Assembly: GCF_041296385.1 (NCBI RefSeq)
Contig: NW_027184084.1
Location: 1,426,001 to 1,490,000, forward strand
Length of the DNA stretch: 64,000 nucleotides
Source of the DNA: Aphelocoma coerulescens
Lineage: Eukaryota > Chordata > Aves > Passeriformes > Corvidae
Reading direction: 5' to 3'
This document shows positions 1-64,000 of this stretch, one piece after another. Position numbers and translations under genes: made by a program. How positions within the stretch are numbered: the stretch's first letter is position 1; every line of letters begins with the position of its first letter. The notes beneath the pieces are model-generated. The model made no database searches, was not told the origin of the DNA, and saw nothing but the letters and a program-made list of their open reading frames with translations.

Positions 1-2
1 TT

Positions 3-433
3 TGTTGGGAAATAGAATTATTGGGATCAATTAAAGAACTGTGCAAGCAATAGGCCTGGAAGTTTTTAGGCTTGTGTATGAGAGACACTTTCCATGAGAA
101 AGTCCCTGTGTGAAGGAAACAAACAGCCTGAGAAAAAAGAGGGAGTGAAAAACTTGCAGCTGTGCTATCCGGGAGTGAACAAGGGAGATGAGCACAAAAT
201 TCTTTTGATCATAACAAGACTGTGGAGACTTGCCAATGTAAGTCCAATTATGTAGAAATAGAAATGTGTCTTGATAAGCTTTAAGCCACTTAGGAGCTAA
301 CAAGCTGGTATACTATATAGGTGCCTTTGGACTGCTAATAAACGGAGTTCATTTATCAACCATATTGGTTTGGATTGTCTCTCTCTCTACCCCCGCTGGG
401 ATCCGGGCTCCTCGCCCCGTGCAGCTTCTAACA
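3..433 (+). mobile_element. Solo LTR, family R (plus orientation)
   Basis: Begins TGTTGGGAAATAG and ends CTTCTAACA. It has a TATA-like box (CTATATAG, about 313) and a polyadenylation signal AATAAA near 339, so transcription would run left to right. It interrupts a minus-strand env reading frame that resumes at 434. Its U3 and R resemble the minus-strand LTR at 39736-40200, including AGAATTATTGG and GCTAATAAACGGAG. The left target duplication lies outside the window. Confidence 0.75.
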
Positions 434-757
434 GTTATATTTCCCTCTGCCAAATTCATGTTATTAGGGGGAGCTCCTAGATTTGTACAATTATAGCTTG
501 TTTCATTAGCAATTGTCATTGAAATGCATTCAGGCTTAAGTGTGGTTATGACCATTACCATAGTGACCAATACAGATAGAGAAAGCCAGGGTCTCCATAC
601 AATGTCAGGCTTGGTGATGTATCTGCCCAATGTGGTTCATTCTGGTGCTGCTTCCTTCCATGAGAAGAATAAGCAGTCCTTCAATGGATAACTTGATCTT
701 CAGTGGAGACATGCTGGCATCATTCGTAGTATCATTCCTGAAAAAGTAAAATAATAC
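434..757 (-). pseudogene. env: ERV env 5' fragment (leader and start of surface subunit)
   Basis: The minus strand encodes a hydrophobic leader (LSLSVLVTMVMVITT) followed by a short ectodomain with N-glycosylation sites (NETS, NCT, NIT). The frame is cut at 434 by the family R LTR. Upstream on the minus strand (about 735-750) is a pyrimidine-rich stretch ending in CAG, which would suit the env splice acceptor. By position it belongs to the class I-like element whose pol lies to the right. No subfamily is recognised; the fragment is clearly non-functional. Confidence 0.5.
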
Positions 758-762
758 AAGTC

Positions 763-1408
763 TGTCTTGGGGTGACTTTATGATGTGTATCCCCTATCAC
801 TGCTCCATACCCAGAAATTAATATTGTGCTTTTCTATGCCTTTAAACTAAGCCTGAGAGGGGGGAAGAGAAAAAAACAGAGGGAACTCTTCAAAGCAGTT
901 TGTTTCAAGGACACAGAGATAGAGATGGTTCTTTGCGTTCAGCTGCGTCAGCAGAGCAAGAGCAGGGAGAAGCACTCTACTTGCTTTCTCAGCCAGTTTT
1001 TGGCTACGTTTTCTCTGGAGAAAGAGACAGAGACTTGAACTTTGTTTTCCTGGGACTTTGGGGTTTTTTTTTCCCTTCTTCTTTTTTTGGACTTTTTCAA
1101 CATCAGAACACATTGGGAGGGTTCTCCACTGAGGCTCGGAGGCGGGCCCACCACAACCCACCTCCAAGGAGGGGGAGAGAGATCTACAGAAGGACTCTGA
1201 AATTTTCCCAGGTTTCTCTCAGCAGAGCAAGAGGTTTTATTATTTAGCATTGTTGTCCTTTTCCTGTGTGTTTGTTAAATAAATAGTTTTTATCTCTTTC
1301 ACTTTCCTTCGAGGAAAATTTATTTTTTCCCAAACCTGGTGGGGGAGATGCGGTTATAGCCTGCCTTCTTACAGAGGATATATTTCTAAATTTGCCTAAA
1401 CCAGCGCA
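763..1408 (+). mobile_element. Solo LTR, family A, with target duplication AAGTC
   Basis: Starts TGTCTTGGGGTGAC and ends ACCAGCGCA. AAGTC occurs directly before (758-762) and after (1409-1413), a 5-bp target duplication proving insertion as an LTR unit. Close relatives lie at 39082-39731 (plus) and 61401-62053 (minus). The latter follows an ERVL-like integrase, so family A is an LTR of the ERVL-like proviruses. The element sits between the env leader and integrase end of a minus-strand ERV. Confidence 0.88.
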
Positions 1409-1413
1409 AAGTC

Positions 1414-1636
1414 TCAGTGGGGTTTGCCCTGACAGGTTACCCAATTAAAAAGAAGGAAAAATCCACCATGCACTAATTCTGTTTTGTATCACTACTGTCA
1501 GTAGCTTCACAAGCAAGTGGTCCACAAGGTTTCGTCAGAGTCATAGGCACAGTTCCGATTTGAGGTAATTTTACCATAACAGGTTGTCCTGGTTGTAATG
1601 CTGTAGGATGTTCCCCTTTGATGGAAGGTGCAGCAC
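1414..1636 (-). pseudogene. pol: Class I-like ERV integrase C-terminal fragment
   Basis: On the minus strand a broken frame reads LQPGQPVMVKLPQIGTV and KPCGPLACEA, the type of basic, proline-rich tail found at the end of retroviral integrases just before env. It precedes the env leader at 434-757 and follows the integrase core at 2116-2900, separated by an unassigned insert. Stop codons show it is dead. Confidence 0.45.
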
Positions 1637-2115
1637 CTTATTCAGGTTTTGCAAAGAATGCTCATCTCACAGGGCTCCTGGTGGCTCTGGTGCCTTTTCT
1701 TGGTCTTAAAATCAAGAGTCAAACACGTTTAGAAGGGAAAAAGGGATTTTACCTTTGTATTTATTTTAAGGATCCTTAGGTGCACTACATCCAGGTCGAA
1801 TGCACCTCAATGCACACTGCAGTGCCCCACAGAAGATCTGGTATAACATTATAGGTCTTACTAATTAGCATATCTATCAAAGATTCCCCAAGGAACCTTT
1901 TCCTGGATGGTTCTATCTTAGTTTATAGAATGTGTTCTGGAGAGGACCTTGGGGTCTGGGGCATTCTGATCCCTAACTACAAAGCTTCTAAAATGTTTAG
2001 TCTCCTAGCTTGACAAACAAGTCCAAGAATGTAGGCAAAAAGCACTAAGAATACAGAAGTTATAAAAAGATATAAAAGAAAAAGATATAAAAGGGATATA
2101 AAAGAAAAGGCAAAA
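1637..2115. other. Unassigned insert within a class I-like integrase
   Basis: About 480 bp separating the integrase core from its C-terminal tail. It is moderately AT-rich and carries short GATATAAAAG-like repeats near 2070-2105. No reading frame, LTR ends or target duplication could be recognised. It may be a degraded LTR or other repeat. Confidence 0.3.
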
Positions 2116-3135
2116 GATCATCATGGCATCAGCTCCATACTGATTATTTAGTCACTGAAGTATTCTGGGAAGTCAAGCATCCCACACAGTGGTGTGTGGT
2201 TTAAGGCTGTTTTTAAACAGGTCATTAGCCCTTTCTATGATTCCATTTGACTGGGGATAATATGAGGTGTGGAATACCCATTGAATTCCTTCTTGTTTGG
2301 CCAATTCTTGTACCTCCTTATAGGAGAAATGTGAGCCATCATCACTTTGGATTGTATCAGGAGTAGGCAGACTTGAGAACCAAGATGATAATCCCCATAC
2401 TGTGTTCTGACTGTCGACCTTTGGGCATTTAGCTGCCATGAGTAGGCCCGAGACTACTTCTACAAGCGTGAGGATCTATCAATATCCCGCCGAGAGTCTG
2501 AGTGGCCTGATGGAATCAATTTGCCATGTAGACCATAAAGCTTTTCCTTTACTGGTGTGTAGGGTTGGTGCTTTAGCAGGATGATCTAATTGCAGCTTTA
2601 ATCTACACTAAGGACATTCTGTAAGGATTGTTTCACAAGTTTTCCTGTTTAGGGGCCAACCTTTGCTCCGTGCAGCAAAATAAAGTGCTTCTTTACCAGT
2701 GTGACCTAATTTCTGATGTAATCATTCTCCCAATTGATACCATTCCTGATTTGAGCAATCTTCTATCTTTATCTCCCTTGATTTTAGTTAATTCATCCAC
2801 CTTTCTATTCCAGTTTGTGGTTGGTTTGTTATCCTTGGCATGGGCTTTAACCTATCCTATTTTGAATGGGGTTTTTCTAGCTATATTTAATAATAATTTC
2901 CAATCCTAAGACTTCCAAATAGGAGATGTATTTGCTTCCCAATTTAGTGATTCCCATTGGTGGACCCACTGTGTGGTACCAGCCCAAACAGCATAGGAGT
3001 CCACATAGATTATTTTTGCTCTATTCTGAGCTGCTTGAACAACTCTTCTTAACTCTCCTACTTGTGCACTACCTTGACCTTCTTCTGTTATTTGTTTGTG
3101 TTGCTGTTTAATGCAACAGCCTTGTATTGACATTT
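2116..3135 (-). pseudogene. pol: Class I-like ERV pol: RNase H C-terminal part and integrase core
   Basis: Minus-strand frames include an RNase H segment with DSYAVWAGTTQW (3133-2906) and an integrase core with IQSDDGSHF, HTSYYPQSNG and IIERAN (2439-2173). These are the second catalytic Asp region and the following Glu helix of a retroviral integrase. Frames are interrupted by stops and indels. The RNase H is continued across the LTR at 3141-3760. The YxPQSNGxxER style fits class I or related ERVs; the exact family is uncertain. Confidence 0.65.
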
Positions 3136-3140
3136 ACCAC

Positions 3141-3760
3141 TGTGCTGGTTTGAAAGTAAACGAGCGGGAGAAATTACCCCCACACAAATACCTTGCAAGA
3201 GATTTTAAGTTGGAGTTACAATGGAAATACTACAATAAATGCAATGAATACAGAAAGACTGCCTTAAAACCACAAAGTCAGAGTACAACTTGATACCCTG
3301 TTGGTCAGGGAGGTAGTCGCAGTCCAATTAAGCAGTGAAGTGATGGTTGAAAGCAGTGGTCCTGCTGAAAGCTCTGGTCCTTCTCTAGATGTCCAGTGGT
3401 GGTGGTTGTGTCCCAAATCTCCAGACCTCGAGATTATATATGGTGGTGTTCAGGTGGTACCACCCCCAGGGCAGGGAGTTTCACAATGGAGTGATGTAAT
3501 CTTATGAGTCATAGGATATTTTTGGGAGTTCTTACTGGCCTGGGTCATTACAGCTGCCCATTATGCTGCTGAATCGTTATGGCCCATTAGCAGAGATGGC
3601 CCCCTCAGGGTGGGTGTAACCCTGTTGGTGCTACCCTGGAGGGAGTTATCATTTGTGAAGATAAAGAGACATTCCTCCACCCTTAACAGTTCATCAGAAG
3701 GTGATGTAGATGGTGGTAGAATACATACTTTGGTTGCACCCTACATTTTAACCCAGGACA
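3141..3760 (-). mobile_element. Solo LTR, family C, with target duplication ACCAC
   Basis: Starts TGTGCTGGTTTGAAAG and ends AACCCAGGACA on the plus strand. ACCAC flanks both sides (3136-3140 and 3761-3765). It splits an RNase H frame (TDASAKRV on the right, DSYAVWAG on the left). It shares ends and layout with the ERVL#2 LTR at 23443-24008, which sets its orientation as minus. Confidence 0.82.
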
Positions 3761-3765
3761 ACCAC

Positions 3766-4375
3766 TTACCCTTTTTGCTGAGGCATCAGTGAACCAAATA
3801 TCTTCTTTTGGCATCCCCTCAGTAGTAAGGGGAGGTGCACTTAAAATTGGTGAGGGTTTAAAAGGTTGTTGTAATGCTAATAGATCTGCATTGATAGTTA
3901 TTTGTAATTTATAAACTTTAGTAAGTTCTTCTGTCAATTTCATTCATCCTGCAACTACCATTAGGTAGGCATTCTATTTCCTGACTGTGGATTTTTGTGC
4001 AACTCTTTCTGGGGCAGCAAACCCCTTTAAAATAGACTCCAGCAAATTAAAGGATCCTCTGGTTTGTACAGGCTCTTCCTGATGTATCTTCTCATCTTGT
4101 TTCGCTGCTCGGAATAAAGAGAAAAGTCCCTTTTCCCATTCAGAATATCTCTGTTCTGTCTCTTAAAATGCAGCTGAACTAAATACTGAAGATCTCTTTG
4201 GTCCATCAGGGCCAGTTTGAAACAGATTGCAGTAGGCACCATGCTATGCAAAACCCCATTCTGCTATAATAGGATCGTGGGGGTGCACTGGTTACAGTGA
4301 TTGATATGTTTTTAATTCCAGTATTAAGGTTTTGACTGCCTCCTCATGATATGCAGAAAAGACTCTACAACTCGA
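3766..4375 (-). pseudogene. pol: Class I-like ERV pol: RT connection and RNase H N-terminal part
   Basis: The minus strand carries WFTDASAKRV, the first catalytic Asp region of RNase H (about 3790), preceded by connection-domain residues. A further degraded stretch lies at 4251-4027 (MVPTAICFKLALMDQRDLQ). It is interrupted on the left by the family C LTR and on the right by an LTR at 4380-4897. Several frame changes show it is inactive. Confidence 0.55.
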
Positions 4376-4379
4376 AAGT

Positions 4380-4897
4380 TGTAAAGTAGGTATGCTTATT
4401 GCAGTGCCAGACGCATGGAGGGTAGCCCCAAAAAAACCATGCATCCCAACTGCGGTACTCAGCTTGAAATGCATCTGGTTACAAATTACATATGCATCAA
4501 GTTACACAATACGCCTATACATATTTATCGTCTGTCTCCGCTTCGTATTATAATTAGCTTAGCATTCTATTACGCCTGCGCAGTGCCGCCTGGTGGTCGT
4601 GGGCTGGGGTCTCTGGGATGAAGTAAAGTCATCCTCTGATGAAGTAAACACTCTACCTCAGACTTAAACTTTTCACCTTGCTTCCTTGCGCATACTCTCT
4701 GAGGTCCTGGTCTAAGTCCAAACCCCAAAGCTGGTTCGAGCCAGTTCCAAGGTCTGAAAGCAGGAATTCTGGTCATGGTTTCTTCCTCTTATCAGTGGTC
4801 TGGCATCCTATCCTTATCCTCCCATACATCCTTCCCCTTTGCCTGGCCGGTATAACAAATGTTCAGCAAGCAGTACATTGTTTAGCAAGCACCTGCA
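4380..4897. mobile_element. Probable solo LTR with AAGT flanks
   Basis: A 518-bp block beginning TGTAAAGTAGG and ending CACCTGCA, flanked by AAGT on both sides (4376-4379 and 4898-4901). It interrupts the class I-like pol. Orientation was not settled because no convincing TATA or polyadenylation pair was seen. A 4-bp duplication would fit a class I element. Confidence 0.5.
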
Positions 4898-4901
4898 AAG
4901 T

Positions 4902-5428
4902 TTTGCAATACTAGCAGTACCCACAGCACTTAACCCCTAAAATCTAAGCCCCTTGTATCACTCATGTTCTGAGTTCTACTCCCACTGTTTTCCCTTTCGT
5001 AAAAGTGAGTACAGTGGGTGAGCAATAATAGAAAATGCAGGCACATGTTTTCTCCAATATCTTAAAGTTCCCATTAACTATTGTAATTCTTTCTTAGATT
5101 GGGGCATCTGTATTTGTTCTATTTCCTTTAAAGTGCCTGGAGGAACTACTGCCCTGCCTCATATCCACCAAGTACCCAAAATTTTACTTCTTTACTTGGT
5201 CCTTGACATTTTTCAGGTGGAATTTAGATTCCTGCTTTATGTAATGTTTCCCATACAGCTGCTGCTGCTTTCCCCACCTTTTTGCGGGAATCTCCTTCAA
5301 TTATAATGTCATCTATATATTGATACAGCTTCACATCTGGGGCGAGACTGTCTGTAACAATTCAGCAAGTGCAGCATGAGCAATCAACGGTGAATGTTTA
5401 TACTCCTGAGGGAGCCGGTTAGAGATAT
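4902..5428 (-). pseudogene. pol: Class I-like ERV reverse transcriptase fragment
   Basis: The minus strand encodes YKHSPLIAHAAL, then LYQYIDDIIIEG, the YxDD polymerase motif, then a degraded thumb. A stop interrupts the frame after ETLHKAGI. The upstream fingers are found beyond two LTRs at 6902-7020 (AFTWEGVQ), so this RT was split by later insertions. It forms one element with the connection, RNase H and integrase pieces to its left. Confidence 0.65.
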
Positions 5429-6516
5429 TGTGTTGGTTTTGCACAGCCTGGTTTTTGGTAGCGGGGGGGCCACAGAGGTGGCTTCTGTGAGAAGCTGCTA
5501 GAAGCTTCCACCATGTCCGGCAGAGCCAATCCCTGATGGGTCTGAAGATGGACATGCTGCTGGCCAAAGGTGGGCCAATTAGAGATGTTGGTAATGCCTC
5601 TGTGATAACATATTTAAGAAGAAAATCAAAACAAAGTGAGGGCACGCACAGTTTTTTCCTCTAGTCAAAGAGAAGGAGGTGAGAACATGTGAGGGAGAAC
5701 ATCATGGCAACACCAAGGTCAGTGGAGAAGGAGGGGGAGGAGGTGCTCCAGGCGCTGTAGCCAAGATTCCTCTGTAGGCCATGGTGATGACTATGGTGAG
5801 GAAGGCTGTCCCCCTGCAGCCCATGGGGATCCATGGGGCATGCAGAGATCTACCCACAGCCCGTGGGGGAGGTGCTCATGCCAGAGCGGGTGGATGCCTG
5901 GAGGACGCTGTGATCCAGTGGAAGACCCGGTGGAGAGAGGGGGCCCTTGCTTCTAGGCTGGAGCAGCCTGTCCTTGGAGGACTGCATGCGGTGGAAGGGA
6001 CCCACGCCACAGAAGTTTTGGGAGGACTGTCTGCCCGTGGGAGGGACTCACGTTGCAGCAGTTTTGCGAGGACTGCTGCTTGTGAGAGTGGAACCATGCT
6101 GGAGAAGTTTATGGAGAACTATCTCCTGTGGGAAGGGACCCCACAGTCTCACAGGGGAAGGTCTTGTCTCCCTGAGCAGCAGAAGAAATCCTTGGGTGAT
6201 GAAGTGACCGAAACCCCCATGTCCTGTCTCCTTGCCCTGTCAGTGGAAAGGAGGGAGGGGTTGGGGGAAGAAAAGGTGTTTTTAAGGGCTTATTTTACTT
6301 CTCATTATCCTCCTCTGACTTTGTTAGCAATAAACTCACTTTGTACCTCTAAGTTGAGCCTGTTTTTGCCCTTGGAGTGTTTTCTCCCTGTCCTTATCTC
6401 AACTCATGAGCCCTTCGCTATTTTTTTTTTTTCTTCTCTCCTCTGCCCAGCTGTGGCAGGGGAGGGTGAGTGAGCAGCTTTTGTGGGTGCCTGGTGTTGG
6501 GCCCGTGTCAAACAAT
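5429..6516 (+). mobile_element. LTR-like element F, about 1.1 kb
   Basis: Begins TGTGTTGGTTTTGCACAGCC and contains GTAGCGGGGGGGCCACAG, a style of long avian ERVL-type LTR. It has CAATAAACTC near 6330 as a polyadenylation signal and ends around GTGTCAAACA. A 230-codon open frame at 5781-6473 lies wholly inside it and has no recognisable domain. It interrupts RT between the fingers and YIDD. No clean target duplication was found, so both edges are approximate. Confidence 0.5.
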
Positions 6517-6524
6517 GACAACTG

Positions 6525-6901
6525 TGTTGCTGTTATCCCCAGAGAGATGGTGAAAATCACGACATAAGTCCAGCTCAGATGATATGGCCGAAGCAGAGCT
6601 CAGGCTCCTTTAATGCCAAAACCCCATCTTTTATAGCATGGATTGCAAAAGAGAAATTACATGATTGGCCCCTTGGCTAGTCACCCACCACAGTGAGTGG
6701 CTGAGCAGTATAACCACCCATTTCAAAATATTATTCTCACAAGACTGAAAACAATTCCACTGTTCTCACAACATCCTGCACCTGTGGATAGTTTACCAAA
6801 CCGTCTTTCTCTGTTTCTCAGCTAAAGCATGAGAAAGGAAAAACTTCACAAATGCTTCAGCAGCTGGAAAATTCCTCTGCTCCTGCCTTTTAGCATCCAC
6901 A
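6525..6901 (-). mobile_element. Solo LTR G, minus orientation
   Basis: On the minus strand it starts TGTGGATGCTAAAAGG, carries a clear CTATAAAAG box (about 6637), and ends CAACACA. CAAC flanks both sides (6521-6524 and 6902-6905), a possible 4-bp duplication. It sits next to element F within the same broken RT. Confidence 0.5.
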
Positions 6902-7020
6902 CAACTGTACACCTTCCCATGTAAAAGCAAATTTCTCTTTATCCTCCTCTTGTAAGTGAACCATAAAAAACATATCTTTTATATCTAGTACTGCCATCCA
7001 TGGGTGTACAGCTGGAAATT
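6902..7020 (-). pseudogene. pol: Class I-like RT fingers fragment
   Basis: The minus strand reads HPWMAVLDIKDMFF then EKFAFTWEGVQ, the LDIKD region with the first catalytic Asp of a retroviral RT palm. It continues conceptually into the YKHSP/YIDD part at 4902-5428. The right boundary at about 7020 is an abrupt junction with ERVL-like pol sequence. Confidence 0.55.
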
Positions 7021-7021
7021 G

Positions 7022-8300
7022 TTTTTCTTTAATATCACAAGATAAAGAGGGCTTAGAATTGTGCTGTACTCTGGGATATTCATCCATCAGAAGCTCACAG
7101 CTCCTAGGAAAGCCTGGGTTTCCTTGTTGGTTGGTGGGGACATAGCTGTGATTTTGTTGATTATGGGGAGAAATAAGATAGAATTGGGTTGTGAGCTGTA
7201 AAACCTGCCTGCAGAGGCACATGGCAGCACACAGAGGCTTGCCTCCACCGGACCATGGGTGGAGGAGGTGTCACATGGCAGACCCCTATGGAGAGGAGCC
7301 TGCCGGAAGCTGACGGACAGGTGAACAGTGAGTGATCACCCCATAGAAGGACATTTGGAAAGTGTGTTGCTGATGTGGCAACACAGGAAAGGTCACATAG
7401 TGAGGATTACCATATAAGGAAATACTGTGCCTTAGAAAAGTGTATAAAACCAGCTCATTCCTTTGAATAAACGATTTAGATTCCCTGCTGGTCTGGGTCT
7501 GTGCCTCAATCGTCGACACTTGATTACCTCCGTCGGGATCTGGCGATATCCATTTTGCCACTTGACTCCTAGAAACTAAATTTCTTGAGCAGGTCCCTTA
7601 ACCTTACTTTGTTTAATGGCAAAACTAGCTTTCAGGAGAATCTGGATAATCTTCTCTCCTTTCTTGAAGACTTCCCATGCTGACTTCATTCAGGCCATGG
7701 TAATCCACCATCAGTCTCCATTCTCCACTGGACTTAAGCACTGGCCATATAGGGCTGTTAAAGGGTGAACAAGCCTTGCTGACCACCCCTTGGCTCTCCA
7801 GGTCACAAATCATCTTATGGATGGGAATCACAGTGTCTCAGTATTGCCAACAGTGCACTGTTGATGTGGCGATTGGTACCTGTTGTTCTTCAACCCTCAG
7901 CAGTCCCACAGCAGAGGGGTCATCTGAGAGACCAGGCAGGATATTCAGTTGTCTGATTTCCTCTGTCTCTACAATAGCTATCCCAAAAGCCCAGTGATGT
8001 CCTCTTGGGTCTTTGAAATACCCACTCCTGAGACAGTCTGTGCCGAGGATGCACGGGGCCTCTGGACCAGTCATGATGGGGTGTTTCTGCTACTCCTTTC
8101 CAGTCTAGCTTGCTTGAGCTTCCAGTACGGCCAGCTGCTGGGATCCCCCTGTCACCCCAGAAATAGAAATGGATTCTGCTCCCACCTACCTTGATGGCAT
8201 CAGGGTACATTGAGCACCAGTGTCAACCAAAGCTGTATATCTTTGTGGGTCAGACATGCCAGGCCATCGGATCCACACAGTCCAATAGATCAGACTGTCC
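7022..8300 (-). pseudogene. pol: ERVL#1: degraded ERVL-like protease and RT fragment
   Basis: Minus-strand pieces match the better-preserved ERVL copies in this window. They include a protease region with a DTG-type active site (about 8212), FGIAIVETEEIRQLNILPGL and GLLRVEEQQVPIATST, then MIPIHKMICDLESQGVVSK at the RT start. RT pieces EVFKKGEKIIQILL and VKGPAQEI lie between 7560 and 7690, and MSPPTN near 7140. A large part of the RT palm is missing and stops occur. A plus-orientation LTR (7190-7556) is inserted in it. Confidence 0.65.
7190..7556 (+). mobile_element. Solo LTR H inserted in ERVL#1
   Basis: Plus orientation, with TATA-type GTGTATAAAACC (about 7440) and GAATAAACG (about 7466) in the correct order, beginning near TGTGAGCTG. 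The right edge (about CGATATCCA) is set by resumption of the ERVL RT (VKWQNG) on the minus strand. No confident target duplication was found. Confidence 0.5.
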
Positions 8301-8301
8301 C

Positions 8302-8560
8302 TGTAGCAATTGAAGATAACAGATCACCACTTTGTCATCTAGCAGGATCGTTTTTATTGAACACACTTGAGTATTTATATGTTTTTTCTGTGTACAAGTT
8401 TTAGGATCAACAACACAGCCAGCCAGTAGGAGAGAGAAAGCAACCACACAAAAAAAAAAAAAAAGAGTAGAGCTGATGTTTCTCACTCTTATCGAGAAAC
8501 AGTAATCCATCTCACACACATTCACAGCACAGTTTTCTGGGTTGTACATCAAAGCATTTC
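8302..8560 (-). mobile_element. LTR end E, minus orientation
   Basis: The plus strand starts TGTAGCAATTGAAG right where ERVL#1 coding sequence stops. The minus strand has CAATAAAAAC at about 8349-8358 as a polyadenylation signal, and a 15-base A tract lies near 8450. The right edge is unresolved. It may be a separate LTR or the far end of the class II LTR that reaches 9314. Confidence 0.4.
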
Positions 8561-9314
8561 ACATAGGTATTTATGGCTGGAGTTGATCCTTTGGTATGTG
8601 CTTTCCCATGGGAAAAGGGCTGTTAGTCAAGGTTAGGATGGCCCAAGCAGGCCGCTAATGCAGTTCTGTGCTTGCTGCATGAGCTCTGGCGTGCCCTCGA
8701 TCAGAGAGAGTCTAGCTGCATTACTTCTGTGCATCGCAGAAGCGACTTCGGCATCGGGATAGGTGCTGGCTAGGCGCGCTCGTTGGCTTCTTTGCAGAGA
8801 GACACGGCAGGAGCCGATGATTTAGGCTCACATTAGTTTGGAGATAAAGGAAGAGAGAGTGGGTTCTGATCTGGCTTCCAACAAGTTTATTGTCAGAAGT
8901 TTAGCAACCAGAACATGGCAATGATCTTAATCCTAATACACCGGGAACCTTTTCCTTCAGTTTTATAGGGGGTTTGAAAACCGCAGGGAAAGGGGAAAAC
9001 AACCAATGCGTTACAAGCAAGGGGGAGGACACAAGTCAACAAGAACCAATGGGGGAAACAGAGAGGTGGGAGATACAACAAAGAACCAGTGAACAACGGA
9101 GTAAGAGAGAATTTTCCCGAACAGGGAAAAGCAGTTCGGACCCAGATGCAGCCCCGAGGGGATCTGGCTTAAGCTTCTGAGCAGCCCATCGACCCACCCT
9201 CCGAGTCTGTGTCCCGGGGCAATTAGATCCACGGGAAGGCCTGGGGTTGATGGGCATCTCGCTGCCCCAGCCCAGCAGTGGGCTGGGTCATAGCAACAGG
9301 CTACTGGTTCTACA
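8561..9314 (-). mobile_element. 3' LTR of class II element K2 (left edge unresolved)
   Basis: On the minus strand the LTR begins TGTAGAACCAGTAG immediately after a purine tract (AACAAAGAAGGGGAGA, 9315-9331), as expected for a polypurine tract and U3 start. A polyadenylation signal (ACAATAAAC) lies at about 8885-8892, with GC-rich U5-like sequence to its left. The env TM of K2 ends at this junction. Whether U5 ends near 8.6 kb or runs to 8302 is not clear. Confidence 0.55.
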
Positions 9315-10420
9315 TCTCCCCTTCTTTGTTTAAAGAGGAATCGATTACAAAGGCAGCCATCATGTTTGCTTCTGCCTTTTTGCTGACTTTGAAGAGTCTC
9401 CATAGGCAAAGAAATCCTGTAACGAGAATAAAAAAGAAACCCATCCCCAAAGTGCCAAACAGCCGTATGCGTAAATTCAGTCCCTTAAACCAAGTTTTTG
9501 GTTTAAGCCAGGCAAAGCTTTTAGCAAGTGTATCATAGAAACTGTGCAGATATGGTTTGAAGTTTTTGAGATTGTTTCATAATGCTATCTCTTAATGCAT
9601 TTATGGTTTTATCCATATTTATTGAAAATGCCCCTTTTAGATGAGCCTTCACCTCATCCCAGGAAGTTTCAGAACTGTTTCGCTCTACAGGGGTAACACA
9701 CGTTAGCATCAGTGTGCTACCAATCACAGTGAAGGTGTAAGTGAGTATTTAGGGCATCTTGTTTTTCTCCAATCCACAGTAAAGCAGCCTCAAGGGCATC
9801 TAAGCGTGCCAGTATTTGTTGATCAATTACTGTTTGCATTTGTAGCCCCTCTGTGAAATTACTCATTACAGAACTAACTTCATGAGCTGTTTTTACTGAT
9901 TCTGTTAAAGCAGTAATAGCAATAGTAGACAAAGCTAAAATAACAATAGCAGATACAATAAAAGCAATAAACCAAGAAATAAATCTCTTTGTTCATTTGG
10001 ACTCCTTTAAAAACAAGCATTTTAGATACTTGACTCCTAATTCTCCTCATTCCCCTGCAAGATTCACAGGAATCCATAGGTCTGCACACTGATGTAGGGG
10101 TAAGAGATAAGTAAAATTCCTCTCAGCTGTATTTTCAGGGGTGATGCAGGAAGTGTACATAGAGTTAATGGCTGTGATGCAGTAAGATAGATTACAAGGT
10201 TCAACTGTCATATTTGTTGTTAATAAGAATGCATAAGGATGTGTTGTGCAGATCATGGCATCAAGAGTTTTCATATAAGTGGCATTCACCCAAAATGTAG
10301 ATGACACATGAGAATAACACAAAGCCCATATTCGTGGAGGCAGGAAGGGGAGCATTAATCGCCAATGAACTGTATGAGGGACGGATTCATCATTGGCATC
10401 ATGGATCTGTGTGACAGACC
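9315..10420 (-). pseudogene. env: K2 env, 3' part (surface C-terminus and transmembrane subunit), class II type
   Basis: Minus-strand frames read in order: surface subunit pieces (PRIWALCYSHVSSTFW, YMKTLDAMICTTHPY), an N-terminal hydrophobic TM region (TIAITALTESVKTAH), a heptad-rich stretch (QQILARLDALEAALLWIGEKQ), LHLHCDW, and an anchor (GFFFILVTGFLCLW) with a short tail. This is the beta-type TM layout. Frameshifts near 9720, 9930 and 10050 break it. The 5' part of the same env lies at 24009-24608, separated by ERVL#2. Confidence 0.7.
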
Positions 10421-10429
10421 CCGAGAGTC

Positions 10430-10826
10430 CTCCATGCCTGATCCTGTAGTAAAAGGGTCTGCTCTTCCTCAGAAAGTCCACTGGTGGCTGTGTAGCTCCT
10501 GTCCTCTGGAAATCCAGTGGAAAGGGTTGTCTCTGGTGTTCAGTCCCAGATTATATCCATGATGGGATGCTTGGTTCCTCCCTCTGGATGGAGCATCTCA
10601 CAATGTGAGATAATGAGTCATGAGGCCAAGTGTTGATTAGGCTCATTAACAGAAGATAGTCCAGAGGGAGTTATCTCTGAGTCATGCGGCAGGACAATGA
10701 TGGGCCATTAACAGCAAGATAGTCTGGGGGGAGGAGGCAAGGAAACACTGCCCCACCTGGTTTCAACAGCTCATGAGGATTGTAATAGAATACACTGCAA
10801 CCCCAAACATTATCCACCACTTATTC
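10430..10826 (-). mobile_element. Truncated 3' LTR of ERVL#2 (family C)
   Basis: From GATCCTGTAGTAAAAGGG to AACCCCAAACA this matches about 23637-24008, the 5' LTR of ERVL#2. About 190 bp equivalent to R-U5 is missing at the left end, where the K2 env sequence starts abruptly. On the minus strand the U3 start (TGTTTGGGG) follows a purine-rich AAGTGGTGGATAA tract. The junction suggests a deletion taking LTR end and env together. Confidence 0.7.
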
Positions 10827-10870
10827 TATTACCATCTACATCATCCCAAATCAATACATTCTTAAGCTCT

Positions 10871-10880
10871 AAACACACAT

Positions 10881-10911
<31 letters not shown>

Positions 10912-10912
10912 C
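10871..10912. repeat. CA/TA dinucleotide repeat
   Basis: A run of CACACACA followed by ATATATAT, about 42 bp, in the noncoding stretch between the ERVL#2 integrase and its 3' LTR. Confidence 0.9.
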
Positions 10913-10921
10913 AATGAAACC

Positions 10922-11673
10922 CTACACACTGTTCTCACCTAAGATTAGGTCTCCTTGTGGTACACAATGGGTTTCCCCATCTTTCTGCATTACCCACCAA
11001 GTGTAACCAGGTCCTTGAGAAAAGACAATCCCACGGATGGGTTTGCCTTTTCCTGAGGTAGGATTAATCCAAACAGTCTTTCCTAAAATACCTCTCAGGT
11101 GTACCACAGGGACTCCATCCACTGTGTGCAAGGGTTCAGACTCGGCAGGACCAGCTCGACTGATGGACCCTCGGGTATTGACCGTCCAGGTGGCCTTTGC
11201 TAAGTTCACTTCCCAGATTTTGAAGGTCCCCCCACCAAGAGCCTTTATAGTGGTTTTAAGTAGTCCATTGCAACGTTCAACTTTTCCAGCAGCTGGTGCA
11301 TGATAAGGAATATGATATATCCATTCGATACCATGTTCTCTGGCCCAGGTGTTGAGAAGCTGCTCTTAAAATGAATCCCGTTGTCTGACTCAATCCTGTC
11401 AGGGGTGCCATGTCTCCACAGGACTTGCTTTTCCAGGCCCAAGATGGTGTGCCGGGCTGTAGCATGAGGCACAGGGTAGGTCTCCAGCCATCCTGTGGTT
11501 GCTTCAACCATGGTCAACACGTAGCACTTGCCTTGGCGGGTTTGGGGAAGGGTGATGTAATCAACTTGCCAGGCTTCCCCATACCTGTACTTTGACCATT
11601 GTCCACCATACCACAGGGGCTCCACCCGCTTGGCCTGTTTAATTGCAGTACAGGTCTCACAACTGTGGATGAC
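10922..11673 (-). pseudogene. pol: ERVL#2 integrase
   Basis: Minus strand, frames at 11625-11245 and 11209-10922. Core motifs seen are WQVDYITLP (first Asp), RIESDNGIHF (second Asp), then a degraded region before the Glu, and a C-terminal domain with VDGVPVVHLRGILGK and WWVMQKDGETH. Frameshifts near 11345 and 11230 break it. It follows RNase H and precedes the 3' LTR with no env, as expected for ERVL-like elements. Confidence 0.75.
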
Positions 11674-12312
11674 CTATGAGATGCTGTCCATGGTAAGGTC
11701 CACCCCTCGGTCACGGGCCCATCGGTATGTTGCATCTCTCCCCTGCTGACCAGAGGCATCATGGGCCCAATGAGCTAGGAATAATTCTCTCTTGTGCTGC
11801 CAGTCCAGATCCACCTGTGATACTTTCACCTTGGCAGCTCGGTCCACCTGCTCGTTGTTGCGATGTTCTTCATTAGCCCGACTCTTGGGTACGTGCGCAT
11901 CCACGTGTCGAACCTTCACGGTCAGCTTCTCTACTCGGGCAGCGATGTCCTGCCAAATCTCAGCGGCCCAGATGGCTTTCCCTCTGCGCTGCCAGTTGGC
12001 CTTTCTCCAGCAAACCAGCCATCCCCACAGAGCATTAGCTACCATCCACGAGTCGGTGTAGAGAGAGAGCCTCGGCCACTTCTCTCGTTCAGCAATATCC
12101 AAAGCCAGCTGGACGGCTTTAAGCTCTGCAACCTGACTGGATCCACCTTGTCCCTCGGTAGCTTGTGCAACTTGCCGTGTGGGGCTCCATACTGCAGCTT
12201 TCCACTTCCTGTTAGTGCCTACAATTCGGCAGGAACCATCAGTGAAGAGGGCATAACGTCTTTCAGTCTCCGGTACCTCATTATATGGTGGGGCTTCCTC
12301 AGCGTGAGTCAC
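11674..12312 (-). pseudogene. pol: ERVL#2 RNase H and integrase zinc domain
   Basis: Contains YALFTDGSCRI (first Asp), AELKAVQLALD (Glu), LYTDSWMVANALWGWL (second Asp) and VRHVDAHVPKSRANEEH, the usual RNase H order. It continues into the HH part of an integrase zinc domain (HWAHDASGQQGRDAT) and stops at a mutation in DSIS-stop. About 213 codons are open. It is part of the minus-strand ERVL#2 pol. Confidence 0.78.
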
Positions 12313-12349
12313 TTGCTCTTCCTCTTCTTCAGAAGATAATCCAAAAGTC

Positions 12350-13599
12350 TCACCTTAAAGCCAGTTTGTTATAATTTCCAGGATCCCAGGGCGATTCGGG
12401 TTTCCAATAGGGGCATGCTGCATGATGAGAGCAATCCATTTGCTCCATGTGGTGTCGGTGGCGTGATGCGTAGAAGGAACCTTTCCCTTGAACATCCACC
12501 CCAGCACCGGTAGTCAGGGTGCAAGGAGCAATTGTGCTTCTGTGCCGATTACCTCTGAGGCACATTGGACTCCTTCATAGGCGGCCAAGATTTCCTTCTC
12601 TGTGGGAGTGTAGTTGGCTTCAGATCCTCTGTAGCTTCGGCTCCAGAATCCCAGCGGTCGGCCACAAATCTCACCAGGCACCTTCTGCCAGAGGCTCCAG
12701 GACAGACCATTGTTCCCGGCTGCTGAGTAGAGCATGTTCTTCACCTCTGGTCCTGTCCTGACCGGGCCAAGGGCTACAGCTTGAGAGATTTCCTGCTTGA
12801 TCTGGGTGAAGGCTTTTTGCTGTTCTGGGCCCCAGTGGAAATCGTTCTTCTTGCGGGTAACCAGGTAGAGAGGGCTCATGATCTGGCTGTACTTGGGAAT
12901 GTGCATTCTCCAAAAACCTATGGCGCCTAGGAAAGCTTGTGTTTCCTTCTTGCTGGTCGGTGGAGATATCGCAGTGATCTTATTGATGACCTCAGTGGGA
13001 ATCTGATGTTGTCCATCTTGCCACTTTACTCCCAGGAACTGGATCTCTCGGGCAGGTCCCATGACTTTGCTCCTTTTGATGGCAAAGCCGGCTTCCAGGA
13101 GAATCTGGATGATTTTCTCTCCTTTCTCAAATACTTCCTTTGCTGTGTTTCCCCACACGATGATGTCATAGATGTATTGCAGATGTTCTGGAGTCTCACC
13201 CTTTTCCAATGCGGTCTGGATCAGTCCGTGGCAAATGGTGGGACTGTGCTTCCACCCCTGGGGCAGTCGGTTCCAGGTGTATTGCACACCCTTCCAGGTG
13301 AAAGCAAACTGAGGCCTGCATTCGGCTGCCAAAGGAATGGAGAAGGAGGCATTGGCAATGTCAGTAGTGGAATACCACTTCGCTGCTTTGGACTCCAGCT
13401 CGTACTGAAGTTCCAACATGTCCAGCACAGCAGCGCTCAATGGAGGCGTGACCTCATTCAGGCCACGGTAGTCCACCGTCAGTCTCCATTCTCCGCTGGA
13501 CTTACGGACTGGCCATATAGGGCTGTTGAAAGGTGAATGGGCCTTGCTGACCACCCCTTGGCTCTCCAGTTTACGAATCATCTCATGGACGGGAACCAC
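12350..13599 (-). pseudogene. pol: ERVL#2 reverse transcriptase with altered YIDD motif
   Basis: A 361-codon open frame (13599-12514). Motifs: VPVHEMIRKLESQGVVSK start, SPIWPVRKSSGEWRLTVDYR, TTDIANASFSIPLA (palm Asp), FAFTWKGVQYTWNRLPQGWKHSP, then QYIYDIIVWGNT, where ERVL#3 has QYIDDIIVWGNT. The first Asp of the catalytic pair is therefore Tyr, which should abolish polymerisation. The thumb (AFLGAIGFWRMHIP) and connection follow. Sequence 12513-12350 is the degraded connection to RNase H. Confidence 0.82.
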
Positions 13600-13617
13600 A
13601 GAGTCTCTGTCGGTGCG

Positions 13618-14055
13618 CTATTGCCGACGGTGCACTGTTGCTGTGGCGATTGGTACCTGTTGTTCTTCAACTCTTAGCAGTCCCACGGCAGAGGGGTCAT
13701 CTGAGAGGCCAGGCAATGTGCTCGGTTGTCTGATATCTTCTGTCTCCACAGCAGCTATTCCAAAAGCCCAACGATGTCCTTTTGGGTCCTTGAAATATCC
13801 ATTTCTGAGATAGTCTATGCCGAGAATGCACGGGGCCTCCGGGCCAGTCACGATGCGGTGTTTCTGCCACTCGTTCCCAGTTAAACTCACTTCAGCTTCC
13901 AGTACAGTCAGCTGCTGGGATCCTCCTGTCACCCCAGAAATAGAAATGGGTTCTGTTCCCACATACCTTGATGGCATCAGAGTACATTGAGCGCCTGTGT
14001 CGACCAAAGCCGTGTATTTTTGTGGGTCAGATGTGCCAGGCCATCGGATCCACAC
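13618..14055 (-). CDS. pro: ERVL#2 retroviral aspartic protease region
   Basis: Open frame of 145 codons. It starts WIRWPGTSDPQKY and has ALVDTGAQCTLMPSRYVG, the DTG active site, then PCILGIDYLRNGYF (the flap and second-hydrophobic-strand region) and GLLRVEEQQVPIATA. It lies between gag and RT on the minus strand. Protease from ERVL-like elements is usually translated within gag-pro-pol, so the internal Met used for the boundaries is arbitrary. Confidence 0.72.
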   Translation of the reverse strand: MWIRWPGTSDPQKYTALVDTGAQCTLMPSRYVGTEPISISGVTGGSQQLTVLEAEVSLTGNEWQKHRIVTGPEAPCILGIDYLRNGYFKDPKGHRWAFGIAAVETEDIRQPSTLPGLSDDPSAVGLLRVEEQQVPIATATVHRRQ

Positions 14056-14421
14056 AGTCCAAAAGACCCGATTATCCCTTTCCTCTACCTGGCTAGAGGC
14101 AGGGCCCCTCTATTCCTGGTCATGGTGCATGTTGCTCCCTTCTGGTGAATATGTTCCTGAGGTCCCTTCAAGAGGATCAGTCATGTTATCATTCCTATAC
14201 CGTCTGGAGTTCTGTGTGCGAGAGACCGGAGCAGTGTTGACTCTAGATGCGCTTCTTGTGGTAGTTGTCCCTCTTTTTAGTTCACGTACCCTGGCTGCTA
14301 AGGAGGAGGTGGGTTTTCCATGCCACTCACTCATGTCTTCTCCATGTTCCTGAAGGAAAAACCAGAGATTACCTCGTGGGGTGTATCCTCTCTCCCTTGT
14401 TGGGGGATGCCAGCTCCTAAT
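14056..14421 (-). pseudogene. gag: ERVL#2 gag C-terminal part
   Basis: The minus strand reads RGYTPRGNLWFFLQEHGEDM, then GKPTSSLAARVRELKRG, matching the gag C-terminus of ERVL#3 (31186-30870). Its upstream part lies at 21977-23424. The two halves were separated by the beta provirus, whose duplication CTAAT (14417-14421 and 21977-21981) lies inside this gag. No zinc knuckle is seen, as usual for ERVL-type Gag. Confidence 0.7.
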
Positions 14422-15027
14422 TGTGGGAGTGTGTTTGTTTAGTTCAGTCCGGGTCTCCCCTCTATGTTCTGTAAGTTTGGTGTACCCCAGTTGGCACCCC
14501 CCCCGTTTTATTTAAATCACCCTGTCTGTCATTTTTATCTCCTCCCAGGACCCTGTCTGTCACTCTGCCACCCCTCCCAGGCTTCTGGAAAGTTCTAGCC
14601 AGGGGGCCAGGTGATTAGTCCTGGGAAAGGAGTCCCTCCCTTCCCCTGTTATAGTTGGTTCCCTTATGTGTCCCTAGTTCTGCTTGCCGCACCCTTCCCT
14701 TCCCTGGTTGGTTGTTCTGTACACCCCCCCCCCCCCCATGCCCCCCCCGCCATAAAATGCCCTGGCGCGCGATCTGCAGGTGCTCTGGGTTGGGCACCCC
14801 TGGTGGTTGAGGTCCCCCTGTTCGGAGGACCAATAAACTTTCTGGATTTAACCCAACTCTGAGCCTGCCCCCTTTCCTCCGCCGTCTGCCTTTAACGCCG
14901 CGGTCCCTTGGAAGGACCCACGAGCCAGACCTTTGATCCCTCCGATATCAGAGGCTGGCCCCCGTTGCCTGCTGTGTCCCGAGCTGACCGGGCTGAGTGG
15001 GAACTGTTCCCAGAGGACACAACGGCA
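14422..15027 (+). repeat. Beta provirus 5' LTR
   Basis: 606 bp, TGTGGGAGTG to ACAACGGCA. It contains a long C-tract (14726-14740), a promoter-like CCATAAAATGCC at about 14751, and AATAAAC at about 14833. The usual order U3, TATA-like box, R with polyadenylation signal, U5 is kept. Confidence 0.9.
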
Positions 15028-15030
15028 ATT

Positions 15031-15165
15031 TGGCGCCCAAGTGTGGGGCTGCCGTTCCATTGGACCACAAAGACAGCGTGGCGCCCAAGCGTGGGGTTCC
15101 TTGTTCTATCGGACCCCACGGAAGGGGTGTCCCCGGCAAAGGCAGCTTGGTGCCCGGGCGTGGGG
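15031..15165 (+). promoter_or_regulatory. Three tandem primer-binding-site copies
   Basis: Directly after the 5' LTR (3-nt gap) is TGGCGCCCAAGTGTGGGG (15031-15048), close to the site for tRNA-Lys(1,2). It is repeated as TGGCGCCCAAGCGTGGGG (15079-15096) and TGGTGCCCGGGCGTGGGG (15148-15165). The sequence after each copy is also similar (TTCCATTGGACC, TTCTATCGGACCCCACGG, TTCCATCAGACCCCACGG), so a 50-70 bp unit containing the site was duplicated in tandem. Confidence 0.8.
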
Positions 15166-15570
15166 CCCCGCTTCCATCAGACCCCACGGAAGGGACTGAT
15201 TGTTTCGGCAAGTGCGTCCTCGGGACGTCAAGCTACCCCAGCTGCAGCATGCTCCGTTTTAGTGAGCGGCGCGCCTGGGGTTGAGGACGGTAGCTTCGCC
15301 CGAGCCGCGAAGTCATTCTCGGCGGATGAATCGGATGCCTGGAGCGTGCCTGGAAGCCAGTCAGGTAAGTATTTTTCCCCGGGGGGGGAAAAACTTGCCT
15401 CAAATCCGGTAAAGGCTTTCGGAGGGACCAGGACGGTCCCTGGCTCTCGAAGAGCCGAACGTAGGCTGCGCAGCCCTGGAGCAAGCGCGGTTTGCTTGTC
15501 TCCGGTTGGTTTTTGGGAGACCGGCGTTCTAGGCTTTAAAGATTCAGCTCCATACGCTGTGCTTTTGGCT

Positions 15571-17403
15571 ATGGGCATCAAACTCTCCACAGCACAGACG
15601 GAGGCATTTCTCCAAGTTGCGGGACTCCTTCAGGGTGGGGGGATAAGTTTTTCAAAGGGATGTTTAAAACGGTTTATTCGGTGGCTGTTTCTGCACTTCC
15701 CTCAGTGCTCTCAGAGTTCGGTTTTGAGCGTTCCCCTCTGGAACGCCGCAGGAGAAAAGCTAGCGTGATCGAATTCTGCCAAAGGGAAAGATTTCTCTTT
15801 TCTGTATTTGCAGATTCTATCGGCGTTAGCTAAAAAAAGGGAGAGGGAAGGACAAACAGCCCCGAATTCCCCAGTTGTTACCCCTAACCCATCTCCCGAA
15901 CCCGTGTCCCCTCAAACGGGCATCCTGAGGAGAGCAACCCGCGATGCGCAGGGCTGCCACCGTCTCCCTGGCTTTCCTCGGGGTTCTCGGAGTCCCCGCT
16001 CAAACAGTCCCGGCCAGACTGCCCGAGGCTTATCCCGTTCCCCGACTTCCCCAGTTATCAGACCCCGAGTTCGGGTTAGTGATCCAGACAGTTCAGAAAA
16101 TGCCCTCCCTGCCCAAGGAAGACAAGATGGCAGGCGCCACGTGGAAGGGACCCCCTCTTGCCTTCCCCCGCGCTTTTCCACCCGAAATCCCTTTCTCCCG
16201 AGTCCCAACCCCTTTCGCCCCGACCCCTCCTACTCCCAAGCTGGTTCCACACCTCTTACCCCTCCTACCTGTCACCAGTGCGCGCCCCCGTGCTCCGCCC
16301 CCAGAAATCGCAGTTCCATGCCCGGCTGCCACCCACTTCCTGCTTCCGGTTCCCACGGTGTCTGGCCGGAAGGGGGGGGGCCCGAGGACCGGAACCCGGA
16401 ACTGGATCCCATTCCCTCGGCCGCTCCGGTTTTTTATCAGAGGTCCCGGAGAGGAGGAACAACCCATGTTATTTGGGAACCCCTCTCCCACCAAACAACA
16501 AAGGAACTCTGCAAGGCACAGAAGGAGTTTGGGAGAAAAAGCGAATATTTTCATGTCCTCTAAAAGGCAAATCTCTCCGGAGCAGTAATGACACCTTTCG
16601 ATCTGCATCAGCTTTTCTCATGCCTGCTTTCCTCAGCAGAGTTTCTGCTCTGGAAGGCAGCGTGGGAAAGGGAGCTCCGCAGACTCCTTCCAGCACTCTT
16701 GCAAGGTTCTGACACGGCCGTTGATGCCGACAATAAGGAATTTACCTTGGACCATCTAAGCAGCGAAGGAGATTGGGCTTTGGCGCCGAAGCAAGCTCAA
16801 GGCTTGCCTTTGGAGGTTCTGCAACAGGTCAAGGAAGCGGCCGGTAAGGCATTCCTTGGTCTGAGGCCTGATGTGCCTGCAGAATCCTACTCGCAGGTCC
16901 AGCAGCAACCCACTGAGTCGTTCCTAAAGTTTGTGGAGAGACTAACCCGAGCTGTAGAGTTGCAGGTCAAGCAGCCGGAGGCCAAGGAAGAGGTCATCAC
17001 AGAGATGGCTATGGTGAATGCCAACCCTCAATGCAAGGCAGCCATCCTGAGCCTCCCCCTGGACCCCCCGCCGACCATACAGACTATGTTAGAAGTTTGC
17101 GCTGCAAAGGCACCACTCCTGCAACCTACCAGCTCGGAGACACAGCGGCCCAGAGGAATGGCTTCAGTGGGAACAGCAACGCATCGCCCTGCAGCGGACC
17201 AGAGGAGGACCACGGGCCCGAACACCAAGCCACCTCCAACTGCAAACGGCCAAAAGCGAGCCCCGCAGGCCGGGAACACCTGCTTCCTCTGTGACCGGCC
17301 TGGACATTGGACAAGGGACTGCCCGCTCAAGTGGCAGTTCCAGCAATTTAAAAAGGAACATGAACCTGGGGGACAGGAGGGCCTTAAGCAACAAAAAAAC
17401 TGA
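15571..17403 (+). pseudogene. gag: Beta provirus gag (two in-frame stops)
   Basis: Starts MGIKLSTAQTEAF, with Gly at position 2 as for myristoylated matrix. The matrix frame stops at TGA 15766-15768, then the same frame continues through a Pro/Ser-rich region to a TAA at 16561-16563. After that an open capsid frame runs from MTPFDLHQLFSCLLS through a major homology region (QVQQQPTESFLKFVERL). Nucleocapsid has one zinc knuckle, CFLCDRPGHWTRDC (about 17281-17322). All parts are in one frame, so only two point changes break it. It ends at a canonical frameshift site. Confidence 0.85.
17394..17400 (+). promoter_or_regulatory. gag-pro -1 ribosomal frameshift site A AAA AAC
   Basis: The heptamer AAAAAAC lies in the gag frame as A AAA AAC, directly followed by the gag stop TGA (17401-17403). 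A -1 shift here enters the open frame that carries pro-pol. Downstream DNA is very GC-rich (GGGGAGCCCGCGCCCGCCC), suitable for a stimulatory stem or pseudoknot. This is the classical betaretroviral gag-pro arrangement. Confidence 0.85.
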
Positions 17404-18180
17404 ATGGGGAGCCCGCGCCCGCCCTGCGTGAAGACAAAAAAGGGACGGGACGCGAGGGGGAGGGGAAACTCAAAGAGGCAAAACTACCAGACATGACCTT
17501 AAAACCGGATTTGACTTCCTTTTCTGATGGTTCTTTCAGGTTGCAGCTGTTGACACCGCTCCACCTAAAGACCAGCGAGTGGCATACCGCACCGGTAAGC
17601 ACTGGTGGTGAGCTGTGGGCAGAAGACCAAAGCCCTGACAGGTATGTCATAGTCGGAAGTGTTACCTGCACACCACAAGAGATCGAAGTCGCTCCGGGAC
17701 TAATGACATCTAGTCCCGAAGGACCTGTTCTCTGGCTGCGCTGTGCCCACCCACCTCTGTTCCTGCCCAGAGGGCAGACAGTCGCCCAGGCTGTCCCTGT
17801 GGAAAGGCCACACCCAACGGTGTGTGCCACACATGTTATAGGGACAGAGAAGCCTCGGGTAGGCTGCAAGGTCAACAGAGGGGAGGAAGTCCTGCACCTC
17901 AGAGGGCTTCTGGACACAGGGGCAGATGTGACGATCATTCCCACATGAGAATGGCCGGCACAATGGGAATTGCAGAACGTGGCTGGACACGTGCAAGGTG
18001 TTGGGGGCATTCAATAGGCCAAACAGTCAAAGAGCATCGTGCAAATCAAGGGACCGAGCGGACAATTGGCAAACATACGTCCGTTCGTATTAGACTACAA
18101 GGAACCCCTCTTGGGGAGAGACCTCATGCAGCAGTGGGGAGTCACAATTGACCTACCTGACCCCCCGAAAAATTTTTGGG
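17400..18180 (+). pseudogene. pro: Beta provirus pro, possibly with degenerate dUTPase-like N-terminus
   Basis: The -1 frame is open from the slippery site to a TGA at 17946-17948. It includes LTPLHLKTSEWHTAPVSTG and FLPRGQTVAQAVPV, weakly reminiscent of a betaretroviral dUTPase, then the protease active site LLDTGADVTII. The same frame continues after the TGA with protease-like residues (VAGHVQGVGG), meets a TAG at 18015-18017, then reads [13 protein letters not shown] and [11 protein letters not shown], the protease C-terminus. The dUTPase assignment is tentative; the protease is clear. Confidence 0.7.
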
Positions 18181-19496
18181 TTGCGGCCACTGAAGAGCGC
18201 CCTACTCAAAAACTAAATTGGAAAACTGATCACCCCATTTGGGTGGAGCAGTGGTCGCTCTATGGTGAGAAGTTGAAGGCGCTCGAGAAGCTCGTGGAGG
18301 AGCAACTTGAAAAGGGGAATATCGTGGAATCCAACAGCCCCTGGAATTACCCTGTCTTTGTTATCAAAAAGCCTAACAAAGACAAATGGCGGCTCCTCCA
18401 GGACCTTCGTCAAATTAACAATGTTATTGAGGACATGGGCTCTTTCCAACCAGGGATGCCATCCCCAACGATGCTCCCTCAAAATTGGAATCTGGCAGTA
18501 ATTGATATTAAAGACTGCTTTTTCCAAATTCCCCTGCACCCTGACGATGCCCCGCGTTTTGCCTTCTCGATTCCTGTTATCAATCGAGAAGCCCCAAGGA
18601 AAAGATACCATTGGAAGGTGTTGCCACAGGGTATGAAGAACAGCCCGACCATCTGCCAATGGTATGTCTCTTCCTTGCTTGCCCCAGTTCGCGCAGCAGC
18701 AAAAGAGGCCATCATCTTCCATTATATGGATGATGTCCTTGTGTGTGCCCCCGACAATGACATGCTTGCCAGTGTGCTTGACCTGACAATCAATGCATTG
18801 GTTGCTGCAGGGTTCGAGCTCCAAGAGGAAAAGATTCAACGGATGCCACCTTGGAAGTACCTGGGCCTACAAATTACAAAGCGGACCATTGTGCCGCAAA
18901 AATTGGCTATCAATACCAACATCAAGACTCTGGCAGATGTCCACCAGCTGTGTGGGTCTTTAAATTGGGTGAGGCCATGGCTGGGCCTGTCCAACGAAGA
19001 CCTAGCCCCCCTTTTTGATTTACTAAAAGGGGGAGAGGAGCTTAGTTCTCCCCGGACACTCACCCCAGAGGTGCAAACAGCTCTGGAGAGAGTGCAACAT
19101 CTAATGTCCACCAGGCAGGCAAGCAGGTATAGGCCTGACTTGCCATTCAAATTCATCATCCTGGGTAATCTGCCACACTTGCACGGGGTTGTCTTCCAAT
19201 GGGAAGACAACAAAAAGAAGAGCAAAAAGGACCATGACCGGAGGGATCCCCTCTTAATTATAGAGTGGGTATTTCTCAGTCACCATCGGTCCAAGAGGAT
19301 GACACAGCCACAAGAGCTGATGGCTGAACTGATCCAGAAGGCTAGGATCCGGATCAGAGAGTTATCAGGATGTGACTTCGACTGCATCCACGTGCCAATT
19401 AGGACAAAAACGAGCCAAATTACTAAGGCGATGTTGGAGAGTCTGCTTCAAGATTGTGAAGCATTACAGTTTGCTCTGGAGGGCTACACAGGCTAA
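18181..19496 (+). CDS. pol: Beta provirus reverse transcriptase
   Basis: An open frame (485 codons from 18039) with [59 protein letters not shown] (palm Asp), [16 protein letters not shown] and [11 protein letters not shown], the catalytic YMDD. Thumb and connection follow. Pro and pol lie in the same frame, so no second frameshift is needed, unlike typical betaretroviruses. The frame ends at TAA 19494-19496 directly after LEGYTG, at the RT connection, and RNase H continues beyond it. Confidence 0.88.
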
Positions 19497-20861
19497 ATTT
19501 CCTTGCATAGGCCAGCCCACAAAATATTCAATTTGGAGATTCTTTTCGAATTAAATACAAAAAGTGTTCAGAGCAAAGAACCTTTAAAGGCCTTGACAGT
19601 TTTTACTGACGCGTCCGGTCCCAAAAGTCCGTGGTGGCTTGGAAAAACGCCCAAACTCAGCGGTGGGAGGCTGACATCAAAGAGGTAGAAGGATCGCCTC
19701 AAGTTGCTGAGTTGGACGCAGTCATCAGGGCTTTCGAAAGGTTCCCCGAACCCCTAAATTTGGTAACAGACTCTGCATATGTTGCAGGGGTAGTCTCCAG
19801 AGCCGAGCACGCCATTTTGCGTGAAGTCTCCAACATGGCCTTATATGAGTTGCTCTCAAAGTTAATAAATCTGGTCTCCCACCGAGAGCAACCATTTTAC
19901 GTGATGCACGTCAGGTCACACACGGACCTGCCCGGGTTCATCGCAGAAGGCAACAGGAGGGCAGATGCCCTCGCTGCGCCAGCTGCGATGGCCCGGACTC
20001 CAAACGTGTTTAAGCAGGCGAAAATCAGCCATCAGCTGTTCCATCAGAACGCTCCTGCCCTGGTTCGTCAATTCAATCTAAAGCACGACCAGGCCAGGGC
20101 GATTGTGGCTGCATGTCCAGAATGCCACCAGCTAGCTCTTCCTGCCATTAGTACTGGTGCAAACCCCCGTGGACTTAACAGCTGTGAAGTCTGGCAGATG
20201 GACGTGACGCATGTTGCTTCATTCGGCAGAATGAAGTACGTGCATGTGTCAGTTGATACCTTCTCGGGAGCAGTTTTTGCCTCTGCCCACACGGGAAAAG
20301 GCCAGCGATGTGCAAAAGCACCTAGTGCAGGCATTCGCTACCCTGGGCATCCCCAAAGTCATCAAAACGGACAATGGCCCAGCATATACGTCCAAGGAGT
20401 TCAGGAGCTTCCTGCAGCAATGGGGAATAGAACACAAGACTGGCATCCCCTATTCCCCGACAGGTCAAGCCATTGTAGAGAGGGCCCACCAAAACATCAA
20501 AAGAATGCTCCAGCGTCAGTGCTCCTCCAAAAAGCTAGAGTCACCTGCTGTCAGGCTCTCAAAGGCATTGTTCACCCTGAATTTCCTCAACTGTGCCTTT
20601 GAGAACCTGAACCCACCAATCGTGCAGCACTTTGGGCGGTCTCAGCAGTTGCAAGTGAAAGAAAGGTCTCCGGTGTGGGTTAAAGACCCGGAGACTAGGG
20701 AGATACAAGGGCCTTATGAACTAGTTACCTGGGGGAAAGGGTACGCATGTGTATCCACCCCCGAGGGCCCTAGGTGGATCCCATCAAAGTGGGTGAAACC
20801 ATGTATCTCCCAGACCGTCAGGAAGGGAGATCAAATACCCCCCAAGACCGGGGTAGGTTAG
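19497..20861 (+). pseudogene. pol: Beta provirus RNase H and integrase (two frame changes)
   Basis: RNase H begins in the RT frame (ALTVFTDASG). The frame changes near 19630, then an open stretch carries AELDAVIRAFERF, LVTDSAYVAGV and MHVRSHTDLPGF. Integrase follows: zinc domain HQLFHQNAPAL with CPECHQ, and core WQMDVTHV. A second frame change occurs near 20300, then VIKTDNGPAYTS, YSPTGQAIVERAH, and a C-terminal domain with GPYELVTWGKGYACVST. All catalytic residues are recognisable; two small indels inactivate it. Confidence 0.85.
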
Positions 20862-21040
20862 TCGTGTGCCTCTCTGAGCCCCGAGCCCCAAGTTTATCCC
20901 AGTTGTTATCCCCAGTTTCAACCTTATTTTTCTAAGTTGTGTTTTAGTTTGGAGACACCAGAGATGACGTGGTTTGGGGACCTGTACCCAGACTCAGAGT
21001 ACTGTCCCCAACCCGGATTCATGTCATCTTAAAAAAAACA

Positions 21041-21053
21041 AAAAAGGAGGAGA
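21041..21053 (+). promoter_or_regulatory. Beta provirus polypurine tract
   Basis: AAAAAGGAGGAGA lies immediately before the 3' LTR TGTGGGAG. It is preceded by an A-rich run. This is the expected plus-strand primer position. Confidence 0.8.
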
Positions 21054-21976
21054 TGTGGGAGTGTGTTTGTTTAGTTCAGTCCGGGTCTCCCCCCCATGTT
21101 CTGTAAGTTTGGTGTACCCCAGTTGGCATCCCCCCCGTTTTATTTAAATCACCCTGTCTGTCATTTTTATCTCCTCCCAGGACCCTGTCTGTCACTCTGC
21201 CACCCCTCCCAGGCTTCTGGAAAGTTCTAGCCAGGGGGCCAGGTGATTAGTCCTGGGAAAGGAGTCCCTCCCTTCCCCTGTTATAGTTGGTTCCCTTATG
21301 TGTCCCTAGTTCTGCTTGCCGCACCCTTCCCTTCCCTGGTTGGTTGTTCTGTACACCCCCCCCCCCCCCCCCATGCCCCCCCCCGCCATAAAATGCCCTG
21401 GCGCGCGATCTGCAGGTGCTCTGGGTTGGGCACCCCTGGTGGTTGAGGTCCCCCCCGTTTTATTTAAATCACCCTGTCTATCATTTTTATCTCCTCCCAG
21501 GACCCTGTCTGTCACTCTGCCACCCCTCCCAGGCTTCTGGAAAGTTCTAGCCAGGGGGCCAGGTGATTAGTCCTGGGAAAGGAGTCCCTCCCTTCCCCTG
21601 TTATAGTTGGTTCCCTTATGTGTCCCTAGTTCTGCTTGCCGCACCCTTCCCTTCCCTGGTTGGTTGTTCTGTACACCCCCCCCCCCATGCCCCCCCGGCC
21701 ATAAAATGCCCTGGCGCGCGATCTGCAGGTGCTCTGGGTTGGGCACCCCTGGTGGTTGAGGTCCCCCTGTTCGGAGGACCAATAAACTTTCTGGATTTAA
21801 CCCAACTCTGAGCCTGCCCCCTTTCCTCCGCCGTCTGCCTTTAACGCCGCGGTCCCTTGGAAGGACCCACGAGCCAGACCTTTGATCCCTCCGATATCAG
21901 AGGCTGGCCCCCGTTGCCTGCTGTGTCCCGAGCTGACCGGGCTGAGTGGGAACTGTTCCCAGAGGACACAACGGCA
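21054..21976 (+). repeat. Beta provirus 3' LTR with internal 320-bp tandem duplication
   Basis: 923 bp against 606 bp for the 5' LTR. The excess is a tandem duplication: the block beginning CCCCCCGTTTTATTTAAATC (about 21130) recurs at about 21450, so the U3 enhancer/promoter section with C-tract and CCATAAAATGCC box is present twice. R and U5 occur once. The flank after 21976 is CTAAT. Confidence 0.88.
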
Positions 21977-23424
21977 CTAATGGCAGAGACTCTTGTTGGT
22001 TCTGGCGGGATGTGGTAAATCTCTTCTTTAAGTTCCTTTTTCAGTTTCTGATGGCCTTCTTCAATCAGGCTCTGGCCTTGCTCAGCCAAAAGACTTCTTT
22101 CCACGGATGAGACATGGGTGCGAAACGGGGCTGTGACGGTGTCCTCGTAAATCCTCAGTATGTTCACCAAAATGCCCACCCTGTCCTCGCCTTCCCTCCA
22201 TTGCAGCGTTGCCAGGTAATGGGAGTACACCTCTGGTCCAAGGCCTGTGAACCTCAACCACATCTGTGACATGCACTGGACACCATCTGGGCTCTTAGGA
22301 AATCTCTCGTCTTCTGAGAAAATGATCTCCAGCACAGCCAATTCCCTCAGGCACCGGATACCTTGTTCCATTGTGCTCCATTTTCCTTGGTGCACCTGGA
22401 GGTCTTCTTTACAAAGGTACCTGTCCCTGACACTTGTAAGCAGTCGCCGCCAGAGGCTGAGAGCTTCTTGGGTTCTCCCGATCCCCTGGTCAATGACCAC
22501 ATCCCGGGACAGAGATCCCAGTTGCCTGGCCTCACTTCCGTCTAGAATGGTGTCATTGGCTGCAGCGTCCCAGATGTGGAGCAGCCAGGTCAGGATAGAC
22601 TCATTCGTCTGGCGGGTGAATTCCCTCCGCAGGTCACGCAGCTCACCCAGGGATAGTGACAGAGTGATGATCTCTGGCTCTGCCTCTTCTGCAGGGTGTG
22701 AAGGTCCTGCTTCATCCTCATCAGTCACTATGTGGACTGACTTGCTTTTTGATTTCTTCTTCTGAACGGGGGCAACTGCAATTGGTCTAGGCTGTTCTGG
22801 TTGAGTGATGGTTTGTGTGGGGACGCTGACAGTGCTTTTGGTTCCTTTCTTCTCTGTGTCAGTCTGCGTAGAGATGGACACTGTTGTCTTGCTCCTTTTT
22901 ACCTCCTCCTCAGGCAGACGTTGCACCACACTAAGTAGTGTTTTGTTTCTAAGCATGGTGTACACAATGCAGGCCATAGAGAAAAAAGAGAATAGAACTG
23001 ACAAGAAGATTATACCATCCTTAACATCCAGAGGGAACTCAGTATTTTCAAAAACTGCTGTGCCTGGCCTGAAAGGCTGGAAGAAACCACTCTCTACTCC
23101 TCCCACCAGGGGCTGGGTGTGATTGTTGAGGAGATCCCAGACATAGGAGCCCAGACTAGGACAGCCAAACAAAACTGAGTATATATTCTGAATGGTATTC
23201 ATCGCCTCGCAGGTTATTATGCTATAGACATAATAAACCAATAAAGCAATTCTCATACCATTCCCTGGTTTTAACAGGAGAAATACAACAGGCAGGTAGT
23301 TCCCCATGTGAGGAAAAATATAGAGAGCAAGATACAGTACCCATGTAGACAAGCTGAGCACCATGGTGAATAGGTTTCTGTTTATACAAAATTGTAATTC
23401 TAACTTTCTCTCAGACCAGGCCAA
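21977..23424 (-). pseudogene. gag: ERVL#2 gag N-terminal part with hydrophobic segments
   Basis: The open frame runs 23424-21841, but its last 45 codons are antisense LTR of the beta provirus, so the native part ends at 21977. The N-terminal third is strongly hydrophobic (TWVLYLALYIF, YLPVVFLLL, IALLVYYVYSII, IIFLSVLFSFFSMACIVY), like several membrane segments. It then has a basic KKKSKSKS linker and a helical region (LGELRDLRREFTRQ, TWLLHIWDAAAND, LSLWRRLLTSVRDRYL) shared with ERVL#3 gag. No zinc knuckle. A membrane-anchored Gag is inferred. Confidence 0.72.
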
Positions 23425-23437
23425 ACATTGGGTGCCA
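23420..23437 (-). promoter_or_regulatory. ERVL#2 primer-binding site
   Basis: The minus strand reads TGGCACCCAATGTTTGGC, five bases inside the 5' LTR edge. It resembles the tRNA-Lys(1,2) site with about four differences. Position between LTR and gag supports the assignment. Confidence 0.6.
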
Positions 23438-23442
23438 AATTA

Positions 23443-24008
23443 TGTACTAGTTTGAAAACAAACCAGTGAGAGGCACCAAGTCAGAATAACAATTTAATGG
23501 GGAAATTAAAGAAAAGAAAAGAAAACTAAAAGAAAACACTGTTTCAAACTGACAGAGTCAAGCTACAACCTGAGTCCCTGTTAGGCAGGGTGGTGGTAGC
23601 AGTCTGGTAGAATGGTGGCTGCAGTCCTCTGAAGCGGTGATCCTGTAGTAAAAGGGTCTGCTCTTCCTCAGAAAGTCCAGTGGTGGCTGTGTAGCTCCTG
23701 TCCTCTGGAAATCCAGTGGAAAGGGTTGTCTCTGGTGTTCAGCATCTCAGATTATATCCAGGATGGGATGCTTGGTTCCTCCCTGAGGGTGGAGCACCTC
23801 ACAATGGGGTAATGAGTCATGAGGCCAAGTGTTGATTAGGCTCATTAACAGAAGATAGTCCGGAGGGAGTTATCTCTGAGTCATGTGGCAGGACAATGAT
23901 GGGCCATTAACAGCAAGATAGTCTGGGGGGAGGAGGCAGGGAAACACTGCCCCACCTGGTTTCAACAGCTCATGAGGATGGCAATAGAATACACTGTAAC
24001 CCAGGACA
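23443..24008 (-). repeat. ERVL#2 5' LTR (family C)
   Basis: The plus strand starts TGTACTAGTTTG and ends AACCCAGGACA. It matches the truncated 3' LTR at 10430-10826 from GATCCTGTAGTAAAAGG onward. The right flank is class II (K2) env, showing that ERVL#2 entered K2 env. Confidence 0.75.
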
Positions 24009-24608
24009 CAGATGCATGTGTAATGTGAAAGGGGTGCAAGTGCTGTGTACTGCGAGTAGTTAAGCATAGGGGATAGGAGTCTGCTACAAAAGTTTGATTT
24101 CCTTCAACTGATAGCCAATCTGTCCCATTAGTTAATGACCCAGATGGAGGGGGCCATTTCCCCCTAGTTTTTTAGAGTTGTTATTAGAAATGGGAATTTC
24201 TGGGTCCCACCAGGTTACTGGACGAAACACCGGAGGGTCATAAGCATGAGCCCAGTAGATTTGTGCTTTGACACCCACAACACAAGAGCTAAATAGCAAA
24301 ATGTAAAGCAAAGGTCTTACTTTCAAGTTTGCCGATACAATGGCCACATAGGCCAAGAAGGTGTTTGCAGCATTGGGTTCTGCCTGCACACACTGCATCA
24401 TTATAGATGCCTCAGCATTCAGAGCCTTGAGATCACCCCATGTTATGTTGTTATTTCTCTTCTTCTCCTGCCCTGTCGAGGGGTTGGTCAGCTTCAATTT
24501 GATCATCTCTGGCACAGGACTCTGCTGGGTGTCCTTCCAGCTCATGGTACAATTTGACAGCTTTATCCAGTACCCACAATGGACTTGTAGGGGATAGAAC
24601 ACAATCAT
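24009..24608 (-). pseudogene. env: K2 env, 5' part (leader and surface subunit)
   Basis: Minus-strand frame with an N-terminal region (IKLKLTNPSTGQEKKRNN), a hydrophobic signal (LLYILLFSSCVVGVKA), then IYWAHAYDPPVFRPVTWWDPE, a class II surface-subunit start. It breaks at a stop near 24132 and is cut at 24009 by ERVL#2. The rest lies at 9315-10420. K1 env near 34880 has a similar HIIQPS-like region preceding its surface subunit. Confidence 0.6.
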
Positions 24609-24618
24609 ATCCTCAACC

Positions 24619-25250
24619 TCACATTAATAGATCAGTGGGTCTGTGCCAGACAATTGTATCAGGAAGCTGTCTGTATAACACCTTAAGATGTTTCAGCCTA
24701 TCTTTGGGGCTTTTAAAGTGACATTCTTCAGCTGTAAGAGCGAAAGGGTCATTAGGGCAATGTAAGAAATTTAAAGTAAAAGAAGCAAAATCCAGTTCAT
24801 CCTGCTGTGCCACTCCAGGGTTCCCCCTTTTCTGTTTGGCAAGGAGATTTTTGAGTGTGCGATTCATCCGTTCCACAACCCCCTGAGAGGAGGTGTTGCG
24901 GGCAATCCCAAAGGAGTGACAAACACCCCAGGCCTGTAAAAACATAGCAACAGAATTGGATTGATAAGCAGGGCCATTATCAGTGTGAATTTCCTGTGGC
25001 CAGCCCATTGTCACAAATGCACGGAGAAGGTGGTGACAAACATCCTTTGCAGATTCACCTGTATGTGCGGTGGTGACTAAAAAGCCTGAAAATAAGTCAA
25101 TAGAACAATGAACAAATTTCTGCAGACCAAAAGACGGAACATGCATGACATCAGTTTGCCATAATTAGCAGGCTGCCAGCCGTCCTTGTACTACCCTGCT
25201 GGGTGCACTAGGAGAAGAAAAACACTGGCAGTCAGGGCAAACATTAACAA
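24619..25250 (-). pseudogene. pol: K2 integrase
   Basis: Open frame 25146-24619 with SIDLFSGFLVTTAHTGE, EIHTDNGPAYQSNS (second Asp), ARNTSSQGVVERMNRTLKN (Glu helix) and a C-terminal domain. The first Asp region just upstream (minus strand of about 25150-25170) is damaged. A class II type integrase, followed by K2 env. Confidence 0.72.
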
Positions 25251-25678
25251 TCGTGTGCCTGGGACATTGAAATACCATAATCTTTAGATAAAGCAGCAGC
25301 GTTTTGATGAAAAAAGGCATGAGATTCTGAGGCAGCTGTAAATGTCTGATTAGTTATGACTGCCACCATCAAGCGATCAGCACGAGAGTTCCCTTCCATT
25401 AGGGGACCAGGTAAGTTAGTATGGGAGTGAATATGCCAGACAAAAACAGTGTACGACAAGAACAAATGAGAGATATTAAATCAACAAGTAACAGGGTTAT
25501 ATCAGCAGTATTTACAAGGTTCAGAGAAATATCAGGCATTTGCAGAAATATTTGGGTAACATATACACTATCTGCTATGAGATGAAAAGGTGACTTAGGA
25601 AAAAGACGAAACGCCTCCACTGCAGCTCTGAGTTTGACTACTTGTGCAGAGTCAGCCTGTGTAACAACATGATCCTTC
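25244..25678 (-). pseudogene. pol: K2 RNase H C-terminal part and integrase zinc domain
   Basis: RNase H pieces MEAFRLFPKSPFHLIADSVYV and WHIHSHTNLPGPLMEGNSRAD, then HAFFHQNAAALSKDYG from the integrase zinc domain. Two frames are needed. The N-terminal half of RNase H and all RT are missing because LTR J was inserted at 25679. Confidence 0.65.
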
Positions 25679-25996
25679 TGTCAGGAAAATTAATCCACAA
25701 ACACCAGAGGTTTATGTCCAAAAAGGAGACAGAGGAGTCCTGTTACTTTATTTGAATAAAGGGAGAGGCCATGGGGCATTCCCCTGGGATATCTCAAATT
25801 GTTAGAGGATGCAGCCTCCTTTTTATCCTAATTTCCTGGTCGCATTTCCCTCTCTCTTTCCCCATTGGCTGAGGTACTTGAGAGGTACAGACTTCCCGAA
25901 TTGCTTAATATAGACCCCCTTCTAATGTACATCCCCCCTTTTTCTTTTCCTATGGAATTTATGGCTCTTCTCATTGTTTCTTTCATCTCTCAGTAT
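25679..25996 (-). mobile_element. Element J: 3' LTR with polypurine tract and a stub of its internal end
   Basis: The plus strand from TGTCAGGAAAATTAATCC to TCTAATGTACA (25679-25931) is an LTR in minus orientation. Its U3 start is preceded on the minus strand by AAAAGAAAAAGGGGGGA (25932-25948), a polypurine tract. Only about 50 bp of internal sequence remains before the K1 3' LTR begins at 25997. So J entered K2 pol, and K1 entered J. Confidence 0.6.
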
Positions 25997-26282
25997 TGTG
26001 GTGTATGAATGCAAGACTCATAAGCTGAGAGCAAAATTAATCTGTTTATTGCAGAGTAAAGAGAGTACTTATACTTATGTGAGAATCTCTGTTCAGTCCT
26101 TTGCACGCAGCCTGGTTGCAGGCCTGTAATAAATCCATCGGCCTGACAGTTTCTTAGTTTCCTCAAGGTTTGCAGGCTTTGAAGAAAACAGGATGCCTTT
26201 CCTGTTCTCAGATAGTGTGTAATCTACTTTCTTCCGTACTTCCCAGGAATTTTCTGCAGTGTCCGGCTTGTTTCTTTCTCAC
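25997..26282 (-). repeat. K1 3' LTR
   Basis: The plus strand is TGTGGTGTATGAATG to TTTCTTTCTCACA. The minus strand has a polyadenylation signal (GCAATAAACAG, about 26048). Immediately upstream on the minus strand is AAAAGAGGGGGATA, a polypurine tract (26283-26296). Env of K1 ends just beyond it. Confidence 0.65.
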
Positions 26283-26733
26283 ATATCCCCCTCTTTTCTT
26301 TTTTCATTGGGGTCATAGATAAAGCTAATGTAATCATGACTTGTTTTTGCGTGCTTTTAACAGCTCTGATTATGTTAAAAGGGACAAGACAGAAGATTAA
26401 AAAAGATATTATTGCCACACAGCTCAGTCCAATGAAAACCCAAACTCATAAATTTATCCCAGAAAATCAATTCTTCGGATTTAGGCAAGAAAGATAATTT
26501 TTCAGATCTATCAACACCTTTTGTTCCTCCAGAGTTTGCAAAGTTCTGAGTTAATCTTTTATTTGAGCATGAAGTGACTTTATATACTGTTGTAAGGATT
26601 TATCAAAGGCCCCTTGGAGGTGGTTTTTAACTGTGTCCCAGTCTTGTTCCGTTTCATTCCACGGAAGGAGAGTGACACATAAGGAATTATGAATATCTTC
26701 TCAATCACAGTGCAGGGATAGATGAGTTTTTTG
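26283..26733 (-). pseudogene. env: K1 env, transmembrane subunit C-terminal part
   Basis: The minus strand carries VTLLPWNETEQDWD, KNHLQGAFDKSLQQYIK, an anchor (FLIFCLVPFNII) and a short tail. A few stops interrupt it. It continues the K1 env of 33700-34880 across the ERVL#3 insertion; the target duplication GGCCT marks the junction on both sides. The layout resembles K2 env TM (9315-9930). Confidence 0.65.
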
Positions 26734-26738
26734 GGCCT

Positions 26739-27635
26739 TGTCTTGGTTTGAAAGACAGGTGTCTGCTAAGGAAGGCAGAAGACTCCCTTGGAATGGCAGA
26801 TGCAACCCCCTTCCCTCCGAGTTATTATAATTTTGAAATCAAGGAGGCTTTTAGGCAAAGATGTAGGAAATAGGAATAACAGTTCTTTACTATTATATAT
26901 CTATATGTGTATAACCAGCCAAACAAACAACAATAACTATGGCAGTAACAGCAAACAATCACAAACCCAGTCCCAGCCTTCTCGACTGTCAGGCCCTTTC
27001 TTCTCGGGTGCAGTTCCGCTCACAGCCAGCAGGGGCGCTGGCAGCTTCTGGGGAGCAGGGCAGCTGGTTTCCCAGCGGCTGCAGGGGGAGCTCTGGAGCG
27101 AGCACGGGGAGCACGCGACACTGGTGGCCTGGGATCCTGGGAAGGGATGGGCCAAAGAAGCTTCACAAACCCCTGAGCAGCTGATCCCGGTGTCCGGCCG
27201 GACCCTCAGGAGCAGCAGGCTGGAACAGCAGGGACGAGCACCAATCCCAGGCGGCAGACCAGGTGTATCCAGACTGGGAACCCCCTGGAGGTCTGGGCAG
27301 GCAGGGCGAGAAGGCCTACAAAGTAGCAAAGGATCGAAGCGGCGGGGCAGGGCAGCCACGGCCCGGCTCCGAGCACGGCAGGGAAGGCAGGCTTGGGATC
27401 CCGGGGCTTCTCCAGCAGAAGGAAAAGCGGCCGAAGAAAGCAGCTTCCCTCTCTGTCCGAATGCCGAGACCAACTGCCCACACACCCAGGTGAAAACAAA
27501 AACAAAAGGAGCAGCCAGGTCTTTTGTTTTTCTTAAGCACCTGGCCATTTGTTCCCCTAGCAACAAGTATGGGGGGAAAATTCCTTTAACAGAAAAAAGA
27601 ACAAAAAAACAAGGAGAGCTCCTAAAACCCCTACA
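26739..27635 (-). repeat. ERVL#3 3' LTR (family B)
   Basis: The plus strand starts TGTCTTGGTTTGAAAGACAG and ends CTAAAACCCCTACA, 897 bp, closely matching 32799-33694. A purine-rich GGTGGATAA sequence precedes it on the minus strand. A plus-strand open frame of 309 codons lies inside and is judged fortuitous. Confidence 0.88.
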
Positions 27636-27769
27636 TTATCCACCCCGAATTTTTCCCATACTAACATGTTACATGAAACTTAACCATTTTAACCATATAA
27701 ATACATGTATAACCTGAATTATATACATATATACATGCTGATACTGATACAAGTACAGAGCCATGGGGA

Positions 27770-28551
27770 GTTCACCCTAAAACAAGGTCCCCTTGAGGTA
27801 TGCATCGGGTCTCTCCATCCTTTTGCATCGCCCACCAGGTACAACCTGGTCCCTGAGCAAAAACAACCCCACGGATGGGTTTGTCTTTGCTCCAGGCAGA
27901 ATTAACCTAAACAGTTTTTCCAAGCATACCTCTCACGTGCACCACTGGAACCTTATCCCCATCTGCTCTTTGTAGGGGTTCGGATTGGGCAGGGCCTGCT
28001 CGGCTGGTGGAGCCTCGGGTGTTAAACAACCAGGTGGCTCTTGCTAAATGCACCTCCCAGTTTTTGAAAGTCCCCCCACCCAGTGCCTTCAAGGTGGTTT
28101 TCAACAATCCATTACACCGCTCAACCTTCCCAGGTGCTGGTGCATGGTAAGGGATGTGGTACACCCACTCAATGCCATGTTCTCTAGCCCAGGTGTTTAT
28201 AAGGCTGTTCTTGAAATGAGTCCCATTGTCAGATTCAATTCTCTCAGGGGTACCATGCCTCCAAAGCACTTGCTGTTCAAGGCCCAGGATGGTGTTCCGG
28301 GCTGTAGCGTGAGGCACAGGGTAAGTTTCCAGCCATCCTGTGGTGGCTTCTACCATTGTGAGCACATAGCGCTTGCCTTGGCGGGTTTGAAGCAGTGTGA
28401 TGTAATCAATCTGCCAGGCCTCCCCATACTTGTATTTGGACCATCGCCCACCACACCACAGGGGTTTCACCTGCTTGGCCTGCTTGATCGCAGCCCATGT
28501 CTCAGAGTCATGGATCACCTGGGAGATACTGTTCATGGTAAGATCCACCCC
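27770..28551 (-). pseudogene. pol: ERVL#3 integrase
   Basis: Open frame 28548-27907 has WQIDYITLL (first Asp), RIESDNGTHFKNS (second Asp), HAPAPGKVERCNG (Glu) and KVPVVHVRGMLGK. A stop at 27907 ends it, with the C-terminal residues (FAQGPGCTWWAMQKDGET) still readable downstream. The CETC of the zinc domain is damaged (SETWAAIKQ). An otherwise well-kept integrase. Confidence 0.8.
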
Positions 28552-29268
28552 TCAATCTCGTGCCCACTTATAGGACGCATCTCTGCCCTCTATTTTCGCA
28601 GCCTGATCTATCTGTTTGTTGTTATCATGTTCTTCGTTAGCCCGGCTCTTGGGGACGTGAGCATCTACATAACGGACCTTCACGGATAGCTTCTCTACCC
28701 GAGTGGCAATGCCTTTCCACTCCTCAGCAGCCCAGATTGATTTTCCTTTGGGCGGCCAGTTTGCCTGATTCCACCTTTCCAGACAACCCCACAGAGCATT
28801 GGCTACCATCCATGAATCAGTGTAGAGGTAGAGCTTTGGCCACTTCTCTCTTTCAGCTATGTCCAGAGCTAATTGAACGGCTTTGAGTTCAGCAAATTGG
28901 CTCGATCCACCTTCCCCTTCAGTAGCCTGTGGAACTTGTGTGGGGCTCCATACAGCGGCTTTCCATTTCCGGCTAGCGCCTAAAATTCGGCAGGAACCAT
29001 CAGTGAAGAGGGCGTATTGTCTTTCACTCTCTGGTAGCTCGTTATATGGTGGGGCTTCTTTGGCACATGTCACTTGCTCCTCTTCTTCTTCAGAAGACAA
29101 CCCAAAAGTCTCACCTTCCGGCCAGTTTGTAATTATTTCCAAGATCCCAGGGCGGCTTGGGTTTCCACTTCGCGCACGCTGCGTGATGAGGGCGATCCAT
29201 TTGCTCTGAGTAGCGTCGGTGATGCAATGCGTGGAAGGAACCTTTCCTTTGAACATCCGCCCCAGCAC
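28552..29268 (-). pseudogene. pol: ERVL#3 RNase H
   Basis: Open frame of 238 codons: YALFTDGSCRILG (first Asp), AELKAVQLALD (Glu), LYTDSWMVANALWG (second Asp) and VRYVDAHVPKSRANEEH. It ends at a stop inside the linker to the integrase zinc domain, where part of the HH motif has been deleted (AAKIEGRDASYKWARD). Confidence 0.8.
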
Positions 29269-30355
29269 CGGTAGTCAGGGTGCCAGGAGGAGTTGTGCCT
29301 CTGTGCCGATTACTTCTGAGGCAGCTTGGACTCCTTCCTAATCTGACAAGATTTCTTTCTCTGTGGGAGTGTAGTTGGCTTCAGACCCTCTGTAGCTTCG
29401 GCTCCAGAATCCCAGTGGTTGGCCCCGAGTCTCACCAGGCACCTTCTGCCAGAGGCTCCAGGACAGACCATTGTTCCCGGCTGCAGAGTAGAGCATGTTC
29501 TTCACATCTGGTCCTGTCCTGACTGGGCCCAGGGCTACCGCATGAGCAATTTCCTGCTTGATCTGGGCAAAGGCTTGCTGTTGTTCAGGGCCCCAGTGGA
29601 AATCGTTCTTCTTGCGGGTAACCAGGTAGAGAGGGCTCACGATCTGGCTGTACTCGTGTATGTGCATTCTCCTGAAACCTATGGCGCCTAGGAAAGCTTG
29701 TGTTTCCTTCTTGCTGGTCGGTGGAGACATTTCAGTGATCTTATTGACGACCTCGGTGGGAATCTGATGTCGTCCATCTTGCCACTTTACTCCCAGGAAC
29801 TGGACCTCTCGGGCAGGTCCCTTGACTTTGCTCTTCTTGATGGCGAATCCAGCTTCCAGGAGAATTTGGATGATTCTCTCTCCTTTCTCAAATACCTCCG
29901 ATGCCGTGTTTCCCCACACTATGATGTCATCAATGTACTGCAGATGTTCTGGAGCCTCACCCTCTTCCAGTGCAGCCTGGTCTGTGGAAGATGGTGGGAC
30001 TGTGCTTCCACCTCTGGGGCAGTCGGTTCCAGGTGTATTGCACACCCCTCCAGGTGAAAGCAAACTGAGGCCTGCACTCTGCTGCCAGAGGAATCGAGAA
30101 AAATGCATTAGCAATGTCAGTAGTGGCATACCATTTCGCTGCTTTGGACTCTAGCTCGTACTGTAGCTCCAACATGTCTGGCACAGCAGCACTCAATCCT
30201 GGGGTCACTTCATTCAAGGCACGATAGCCCACAGTCAATCTCCATTCCCCATCAGACTTGCGCACAGGCCAAATGGGGCTGTTGAAGGGTGAGTGGGTCT
30301 TGCTGACCACTCCTGGGCTCTCCAGCTCATGGATCATCTTGTGGATGGGAATCAC
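29269..30355 (-). pseudogene. pol: ERVL#3 reverse transcriptase
   Basis: Two frames. 30355-29957 covers IPIHKMIHELESPGVVSK, SPIWPVRKSDGEWRLTV, TTDIANAFFSIPLA and YTWNRLPQRWKHSP. 30129-29338 covers QYIDDIIVWGNT (intact YIDD), VKGPAREVQFLGVKWQDG and AFLGAIGFRRMHI, then the connection. The frame change is near 29975, between the LPQ region and YIDD, and removes a few residues. Confidence 0.82.
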
Positions 30356-30361
30356 AGCAAC

Positions 30362-30811
30362 TCAGTTTGTTCGATATTGCCGGCGGTGCACTGTCGAGGT
30401 GGCAATTGGCACTCGTTGCTCTTCCACTTTCAGGAGCCCAACTGCAGAAGGATTCTCAGATAGTCCAGGCAGGGTATTCAATTGCCTAATGCCCTCTGCC
30501 TCCACAGCAGCAATCCCAAATGCCCACCTCAGTCCTTTCAAGTCTTTGTAATAGCTGTTCTGGCGGAAGTCTATGCTAAGAATACATGGGGCCTCTGGGC
30601 CAGTCACAATCGGATGCTTTTGCCACTAATTCCCAGTCAGGCTCACTTCAGCTTCCAAAAGGGCCAACTGCTGTGATCCCCCGGTCACCCCAGCGATGGA
30701 TACAGGTTCTGCCCCCACATGTCCCAATGGCATTAAAGTACACTGTGCCCCAGTATTAACCAATCCATCATATTTCTGTGGCTCTGATGTGCCAGGCCAT
30801 TGAATCCACAC
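30362..30811 (-). pseudogene. pro: ERVL#3 protease
   Basis: The minus strand reads WIQWPGTSEPQKYDGLVNTGAQCTLM, where the DTG catalytic triplet seen in ERVL#2 is NTG here, so the active-site Asp is lost. It continues PEAPCILSIDFRQNSYY and GLLKVEEQRVPIATS. A stop interrupts at about 30628. Confidence 0.72.
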
Positions 30812-30865
30812 CGTCCAGAAAACGCAGTTCTCCCGTGCCTCTTCCTGGCTAGAGGCAGGGCCCCT

Positions 30866-32760
30866 CTAGCCCTGGTTATCATTCTTTCCCTGGGCGTACA
30901 TGCTCGAGGTCCCTTCAAGGGGATCTGACATATCATCCTCCCTTTGATAATACCTGGCAGCTCGGTCACGGGAGGCTGAGGCTACTTTCACCTTAGCAGA
31001 ATCCCCTCGGTTAGTGCCTCCCTCCTTGAGTTCACGCACCCGCGCTGCCAGGACTGAGGTGGGTTTCCCATTGCACCTTCTCATGTCTTCCCCATGCTCA
31101 CACAGGAAAAACCACAGCTCAGCTCGTGGGGTGTACCCTCTCTCTGTAGCTGACTTGGGGGCCTGTGACTTGCACTGGTGCCACACTGATCTTCCTCATC
31201 TCCTCCCTCATCTCCTTCATCTCCTCTTTGAGGTCCTGGGCCACAGCAGAGACATGAGCTTTCAGCGGGCCATTGACCATACTGTCATAATTCCTGAGCT
31301 TGTTGGCAAGAGAGCCCACTGTTTCTCAATTATTGTCAGCATCAATCGTTGCAATGAAGGTGGCAGATTGCAGTGGCCCTAGCTTTGCCAGGTTCCACAT
31401 CATCTGTCCTGTGCACCTGACCTTATCGGGGTCATTATCATGCTGTCCATCCTTCCCAAAGTGTACCTCTAATACTGCCACATCTCTTAGCTGCTGGATC
31501 CCTTCCTAGAGTGTCTTCCACTGCATTCTATGATGGTACTCCTGCATTCTGTCTTTGTGAACGAACCTTTCTCTCACACTCGTTAAGAGCCGCTCCCAGA
31601 GAGAAAGGGGCCCTGGCTCCTTCACAAATATCTGGTCCACACCTGGGTTCTGGGTCAACGATCCTAGATACCTTGCCTCACCACTATCCAGTCGCACATC
31701 TGTGCCCATAAGATCCCAAACCCGAAGCAGCCAGGTGGTATAAGGCTCACGTCCCCTTCGCACAATGTCGTCTCGCATACTAGGGAGACTGTCGTACGAC
31801 AGGGACTCAGTGATGATTTCTGGCTCTGGCTCTCCTGATGGTTGTGAGGGCCCTGGTTCCCCATCATCATTAACTGGTCGTACTGATTTGGCCTTATACT
31901 TCTTCCTTTGCACAGGGGCGACTGCTGCTGGCTGTGGTTGTCCTTGTGGTTCAGCTGGAACCTGGAAGGTTGTAACATCTGTGGGTTCCACCGCTGCACC
32001 ATCGGACTCACCCTCTTTGGGGCAGGGAGAGGGTTTTTCACTTGCTGAGGAGGTGTATTCCCTAAGCACTTGGCATATCCCCTGGCACACCTGGCCCATC
32101 TCCTGGCATATCTCCTGGCGCATCTCCTGCATCCCCTTCACCAGTACCCTCACCCAGTCCGGGTAGTCCATTTTTGAGGTGGGCGGTTGGGCAGTATTAG
32201 GCTGTGGGCCCGGGTCAGGCTCTGGGGTAGGATCTCTAGTGTCTGGGGCTGGTGTCTGGGTAGTTATCCAAGCCAATCTCAGCTTATCCCTGATTGCTAA
32301 ATAGAGTAGGCCTGCCAGCACCAGTTGGTTAGTACTCAGAGAGAATCTAAACCCTTTGAAAATTGGTGGGGTGGGCCCAAAGAACTGGTTGAGGAGTTGG
32401 GAGAAAACTTCCCCTGGTGTCATTTTTTCACAGAAGGTACCATTGTTAACATAACCCCAAAAAACATGCACTTAGTGTGTGATAGCCCTTTATCCACGTG
32501 CCCACATTCCAGAGGAAGTTAAAAACCCATGAATTCCTCACCTTCTCGACCCATAGGGCAAACTGGATAACAGCAATGGTAGCCTTAGTCAGAGGACCCA
32601 TGTTTAGGTAAGGAGCTGCAAAGGGGAAGAATATAGCCACAACCACCTGCCGCCCAACCCAGGGTAAACTAGACCACATAGTGCTGCCTAGCAAGGTTCC
32701 TATGTCCAGCACACAAACTTAAGCTATCCAGGAACTGTTATTCCTTTTTCACCTCTCTCT
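30866..32760 (-). pseudogene. gag: ERVL#3 gag with hydrophobic N-terminus
   Basis: Begins near 32712 (MLDIGTLLGSTMW) with hydrophobic stretches (VVVAIFFPFAAPYL, ATIAVIQFALWV). It continues at 32471-31506 with LVLAGLLYLAIRD, a Pro-rich linker, repeated EMRQEICQEMGQVCQGICQ, a basic KKYKAKSV patch, and the shared region TWLLRVWDLMG and LSLWERLLTSVRERF. The C-terminal part (31186-30866) has RGYTPRAELWFFLCEHGEDM and RVRELKEGG. No zinc knuckle. It matches ERVL#2 gag, including membrane-like segments in the N-terminal third. Confidence 0.7.
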
Positions 32761-32775
32761 CTTAATGCCCTCAGG

Positions 32776-32793
32776 CCCCACGGTTGGGCGCCA
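32776..32793 (-). promoter_or_regulatory. ERVL#3 primer-binding site
   Basis: The minus strand reads TGGCGCCCAACCGTGGGG, five bases inside the 5' LTR. It is the tRNA-Lys(1,2)-type site with one extra C. Confidence 0.75.
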
Positions 32794-32798
32794 AGATC

Positions 32799-33694
32799 TG
32801 TCTTGGTTTGAAAGACAGGTGTCTGCTAAGGAAGGCAGAAGACTCCCTTGGAATGGCCGATGCAACCCCCTTCCCTCCAAGTTATTATAATTTTGAAATC
32901 AAGGGTCTTTATGCAAAGATGTGGAAAATAGGAATAACAGTTCTTTACTATTATATATCTATATATGTATAACAAGTGAAACAAACAACAATAACTATGG
33001 CAGTAACAGCAAACAATCACAAACCCAGTCCCAGCCTTCTCGACTGTCAGGCCCTTTCTTCTTGGGTGCAGTTCCGCTCACAGCTGGCAGGGGCACTGGC
33101 AGCTTCTGGTGAGCAGGGCAGGTGCGATGGTTTCCTCATGGCTGCAGGGGCCGCTCCAGAGCGAGCTCGGGGAGCGCGCGGCACTGGTGGCCTGGGATCT
33201 CGGGAAGGGATGGAACAAAGAAGCTTCACAAACTCCTGGGCTGCCGATCTCGGTGTCTGGCTGGACCCTCAGGAACAGCAGGCTGGAACAGCAGGGACGA
33301 GCACAAATCCCGGATGCAGACCAGGTGTATCCAGTCGGGGAACCCCCCCGGATGGTTGGGCAGGCAGGGTGAGCATGGCTGCAACGTAGCGAAGGCTTGG
33401 AGCAGCAGCAGGACAGGGCTGCCATGGCCCGGCTCCGAGCACGGCAGGGAAGGCAGGCTTGGGATCCGGGGGCTTCTCTAGCAGAAGGAAAAGCGGCCGA
33501 AGAAAGCAGCTTCCCTCTCTGACCGAATGCGGAGACCGACTGCCCACACACCCAGGTGACACAAAAAGAGCAGCCAGGTCTTTTGTTTTTCTTAAGTATT
33601 CAGCCATTTGTTCCCCTAGCAACATGTATGGGGGGAAAATTCCTTTAACAGAAAAAAATTCAAAAAAACCAGGAGAGCTCCTAAAACCCCAACA
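32799..33694 (-). repeat. ERVL#3 5' LTR (family B)
   Basis: 896 bp, plus strand TGTCTTGGTTTGAAAG to AAAACCCCAACA, matching the 3' LTR at 26739-27635. The right flank GGCCT is the target duplication, followed by K1 env. Confidence 0.88.
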
Positions 33695-33699
33695 GGCCT

Positions 33700-34900
33700 C
33701 AACTCTCTCACCTACCAATATAAGAGCACTTTCCATGGCATCTAATCTAGCCATTATTTCTCTACCAATGTTTTCTTGTGTTTGTAATTCTTTTGTGATA
33801 TTAGTTAAAGCCTGCCACACAGTATGGGCAGTTTGAATGGAATGAGTTACGGCAGTGACAGCCACAGAGGCTGTGGTTAATATTATTATGGCAGAAACAA
33901 TAGCAAAGATCAACCAACCCAGAAATTTGCGAACTCATTTCTTACTTGTTTGGATTTCCTCTTGGAGTATTCGAGCCAATTGTGATAGACCATCCTGTCC
34001 TTCCCAAGCCCGAGTCAGATTTACAGGTACCCAAATCTCACATCTTCTTTTAAATGGAAGAAGGACAAAATAGTTGAGCATACCTCCATAGGTTATACAT
34101 GATTTGAAAACAAAAGAATCAGCGGATGAAAAATACAAACCATTTCTATGATCTACCAAAAAATCATTAGTTAAAGCAAAAACATATGGGTGTGAAGTAC
34201 AAGTCATTAGTAATTACTCCTCTTGCAGTGTTAAAGTAGCAATTGTATAATTCTTTTCTAATTTTACTTGGTGTATCCTATTGCCAAAAGCAGGTAACGA
34301 CATTTTCCACAATTGTTTGTGCACACAGGACTGTTTATTACCTAAATAATATTGAATTAATGATCCAGCCATTCCACCATCATGCCAGACAATACTGTGG
34401 TTTGCCTTTTGGGACGGGAGAACGGTTGCATTAGTCCCATTTTCTTTAAAGATACCATGTGGTCCCCAATCAGTTACCCTTACGTACTGTAAGAATTGTT
34501 GTTGTGTCCGTTGTCCTATACATAATGTCCATTCCAAATGCTGTATATTGGAGATGGGTGTAAAATGACATTTCGGGAAATGAGGTGGAGTGGCATCCAC
34601 AAATTTGTTGGAGGTAGACAGAATGGCTGGTAATGTAATAGCAGTCAATTTTCTTGCATTCTCTGAGTGTACATATATTAAATGCAATTGCATAGAAAAT
34701 TTAGCACAAGGTAAAGAGGCACTGTTTGATTCCATGTTAAGCATATAGGTGGTAAATCAGTAACAAAAGTAGTGTTAATACTATATGTATCTACAATATC
34801 CTGATCTAAGGGAGGAAGCCAAGTTCCTCCTACCCATTCTATTCCATTGTTGGTGAGGGCAGGCTCTGGATCCCGCCAGGTCAGAGGCTGAAACAGAGAA
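33700..34900 (-). pseudogene. env: K1 env: surface subunit and start of transmembrane subunit
   Basis: Minus-strand frames 34744-34214, 34207-33935 and 33913-33700. The surface subunit contains SKCHFTPISNIQ-like text, LEWTLCIGQRTQQQFLQYVRVTDWG and KLEKNYTIATLTLQEE. TM starts with a hydrophobic fusion-peptide-like run (FAIVSAIIILTTASVAVTAV), then a heptad helix (IGREIMARLDAMESALILVG). ERVL#3 cuts it there and the rest lies at 26283-26733. This is a beta-type (class II) Env with two stops. Confidence 0.72.
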
Positions 34901-35640
34901 GGCTGAATGATGTGGGCTTAGTAGATTCTTCCTTCCACCATTTGATGGTAGTATAGCAGAAAAACAACGACAAGATTAATTGTTGCCATCCTTGGCTGGG
35001 TTTGATGCATCTCGCCGGAAGCCAATATGGTCCTGTAGGCAAAGAAACACATCCATAACCTCTCCCCCAAGCTAACAGTGGAACTGGACCTTTCCACTGA
35101 CCGCTATGTACATCCTTGTATGTGACTTCTGGGTAAACTCCTTCTCCTTCAGCAGTCTGACCCAGGAGCCTTTTACGTGTAGTTAAGTCGTCTCTGGTGG
35201 AGCGATTCAAAAAATTTAAAACATAGGTTGCTTTGTCAAGCTGCTCTTGAGGAAGCATTCCTATTGGTTTCCCTCTCTTTTGTTTTTGTAGCATGTTTTT
35301 CAATGTATAATGTGCCCTTTTGACTATGGCTTGCCTTGTTGGGGAATGGGCCATACTTGTGAAGTGTTTGATACCCCAAGTGTGGAAGAATTCTTGTGTT
35401 TTATGAGATGTGTATGCAAGTCCATTATCTGTTTTCATCTGTTGAGGGACACCCATTGTGCTGAAGGCATGGAGCCAATGTCAGGTGGCATCTCTTGGTT
35501 CCTCACCTTTGTGTGCTGTTGCTACTATGAATCCTGAAAAGGTATCAATAGAAACATGGACATATTTAAAAGTCTCAAAGCTCGACGTGTGTTACATTTG
35601 TTTGCCAAATGTCATTAGGTTTCAACCCTTGTGGGTTTGT
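34881..35640 (-). pseudogene. pol: K1 integrase
   Basis: First-Asp region damaged near 35580 (WQTNVTH, with Asn replacing the Asp). Then, after a frame change, QQMKTDNGLAYTSH, SPTRQAIVKRAHYTLKNM (the Glu position reads Lys) and a C-terminal domain GPVPLLAWGRGYGCVSL. Two catalytic residues appear substituted, so it is inactive. It is followed by K1 env on the minus strand. Confidence 0.75.
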
Positions 35641-36440
35641 ACCTAATGTTTGTGGCAAAGAAAGAGTCTGCTGACATTGTGAACAAGTATTCACTACATC
35701 CTGTGCTTGTGGCAAAGTTAGATTGAATTGTTTTGCCAGTGCTTGGGCATTTTGATGGTAGAAATAATGAGAAAGTTTTGCCTGCCCTAACTTCTGTGGT
35801 ATAGTGACTGTCATGGCAAGGGCATCCACCCTTGCATTACCTTCCACTATAGGTCCAGGCAGAGTGGTGTGTGACCTAAGATGCAGAATGTAATATTCAT
35901 GAGACCTGTGAAGTAAAAAGTTGTACAGAGTGGTTAATAACACAAAAATATCTTTGTTGGAGACTTCCTTCAGGAATGAGTGCTCAATTCTCTCAACGAT
36001 TCCTGTAACATAACGAGAATCGCAAACAATGTCAATAGGTTCCTGTGAAAAAAGGCAAAATGCTTCTACCACAGCTGCCAGTTCGGCTAGCTGGGTAGAT
36101 CCAGGTTGAAAGGTTATCAAATGTTCCCACTGTCCCTTATAATTTTTCCACAGGGTCACAGCTTTGTGTGTCTTTCCTGATCCATCAGTGAAAATGGTCT
36201 TTGCATCAGGGATCAGGGTTTTCATTTGTAATCTTCGCTGTTGAAAGGGGAGTTCTTTGAAGGATTGTAGCAGGGCATGTCAAGGTATCATGTGAATAAA
36301 CTGTCCATTATAGTCTGCAAGAGCAATTTGAAATGACAGTGAATCCCTGAAAAGATTCTCTAATTCTGCTGCAGTATAGGGAGATGTATTACTGTCGGAT
36401 CATATCCTGTCAGGTTCTGGCATTGGAGTCGTCCCATTAA
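35641..36440 (-). pseudogene. pol: K1 RNase H and integrase zinc domain
   Basis: AKTIFTDGSGKTHK (first Asp), AELAAVVEAFCLF (Glu), IVCDSRYVTGIVERIEH (second Asp) and LHLRSHTTLPGPIVEGNARVD. Then HYFYHQNAQALAKQF with CSQCQQ, an HHCC zinc domain. The region 36230-36440 holds the degraded RT-RNase H linker with stops. Confidence 0.78.
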
Positions 36441-36446
36441 CAGCAG

Positions 36447-36799
36447 TCAAATAAGCATCTCAAGTTGACTGGTTATAGTTTTTGAAAAGGTGTGTGGCAG
36501 AAAAACCCATTCTAATAACCAGAGATGATGTTCCTGTACATCACATTGACCCATAAGAGCATAGGGTTGGAAAGATTGCAAAATCAGGAACAGCTGCAAA
36601 GGCAAATCTGGGTTTCGACATGTGGCAAAGGACTTATTGTTTTTATCACTTACAGTCTCTAAAGCCTTTTGGGCAGTTTTTGTCAACTGCCTAGGGGAAG
36701 AGAGGTCTGGGTCCCCTTTTAACAATTGAAATAAAGGGAATAACTCCTCTGTGGTGATTCCCAATTGTCGCGGGTTGGGTTTGTAACCAGGCAGAAACA
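36447..36799 (-). pseudogene. pol: K1 RT thumb and connection
   Basis: The minus strand reads LGITTEELFPLFQLLKGDPDLSSPRQL, a class II RT thumb, then WLLEWVFLPHTFSKT. It continues the RT palm at 38058-38640 across LTR L at 36805-38052. Confidence 0.72.
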
Positions 36800-36804
36800 C
36801 CAAT

Positions 36805-38052
36805 TAGTGTAGTGGTTTGGGCTAAAATACTCAGTACTGTTTATCTTCTGTGAGATAAGAATTAGGAGAAACGCAAAGCAGGCACCAAACTTGAAAGAAT
36901 ATAAAGAAGTTTATTAACAGACCTAAAAGAAGAAAAGAAAAAAAAATTATACCACCTTCAGAACCCTCCTCCTCCCCCCACCTTCCTCCCTTCTCCCACT
37001 GACAATGTAAAAAGACAACCCTTAAGAGGCTCAGTCTGTTTACCACTTCCATAATAACCTTGTTCAGTCCATTTAGAAAGAGGAGTCTCTCTGCTTGCAA
37101 TGTGAGTCCCTTCCCCCGACTTGCAGCTTTTCCCCCAACTGCTTTCGGGAGTCCACTCTTGAAGTTTTTTGGGGTACAATTTTAAGGTTGAGCCGTTCAG
37201 AAACAAACAAAAAAAAACAACAGAGGCCCTTCTCCTTCCCTGGGAGCAAAGGGTCTTCCTCATCTTCATCGTTAGGACTATCTCTGGGAGCATCTCTAGG
37301 AATTGAGGTTTTTCTCCTTTCCCATTTGGAGCAACAGTCCTCATTTGGTCCATCTCTCCCTGTCCAAGCTTCTCATGAAATTACAGCTGCGTCAGCATCT
37401 GCCTATCTCAGCGCAGGTGCTACTGCTTACGAGTTGAACACTCCACCCCCATATGTTCATGAAATTACAACGGGATACTCTGATATATCATAGCTTCACA
37501 ACAGACTTTCAGCTTTAAGCATCTCCTCTCTCTCTTCCCTCAGGTTTTCAGCTCTTCACAGCAATAAAAGGGTTAATCTCACCTTGGCCTTGCAGCTGGA
37601 ATGTGGCTTATCGCTGTTGGTCACCTGACCTCTGCTGGACAGAGGTGCCGCTTTGCTGAAATCTTGGCCACAGTGGAGAGGGGGGAGAGCCAAGCTGCTC
37701 CGGCTGCCCACGGCAAGGCAGTGGGGGGGGGGTTCCATGGCTGGAACAGGCCCATGACTCCAGGCTGGCTGTGGCCCGGCCTGGCCTGGCCTGAGCAGGG
37801 CCTGGCCGGGCCTGCTGGCTCCCGCACGAGGCCTGCAGCCACCTGTCCCAGCGCCGGAAACGAGAGAGAGCTGGGGGGGAGTTTGTCTATTCTTAAGTGT
37901 GTATCACAGAGACGGTCACAACTTTAAGTGGCTTAAAGAATTGTCTTTATTCAAACTGGCCAGCTGATAAGTTCTATCAGGTCCCAGAGGAAGCTGTAAG
38001 CACCCCTTGGCAAGGACATCCCTTCCGGGACTATCCTTGCTAACCTATGACA
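36805..38052 (-). mobile_element. Solo LTR, family L, minus orientation, duplication CCAAT
   Basis: On the minus strand it begins TGTCATAGGTTAGCAAGG and ends CACTACA followed by CTA. CCAAT occurs at 36800-36804 and 38053-38057. Length is about 1.25 kb. It is the inverted counterpart of the LTR at 41609-42893. Both contain an open frame starting MDQMRTVAPNGKGEKPQFLE (131 codons here, 37353-36958). It splits K1 RT. Confidence 0.78.
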
Positions 38053-38057
38053 CCAAT

Positions 38058-38640
38058 AAAGGGCGAATCCAATTAATAGTACCTAACAACTTTTGCAAAT
38101 CATTCAATGTGTGTATGTTGGTTTTTAGGGTCACTGGCCGTGGGGTGACTGTTGTTTCCAATAATTTGAAACCCAGGTATTTCCATGGAGGTTCTGTTTG
38201 GATTTTTTCTGTCGCTACGCACAAGCCTCTGCTGGCAAGCGTTACCTTTAAAGCAGCAAGACAGTCACGCAATAGTGGGGAGTTGTCAGAAGCAAGTAAA
38301 ATATTGTCCATGTAGTGATACATCAAAACAGATGGATATTTTTGCCATACTGGTTGTATCGCTGAGTGAACGATGAATTGACAGATAGTAGGACTGTTTT
38401 TCATACCCTGAGGTAGCATAACCCAGTGGCATTGTTCCATGGGGGTCTCATGACTGACAAAAGGTAAAGAAAAGGCAAATTTAGGTGCGTCATCAGGATG
38501 CAAGGGAATTGTAAGAAAGCAGTCCTTTAAGTCAATTATCACTAATTCCCAGTGTTATGGAATCATTGTGGGGTTAGGTATTCCTGGCTACAATGCCTCC
38601 ATGGGTAAAATAACTGTGTTGATTGCCCTGAGATCCTGTA
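38058..38640 (-). pseudogene. pol: K1 RT palm
   Basis: [21 protein letters not shown] (palm Asp), [19 protein letters not shown], and LMYHYMDNILLAS, where the catalytic YMDD reads YMDN. The PPWKYLGFKL and GTINWIRPLL regions follow. The second catalytic Asp is therefore lost. The frame is cut by LTR L at its left end. Confidence 0.8.
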
Positions 38641-39076
38641 AAAGCCTCCACTTTCTCAATTTCTTAGGGATAATGAAAATAGGTGTATTCCAGGGGCTGG
38701 TGGAAGGTATTATGTGACCCAAACGTAACTGTTCTTGCACAAGGTTCTGGGCTTGCTGAAGCTGCTCATTTTTCAGGGGCCATTGGTTTATCCAGATCGG
38801 CCTGTTTGAAAGCCAAGTCAGTTTAAGTAGTGGCTTTTTATCAATGGCCCCTATCAAAAATGTGTTGAAATGATCAAACCCAATTGTGTCATCAGGTCCT
38901 GCCCCCACAGAGTGGCTGGGATTGGGAGTAAATACTGTCGCAAGGTGGCAGTCTTGCCCACCTGGCCAATGATTTTCAGTTTCCTTGTGGACTGCCAGGG
39001 AATCTGCTGACCTCCAACTCCTGCTATGATCGCAGTTGAGGTGGACAGGGGCCACACCGAGGGCCAGTCCTTTTGG
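38641..39076 (-). pseudogene. pol: K1 protease C-terminus and RT start
   Basis: The minus strand has [20 protein letters not shown] and [12 protein letters not shown], a class II protease end, then [19 protein letters not shown] and [28 protein letters not shown] fingers. A frame change lies between them. The protease start is on the other side of two LTRs at 40201-40320. Confidence 0.72.
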
Positions 39077-39081
39077 AATAT

Positions 39082-39731
39082 TGTCTTGGCGTGACCTTAT
39101 GATGTGTATCCCATATCGCTGCCTATGCCCAGAAATTAGTTTTTGTGCCTTTCTATGCCTCTAAACTGAGCATGAGAGGGGGAAGAAAAAACTGAGCAAA
39201 ACTTTCTCAAAGCAGTTTACAGCTTGTTCAAGGTCACACAGAGATAGCAGGGTTTTTTTTCCGCAGCTGCGGCACAGGAGGGAGGAAGCACCCAGCTTGC
39301 TGCTTTCCAGTCAGCTTTTGGCCAGTTGTTTCAGTTTCTTGTTCTCCGGAGAGAGACTGAGACTTGAACTTTGTTTTTCCTTCCCTGGAATTTCGGATTT
39401 TCTCCCTTTTCTACTGGACTGCTTTCAACCTCAGAGCACATCGGAGGACTTTCCACCGGGCACAGAGGGCCTGGCCCTGGGCCAAGCCCCACCTCCGAGG
39501 AGACCAAAGGGAGGACTCTAACACTTAGGTTTTTCCTCCACAGCAAAAGATTTTATTATTTAGCATTATTTTCCTTTTCCCGTGTGTTTGGTAAATCAAT
39601 AGTTTTATCTTCTTCACTTTCCTTCCAGGAAAATTTATTTTTTCCCAAACCTGGTGGGGGGAAGGGGGAGGGAAGGGGTGGTTCTGCCTTCTCTCAGAGG
39701 ATATATTTCTAAATTTGGCCAAACCGGAACA
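39082..39731 (+). mobile_element. Solo LTR, family A, with target duplication AATAT
   Basis: TGTCTTGGCGTGACC to AAACCGGAACA, 650 bp, flanked by AATAT at 39077-39081 and 39732-39736. It matches 763-1408 and, inverted, 61401-62053. The insertion point is at the very edge of another LTR (family R, 39736-40200). Confidence 0.9.
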
Positions 39732-39735
39732 AATA

Positions 39736-40200
39736 TGATGGAAACGTTGCTAACGATCGATGACTTCGGTGAGGAGAGACATTGCAGGCAACCGATACGA
39801 TTGATATAAGCAAGCTCCGTTTATTAGCAATACAAAGGCACTTATATAGAGTATTGAATACAAGCTTATCAGTTCTTTAATTAGTTGAAACTTACAAAAG
39901 CGCATTCTTACCTCTACATAATTGGGTTAGATAAAAGACTACATTTGGCAAGCTTCTTATTATTTATGTTTTGTCTTGAGAGATCAAAGGTTTTCCTCCC
40001 TTCTTAGGGATAGTCCATCTTATCAGCACAGCTGCACCTTCTCAAAAACTCCCTTCTGGTTCTCAGCCTGGTTTCTCACACAGGGATTTGTCTCATGTAG
40101 AATTTTTCTCACACAGGCCTTTTTACTTGTACAGTTGGATTATTGATCCAATAATTCTATCAACGAGCCATGTCCCTGCTCCTCTAACCATTCTCCAACA
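39736..40200 (-). mobile_element. LTR, family R, minus orientation, inserted in K1 protease
   Basis: On the minus strand it starts TGTTGGAGAATGG (at 40200), shares AGAATTATTGGATCAAT and GCTAATAAACGGAGC with the LTR at 3-433, has a TATA-type TACTCTATATAAG, and ends near ACGTTTCCATCA. It separates the protease active site (right) from the rest of protease (left). Flanks GAATA and GAAAC are only partly alike, so a clean duplication is not shown. Confidence 0.65.
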
Positions 40201-40640
40201 GAAACATCTGCTCCAGTGTGGACCAAACCTGTAAAAGACTTAGATTCTATTTGGCAAGTGAGTAATGGTTGTTGTACCCCTATAGTTTTTGACCAAAATA
40301 TTTGTGGGGTGCCTGTGCTCCCAAATCCTCCTGCACCTCATTGTTGCTGTAAGATCAGTGGAGAGCAGGGAATTGCTGGCAGCGGTATTAATTGTGCCCG
40401 TCTGCTCCCCTGTGCCACAGTACAGGGAGGATTAGGTGTCCAAGCCATGATTTTAATTTCCCCTTTATAGTCAGCATCAATGATTCCTGGTAATACAAAT
40501 AGTCCCATGCAGGTGGTAGAGGAGCATCCCAGGAGTAAAGCATGTTTGAAAAGGCAGTGGCCCGCACACAGAGGTGGGCAGCAGGTGAACTGATGTATCA
40601 TTCAGGGTTGTGGTAGTGCTGATGGCCATGTCCAGGCCAG
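40201..40640 (-). pseudogene. pro: K1 dUTPase and protease active-site region
   Basis: The minus strand reads [21 protein letters not shown], the hallmark core of a betaretroviral dUTPase, then [11 protein letters not shown] (its last motif). Protease begins GGFGSTGTPQIFW with a Gly-rich start and FTGLVHTGADVS, where the catalytic DTG is HTG. So K1 is a class II ERV with a gag-dUTPase-protease arrangement. Stops and the LTR insertion disable it. Confidence 0.8.
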
Positions 40641-40859
40641 CACTCTTGGGGTTACCCCTTGCAGGGCTTGTGCTTGTATTGGTGTCTGATTGAATGTGGT
40701 CCTGCTGGATTGAGGGGCACTGGACCCCAGTGTGCCCCCCTTCGAGTTTCCCTGCTGCAGGAGAAGGTTGCTGTGTTTGTCATATTTAGACCAGCATTGA
40801 TTGCTCCAATGAAACCCTTTTTGGCAGCGAGGACAAGGTTTACTGAGCCTTTTATTGCC

Positions 40860-41608
40860 TCTTTCTTCCTTTGGACATTGCTTCCTGATATGTCCTACCC
40901 ACCCACCCCCCCCCCCTCACATTCAAAGCACTTAACAGCTGCTCTGGCCACTTGCAGTTGTTGGGCTATTGCAGTAGTAATCAGTTGTGCTTTACATTGT
41001 TCTGAGCCAATATAAGCGCATGCCTTGATATAATCAGAAAGTTCAACGTCAGCACGATTACGAATGGGGTCCAGGGCTTTTTTACAGTCATTGTTAGCAC
41101 TTTCATAAGCAAGAGATTTTAAGACAGCATCAGCTGCTTCCTGCATATCAATTTGCTGTCTAACGCCAGATTGTAACTGGTCAATGCAAGTAATATATGG
41201 TTCTTGGGGCCCTTGCCTAACAGCAGCAAAACCAGACTCCAACTTTTTTGTATCAGGTACTTTTTATAGTGCCTTCATGACAATAACAGTAGACTGGTCC
41301 CACACTTGGGTGGGAAGTCTTAACTGAGCCCAAACAGTAGCATGTATATCTGTGTCAGAGAGCTGTGATGCAGTGATATTAATGGGTGGTTGTTGATTAC
41401 CATTATTCAATGCCTGAGTCTGAGCCAAATCTTCAAATTCTGTCCACCAGACAGAGTCTTGTCCTCCTGTCAAACTTGTCTTAAAAAGAGATTTCCAATC
41501 CACTGGTAACATAGTATGTCCTCCTGCAATTGCATCCAATAAATTCATAGTAAAGGAGGAATGCAATCCATTTTCTTTCACCAATCTCCTCAGTTCCTTT
41601 ACCATCTC
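40860..41608 (-). pseudogene. gag: K1 gag: capsid and nucleocapsid
   Basis: Minus-strand frames 41614-41264 and 41242-40895. Capsid text: MVKELRRLVKENGLHSSFTM, WKSLFKTSLTGGQDSVWWTEF, and the major homology region (FAAVRQGPQEPYITCIDQLQ). Then the helix RADVELSDYIKACAYIGSEQC and the start of a zinc knuckle (KCFECEGG), whose remainder is damaged by a C-tract. It is joined upstream to 42894-43619 across LTR L. Confidence 0.78.
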
Positions 41609-42893
41609 TGTCATAGGTTAGCAAGCTGAGTCTCGGAAGTGATGTTCTTCCTACAGCTTTCTCTGGGACCTGATAAAACCTATCAGCTGGCCAGTTTGAA
41701 TATGGACAAGTCTTTAAGCCACTTAAAGTTGTGAGCGCCTCTGTGATACACACTTAAGAACAGACAAACTCCCCCCCCCAAGCTATCTCTCATTTCCGGC
41801 GCTCGACAGGTGGCTGCGGCGCCCGAGCGGAGGCCAGTGGGCCCGGCCCGGGCCCTGCTCGGGCCAGGCTGGGCCAGGCTACGGCTCCAGGATGACCCCC
41901 CCAGCAGGGCTATGGGCAGCCAGAGCGGCTCGGAACCCGCCCCCCCTCCTCCAGCACGGCCAAGATTTCAGCAAAGCGGCACCTCTGTCCGGCAGAGGTC
42001 ATGTGACCAACAGCGATAAGCCACATTCCAGCTGCAAGGCCGAGGTGAGATTAACCCTTTTATTGCTGTGAAGAGCTGAAAACCTGAGGGAAGAGAAAGA
42101 GGAGATGCTTAAAGCTGAAATTCTGTTGTGAAGCTATGATATATCAGAGTATCCCGTTGTAATTTCATGAACATATGGGGGGTGGAGTGTTCAACTCGTA
42201 AGCAGTAGCACCTGCGCTGAGATAGGCAGATGCTGACGCAGCTGTAATTTCATGAGAAGCTTGGACAGGGAGAGATGGACCAAATGAGGACTGTTGCTCC
42301 AAATGGGAAAGGAGAAAAACCTCAATTCCTAGAGATGCTCCCAGAGATAGTCCTAACGATGAAGATGAGGAAGACCCTTTGCTCCCAGGAAAGGAGAAGG
42401 GCCTCTGTTCTTGTTTCTGAACGGCTCAACCTTAAAGTTGTATCCCAAACACTTCAAGAGTGGACCCTCGAAAGCAGTTGTGGGAAAAGCTGCAAGTCGG
42501 AGGAAGGGACTCACATGCGAGCAGAGAGACTCCTCTTCCTAAATGGACTGAACAATATTTGGAAGTGGGCGGCTGTCTCGTTGTGATAATGTTTTCATAG
42601 CACGAGCAAGAAGAGACTTCTCTTTCTAAATGAACTGAACAAGGTTATTATGGAGGTGGTAAACAGACTGAACATCTTAAGGATTGTCTTTCTACATTGT
42701 CAGTAGGAGAAGGGAGGAAGGTGGGGGGAGGAGAAGAGTTCTGAAGGTATGGTATAATTTTTTTCCTCCCTCTTTTAGGTCTGTTAATAAACTTCTTTAT
42801 ATTCTTTAAAGTTTGGTGCCTGCTTTGCATTTCTCCTAATTCTTATCTCACAGAAGATAAACAGTACTGAGTATTTTGGACCAAACAACTACA
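41609..42893 (+). mobile_element. Solo LTR, family L, plus orientation, duplication ATCTC
   Basis: TGTCATAGGTTAGCAAGC to CAAACAACTACA, 1285 bp, flanked by ATCTC at 41604-41608 and 42894-42898. GTTAATAAAC near 42785 acts as the polyadenylation signal. It is the inverted relative of 36805-38052. It carries an open frame of 103 codons (42275-42586) beginning like the one in the other copy. It splits K1 gag within capsid. Confidence 0.85.
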
Positions 42894-43619
42894 ATCTCAT
42901 ATGACAATTGTTCGTGATGTGAGTTTTGATTACGATATACAACAGGCATTGCTTGAAAAAATTCAATATTGCCCTCCTCCAATGCTCGCCTCTGGCCCTT
43001 CTGTGTAAAACTTTCCAGCTCAGATCCTATAGGTGGTATTGTTTCCTCATCGTAGGCGCTAGAGGAATAGGACATGGTATAAGACGGTGGTGGAATATGT
43101 GAAGTATTTGCTGCAGCCTTTTTGCGTGCTGTTTCTAGTATTTCTTCCACGCTAGGAGCAGCTGCTGCCATAGCACGTACTGGGGCTAAAGGAGGATATA
43201 AATCTGGTTCTTGCCCAGCATCAATAGGACCAGGATAAAATGGATCCTTTTTCTCTGGATCATTATCCTCAGGTGTTGTTTCATTAATAAAAACAACAGA
43301 ATCTGACGGCGATGCAGGCGGAGCATCTGCAAGGACGCGATCTGCTTCCTTAAATTGTTGCAAAGCGAGTATACCACACACCAAGTAATAATATCATCAG
43401 GGGGACATCGTGATGAGAAAGTTGGCAGATTTGTAAACATTCACCGACCTTTTGCCAGTAAGATCATAGGAACCATCTGATGGGTACCAGGGACAAAATT
43501 GCTTGATCCATATAAGTAATTGGATGAGGCTTTGGGGTTGGAGTTTATAACCCTGTTCCTTGGTGATGCGCAACAGTCTTTATGCAGTTTTTGGGATTTG
43601 GTTGCGCCTTGCCCCATTA
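42894..43619 (-). pseudogene. gag: K1 gag: matrix and p10-like region
   Basis: Starts MGQGATKSQKLHKDC at 43619, with Gly2 as for myristoylation. Matrix continues with a frame change near 43440 and another near 43380. The following region has DLYPPLAP and PPPSYTMS, the latter a PPxY-type late-domain motif. Capsid starts with AMPVVYRNQN. It is a betaretrovirus-like Gag. Confidence 0.75.
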
Positions 43620-43731
43620 TAAAGAAATGCTGTCCGACCGTTCGCAAAAGGCTAACCTGTTCTACAGCCAGTGATGAAAGGAGCTCCTCGGTGATCAGCC
43701 AGACACACGCATGCTTAATTCGGTCTGGGTA

Positions 43732-44098
43732 TGTTGCAACTGAGGGAGGTCACGACACATATATACACTGACAACTCCAGGCAGTGGCAAAAAGCATCTT
43801 TAATTCTACAAAGCCTCTTTTATACAGTTTCTTGGTACTCATGCTGTGTCCCCATTGGCTTCTGTGTTAACACCCCACAAAACTACTGGTTACTTGCAAC
43901 TAACACCCATCTAAAACAATCTAAAGCCAATATCAACCTCCCTAGACCAGCTGTGCTTTCTACATCTGTTGTTTATGGTTTCTCACTTCTGTGGATGTTA
44001 TAATTCTCATGGGTACAAACCCAATTCTCAAGGGTACAAAGTGATTGTGTCCAAGTCAAGCTCTGTGAAACTTTCAGAGCAGCTTGTTGGTTTCCACA
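43732..44098 (-). mobile_element. LTR M, minus orientation, with polypurine tract
   Basis: The plus strand runs TGTTGCAACTGAGG to GTTTCCACA. The minus strand has CTGTATAAAAGAGGC (about 43825) and an ATTAAAG signal. Right of it, the minus strand reads AACAAAAAGGGGGGAC (44099-44114), a strong polypurine tract, so this is a 3' LTR whose internal part lay to the right. The left side abuts the K1 gag leader. The alpharetrovirus-like env fragment at 44892 may be the same element. Confidence 0.6.
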
Positions 44099-44118
44099 GT
44101 CCCCCCTTTTTGTTTTCA

Positions 44119-44890
44119 ACCGGAAATCCCGTTTTAACAATCCTGATAAAGCAAGCGAGGTGGCACTAGTCTGTTTAGCAAGCTACTCCTGGGATTAAAG
44201 AGAAGCTAAAACACGTTTTTCTAATCCCCAAAAATCTAAGGTGCTATCACAGTCTCTTGCAAAGCAATGTGACACTGAACCGTGCCATAAATCAAATCTC
44301 TCCTGATGGGAGAGAATTTTCTAAAAGTTCTTGCCAGGAGTTTGAAAGATAAACTGAGACTTTTCCTGGAGTTTCAATGCTGCCGGATAGTTGTTTATTA
44401 AGTCTTATCAGAGGAACTGAGCCATTAGCGTGACCCAGGTACAGCACAGAGCACAGAAAGCAGGAGAGAAGTCTAATTATCAAGATTTACATGGCCTTTT
44501 AAAGATAATTTAACCATTAGTTACTAAAAACTTATATTATTTTCACTCTCCTACCAATTATTCAGTAACACGGCCAGGAACTGTGGAATTCTCTATCCAA
44601 TCATTCCAAACTACTTTTACTGCAGAACATGGAGTAGTAGAAGGAGAAGAAGGTTTAGAGAACAACAACAATCCTCCATTTTGATATTTTTTACTCTTAT
44701 CTATTTACGACAAAGAGAAGCCCAAAACCTCTAAATTTTTCACCCTGTGACAATCTTACATAGTAGTCTATCACCTAAGTCACACCACTTCATTTTCTAG
44801 TTCTTGTCTGATCGTTGGTAATTTTTTCCAAGGTTGGAGGTTAAAACAGTGTTGTTCAGGGGGGTAAGAACCCTTAAAAACAGGCAGAGA
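44119..44890. other. Unassigned ERV/LTR-like stretch
   Basis: No gene recognised. A minus-strand polyadenylation signal (CTTAATAAACAAC, about 44392) and CCTGTGACA near 44752 suggest another LTR of about 0.5 kb in minus orientation. Edges and target duplication could not be fixed. Confidence 0.3.
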
Positions 44891-44891
44891 A

Positions 44892-45120
44892 TTATTCTCG
44901 GCACTCTGGGTTCCTACAGGAATGCAAGGACCGTTTGTCATGGGTTTCATGTGTGTGATTTAAAGGCATAGTTAAATTTGGAGCAAGCATAGTAAGGCGG
45001 CCAATAGTGCATGGACCACCAATAGCACGTGAAGGTAATGCAGGCCACACACTATTTCCACAAATCAAGAATACTCCTTGAGGCAATTTGTGTGAACATT
45101 TGTCTGAAGGGGCTTGATAG
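44892..45120 (-). pseudogene. env: Alpharetrovirus-like env fragment, part 2 (surface subunit)
   Basis: The minus strand reads [20 protein letters not shown] and [15 protein letters not shown], aligning by eye with FPRGIWLICGDRAWQGIPS and GGPCALGQLTIIAP of the intact env at 59551-60939. The frame stops after [10 protein letters not shown]. Part 1 lies at 54411-54535. The two were split by the gamma provirus, whose 4-bp duplication ATAG lies at the junction. Confidence 0.75.
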
Positions 45121-45644
45121 TGTTACAAAAAGGATAGGATATTGGATTTTAGAAGTAGTAAGGCTAAGGCTCTGCTAGGCTGTAAGGCCTCAGGTGTAGA
45201 AATAGTTCTCTGGGGAAACAGGAATAGAATGTACTGGGTGGGGAGGTTAGGAATAGTGAATTAGCTGGGCATGGTGAACCTGTTAGTGAATTAGCTGGGC
45301 ATGGTGAACCTGTCTAAAAGTAAATTGTTCTGGGTTGATATATGTTGCATGCAAGGGGGATTTCAGTGGTAGGAGCTCGTTGAGCATTATCTAAGACTAG
45401 ACAACCATAGAGAGATATGGCGTAGGGTATGATTATCAATTGTTAATCCTTGTGATGTATGTTTTACTTTGAAGATTAAATCTTGTATGTGTGCCAATGT
45501 TTGAAACTGTATAAAGAGCTGAGTGAAACGATAGGCCTTTGGGAAGCCTGATTTGGGACACTAGTCCCCAGGTCCCCGGGCCCTGAATAAAGCACCGCAT
45601 AAACTGACTCTCTGTTGGTTTGTGTTTGTGGTCGGTGGGCAACA
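45121..45644 (+). repeat. Gamma provirus 5' LTR with 30-bp tandem duplication
   Basis: 524 bp, TGTTACAAAAAGG to GGTGGGCAACA. A 30-bp unit containing TGAATTAGCTGGGCATGG occurs twice in tandem (about 45251-45313) but once in the 3' LTR. TATA box CTGTATAAAG (about 45508-45517), polyadenylation signal AATAAA at 45586-45591. Confidence 0.93.
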
Positions 45645-45650
45645 GTTTTC

Positions 45651-45668
45651 TGGCGACCGCGGCAGGAC
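45651..45668 (+). promoter_or_regulatory. Gamma provirus primer-binding site (tentative)
   Basis: TGGCGACCGCGGCAGGAC lies six bases after the LTR and starts with TGG, complementary to a tRNA CCA end. The implied tRNA 3' end (GTCGCCA) is of the type found in some arginine tRNAs, but the match could not be verified. The six-base gap is somewhat long. Confidence 0.5.
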
Positions 45669-46050
45669 TCCGGGGGTCGTAGGGGCGGTTCGCGGGGTGA
45701 TCTGCTCCGTGCCGGCACCAGGTGATTTCTGGGGAGACATCAGCCCGTGCCCGACCCCGCGTCCGACGGACAACTGTGAGGTAAGCCCACAAGGTGCTTT
45801 ATTCCTTTTAAACCGGTGGTGGTAGCCTGCCCGGTAAGACGAGTCTCTACTCGCAGGGTTGGGGCATTGGTTTGGATTATAAGGCCTAGGCGCTGGCCGT
45901 CAGACAGAGCGAAAGCTTTGCAGAGCCAGCCCTTGCTTCTCGCGGCGACGAGATAAGCAAGGAGGGAATTGGATATTGTGGTAATTAGTATTGGTATTAG
46001 TCTGTGTGTTACTGTGTGTGTGTGTTATTGTGTGGTTGCATACCTCTGGA

Positions 46051-46674
46051 ATGATGCCGTTGCGGGTGTTTCGGGCTTTGTCAAGTTCAGATAAGGATAT
46101 TCCGGAGGAATCTCCCCTTGGGTGTTTGCTAAGTCATTGGAAGGAGGGTAAATTGGGACGGGAGCTGCGGAAAAGGGAATTGATTGATTATTGTAATAAG
46201 GTATGGCCTGAATATGAAACTGGGGGGATGCAGTGGCCGTGGAATGGCACTATTAATTCTGAAATTATAACCTCCATGATGCGGTACCTACGGGAAAATG
46301 AGAAGTGGGATGAGATACCCTATTTGGATTTGTTCTATCAGCTAATAGGAAAAAAGGATTGGCAGAGGAAATGTGGAATGATGGTGTTAGAAACGGAACC
46401 AGAAGAATGCGTGGGTTGTAAAGAGCGAAGGGTACGGTTCTCTGAGCCTGAGGAGGATGTGTCTTTGTTGGTATCACCATCCGACCCAATCAACCTCCCC
46501 CTCCCGGACTCAGATTCTTCGGAAGAGGAATCTGACTCCGAGGAAGGAGAGAGGGAACGATCCCGAACTCCCGAACCCAGGGAGAGAGGGAGGGAACAAT
46601 CCCGAACTCCACTCTCCCAGCGTACTCGCAGAGGGCGTCTGGACAGGGAAAAAGCGCTTCTCGAGCACATCTAA
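46051..46674 (+). pseudogene. gag: Gamma gag: matrix and p12-like region
   Basis: First ATG of the frame is 46051 (MMPLRVFRALSSSD). Matrix features LLSHWKEGKLGRELRKREL and the region IDYCNKVWPEYETGG, WPWNGTINSE resemble gammaretroviral matrix. Neither candidate Met is followed by Gly, so the usual myristoylation signal is absent. An acidic stretch (SDSSEEESDSEEGERE) and a basic RSRTPEPRERGRE tail follow. No PPxY or PTAP is seen. The frame ends at TAA 46672-46674, overlapping the next ATG; a small indel upstream most likely separates it from capsid. Confidence 0.78.
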
Positions 46675-47759
46675 TGGCCCCATTGCGAGAAGCAGTTGGA
46701 CCAACAGGGGATCGGGTCAGAGTGAAAGTTCCGTTTTCCCCCAATGATTTAATAATTTGGAAGCAATCTGCTGGAGCTTATAGAGAAAATCCTGAAAAGG
46801 TGGCTCGGGTGGTGAAAATGGTAATAAAGACACAGAATCCGGACTGGAATGACCTACAGGTGTTGCTAGACTCGATAATGGATTCTACGGAAAAGGAGAT
46901 GGTATTTAAAGCTATGTCTAATCGGGCAAGGGACATGATTCAGTTGCAAGCACCAGCACTACAAGGAATAGGGAATGTGAATGAAATAGTACCAAGGGAA
47001 GATCCAGAATGGAACCCTAATTTGGCAGAAGAGTATCATAGGTTGCAGGTTTATCAGGAGCTGTTGGTGGAAGGAATTCAGAGGGGAATCCCAAAGACTT
47101 TAAATTGGTCTAAGTTGTATGCGGTAAGACAGGATAAGGCAGAGTCACCATCTGCGTTCTTGGAGAGGCTGAAAGAAATAGCACGGAGGTATACAGACTT
47201 AGACGTGGAATCGGAGGCAGGAAAACTACAAATGGCCTTGATATTTATGGGACAGTCACAGGAGGATATTAGGAGGAAGCTACAAAAGCTAGAAGGGAAT
47301 GACACTCAGGACTTGGAGAAAATGCTTGAAGTAGCGTGGAAAGTGTATAATAATAGAGAGAAAGAGGCAGTGAAGAAGCAACAAGCAAGCATGTTGGCAG
47401 TGTTACAACAGGCAAGTCAGATGAATGTGAGAGGCCGGGGGAGGGGACGAGGCAGAGGAAACGGGGGCATGGGAAGAGGTGGTTTCGGAGGTTTTGTGAA
47501 TCAGAATGTAGGGAATCAGATGATGGGTAGGGGTAGAGGTAAATTGGGGCCCAATCAGTGCGCCCGATGCTTCGCCGAAGGTCATTGGAAGAATGAGTGC
47601 CCCCTCAATTTGGGGATGGGGACACCGATGAGTAACTTTCCAGGAAGGAATCCCATAAATCAGGGAATGAACGCGAATGATGGGTTAAACCCTTTCGCGC
47701 CAGGACCACAAGGTGTTGCTCAAGCCTTTATGATGGGGAACTATCAAAATCAGAGCTGA
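46674..47759 (+). CDS. gag: Gamma gag: capsid and nucleocapsid
   Basis: Starts MAPLREAVG, which is also the usual start of gammaretroviral capsid (PLRE). Core features: VPFSPNDLIIWKQSAGAYR, NPEKVARVVKM, and the homology region AVRQDKAESPSAFLERLKE. Nucleocapsid has an RGRGRGRG/GGFGG arginine-glycine stretch and one zinc knuckle CARCFAEGHWKNEC (about 47557-47600). The ATG overlaps the matrix stop as TAATG. It ends at TGA 47757-47759, in the same frame as pol. Confidence 0.88.
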   Translation: MAPLREAVGPTGDRVRVKVPFSPNDLIIWKQSAGAYRENPEKVARVVKMVIKTQNPDWNDLQVLLDSIMDSTEKEMVFKAMSNRARDMIQLQAPALQGIGNVNEIVPREDPEWNPNLAEEYHRLQVYQELLVEGIQRGIPKTLNWSKLYAVRQDKAESPSAFLERLKEIARRYTDLDVESEAGKLQMALIFMGQSQEDIRRKLQKLEGNDTQDLEKMLEVAWKVYNNREKEAVKKQQASMLAVLQQASQMNVRGRGRGRGRGNGGMGRGGFGGFVNQNVGNQMMGRGRGKLGPNQCARCFAEGHWKNECPLNLGMGTPMSNFPGRNPINQGMNANDGLNPFAPGPQGVAQAFMMGNYQNQS

Positions 47760-47763
47760 CTAG
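47757..47763 (+). promoter_or_regulatory. Gag-pol stop-codon readthrough site UGA-CUAG
   Basis: The gag stop TGA is followed by CTAG, and the frame beyond (47760 on) is open directly into protease. UGA followed by CUA(G) is an established leaky-stop context in several viral and animal genes. Gammaretroviruses make Gag-Pol by readthrough, usually of UAG. A readthrough role is inferred from frame and context. Confidence 0.8.
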
Positions 47764-50700
47764 ATAAAGATCTAAAAGTGGTCCTGGAAGTTGATGGGGG
47801 GCCCAGGGAATTTAGGGTAGATACAGGAGCCACTTTCTCTGCAATCAATGAACAAATAGGACCGTTAAGTGATTCAGTTGTGAAAGTAGTAGGGGTGTCG
47901 GGGGAGGTGGTGGAGAGGTCATTCTTGCGGCCACTGGAAATCAAATTTGGAAACAAAGAATTGGATCACCAGTTTTTATATATGCCAAGCAGCCCGGAAT
48001 GCTTGTTGGGGCGAGATTTATTATCGGCACTGGATGCAAAAATCATATTCGAGAAAGGGCGTGCTAAACTAGAAATCCCGGAGGGGAATCTGGCAAAACT
48101 TTTTGTGATTAAAGAGACAAAGACAGAGGAGATACCCCAGGAAATAGAGCAGGCAGTAGTCCCATGGGTATGGGAAACAGGGACCCCGGGCAGATCCAGG
48201 GTAGCCGTTCCTGTGAAAATTGAATTAAAGGAAGGGGCACACCCGGTAAGAGTTCGACAGTACCCTATTAGTTTGGAAGCCAGGAAAGGAATTGCCCCAA
48301 TGATCACACAATTTATAGCATTAGGGATTTTACAAGAATGCGAATCAGAATTTAATACTCCAATCTTTCCGGTAAGGAAACCAAATGGGAAATACAGGTT
48401 GGTGCAGGACCTGAGAGCAGTAAATGCAATTGCCAAAGATATACACCCGGTGGTGGCCAATCCATATACATTGTTAACATCGATTTCTGAGAATTTTCAG
48501 TGGTTCACAGTAATTGATCTAAAAGACGCCTTCTTCTGCATCCCACTGGCCCCCGAGAGTCAATACATTTTCGCCTTTGAATGGGAAAGCCCAGACACTC
48601 GCCGCAAGCGACAGTTAACATGGACCAGGTTGCCACAAGGATTTAAGTGTTCACCCACCATTTTTGGAAACCAGCTAGCAAAGGAGTTAGAGGAATGGAA
48701 AACTACCAAGGTAAAAGAGTCTCCTTTTTCTTATGTTGTTTTACAATATGTGGATGACATACTCCTGGGAACAGAGGAGCGGGGACTGTGCTTAAAGTTA
48801 ACAATTGAACTATTAAACATGTTGGGTCAGGCAGGATACCAAGTATCCAAGGAAAAAGCGCAGCTGGTGCGACAGAAGGTAATTTATCTGGGATGTGAAA
48901 TATCACAAGGAGTCAGGAGAATAGGGGTGAATCGCATACAAGCCATCTGTGCAATCCCTGTACCACGAAATAATCAGGAATTAAGATCTTTCCTAGGGAT
49001 GGTCGGCTGGTGTCGCCTGTGGATTCCGAATTTCGGACTCATGGCCAAACCACTGTACGAAACAATCAAGGAACCCGAATTCAAGTGGGGTAAGACACAG
49101 CACAAGGCTTTCCAGGAATTAAAGCAAGCACTCAAAGAGGCCCCCGCCCTGGGTCTGCCAGACCTGACAAAAGACTTTCAATTGTATGTGCATGAAAGGC
49201 AGAGATTAGCTTTAGGAGTACTCACACAGCGATTGGGGTCATGGAAGAGGCCCGTGGGGTACTTCTCGAAACAGCTGGACATGGTGAGCGGAGGGTGGCC
49301 AGGGTGCTTGCGAGCAGTGGCTGCTACGGTAATCCTAATTCAGGAGGCACGGAAACTGACACTGGGAAAACACATCACGGTATATGTACCTCACATGGTC
49401 ATAGCCGTCTTGGAACAAAAAGGGGGGCATTGGCTCTCCTCCAGCAGAATGATGCAGTATCAGGCTCAGTTGCGGGAACAAGATGATGTTGAATTAAAAA
49501 TAACCAACCATCTCAATCCAGCAGAATTCCTCAGGTCCACCCAAGAGGAAGGAGAACTGGAGCATGACTGCGTGGAGGTGATCGAACAAGTGTATGCCAG
49601 CCGTGAGGATCTGAAAGATGTCCCGATGGCAGATCCCGATGTGGAGCTGTTCACGGACGGATCCAGTTTTATGGAGCATGGAACCAGGTATGCAGGGTAT
49701 GCTGTGGTGACACTCCAAGAAATAGTGGAAGCTAAAGCACTGCCTCCAGAAACTTCAGCGCAAAAAGCAGAAGTATGGGCGTTGGTAAGGGCATTGGTCC
49801 TTAGTAGAGACAGGAAAGTGAACATTTGGACTGATTCAAAGTATGCATTTGGTGTGGTTCACATCCATGGGGCTTTGTGGAAAGAAAGAGGACTTTTGAC
49901 CTCTCAAGGCTCACAGATCAAACATAAGGAAGTAATAATTCAGTTGCTGGAAGCTGTACACTTACCTAAAGCAGTAGCGATCATGCATGTCCGAGGTCAT
50001 CAAGCAGACTCCGGGAAAGAATTTCAGGGGAATCGGATGGCAGATGAAGCTGCGAAAAGGGCAGCCAGATTGGTCTGGACTCAAATGGCTCTGATACCGA
50101 CAAGAGAAAATCCCGCTGCACCTTATTTAGAAGAGAAACCGTGCTACTCTCCGGAGGATGAACGGTTGGCACAAATCACTGGAGCAAGAAGGAATGTTGT
50201 AGGATGGTATGTAACACCGGTCGGACAAGTTATACTGCCAGTAGGATTGATGAAAGTAGTCATGGAAACTGAACATAACAAACTCCACTGTGGTGCAGAA
50301 GCATTGGTAGAATATCTAAAGAAAATAGTACTCTCTAATTCGATGATAACAATGGCCAAAAGAATAAATGCCACCTGCCCGATTTGCATTAAAAATAACC
50401 CGTTGGTTAGAAGACAGGTCCAAATGGGGAAAATACGTGTAGGGCCACAACCAGGGGATTATTGGCAAATAGATTTTTCCGAGTTACCAAAATCTCAGGC
50501 ATACAAGTACTTACTAGTTTATGTGTGCACCTTTTCGGGATGGCCCGAAGCTTTCCCTTGCAGGACGAATCAGGCCAAGGAGGTAGTGAAAACCCTTCTC
50601 AAGGAAATTATTCCAAGGTTTGGGGTCCCTTTAGGAATATCATCAGATAGAGGACCACATTTTACTGCAGGGATCGTGCAGGAAGTTTCTACTATTCTGG

Positions 50701-51281
50701 GAATTCAGTGGCACTTACACACCCCCTGGAGACCTCAATCTAGTGGTCAGGTGGAACAAATGAATCAAACTCTGAAAAATCAAATTAAAAAGATTTGTCA
50801 AGAAGCTAAAATACAGTGGCCCCAAGCATTGCCTCTAGCCCTTCTGAGGATTAGGATTAAACCACGAGAAAGGATAGGGGTAAGTCCGTATGAAATTTTG
50901 TACGGCAAACCATATCATGCTGTAACCTATCAAGGGGACCCACATGTAATTGGGGATCAGATGATTGTAAATTATGTTCTGTCTTTAAATAAGACCCTTG
51001 CAGCACTGAGATCCACGCTGGAGTGGAATCGACCGTTACCTCTGGACACTCCTGCTCACGATATTCACCCAGGAGATCAAGTTTACGTGAAGAACTGGTC
51101 GGTGGAGCCTCTGAAGGAAACATGGGACGGCCCCCATCAAGTGATAATGACAACTTACACCGCCGTCAAGGTCGACGGGATCAACAGCTGGATCCATTAC
51201 ACACGGGTCAAAAAGGTCCCCTCCCGATGGTCGGTGGAACCCCTATCTCCCACCAGAATGGTGTTCAAAGCCAAAAATTAA
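47760..51281 (+). CDS. pol: Gamma pol: protease, RT, RNase H, integrase (intact)
   Basis: One uninterrupted frame of about 1,170 codons. Protease: FRVDTGATFSAI (Asp codon 47820) and LLGRDLLSAL. RT: KYRLVQDLRAVN, FTVIDLKDAFFCIPL, LPQGFKCSPTIF, and YVDDILLG (48747-48758). RNase H: ELFTDGSSFM, AEVWALVRAL, IWTDSKYAFGVV and HVRGHQADSG. Integrase: HNKLHCGAE with CPICIKN (zinc), YWQIDFSEL, GISSDRGPHFT and QSSGQVEQMN (DDE), then a C-terminal domain with GDQVYVKNW and WDGPHQVIMTT. Gammaretroviral in every domain. It ends TAATG into env. Confidence 0.95.
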   Translation, partial: LDKDLKVVLEVDGGPREFRVDTGATFSAINEQIGPLSDSVVKVVGVSGEVVERSFLRPLEIKFGNKELDHQFLYMPSSPECLLGRDLLSALDAKIIFEKGRAKLEIPEGNLAKLFVIKETKTEEIPQEIEQAVVPWVWETGTPGRSRVAVPVKIELKEGAHPVRVRQYPISLEARKGIAPMITQFIALGILQECESEFNTPIFPVRKPNGKYRLVQDLRAVNAIAKDIHPVVANPYTLLTSISENFQWFTVIDLKDAFFCIPLAPESQYIFAFEWESPDTRRKRQLTWTRLPQGFKCSPTIFGNQLAKELEEWKTTKVKESPFSYVVLQYVDDILLGTEERGLCLKLTIELLNMLGQAGYQVSKEKAQLVRQKVIYLGCEISQGVRRIGVNRIQAICAIPVPRNNQELRSFLGMVGWCRLWIPNFGLMAKPLYETIKEPEFKWGKTQHKAFQELKQALKEAPALGLPDLTKDFQLYVHERQRLALGVLTQRLGSWKRPVGYFSKQLDMVSGGWPGCLRAVAATVILIQEARKLTLGKHITVYVPHMVIAVLEQKGGHWLSSSRMMQYQAQLREQDDVELKITNHLNPAEFLRSTQEEGELEHDCVEVIEQVYASREDLKDVPMADPDVELFTDGSSFMEHGTRYAGYAVVTLQEIVEAKALPPETSAQKAEVWALVRALVLSRDRKVNIWTDSKYAFGVVHIHGALWKERGLLTSQGSQIKHKEVIIQLLEAVHLPKAVAIMHVRGHQADSGKEFQGNRMADEAAKRAARLVWTQMALIPTRENPAAPYLEEKPCYSPEDERLAQITGARRNVVGWYVTPVGQVILPVGLMKVVMETEHNKLHCGAEALVEYLKKIVLSNSMITMAKRINATCPICIKNNPLVRRQVQMGKIRVGPQPGDYWQIDFSELPKSQAYKYLLVYVCTFSGWPEAFPCRTNQAKEVVKTLLKEIIPRFGVPLGISSDRGPHFTAGIVQEVSTILGIQWHLHTPWRPQSSGQVEQMNQTLKNQIKKICQEAKIQWPQALPLALLRIRIKPRERIGVSPYEILYGKPYHAVTYQGDPHVIGDQMIVNYVLSLNKTLAALRSTLEWNRPLPLDTPAHDIHPGDQVYVKNWSVEPLKETWDGPHQVIMTTYTAVKVDGINSWIHYTRVKKVPSRWSVEPLSPTRMVFKAKN

Positions 51282-52867
51282 TGCTGTTGTTGTTACTCTT
51301 GAGTGAAATAATAATTGTTGAAACCTTTGTTAAAATCACAATACCTGAATCAAGGGTGTGGGTACCGGAGAATTCAAATGTAAATCTTACATGTTTGTTT
51401 GTCGATGATCAGGGAGCTGGATGGGACAGAGTCAGGGCACAATGGAAATGGATCACCAAGGATCAAATTCCCGATAAAGGAGTAGAAACGGTCTGGGATG
51501 AGAAGCAGCAAAAAGGTAGGAGTACCCTGCAGATATCCAATATAACAAAAGCCAGAACAGGAAAATACGCTTGTGTGGTTTGGATAAAAGGGACTTATGA
51601 TTATGGATTCGTAAATCTTGACATTTTAAATATCTCCCAAACAGAATCAGAAAATAAGGTCCAGGTGAATCTCCCAAATGGGAAAGTAGATATGTGGGAC
51701 GGACCTCCCCTCAGAATAAAATGTACTCATAGGTTTAAGACAGGGTGTCAGAAACAGATTAGAATGAAATGGTGGAAATGGAACACGACACAGGAAATGT
51801 GGAATCCACAGGTACAAGGGACAAGTTGGTGGACGCTGGGAAATGAGAGCAGAGGATGGTTGAATATAACGAACTCAGAGATTGGTAGATCGGAGGGTAA
51901 ATACCTTTGTGTTATCGTTTGTGGTAATAGTGGAGGTTATGGGGTCAGGAAGGTAGAAGTGGTATTACAACAGGAGCAAGGAATCAAGCCTGAACAGGAA
52001 ATATATAACGCAAAGGAAGGGCAGGATTTGGTTTTAAGATGTAGGATACCAACCGAAAGCTATACTGAGTATGAATGGTGGTTTGGAGGACAAAGCTTGG
52101 TGGCTCAAGGGAAATATCAAATTAAAAGAAAACCCCAAGAAATAGTGTTAGTAATTAAAGAGGTCCTGGAACAGCAAGATAATGGACAATACTGGTGTTG
52201 GGTTGCTCGAGATGATTGGTGGGCAACCGGGATGATTAGTGTTTATGTTGAAAGAACAAGGGTGACTCGGCAGGTACTAGAAGATGAAATCCAAACCAAA
52301 CCAGAGAATCTGATTGTGGGTTTAATTAGGGATTTTGGGCAAACACAAAATGTATCAGCAATCACTGCATGTCTGCCTTTGCCCCATGCGGCAGGAGACC
52401 CTATACCATGGGGAATTATACCAGCTCCAGACATGCCTGCATCTAATCGAACAGTTACCTTAAGTTGTACCCAGGAGATTAGGAGCCGAACTAAATTGGT
52501 TAATCGGACAAATGTGATAAGGAGGAAAACCCCGAGGACTCGAGCAGATTGTTATAAGCTTCCGAATGCTGTATTTACCAGAATCGGAAGATTCCAGGGA
52601 GTAGGATGGTGTGAATACGATGAGAGGCAAACACGAGAAGTCCCGGCGACTGAACAATATTTTGAAATAATATGCCAGAATGTTACAAACACAACTACCA
52701 TGGAACAATGGCAGACAATCTGGGGACCTAGTTTGTTGGAAACTTATAGTTATATAGGAACAGTTCAATGGTGTATTCATTGGAAGGGACGGAAAAATCA
52801 AACTTACTCAAAGACCTATCAAGGACAGGATAGTTGGAGGAAAGATGCACCTAGGATGACCGATTAG
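51281..52867 (+). CDS. env: Gamma env surface subunit with three Ig-like domains
   Basis: ATG 51281 overlaps the pol stop (TAATG) and opens with a hydrophobic leader (MLLLLLLSEIIIVETF). Three tandem immunoglobulin-like domains follow, each with two Cys, a central Trp and a YxC motif preceded by G: Cys38-Cys98 (RTGKYAC), Cys148-Cys210 (SEGKYLC) and Cys254-Cys306 (DNGQYWC). They span about 51332-52256. A C-terminal surface domain follows (ITACLPLPHAAGDPIPWG), with several N-glycosylation sites and Cys residues but no CxxC. The frame meets TAG at 52865-52867. Confidence 0.85.
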   Translation: MLLLLLLSEIIIVETFVKITIPESRVWVPENSNVNLTCLFVDDQGAGWDRVRAQWKWITKDQIPDKGVETVWDEKQQKGRSTLQISNITKARTGKYACVVWIKGTYDYGFVNLDILNISQTESENKVQVNLPNGKVDMWDGPPLRIKCTHRFKTGCQKQIRMKWWKWNTTQEMWNPQVQGTSWWTLGNESRGWLNITNSEIGRSEGKYLCVIVCGNSGGYGVRKVEVVLQQEQGIKPEQEIYNAKEGQDLVLRCRIPTESYTEYEWWFGGQSLVAQGKYQIKRKPQEIVLVIKEVLEQQDNGQYWCWVARDDWWATGMISVYVERTRVTRQVLEDEIQTKPENLIVGLIRDFGQTQNVSAITACLPLPHAAGDPIPWGIIPAPDMPASNRTVTLSCTQEIRSRTKLVNRTNVIRRKTPRTRADCYKLPNAVFTRIGRFQGVGWCEYDERQTREVPATEQYFEIICQNVTNTTTMEQWQTIWGPSLLETYSYIGTVQWCIHWKGRKNQTYSKTYQGQDSWRKDAPRMTD

Positions 52868-53857
52868 AATTGCACTGAGGTCTTCACTTGTGACAGCCCA
52901 AGTGAGTCTGTGAGTCTACTGCCGGTAAAGGTACTTTTGAGATTTGGCTGTGAATGTAGGGGATATAACCACACGATAACAGACAAAAATACAGAAGGAG
53001 AGTTAAACTGTAAAACTACATCAATCCGAGCTCCAGGAAATTTAGTTTGGGTAATGGGTCATGGACATTGGACCACTCATATGCCGGTAGATGGTCCAAC
53101 TACACAAATTACTTTAGGAGTTCCAACTCTTTGTCCTTTCTGGAAATCGACAAAATTGACGGCCTCAGAAATACAAATAAGACATAAGCGAGACATCAGT
53201 CAGGAAATTGGGGACATAGGGTTAGAAGAAGGGGAAGATTGGCATGAACCTTCTTCAGGAATTAAATTTGGGTGGGTATTAGAATCTCTCTTTGCACAAA
53301 TATCATCATATCGAAACAGGGAAATGTTGTACAAATTGTTGGGACAAACAGAAAGGTTAGCGTCTGTGACCAAGAAGGGATTCAAGGACTTAAATCTGCA
53401 GTTACAAGCTACGTCTAGAATGACAATTCAAAATCGGATGGCTCTAGATATGATATTGTTGAAAGAGCATGGCGTATGTGGATATCTGCATGGTAGAGAC
53501 GACCATTGCTGCATTCACATCCCGAATGTTACACAAGAAGTAGAAAAGGATATAAGTCAATTAGAACGGATTGAAGGAAAGGTGAATGATATTCAGAAAG
53601 AGGCAGAACACAATTGGGTTGGAGAACTGTTCAGCTCCCTGGGAATTCGGATGTCCGGATGGATATCCTCAATTGTACAATATGGAATCATGATTGTTAT
53701 AATCATTTTAGTTGCCTTAATAGTATATAAGTGTCTTTTAGGAATGATTGTCAAGGAAGGTCAACATACTCGGCGAATAATGAAGGCGATAATGCGAAGA
53801 GAAGTCCTGGCAGAACCAGCCGTTCCACCTCCTGCTTATCGCGAAACAGCGACATGA
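52868..53857 (+). pseudogene. env: Gamma env C-terminal surface end and transmembrane subunit
   Basis: Same frame as the surface part, directly after the TAG. Features: furin-type RHKR (53180-53191), no obvious hydrophobic fusion peptide right after cleavage, a heptad region (LLGQTERLASVTKKGFKDL), MTIQNRMALDMILLKEHG, then Cys-9 residues-CysCys (53477-53512) where CX6CC is usual. The anchor is IVQYGIMIVIIILVALIVY. The cytoplasmic tail of about 35 residues ends VPPPAYRETAT, with a PPPAY motif. The part after the stop cannot be made without readthrough in this copy. Confidence 0.82.
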
Positions 53858-53902
53858 ATTGTTGAGCATCCTTGCGAACCCAGAAGAAGCTCGAAGGATG
53901 CT

Positions 53903-53916
53903 CAAAAGGGGGGACT
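53903..53916 (+). promoter_or_regulatory. Gamma provirus polypurine tract
   Basis: CAAAAGGGGGGACT lies immediately before the 3' LTR start TGTTACAAAAAGG at 53917. Confidence 0.85.
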
Positions 53917-54410
53917 TGTTACAAAAAGGATAGGATATTGGATTTTAGAAGTAGTAAGGCTAAGGCTCTGCTAGGCTGTAAGGCCTCAGGTGTAGAAATA
54001 GTTCTCTGGGGAAACAGGAATAGAATGTACTGGGTGGGGAGGTTAGGAATAGTGAATTAGCTGGGCATGGTGAACCTGTCTAAAAGTAAATTGTTCTGGG
54101 TTGATATATGTTGCATGCAAGGGGGATTTCAGTGGTAGGAGCTCGTTGAGCATTATCTAAGACTAGACAACCATAGAGAGATATGGCGTAGGGTATGATT
54201 ATCAATTGTTAATCCTTGTGATGTATGTTTTACTTTGAAGATTAAATCTTGTATGTGTGCCAATGTTTGAAACTGTATAAAGAGCTGAGTGAAACGATAG
54301 GCCTTTGGGAAGCCTGATTTGGGACACTAGTCCCCAGGTCCCCGGGCCCTGAATAAAGCACCGCATAAACTGACTCTCTGTTGGTTTGTGTTTGTGGTCG
54401 GTGGGCAACA
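53917..54410 (+). repeat. Gamma provirus 3' LTR
   Basis: 494 bp, identical by eye to the 5' LTR apart from lacking one 30-bp repeat. Followed by the ATAG duplication and the rest of the interrupted alpharetrovirus-like env. Confidence 0.93.
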
Positions 54411-54535
54411 ATAGTATGTAACATTGTCTTGGTTTAAAACTGTCCAATTGTATCATGCTGAGACGTTCTGAAATACGGGATTTTCAGGTGACACATTTTG
54501 AGTAGCATTAAAAAATGAATCACTTTTGCACCTGT
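54411..54535 (-). pseudogene. env: Alpharetrovirus-like env fragment, part 1
   Basis: The minus strand reads FFNATQNVSPENPVFQNVSA, a stop, then TVLNQDNVTY, running into the ATAG duplication and on to part 2 at 45120. N-glycosylation sites (NAT, NVS, NVT) fit a surface subunit. A pyrimidine tract with CAG just upstream (about 54535) could be an env splice acceptor. Confidence 0.55.
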
Positions 54536-57369
54536 GAAGCCATTATCCTATTAAGACTGTTACTGATTATCTGCAGGTCACAGGATAAGATCCATGGAAT
54601 ACAGACCACAATCAGTAAAACCCATCAAGAACAATCATATCACTGACAAGGAGATTGGCAGCATAGAGAAATAAAAGATAGTGTCCAATGTCCCCAGAAA
54701 GAGAGCTGCTTCTTCTTCTGCACCTGGCAGTAAATGACTACTGTTCCAAAGCTCATATGGCTGGAGCTCAGGGGCTGTGCTGTTTAGGCAGGAGAAAGTC
54801 CATTAGCTGGAAATGCTGACTTTAACATTACCAAATGCCTCTCTGGAAGCATGGCACAAGGAATAGGTGAAGAAGAACAGCAGGAACACAGTAACATGAT
54901 GGTAGATGCAGTAGGACACAAGGCAGGCTGCCTCCATAAGCTCCCAGGCCTAGCCATGTTCCTGGCAGTCCTACCTCTGCTCCCGCTTTAGCCACGAGGG
55001 CTGGATGGTGAATAGGTCATTTTTCCTCTTGCTGGGCCTCATTTTCTCGGAGGCGATTGATGTTTGTCAGGTCAGGCAGGTCACCACATTAGACCTGTTG
55101 GCAATAAAACACATGCGTACCTTCTTTCCTAGGTTAGTAAATCAGCTAGGCCTTGTCATTACACACCCAATTGTGAATTCTTACGTAAAGCCTTTTTAGA
55201 AATTGGTCTCACATGCAAATCTTCAGACCGGCATTGCTCTTCTGGGGATCAAATTGATGATCTGCCTGCAAAAACTTTTAACATAAATATTGCATTATCC
55301 AAATGCTCCTGGGGAGCCATATTCCCCCTTTTTTTTTTTTGTGATAACCTGCACATCTGTCACTTTAAATGTGAAGGCAACATAAAAGCAAGTGAATACA
55401 TGTAATGAGACAGTAAAGTCACACTGAGCAAGAACAGGATAATAGATATAATCCACAGCACGTGATAAAAGGATAGTAACTTAGAACAATACACTTTCAA
55501 GTGCCTAAATACTGTACCATCACCCAGAGTCTGCAGTAGCTGGCAAGCCTGGTTTCACAATGACAACCTCGAGAACCTTCCTGGGCAAGGCTCCCAAGTT
55601 TACCTCTAAAGGGGGTCCAGCTTTTAGAAGCCCAAATCAGCAAGTCAAAGTGACTCAATTACATTTTTAGTGCAGAAACACCTGGGTCTGTAGGTAGGGC
55701 CAGGGCTTGGCCAGAGCCTAGGCCTTAACTGGAAGGGTTTCCCTAAGATATCCTAGAAACAGACCTGTAGTAATGGCAGCTGGGAAAGTTTCTTAAAAAG
55801 ATACATATCTTACAGATAGCTACACAACAGTATGTGAAAGTTTGTAAAGCAGTCGACTTTGTCATTTATCCTTAGCTAAGTAGCTAATGGTACCATAAAC
55901 AAATTGTAAACTACTAAAGAAACGCACATGTGTAGCATCAAATAATATCTTCTGAATAATGCCTTTTATGAAAAGTCGGTGAATTCATGCTATTATATTA
56001 AGAGCATAAGACACCTACAGTAACTGATTCTAAGAAATCGAGAGTAAACTTCTCTACACATCTATGTATATAAGATAATAAGGCAAAGCACTGAGCAGCT
56101 TACAATCAATAATATCCATAACTTGCAATTGTTACTCATCCTTCTCTGCAACCTACAAAAGATAAAACAGCAAAGATTGTCATGAATAATCCTCTTAATT
56201 GAGCAATGCAGAACATTCATACCCATAGAATTTGCAATGGATTTAAGGATCTAACAAGCCAAATCCTCACGTATTTTTACAACTTATCTTATATTCCTAA
56301 ACAGTCGCTTACCAATCTTTTATCATAATTGTTTCAATCTGTTCATTCTTATCTCTGTAGCAAAAGAACTGTATAATTCAATTTAAATGAGCATATTTCA
56401 ACAGAAGCTAAACTTACCTTCACTCAAAATAAATGTTACTCAAAAGTAACAGAAAGTAAACTAAACAGAACTTAAAGTTAACATCACTGAAACTGAACAG
56501 AAATTAACCTTAATATAACTTAAACTTACAAGGCTTTTAAAATCACAAAACTTAAACTGAACATACTTAGACTTGACTTTGCTTAAACTTAATAACACTT
56601 TAAACTAACAGAACTTTAAATGTAACAGAATATCAAATTAACAGGACTTAAACTTGACATGACTTAAATTTAACAACATGTAAACTTAGTAGAACTTAGC
56701 CTTAGCATCACTTAAACTGTACAAACTTCCACTTAGCAAAACTTAATATTAGCAGCACTTAAATTTAACAAAACTAAAGTCAGAGTTGAGAGTGTTCCTT
56801 TAAAGGAGTCAAATACAGCAAAATGTAACTCATCTTGACTTCATCAGTGCAAGAAAGCTACCAAAAATTTTGTCACGTATCAGTTAAAAAACAATAAGCA
56901 AGCAGACAACTGATTTGTAAATGAAATAACAGCAACATGGATTTACTATAGAGATCATAAAGGTGTGGCAAATACATTGTGATTTGACAAAATTCAGCTG
57001 TACGAATAGCTCATGGTAACAAGAAACATTATTGAAAACATCCATTCACAGTCAGGACCTTTTTAGTATAAGCACAATTTTGCAGGATTTTCAAATCTGC
57101 AGCTGTACTCCAAAAAAAAACCAATGACAACATTGTATGTCTTTCAGTAATTTTCTGGTATAAGCATAAATCTGTTAGGGTCTTTTAAGATGCAGTTTAT
57201 AAGGCACAGTACAGTCACCAAATCTCTGGCAATTTCTCAGATGTGCTGAAAAATATCATGAATGTTCTCAAGGTGTTAACAAGCTGTGAGTTAGAACTCA
57301 CTGGCAACCTTTCCCACACTGTGAACACGGGAAGGGAAAGGAAGAGCAGGGAGGAAGCAGGAAGCTGGA
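54536..57369. other. AT-rich stretch without recognised genes
   Basis: About 2.8 kb in which no convincing coding frame, retroviral motif, RNA gene or LTR pair was found; open frames are short. It may be host intergenic sequence or an old, unrecognisable ERV interior. A degenerate repeat field lies at about 56390-56790. Confidence 0.4.
56390..56790. repeat. Degenerate AACTTAAAC-type tandem repeat
   Basis: About 400 bp of recurring AACTTAAACTTAACA-like words (for example ACTTAAACTGAACA, ACTTAAACTTGACA, ACTTAAATTTAACA) at an irregular spacing of roughly 15-20 bp. It looks like a decayed minisatellite. Confidence 0.6.
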
Positions 57370-57990
57370 CTGTCTTCCTCATCAGGTGGGACAAATGCCC
57401 TGTGAAGAGATTCAGCCAAATTAAATTTAATAAAGAAATAGATTTTATTCCTTAATAAAGAAATAGATTTTATTCCGCTGCCGAAAGATCGGTCACACAG
57501 AAAGCCACGATCGGAAAAAGGTCAGCCCCGAGCCCGGGATCGGTGCTGGGTGAACACAGATCTGACCTCTATCGCGTCAGATCCCCAAGTTCACAAATGT
57601 CGCTTCAGCTGGTTCCTTCTTATACAGTTCTTGGGCAGAGTCTGAATTCTTCTCGCAATTTAGCATATTCATGATGTTTTCTTGTCCCGAAGTTGGACTG
57701 CACAAAGCATTTCCTGGCTCTGATGAATTGTCCATCTTGGATGATGAATGGTCCATCTCTGATTCCTGGAACAGTTATTCTTAGTTCCAGGTAATGACTC
57801 CGAGATGTTAATCAGTTTCATCAGTCCAGATCATCGCCCAGGTGTGGTGTTAATGGCTCCAGATAAGGTCTACCTCCACCCGGAGATAGACTTTTTCGTA
57901 TGCTGATTAGTTCCTGGCCGTATTGTCTTCTCTGCTGCTGCCAAGACTTGTGAAATTTTCTCCGTCCCCGGCCTGGGGTTTGGGCTTAGG
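57370..57990 (-). mobile_element. LTR-like sequence N, minus orientation
   Basis: The minus strand has CTGTATAAGAAGG (about 57632) and, about 170 bp downstream, GGAATAAAATC (about 57470), in promoter-then-polyadenylation order. A 25-bp unit containing AATAAAGAAATAGATTTTATTCC is directly repeated at about 57427-57477. LTR edges are not clear. Confidence 0.4.
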
Positions 57991-59005
57991 CATTTTTATT
58001 TGTACAATTAATATATACATTTATGTACACAAGCACGAATTGCCAGTTCTCATTAATTAAAAAAGGCACTTTGAAAAAGTATGCAGGAATGGAGCTGCAT
58101 AGCCCTAAACGGGTCCCTCGGGCCCCCCTGCATGGGGTGGATGCCCGAGTCTCCCAAGCGGAGCGTGGGGTGGGTGCCAGGGCTTGCCTGTCTTTCCCCA
58201 CTGCCCTCTTCAGCTTGGTGATACACAGTGACAGAGGTGACAAGACAGGTCTTTTGTGATTGTCAGCATGGTAGATTTGACCTTGGGCTACTAAAGGTAA
58301 AGCACCGAGGGCCTCATAACACTGCCCTGAGTTTTGCACAAGTAACTATGTTAGGTCAGTGAGTGTATAAAACTGACACGTGTATATAAGCAGCTACAAA
58401 GCCATGGTTCCAGCTGATTCCAAAGGAGTATTGTAGATACAAAAATGCTGCTAGCGAGGATTTTCTTGTTATTTTCTAAGTCCGTGGGGGGCTTTTCTCT
58501 CTCACAGAAGAGGTAGCAGGGAATGTAAACAACCCAGACACCTGCAACCTTGAAGAGTCTTGTTTATGGTATAGTAGAAAAATGTTTTGACAATGGATGT
58601 TTTAGGATTTTAGCCAATCACCCCCAGGGGGTGGCTGGCCCTTTGTCCAATTAGGCTGTGGGGAAAAAAGTCTATAGAGGAGTTTGTAAAATGGTTGGGT
58701 AAATCAATCTTGCTGCACAACTCCTGCCTGCTGGATCTTCTCCTCCTCCTCCTCCCTATGGCTGCGGGACACGGTGGGATACCGTAGGAAGCAGGCCTGC
58801 GGTAATAGAGTATGCTACTGTTTACTCCACTGTTTGCCTGTTTCCATAAAATGGAGAATATCAAAAATTTCAGCTACTGAGCAGATAATACATAATCAGA
58901 AAGCAAGCCTGTTTTGTAAAGCAAGGTCACTTTTAGTCATTTTTCCAGTCAATCACAGCACTTGAGCTGTTTTGATATGAAGTCTAATTTCGATTTATAT
59001 GTGTC
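57991..59005. other. Stretch without recognised genes; possible LTR at 58558-58850
   Basis: No gene recognised. From TGTTTATGGTATAGTAG (about 58558) the sequence has LTR-like character (CCAATCACCCCCAGGGGGTGG and GTCTATAGAGG), but no polyadenylation signal or target duplication was found. The open frame at 57986-58339 has no motif. Confidence 0.3.
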
Positions 59006-59389
59006 TGTAGAAACTGATCGGGATGAGGGGGGGTTCGGTCGGGCCCGGCCGGAGACGGACGGACGGAGACGAGAGATCTCTATAAGCAGGTCTTGGGGCA
59101 CGCTGTTTATTGCAAAGGGCGTGGGTACAAGGGCACTGCTTAGAGCTGCTAGCTGAAGCTCAGAGCAGGCCCAAGGTGTAGGAGGGAGAGAGAGAGAGTG
59201 AGCAAGAGACTAAGAGCAAGTAAAAGAAAAGAGCTAAGAGCTAAGAGAGCGAGGTCCTTGTTACAATACAATAAATCATCTTCTGTACTGAATATTCTGA
59301 TTCTCACTAGCCAATCTAATACAAGGTACAAATCCTATAGCATTTACATACAGCCTATAAGAGTTATTGCATTACCATAGAGTGTTACA
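59006..59389 (-). repeat. 3' LTR of alpharetrovirus-like element
   Basis: On the minus strand it starts TGTAACACTCTATGG, contains TTGCAATAAACAGCG (about 59108) and ends ATCAGTTTCTACA. It lies 160 bp beyond the env stop. A purine-rich AGCAGAAGGGGTCCAAGG sequence precedes it. The TG...CA ends and position support it; the exact polypurine tract is uncertain. Confidence 0.6.
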
Positions 59390-59550
59390 TTTTAACTTCT
59401 AAAAACTACTCCTTGGACCCCTTCTGCTGAGCTAGTAGGGTCTGCTCTGACCTTTGGACCTATCTGCAAGCAGAGGGTATTGTCTAATCAAGAGGGGATT
59501 ACCTTCAGCCGGCTATACCATTGTTTTCTAGTTGTTCAGTAACTAAGACT

Positions 59551-60939
59551 TTATATCTCAAAGGTGGCCTTCATTTCGATGTCGCTTATAGTTTTCATAT
59601 TCCCAAAATCTTTTGTTAGGCAATCATATTTATAAGGCTTTCCTGTTTCATCTTCCCCAACATCTCTCCCATTCTGATGAACAACTAAGATATTAGATAC
59701 AGTCCTACTTGTTATTTTTTGCACACACTGAAGTATACAAGGTACTGCTACTAAAACTATAATTATTACTACTAGAATAATCAAACCTATTTTACAGAGT
59801 TCCCTTAGCCAAGGTGCAAAGCTCCAACCATCAAACAAACTGTCTAACCAAGACAGGTCATCTGTTGTGATTTGGTTAGCTAGATCCCTTAGGTTTTGTA
59901 GCTGTTTGTGAATGGAAACAGAATGATCAGATAAGTTCATACAGCATAATCCTTCAAAATCTTCACAGCCATGCCCATGTGCTAATAAAAGATAATCAAG
60001 GGCAGCTCTATTTTGTAAAGTGGCATGTCTGACTGCCTCTTCATCGGTTAACAAATCACTGATCATAGTAGAGGTGGCATTTACCTCCTTGCTGAGCCAA
60101 CATCCCAACTTGTTTAGCTGTTTTAATGCAATTGAGGAACTTAACTGAGGTAGAAAAATGCTTGCAACAATTGATTTTTCAGAGTTCCAAGGGTGGAAGT
60201 CACTATCACAGTCGCTATCGTACTGATGTCCCCAGGAAGATCTGATCTTTCTGCTTTTCTTTTTGATTACCTCTTTGACACTTGGAGCAATAATTGTAAG
60301 TTGTCCCAGGGCACAAGGGCCACCATCTATTTTTGAAGGTATACCTTGCCAGGCCCTGTCTCCACAGATGAGCCAAATTCCTCTGGGGAATCGAATAGGA
60401 AGTTTGTTAAAGCGATCTGCATGAGGTTCGTCATATATAAGAAGCTTAGCTTGATTACACCAAGAAGTTACATTGCTATAAGCTGGGTGATATGGGGTAA
60501 CGTTTAAATGAGGACCGTTTTCTCCTTGAAAGTGAAAGAAATAGCAGGTATCCATAGTTAGTGAACCTAGGATTTTTAGCTCTTGAAGGTCAGATTTATC
60601 AATTTTAGAATTATCAATATAAGTTTGGTGTCGATGGCTGGGAGTTGGAGATACATGATGATCGTCATATGGCCAATACTTATCAAGAGTAATATTATCA
60701 AAACCTTCTGGAAGAGGTATTCCAACTAAACAGGTTGAAAAGGGGTTGTCAGGGCTTGTGTCAGATAGACAGATGGTATCGGAGCCTGCAGATTTGGCTA
60801 AAGCAACCCAGACATTTGTCTTTGGTTGATTCACAGGTAAAGCTTCACTACAAAAACTAAAACAAAAGAATAAAAGCAACATGCACGCGCGCAAATGAGA
60901 AAACTCCATTCTTTTCTTGAGCTGTTTTTGGCAGATCAC
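59551..60939 (-). CDS. env: Alpharetrovirus-type Env, uninterrupted 462 codons
   Basis: Retroviral envelope glycoprotein for receptor binding and membrane fusion. Start ATG 60939, or 60909 (MEFSHLRAC), followed by a signal peptide (CMLLLFFCFSFCSEA). The surface part of about 200 residues has N-glycosylation sites and ends in a basic cleavage region (KKKSRKIR, residues 226-233). The transmembrane part has an internal hydrophobic loop between Cys244 and Cys280 (SIVASIFLPQLSSS), an immunosuppressive-type helix (LQNRAALDYLLLAHGHG), CX6CC (325-333), an anchor (383-405) and a long tail of about 57 residues. The loop and CX6CC layout is that of avian leukosis-type Env, but the surface subunit is short. 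Open despite a truncated provirus. Confidence 0.88.
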   Translation of the reverse strand: MICQKQLKKRMEFSHLRACMLLLFFCFSFCSEALPVNQPKTNVWVALAKSAGSDTICLSDTSPDNPFSTCLVGIPLPEGFDNITLDKYWPYDDHHVSPTPSHRHQTYIDNSKIDKSDLQELKILGSLTMDTCYFFHFQGENGPHLNVTPYHPAYSNVTSWCNQAKLLIYDEPHADRFNKLPIRFPRGIWLICGDRAWQGIPSKIDGGPCALGQLTIIAPSVKEVIKKKSRKIRSSWGHQYDSDCDSDFHPWNSEKSIVASIFLPQLSSSIALKQLNKLGCWLSKEVNATSTMISDLLTDEEAVRHATLQNRAALDYLLLAHGHGCEDFEGLCCMNLSDHSVSIHKQLQNLRDLANQITTDDLSWLDSLFDGWSFAPWLRELCKIGLIILVVIIIVLVAVPCILQCVQKITSRTVSNILVVHQNGRDVGEDETGKPYKYDCLTKDFGNMKTISDIEMKATFEI

Positions 60940-60963
60940 TTTCTTTTGGTGATTCTGTGCAGT

Positions 60964-61400
60964 TCAGGTCTGGGTGCTTGCTTCCTGGCTTCCACTTGCA
61001 GGGTAACTGGCTGGTGTGGAGGCGTCAGCAGGCTTTGATGCGAGGTATGGCTTCATGTTTTTTGCTGGAACCCACTTGATTCCTTCACCTGTGGAAACAC
61101 ACGCAAACCCCTTCCCCCACATTATAAGATTGTATGGTCCTTCCATTTTTCCTGAATCTAGATTTTTAATCAAAACTGGGGGGCGCTCTTTCAGTTTTGC
61201 TTTTTTGTTGTTCAAAAAATGTCTATAAATGGGGGGATCAGGCTCTTCTGCAGAGCTATTCAAAAAATTGTAGACATACAAAACCTTGTTCAGCCTCCTT
61301 TGAGGTGTATCCTGGGCTTCTCCCCCTTTCTGTTGATCTAAAATGCGTTTTAGAGTTTGATGTGTTCTTTCTATTATTCCTTGACTCGTGGGGGAGTAGG
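60964..61400 (-). pseudogene. pol: Alpharetrovirus-like integrase C-terminal fragment
   Basis: The minus strand reads GIIERTHQTLKRILDQQ (Glu helix, about 61370-61320), then VYNFLNSSAEEPDPPIYRHF, RPPVLIKNLDSGKMEGPYNL and WGKGFACVSTGEGIKWVPA, an integrase DNA-binding domain. It is truncated at 61400 by the 3' LTR of ERVL#4. It stops just before the env frame of the same element. Confidence 0.8.
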
Positions 61401-62053
61401 TGTACCGGTTTGGCCAAATTTAGAAATATATCCTCTGAGAGAAGGCACAACCACCCCTCCCCCACCAGGTTCGGGAAAAAAAAAAAAATAAATTTTCCTC
61501 TAAGGAAAGTGAAGAAGATAAAACTATTTATTTAACAAACACACAGGAAAGGAAAATGAGGTGAAATGGTAAAATCTTTCGCTGTGGAGGAAAAACCTGG
61601 GATAGCGTTAGAGTCCTCCCTTTGGTCTCCTCGGAGGTGGGGCTTGGCCCAGGGCCAGGCCCTCTGTGCCCGATGAAAAGTCCTCCCAATGTGCTCTGAG
61701 GTTGAAAGCAGTCCAGTAGAAAAGGGAGAAAATCCGGAATTCCAGAGAAGGAAAAGCAAAGTCCAACTCTCAGTCTCTCTCTCCGGAGAACAAGAAACTG
61801 AAACAACTGGCCAAAAGCTGACTGGAAAACAGCAAGCCGGGTGCTTCCTCGCTCCCCTGCCGTGGCTGGGAAGAAAAAAAAACCCTGCTATCTTTATGTG
61901 ACCTTGAACAAGCTGCAAACTGCTTTGAGAAAGTTCTGCTCAGTTTTTTCTTCTCCCTCTCAGGCTCAGTTTAGAGGCACAGAAAGGCACAAAAATTAAT
62001 TTCTGGGCATAGGCAGCGATATGGGATACACATCATAAGGTCACCCCAAGACA
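61401..62053 (-). repeat. ERVL#4 3' LTR (family A)
   Basis: On the minus strand TGTCTTGGGGTGACC to GGCCAAACCGGTACA, 653 bp, matching the solo LTRs at 763-1408 and 39082-39731. It is preceded by GGGATAAGGGGTGGAA (62054-62069), a polypurine tract. It follows an ERVL integrase, which ties family A LTRs to ERVL-like elements. The other end of the provirus is outside the window. Confidence 0.85.
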
Positions 62054-62199
62054 TTCCACCCCTTATCCCATATTGTTGGCTCAATGCCCAAACTAAGATA
62101 TTCTAATTCTACACACACATTAATACATATATATGTATACACAGCTATATACGAATAGTGACAGTGACAATCAGCAAGCAGGGGTATACAAGCATTTCA

Positions 62200-63590
62200 C
62201 ACAACAATCAGATCTCCCTGTGGTACACAACGTGTTGTTCCGTCTTTCTGCATTACCCATCACGTGCAACCAGGTCCCTGAGCAAAGACAACCCCACGGG
62301 TGGGTTTGTCTGTACTCGAGGCAGAATTTATCCACACAGGCTTTCCTAACAGACCTCTGACATGCACTACAGGGACCTTATCTCCATCTGTTGTATGCAG
62401 GGATTCAGATTGGGCTGGACCAGCTCTATTGGTGGAACCTCGGGTGTTAACTAACCAGGTGGCCTTTGCTAGATGCTGTTCCCAATTTTTGAAAGTTCCC
62501 CCACCCAGTGCCTTCAGAGTGGTTTTCAACAATCCATTGCACCGTTCCACTTTGCCTGCAGCTGGTGCATGGTAAGGGATGTGGTACACCCACTCAATGC
62601 CATGTTCTCTAGCCCAGGTGTTAATAAGGCTGTTCTTAAAATGAGTCCCATTGTCAGATTCAATTCTCTCAGGGGTACCATGCCTCCAAAGGACTTGCTT
62701 TTCGAGGCCCAGGATGGTGTTCCGGGCAGTAGCATGAGGCACAGGGTAGGTCTCCAGCCATCCAGTGGTGGCTTCTACCATTGTGAGCACATGGCGCTTG
62801 CCTTGGCGGGTTTGAGGCAGTGTGATGCAATCAATTTGCCAGGCCTCCCCATACTTGTATTTGGACCATCGCCCACCATACCACAGGGGCTTCACCCACT
62901 TGGCCTGCTTGATCGCAGCGCATGTCTCACAATCATGGATGACCTGGGAGATACTGTCCATGGTCAGATCCACCCCTCGGTCTCGTGCCCACTTATAGGT
63001 GGCATCTCTGCCCTGATGGCCTGAGGCATCATGGGCCCATCGAGCTAGGAACAACTCTCCCTTGTGTTTCCAGTCCAAGTCTACCTGTGACACCTCTATC
63101 TTTGCAGCCTGATCTACCTGCCTGTTGTTTTGGTGTTCTTCATTAGCCCTACTCTTGGGGACATGGGCATCTACATGGCGGACTTTCACAACCAGCTTTC
63201 TTACTCGGGCAGCAATGTTTTTCCACTCTTCAGCAGCCCAGATTGGTTTTCCCCTACGCTGCCAATTAGCTTTTCCCCACTTTTCTAACCATCCCCACAG
63301 AGCATTGGCTACCATCCATGAATCAGTGTAGAGGTGAAGCTTTGGCCACTTCTCCCTTTCAGCAATGTCCAGGGCTAGTTGAACAGCTTTGAGTTCAGCG
63401 AGTTGGCTTGATCCACCTTCTCCTTCAGTAGCTTCGGCAACCCGTCGTGTGGGACTCCATACGGCTGCTTTCCAGTTTTGTTTCATCCCTCTGATGCGAC
63501 AAGAACCGTCGGTGAAAAGAGCGTAGCGTGTGTCTTCTGATGGCAGTTGGTTGTACAGTGGAGCTTCTTCAGCACGTGTCACTTGTTCTT
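62200..63590 (-). CDS. pol: ERVL#4 RNase H and integrase (440 codons open)
   Basis: RNase H: YALFTDGSCRIRG, AELKAVQLALD, LYTDSWMVANALWGWL and VRHVDAHVPKSRANEEH. Integrase: zinc domain HDASGHQGRDATYKWA with CETCAAIKQ, and core WQIDCITLP (Asp), RIESDNGTHFKNS (Asp) and HAPAAGKVERCNG (Glu). C-terminal KVPVVHVRGLLGK and FAQGPGCT, ending at a stop at 62260 with short residual similarity beyond. It is the best-preserved ERVL integrase in the window, with all catalytic residues present. Confidence 0.85.
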
Positions 63591-64000
63591 CTTCATCAGC
63601 GAGACCAAAGTTTTACCTTCTGGCCAGTTTGTGATTATTTCCAAAATCCCAGGGCGATTCAGTTTTCCGATACAGGCGCGCTGCGTGATGAGAGCAATCC
63701 ATTTTCTCCATGTGGCATTGGTGGCGTGGTGGGTAGAGGGAACCTCTGCTTTGAACATCCACCCTAGCACCGGTAGCCGGGGTGCCAGGAGGAGTTGTGC
63801 CTCAGTTCCAATTACCTCTGAGGCGGCTTGGACTCCTTCATAGGCTGCCAAGATTTCCTTCTCTGTGGGAGTGTAGTTGGCTTCAGACCCTCTGTAGCTT
63901 CGGCTCCAGAACCCCAGTGGTCGACCTCGAGTCTCACCAGACACCTTCTGCCAGAGGCTCCAGGACAGGCCATGGCTCCCGGCTGCAGAGTAGAGCACGT
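63579..64000 (-). pseudogene. pol: ERVL#4 RT connection (runs off the window)
   Basis: The minus strand reads NGLSWSLW-type connection text (AAGSHGLSWSLWQKVSGET), RPLGFWSRSYRGSEANYTP and TEKEILAAYEGVQAASEV, as in ERVL#2 and ERVL#3. The frame changes near 63590 where it joins RNase H, an apparent small indel. The RT palm and beyond lie to the right of the window. Confidence 0.78.

What the first reader, a model, noticed from the sequence alone, without database searches (positions are those of the whole stretch)
51281..52256. Retroviral Env with three tandem immunoglobulin-like domains
Seen directly: the surface subunit of the gamma provirus opens with three consecutive blocks, each with the Ig signature of Cys, Trp about 12-17 residues later, a hydrophobic strand, then G-x-Y-x-C (YAC, YLC, YWC). 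Known: gammaretroviral receptor-binding domains can have an Ig-like fold, but I know of no retroviral Env with three sequence-recognisable tandem Ig domains. Inference: host Ig-superfamily exons may have been captured, perhaps for receptor binding or immune mimicry. This is my leading candidate for an undescribed system.
Basis: partly seen in the sequence, partly recalled or inferred. Interest (0 to 1): 0.92.

Follow-up and report, generated by a model that had tools for sequence, protein, structure and literature searches.

The report
Bird retrovirus envelope with PD-L-like module
The envelope gene of a young retrovirus in a bird genome begins with three immunoglobulin-like domains, the first resembling the immune-checkpoint ligands PD-L1 and PD-L2, and the same three-domain block exists as a stand-alone gene in bird poxviruses, so it looks like an immune-modulating module shared between very different bird viruses.

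Summary
In detail: residues 16-322 of env form three Ig domains. Pfam recognises Ig1 and Ig3; Ig2 alone has no Pfam hit but is a beta sandwich in the AlphaFold2 model. It is not a one-off: relatives in many birds carry three, two, one or no Ig domains in front of one conserved SU core. Three Ig1 profiles (this lineage, a deep kakapo-type lineage, avipoxvirus homologs) each give PD-L1, PD-L2 or B7-H3 as the best PDB matches that rest on one domain. The block is homologous to avipoxvirus proteins of 332-345 aa (P0044, 2e-76) that end near the RxxR position and lack core and TM. An RxxR site separates block and core in 25 of 30 relatives (2.66 expected). The core holds a hypervariable cassette that swaps between lineages. 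I read this as a gamma-like Env with a detachable, B7-derived accessory module, more likely immune mimicry than the sole receptor-binding domain, shared with avipoxviruses (retrovirus-to-pox favoured, not proven: AU p=0.116). Function is inferred; this env copy has one in-frame stop. My library searches returned no description.

The parts
45121..45644 (+). 5' LTR; 4-bp target duplication ATAG
   Evidence: identical to the 3' LTR apart from a 30-nt length difference
46674..47759 (+). gag CA-NC ORF
   Evidence: Gag_p30 1.1e-33
47778..51281 (+). pro-pol ORF, gammaretrovirus-like
   Evidence: RVP, RVT_1, RNase_H, rve, MLVIN_C 3.8e-15
51122..51280 (+). probable upstream part of the Env leader (ATG 51122) overlapping pol in another frame
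   Evidence: MGR start in 11 of 20 rows of A1; that it is used is inference
51281..51325 (+). hydrophobic signal segment
   Evidence: sequence; helix 2-9 in the model
51326..51631 (+). Ig1, B7/PD-L-like V domain (Cys38, Cys98)
   Evidence: Ig_3 1.6e-8; PD-L2 9.6e-13 with the Ig1 profile
51644..51973 (+). Ig2, divergent V-like domain with an extra Cys pair (148, 156, 210, 214)
   Evidence: AlphaFold2 strands; hhalign to Ig1; no Pfam hit alone
51974..52246 (+). Ig3, I-set-like domain (Cys254, Cys306)
   Evidence: I-set 1.8e-8; model
52259..52270 (+). RVTR: RxxR site between Ig block and core
   Evidence: 25 of 30 relatives have RxxR in this stretch, 2.66 expected; cleavage not tested
52304..52864 (+). 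SU core (ENLIVGLIRDFG.. onward)
   Evidence: core motif invariant or nearly so across A1
52421..52708 (+). hypervariable cassette inside the core, probable receptor determinant
   Evidence: role inferred
52865..52867 (+). in-frame stop that interrupts env in this copy
   Evidence: uninterrupted relatives exist (P0002, P0003, P0028)
52868..53854 (+). rest of SU and TM piece, searched apart
   Evidence: TLV_coat 4.9e-4, below cut-off
53180..53191 (+). RHKR SU/TM cleavage-type site
53429..53512 (+). ISD-like stretch followed by CX9CC
53917..54410 (+). 3' LTR

Best explanation
This is the Env of a young gamma-like avian ERV from an Env lineage found in many birds. Its SU has two units: an N-terminal block of Ig domains whose first domain derives from a B7/PD-L-type V domain, and a core with its own variable cassette that joins TM for entry. 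A furin-type RxxR site lies between them, so the Ig block can probably be released or stay loosely attached. The block is an accessory immune-modulating ligand or decoy displayed on virions and infected cells or shed, most plausibly towards PD-1/B7-type receptors; the core cassette binds the entry receptor. Avipoxviruses carry the same block as a separate protein with a signal-like segment. Shown by tools: Ig fold, B7 similarity, avipox homology, RxxR excess, cassette swapping, varying Ig number among records. Inferred: cleavage, receptor assignment, immune function, transfer direction retrovirus to pox.
For: B7 origin: the Ig1 profile hits PD-L2 9.6e-13, CD276 2e-12 (225-aa chain) and PD-L1 8.5e-10; 50 of the 60 chains listed (of 2237 hits) are B7 family, mostly PD-L1 constructs. 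The pox-only profile gives PD-L1 8.2e-9, PD-L2 1.2e-8; the deep-lineage profile, which shares one row with the first, PD-L1 2.4e-10. The Tyr that PMC5360572 describes as conserved in all known PD-L1/PD-L2 and contacting PD-1 (passage) aligns with an Ig1 Tyr invariant in the 11 rows of A2 and 6 rows of A8. Pox: seven proteins of 332-357 aa (six named, one unnamed), E down to 2e-76, no core or TM, ending near the RxxR position without it. Separable: RxxR 25 of 30 against 2.66 expected; Rx[KR]R 9 of 30 against 0.75. Accessory: Ig number changes 12 times on the core tree; P0036 and P0040 show signal, about 20 aa, RMKR, core. Cassette: P0007/P0015 are 95% identical downstream but 25% in the cassette; the cassette of three-Ig P0002 is nearest to P0039 (51%), whose upstream stretch matches Ig-less P0036.
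Against: No binding or cleavage data. The window's site RVTR is only the minimal RxxR; 5 of 30 lack RxxR. Several records with one or no Ig domain are NCBI gene models (P0010 isoform X3, P0011 isoform X1, P0015, P0033, P0036, P0040) in which predicted introns could hide Ig domains; P0007 and P0019 (short unnamed contigs) are the better examples. The direction of change in Ig number is not determined. B7 proteins have a C1-type second domain, which Ig2 is not. P0031 Ig1 lacks the PD-L-like G-strand motif and was left out of A2. The structure comparison does not single out B7. The AU test does not reject pox lying outside the three-Ig ERVs (p=0.116). No avian PD-L sequence was compared.
Confidence: 0.5

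Rival explanations
1. The Ig block is the receptor-binding domain: it replaces the classical gammaretroviral RBD at the N terminus of SU, and the RxxR site acts as a hinge or priming cleavage.
For: It occupies the RBD position; the proline-rich hinge of gamma Envs tolerates large insertions (PMC9967133 passage); three-Ig Envs that run uninterrupted to TM exist (P0002, P0003, P0028; P0004 lacks the start of Ig1).
Against: Relatives with one or no Ig domain keep core and TM (some are spliced gene models); the variable swapping segment is in the core; the pox homologs have the block without core or TM.
Confidence: 0.28
2. The module arose or was assembled in avipoxviruses, and the retrovirus picked it up from a poxvirus.
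For: Poxviruses often carry host immune genes (general knowledge); the AU test does not reject pox outside the three-Ig ERVs (p=0.116).
Against: Best trees nest one pox clade (100/99) among ERVs as sister of P0003 (94/96; 91/91); an Ig1-like domain and RxxR occur in a deep ERV lineage, kakapo P0033.
Confidence: 0.2
3. The Ig block is a shield or adhesion module (glycan or antibody shielding, homotypic contact) without a specific immune receptor.
For: 6 of the 12 N-glycosylation sequons of the SU piece lie in the Ig block; Ig3 is I-set-like as in adhesion proteins.
Against: B7-type similarity of Ig1 in three lineages and retention as a separate pox gene.
Confidence: 0.15
4. Chance or annotation artefact: no real Ig domains.
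For: Ig2 alone has no Pfam hit.
Against: Pfam, homologs, profile comparison and model agree.
Confidence: 0.01

Closest known systems
Gamma-type retroviral Env (review PMC9967133, passages read)
   Same: Signal, SU, basic SU/TM site, TM with ISD-like stretch and CXnCC, membrane anchor; gamma-like pol beside it
   Different: No CXXC found in 33 SU cores, CX9CC instead of CX6CC in 26 of 27 TM sequences; Ig block plus RxxR in front of the core
Avipoxvirus Ig-like domain proteins (Shearwaterpox SWPV1-183 and SWPV2-155, Crowpox CRPV-108, Mudlarkpox, Cheloniid poxvirus 1, Fowlpox)
   Same: Same three Ig domains, 34-43% identity to the window (A7)
   Different: Stand-alone protein, no Env core or TM; named only as Ig-like domain proteins in the passages of two genome papers that I saw
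PD-L1, PD-L2, B7-H3 V domains
   Same: Best single-domain PDB matches of three Ig1 profiles
   Different: Host membrane proteins with V plus C1-type domains; Ig2 and Ig3 do not match that plan
CrocERV31 with captured nectin3 (PMC4299795, passages read)
   Same: ERV carrying a three-Ig protein of host origin
   Different: There a recognisable host mRNA (~76% identical protein) replaces env; here the block is fused in front of an Env core and is divergent
TgERV-F and other avian ERVs with gamma env (PMC10536682 passages; originals not held)
   Same: Recombinant avian ERVs with gamma-type env
   Different: Described as mammalian-like env; no Ig block mentioned in the passages I saw; relation to the present core not tested

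Membership tests
Immunoglobulin superfamily | Ig beta-sandwich with Cys-Cys and core Trp | tested here: met
B7/PD-L family | V domain closest to B7 V domains | tested here: met
   (PDB chains only; no avian B7 sequences)
B7/PD-L family | C1-set domain after the V domain | tested here: not met
   Ig2 has no Pfam hit; only weak PDB matches, among them a PD-L2 V domain (0.052; 0.27), with unrelated chains as good or better
B7/PD-L family | Binding of PD-1 or another B7 receptor | not testable with these tools
   needs protein
Gamma-type Env | CXXC motif in SU | tested here: not met
   0 of 33 cores (first 300 aa or as much as the record holds); alpharetroviral Envs lack it too (PMC9967133)
Gamma-type Env | ISD followed by CX6CC in TM | tested here: not met
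   ISD-like stretch present; of 27 that my pattern found, 26 have CX9CC and one has Tyr for the first Cys. The review says n is typically 6
Gamma-type Env | Basic SU/TM cleavage site | tested here: met
   RHKR 53180-53191
Gamma-type Env | Pfam TLV_coat | tested here: inconclusive
   window TM piece 19.4 bits, below cut-off 22.5; relatives P0033 30.2 and P0036 31.4 above it
Gamma-type Env | Labile SU-TM disulfide | not testable with these tools
   needs protein
Avipoxvirus three-Ig protein family | Homology over all three Ig domains | tested here: met
   Ig1-Ig2 profile; alignment over all three

The most novel reading that the evidence does not exclude
A retroviral envelope that carries a furin-releasable mimic of an immune-checkpoint ligand (PD-L-like), making one viral gene serve both entry and T-cell inhibition, and whose mimic was handed to avian poxviruses and kept there as a stand-alone immunomodulator.
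Probability: 0.3. Interest if true: 0.94.

Novelty: new variant of a known kind. Interest (0 to 1): 0.84.

Why it matters
Retroviral immune suppression has been attributed to a short TM segment for which, a review says, no unifying mechanism is known (PMC9967133 passage). Here is an Env lineage with a separate, recognisable checkpoint-ligand-like module, which makes the question testable with purified protein. It would also give named bird poxvirus genes an origin and a candidate function, and document gene exchange between retroviruses and DNA viruses. It adds an Env plan (Ig block, basic site, variable core, CX9CC TM) that departs from the gamma-type scheme.

Full report
What is there. The window holds a full-length provirus, 45121-54410, with LTRs identical apart from a 30-nt length difference and a 4-bp target duplication ATAG, hence young. 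Gag has Gag_p30 (1.1e-33) and a zinc-knuckle-like stretch (below cut-off); pol has RVT_1, RNase H, rve and the gammaretroviral MLVIN_C domain (3.8e-15). Env opens at 51281, or more likely at 51122 with a leader overlapping pol, as in 11 of 20 rows of A1. One in-frame stop at 52865-52867 interrupts this copy; the pieces were searched apart. The nearest public protein is from Aphelocoma coerulescens (Corvidae; P0001, 98% over 93%), so a corvid host is inferred, not shown.

The family. Of 27 homologs of the SU piece, the 18 with a named source are all birds, passerines plus the mousebird Colius; 9 are unnamed. A second search from the core of P0007 gave 36 proteins, including kakapo, duck and cuckoo. 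They share the core ENLxxGLIxDFG...ITACLP...PIPWGII and differ in front of it, by my reading: three Ig (window, P0001-P0005, P0008, P0028; the records P0004, P0005 and P0008 start inside Ig1), two (P0012, P0013, P0016, P0017, P0031; P0024 has Ig1 and Ig3), one (P0006, P0007, P0010, P0011, P0014, P0015, P0018, P0019, P0033), Ig1 remnants (P0021, P0022) or none (P0036, P0040). On a 29-row core tree Ig number changes 12 times (least possible 3; shuffled mean 15.6, as low in 2 of 200); such counts cannot tell gain from loss. P0003 (three Ig) and P0010 (one Ig) are sisters at 100/96, but P0010 is a gene-model isoform, and several other one- or no-Ig records are gene models too, so introns predicted by annotation could feign a loss. 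P0007 and P0019, from short unnamed contigs, are less open to this. P0002, P0003 and P0028 run uninterrupted from signal to TM with three Ig domains.

Origin of Ig1. Three profiles were run against all PDB chains. The passerine-type profile (A2, 11 rows) gives PD-L2 51 bits (9.6e-13), CD276 2e-12, PD-L1 8.5e-10; of 2237 hits 60 are listed, 50 of them B7 family (mostly constructs of PD-L1), the other ten multi-Ig proteins. The avipox profile (A8, 6 rows) gives PD-L1 8.2e-9 and PD-L2 1.2e-8, behind one multi-domain titin chain (2e-9) none of whose stretches passes alone. The deep-lineage profile (A10: kakapo and two unnamed; one row, P0024, is also in A2) gives CD276 6.9e-17 over two domains and PD-L1 2.4e-10. 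A paper passage (PMC5360572) says that the G-strand Tyr (Y123 in PD-L1, Y112 in PD-L2) is conserved in all known PD-L sequences and faces PD-1, with W110 and Y114 of PD-L2 in the same cluster. In the alignment the window has Tyr, Tyr and Phe at these three PD-L2 positions. The Tyr is invariant in A2 and A8; P0031, left out of A2, lacks the motif. This is suggestive, not a binding result. The C1 domain of B7 proteins is absent.

The pox link. A profile of Ig1-Ig2 (A6) found 15 proteins, among them Shearwaterpox SWPV1-183 (2e-76), Crowpox CRPV-108, Mudlarkpox, Cheloniid poxvirus 1, SWPV2-155 and Fowlpox, plus the similar unnamed P0048. They are 332-357 aa: signal-like segment, three Ig domains, end within a few residues of the RxxR position, without it. 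The contigs of the six named ones are 288-351 kb, poxvirus genome size. In a 20-row Ig tree the seven form one clade (100/99), sister to P0003 of a manakin (94/96), inside ERV diversity at the midpoint root; rooted with P0024 and P0055 the nesting stays (91/91, 90/93), but the AU test does not reject pox branching outside (p=0.116, with a long-branch warning). In two avipox genome papers these or sister genes are called Ig-like domain proteins and the string retrovir occurs 0 times in the main text.

How it probably works. Between block and core 25 of 30 proteins have RxxR in a 28-residue stretch, against 2.66 expected from other 28-residue windows of the same proteins; for Rx[KR]R it is 9 of 30 against 0.75. 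Rows are related, so these are not independent trials; the window's own site is the minimal form. The core holds a cassette (window 52421-52708) that swaps: P0007 and P0015 are 95% identical downstream but 25% in the cassette, and over 171 pairs cassette and downstream identity correlate only weakly (Spearman 0.23). The cassette of three-Ig P0002 is nearest to P0039 (51%; its upstream stretch matches Ig-less P0036, but it is a fused gene model) and P0027 (49%; its record starts at the core, Ig status unknown), although downstream P0002 is 70% identical to P0003 and only 34% and 46% to these two. Host-range determinants of retroviral SU behave like this (recalled), so I place receptor binding there and read the Ig block as an accessory immunomodulator. 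Cleavage, receptor and function are inferences.

Comparison with known systems. It works like a gamma-type Env for entry, but two hallmark motifs tested here are not met: no CXXC in 33 cores and CX9CC rather than CX6CC in 26 of 27 (hallmarks from PMC9967133 passages). CrocERV31 captured nectin3 in place of env (PMC4299795 passages); here the block is fused to the Env. Literature: ten searches (44 was on PD-1 contacts), of which I saw listings, plus passages of seven papers; none described an Ig-bearing avian Env or its link to avipox genes. The library lacks most subscription papers (e.g. Henzy 2014, not held), so a description in print cannot be excluded.

Verdict. Real, present in many birds and, as far as I could search, undescribed. 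The IgSF and pox homologies are strong; the B7/PD-L origin is likely; the immune function is a testable inference.

Noticed in passing
P0056 (Aphelocoma coerulescens): An annotated endomucin-like isoform begins with this Env's leader and half of Ig1 and continues into endomucin (Pfam Endomucin 2.1e-48): possible ERV exon spliced into a host gene, or a gene-model artefact.
   Followed up: partly
window 47757-47777: Gag ends in a TGA with pol continuing in the same frame, as expected for gammaretrovirus-type stop readthrough.
   Followed up: no
window 45991-46674: The matrix-like ORF (Gag_MA 3.3e-4, below cut-off) lies in another frame than the CA-NC ORF at 46674, overlapping at TAATG, so gag is split in this copy.
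   Followed up: no
window 59551-60939, minus strand: Fragment of an alpharetrovirus-like env: Avian_gp85 4.9e-13, TLV_coat 2.4e-12.
   Followed up: partly
window 11674-13599, 18039-20861, 27907-30129, 34881-36225 and 62260-63582: Several further ERV pol fragments (RVT_1 matches at 12514-13599 and 18039-19496; the rest judged by eye): the window is an ERV-rich region.
   Followed up: no
TM of the family, window 53477-53512: CX9CC instead of CX6CC in 26 of 27 TM sequences, including kakapo, duck and cuckoo.
   Followed up: partly
P0034 (Anas platyrhynchos): The same Env core follows a retroviral RT with thumb domain in one record, suggesting that this env also sits on another ERV backbone; could be a fused gene model.
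   Followed up: no
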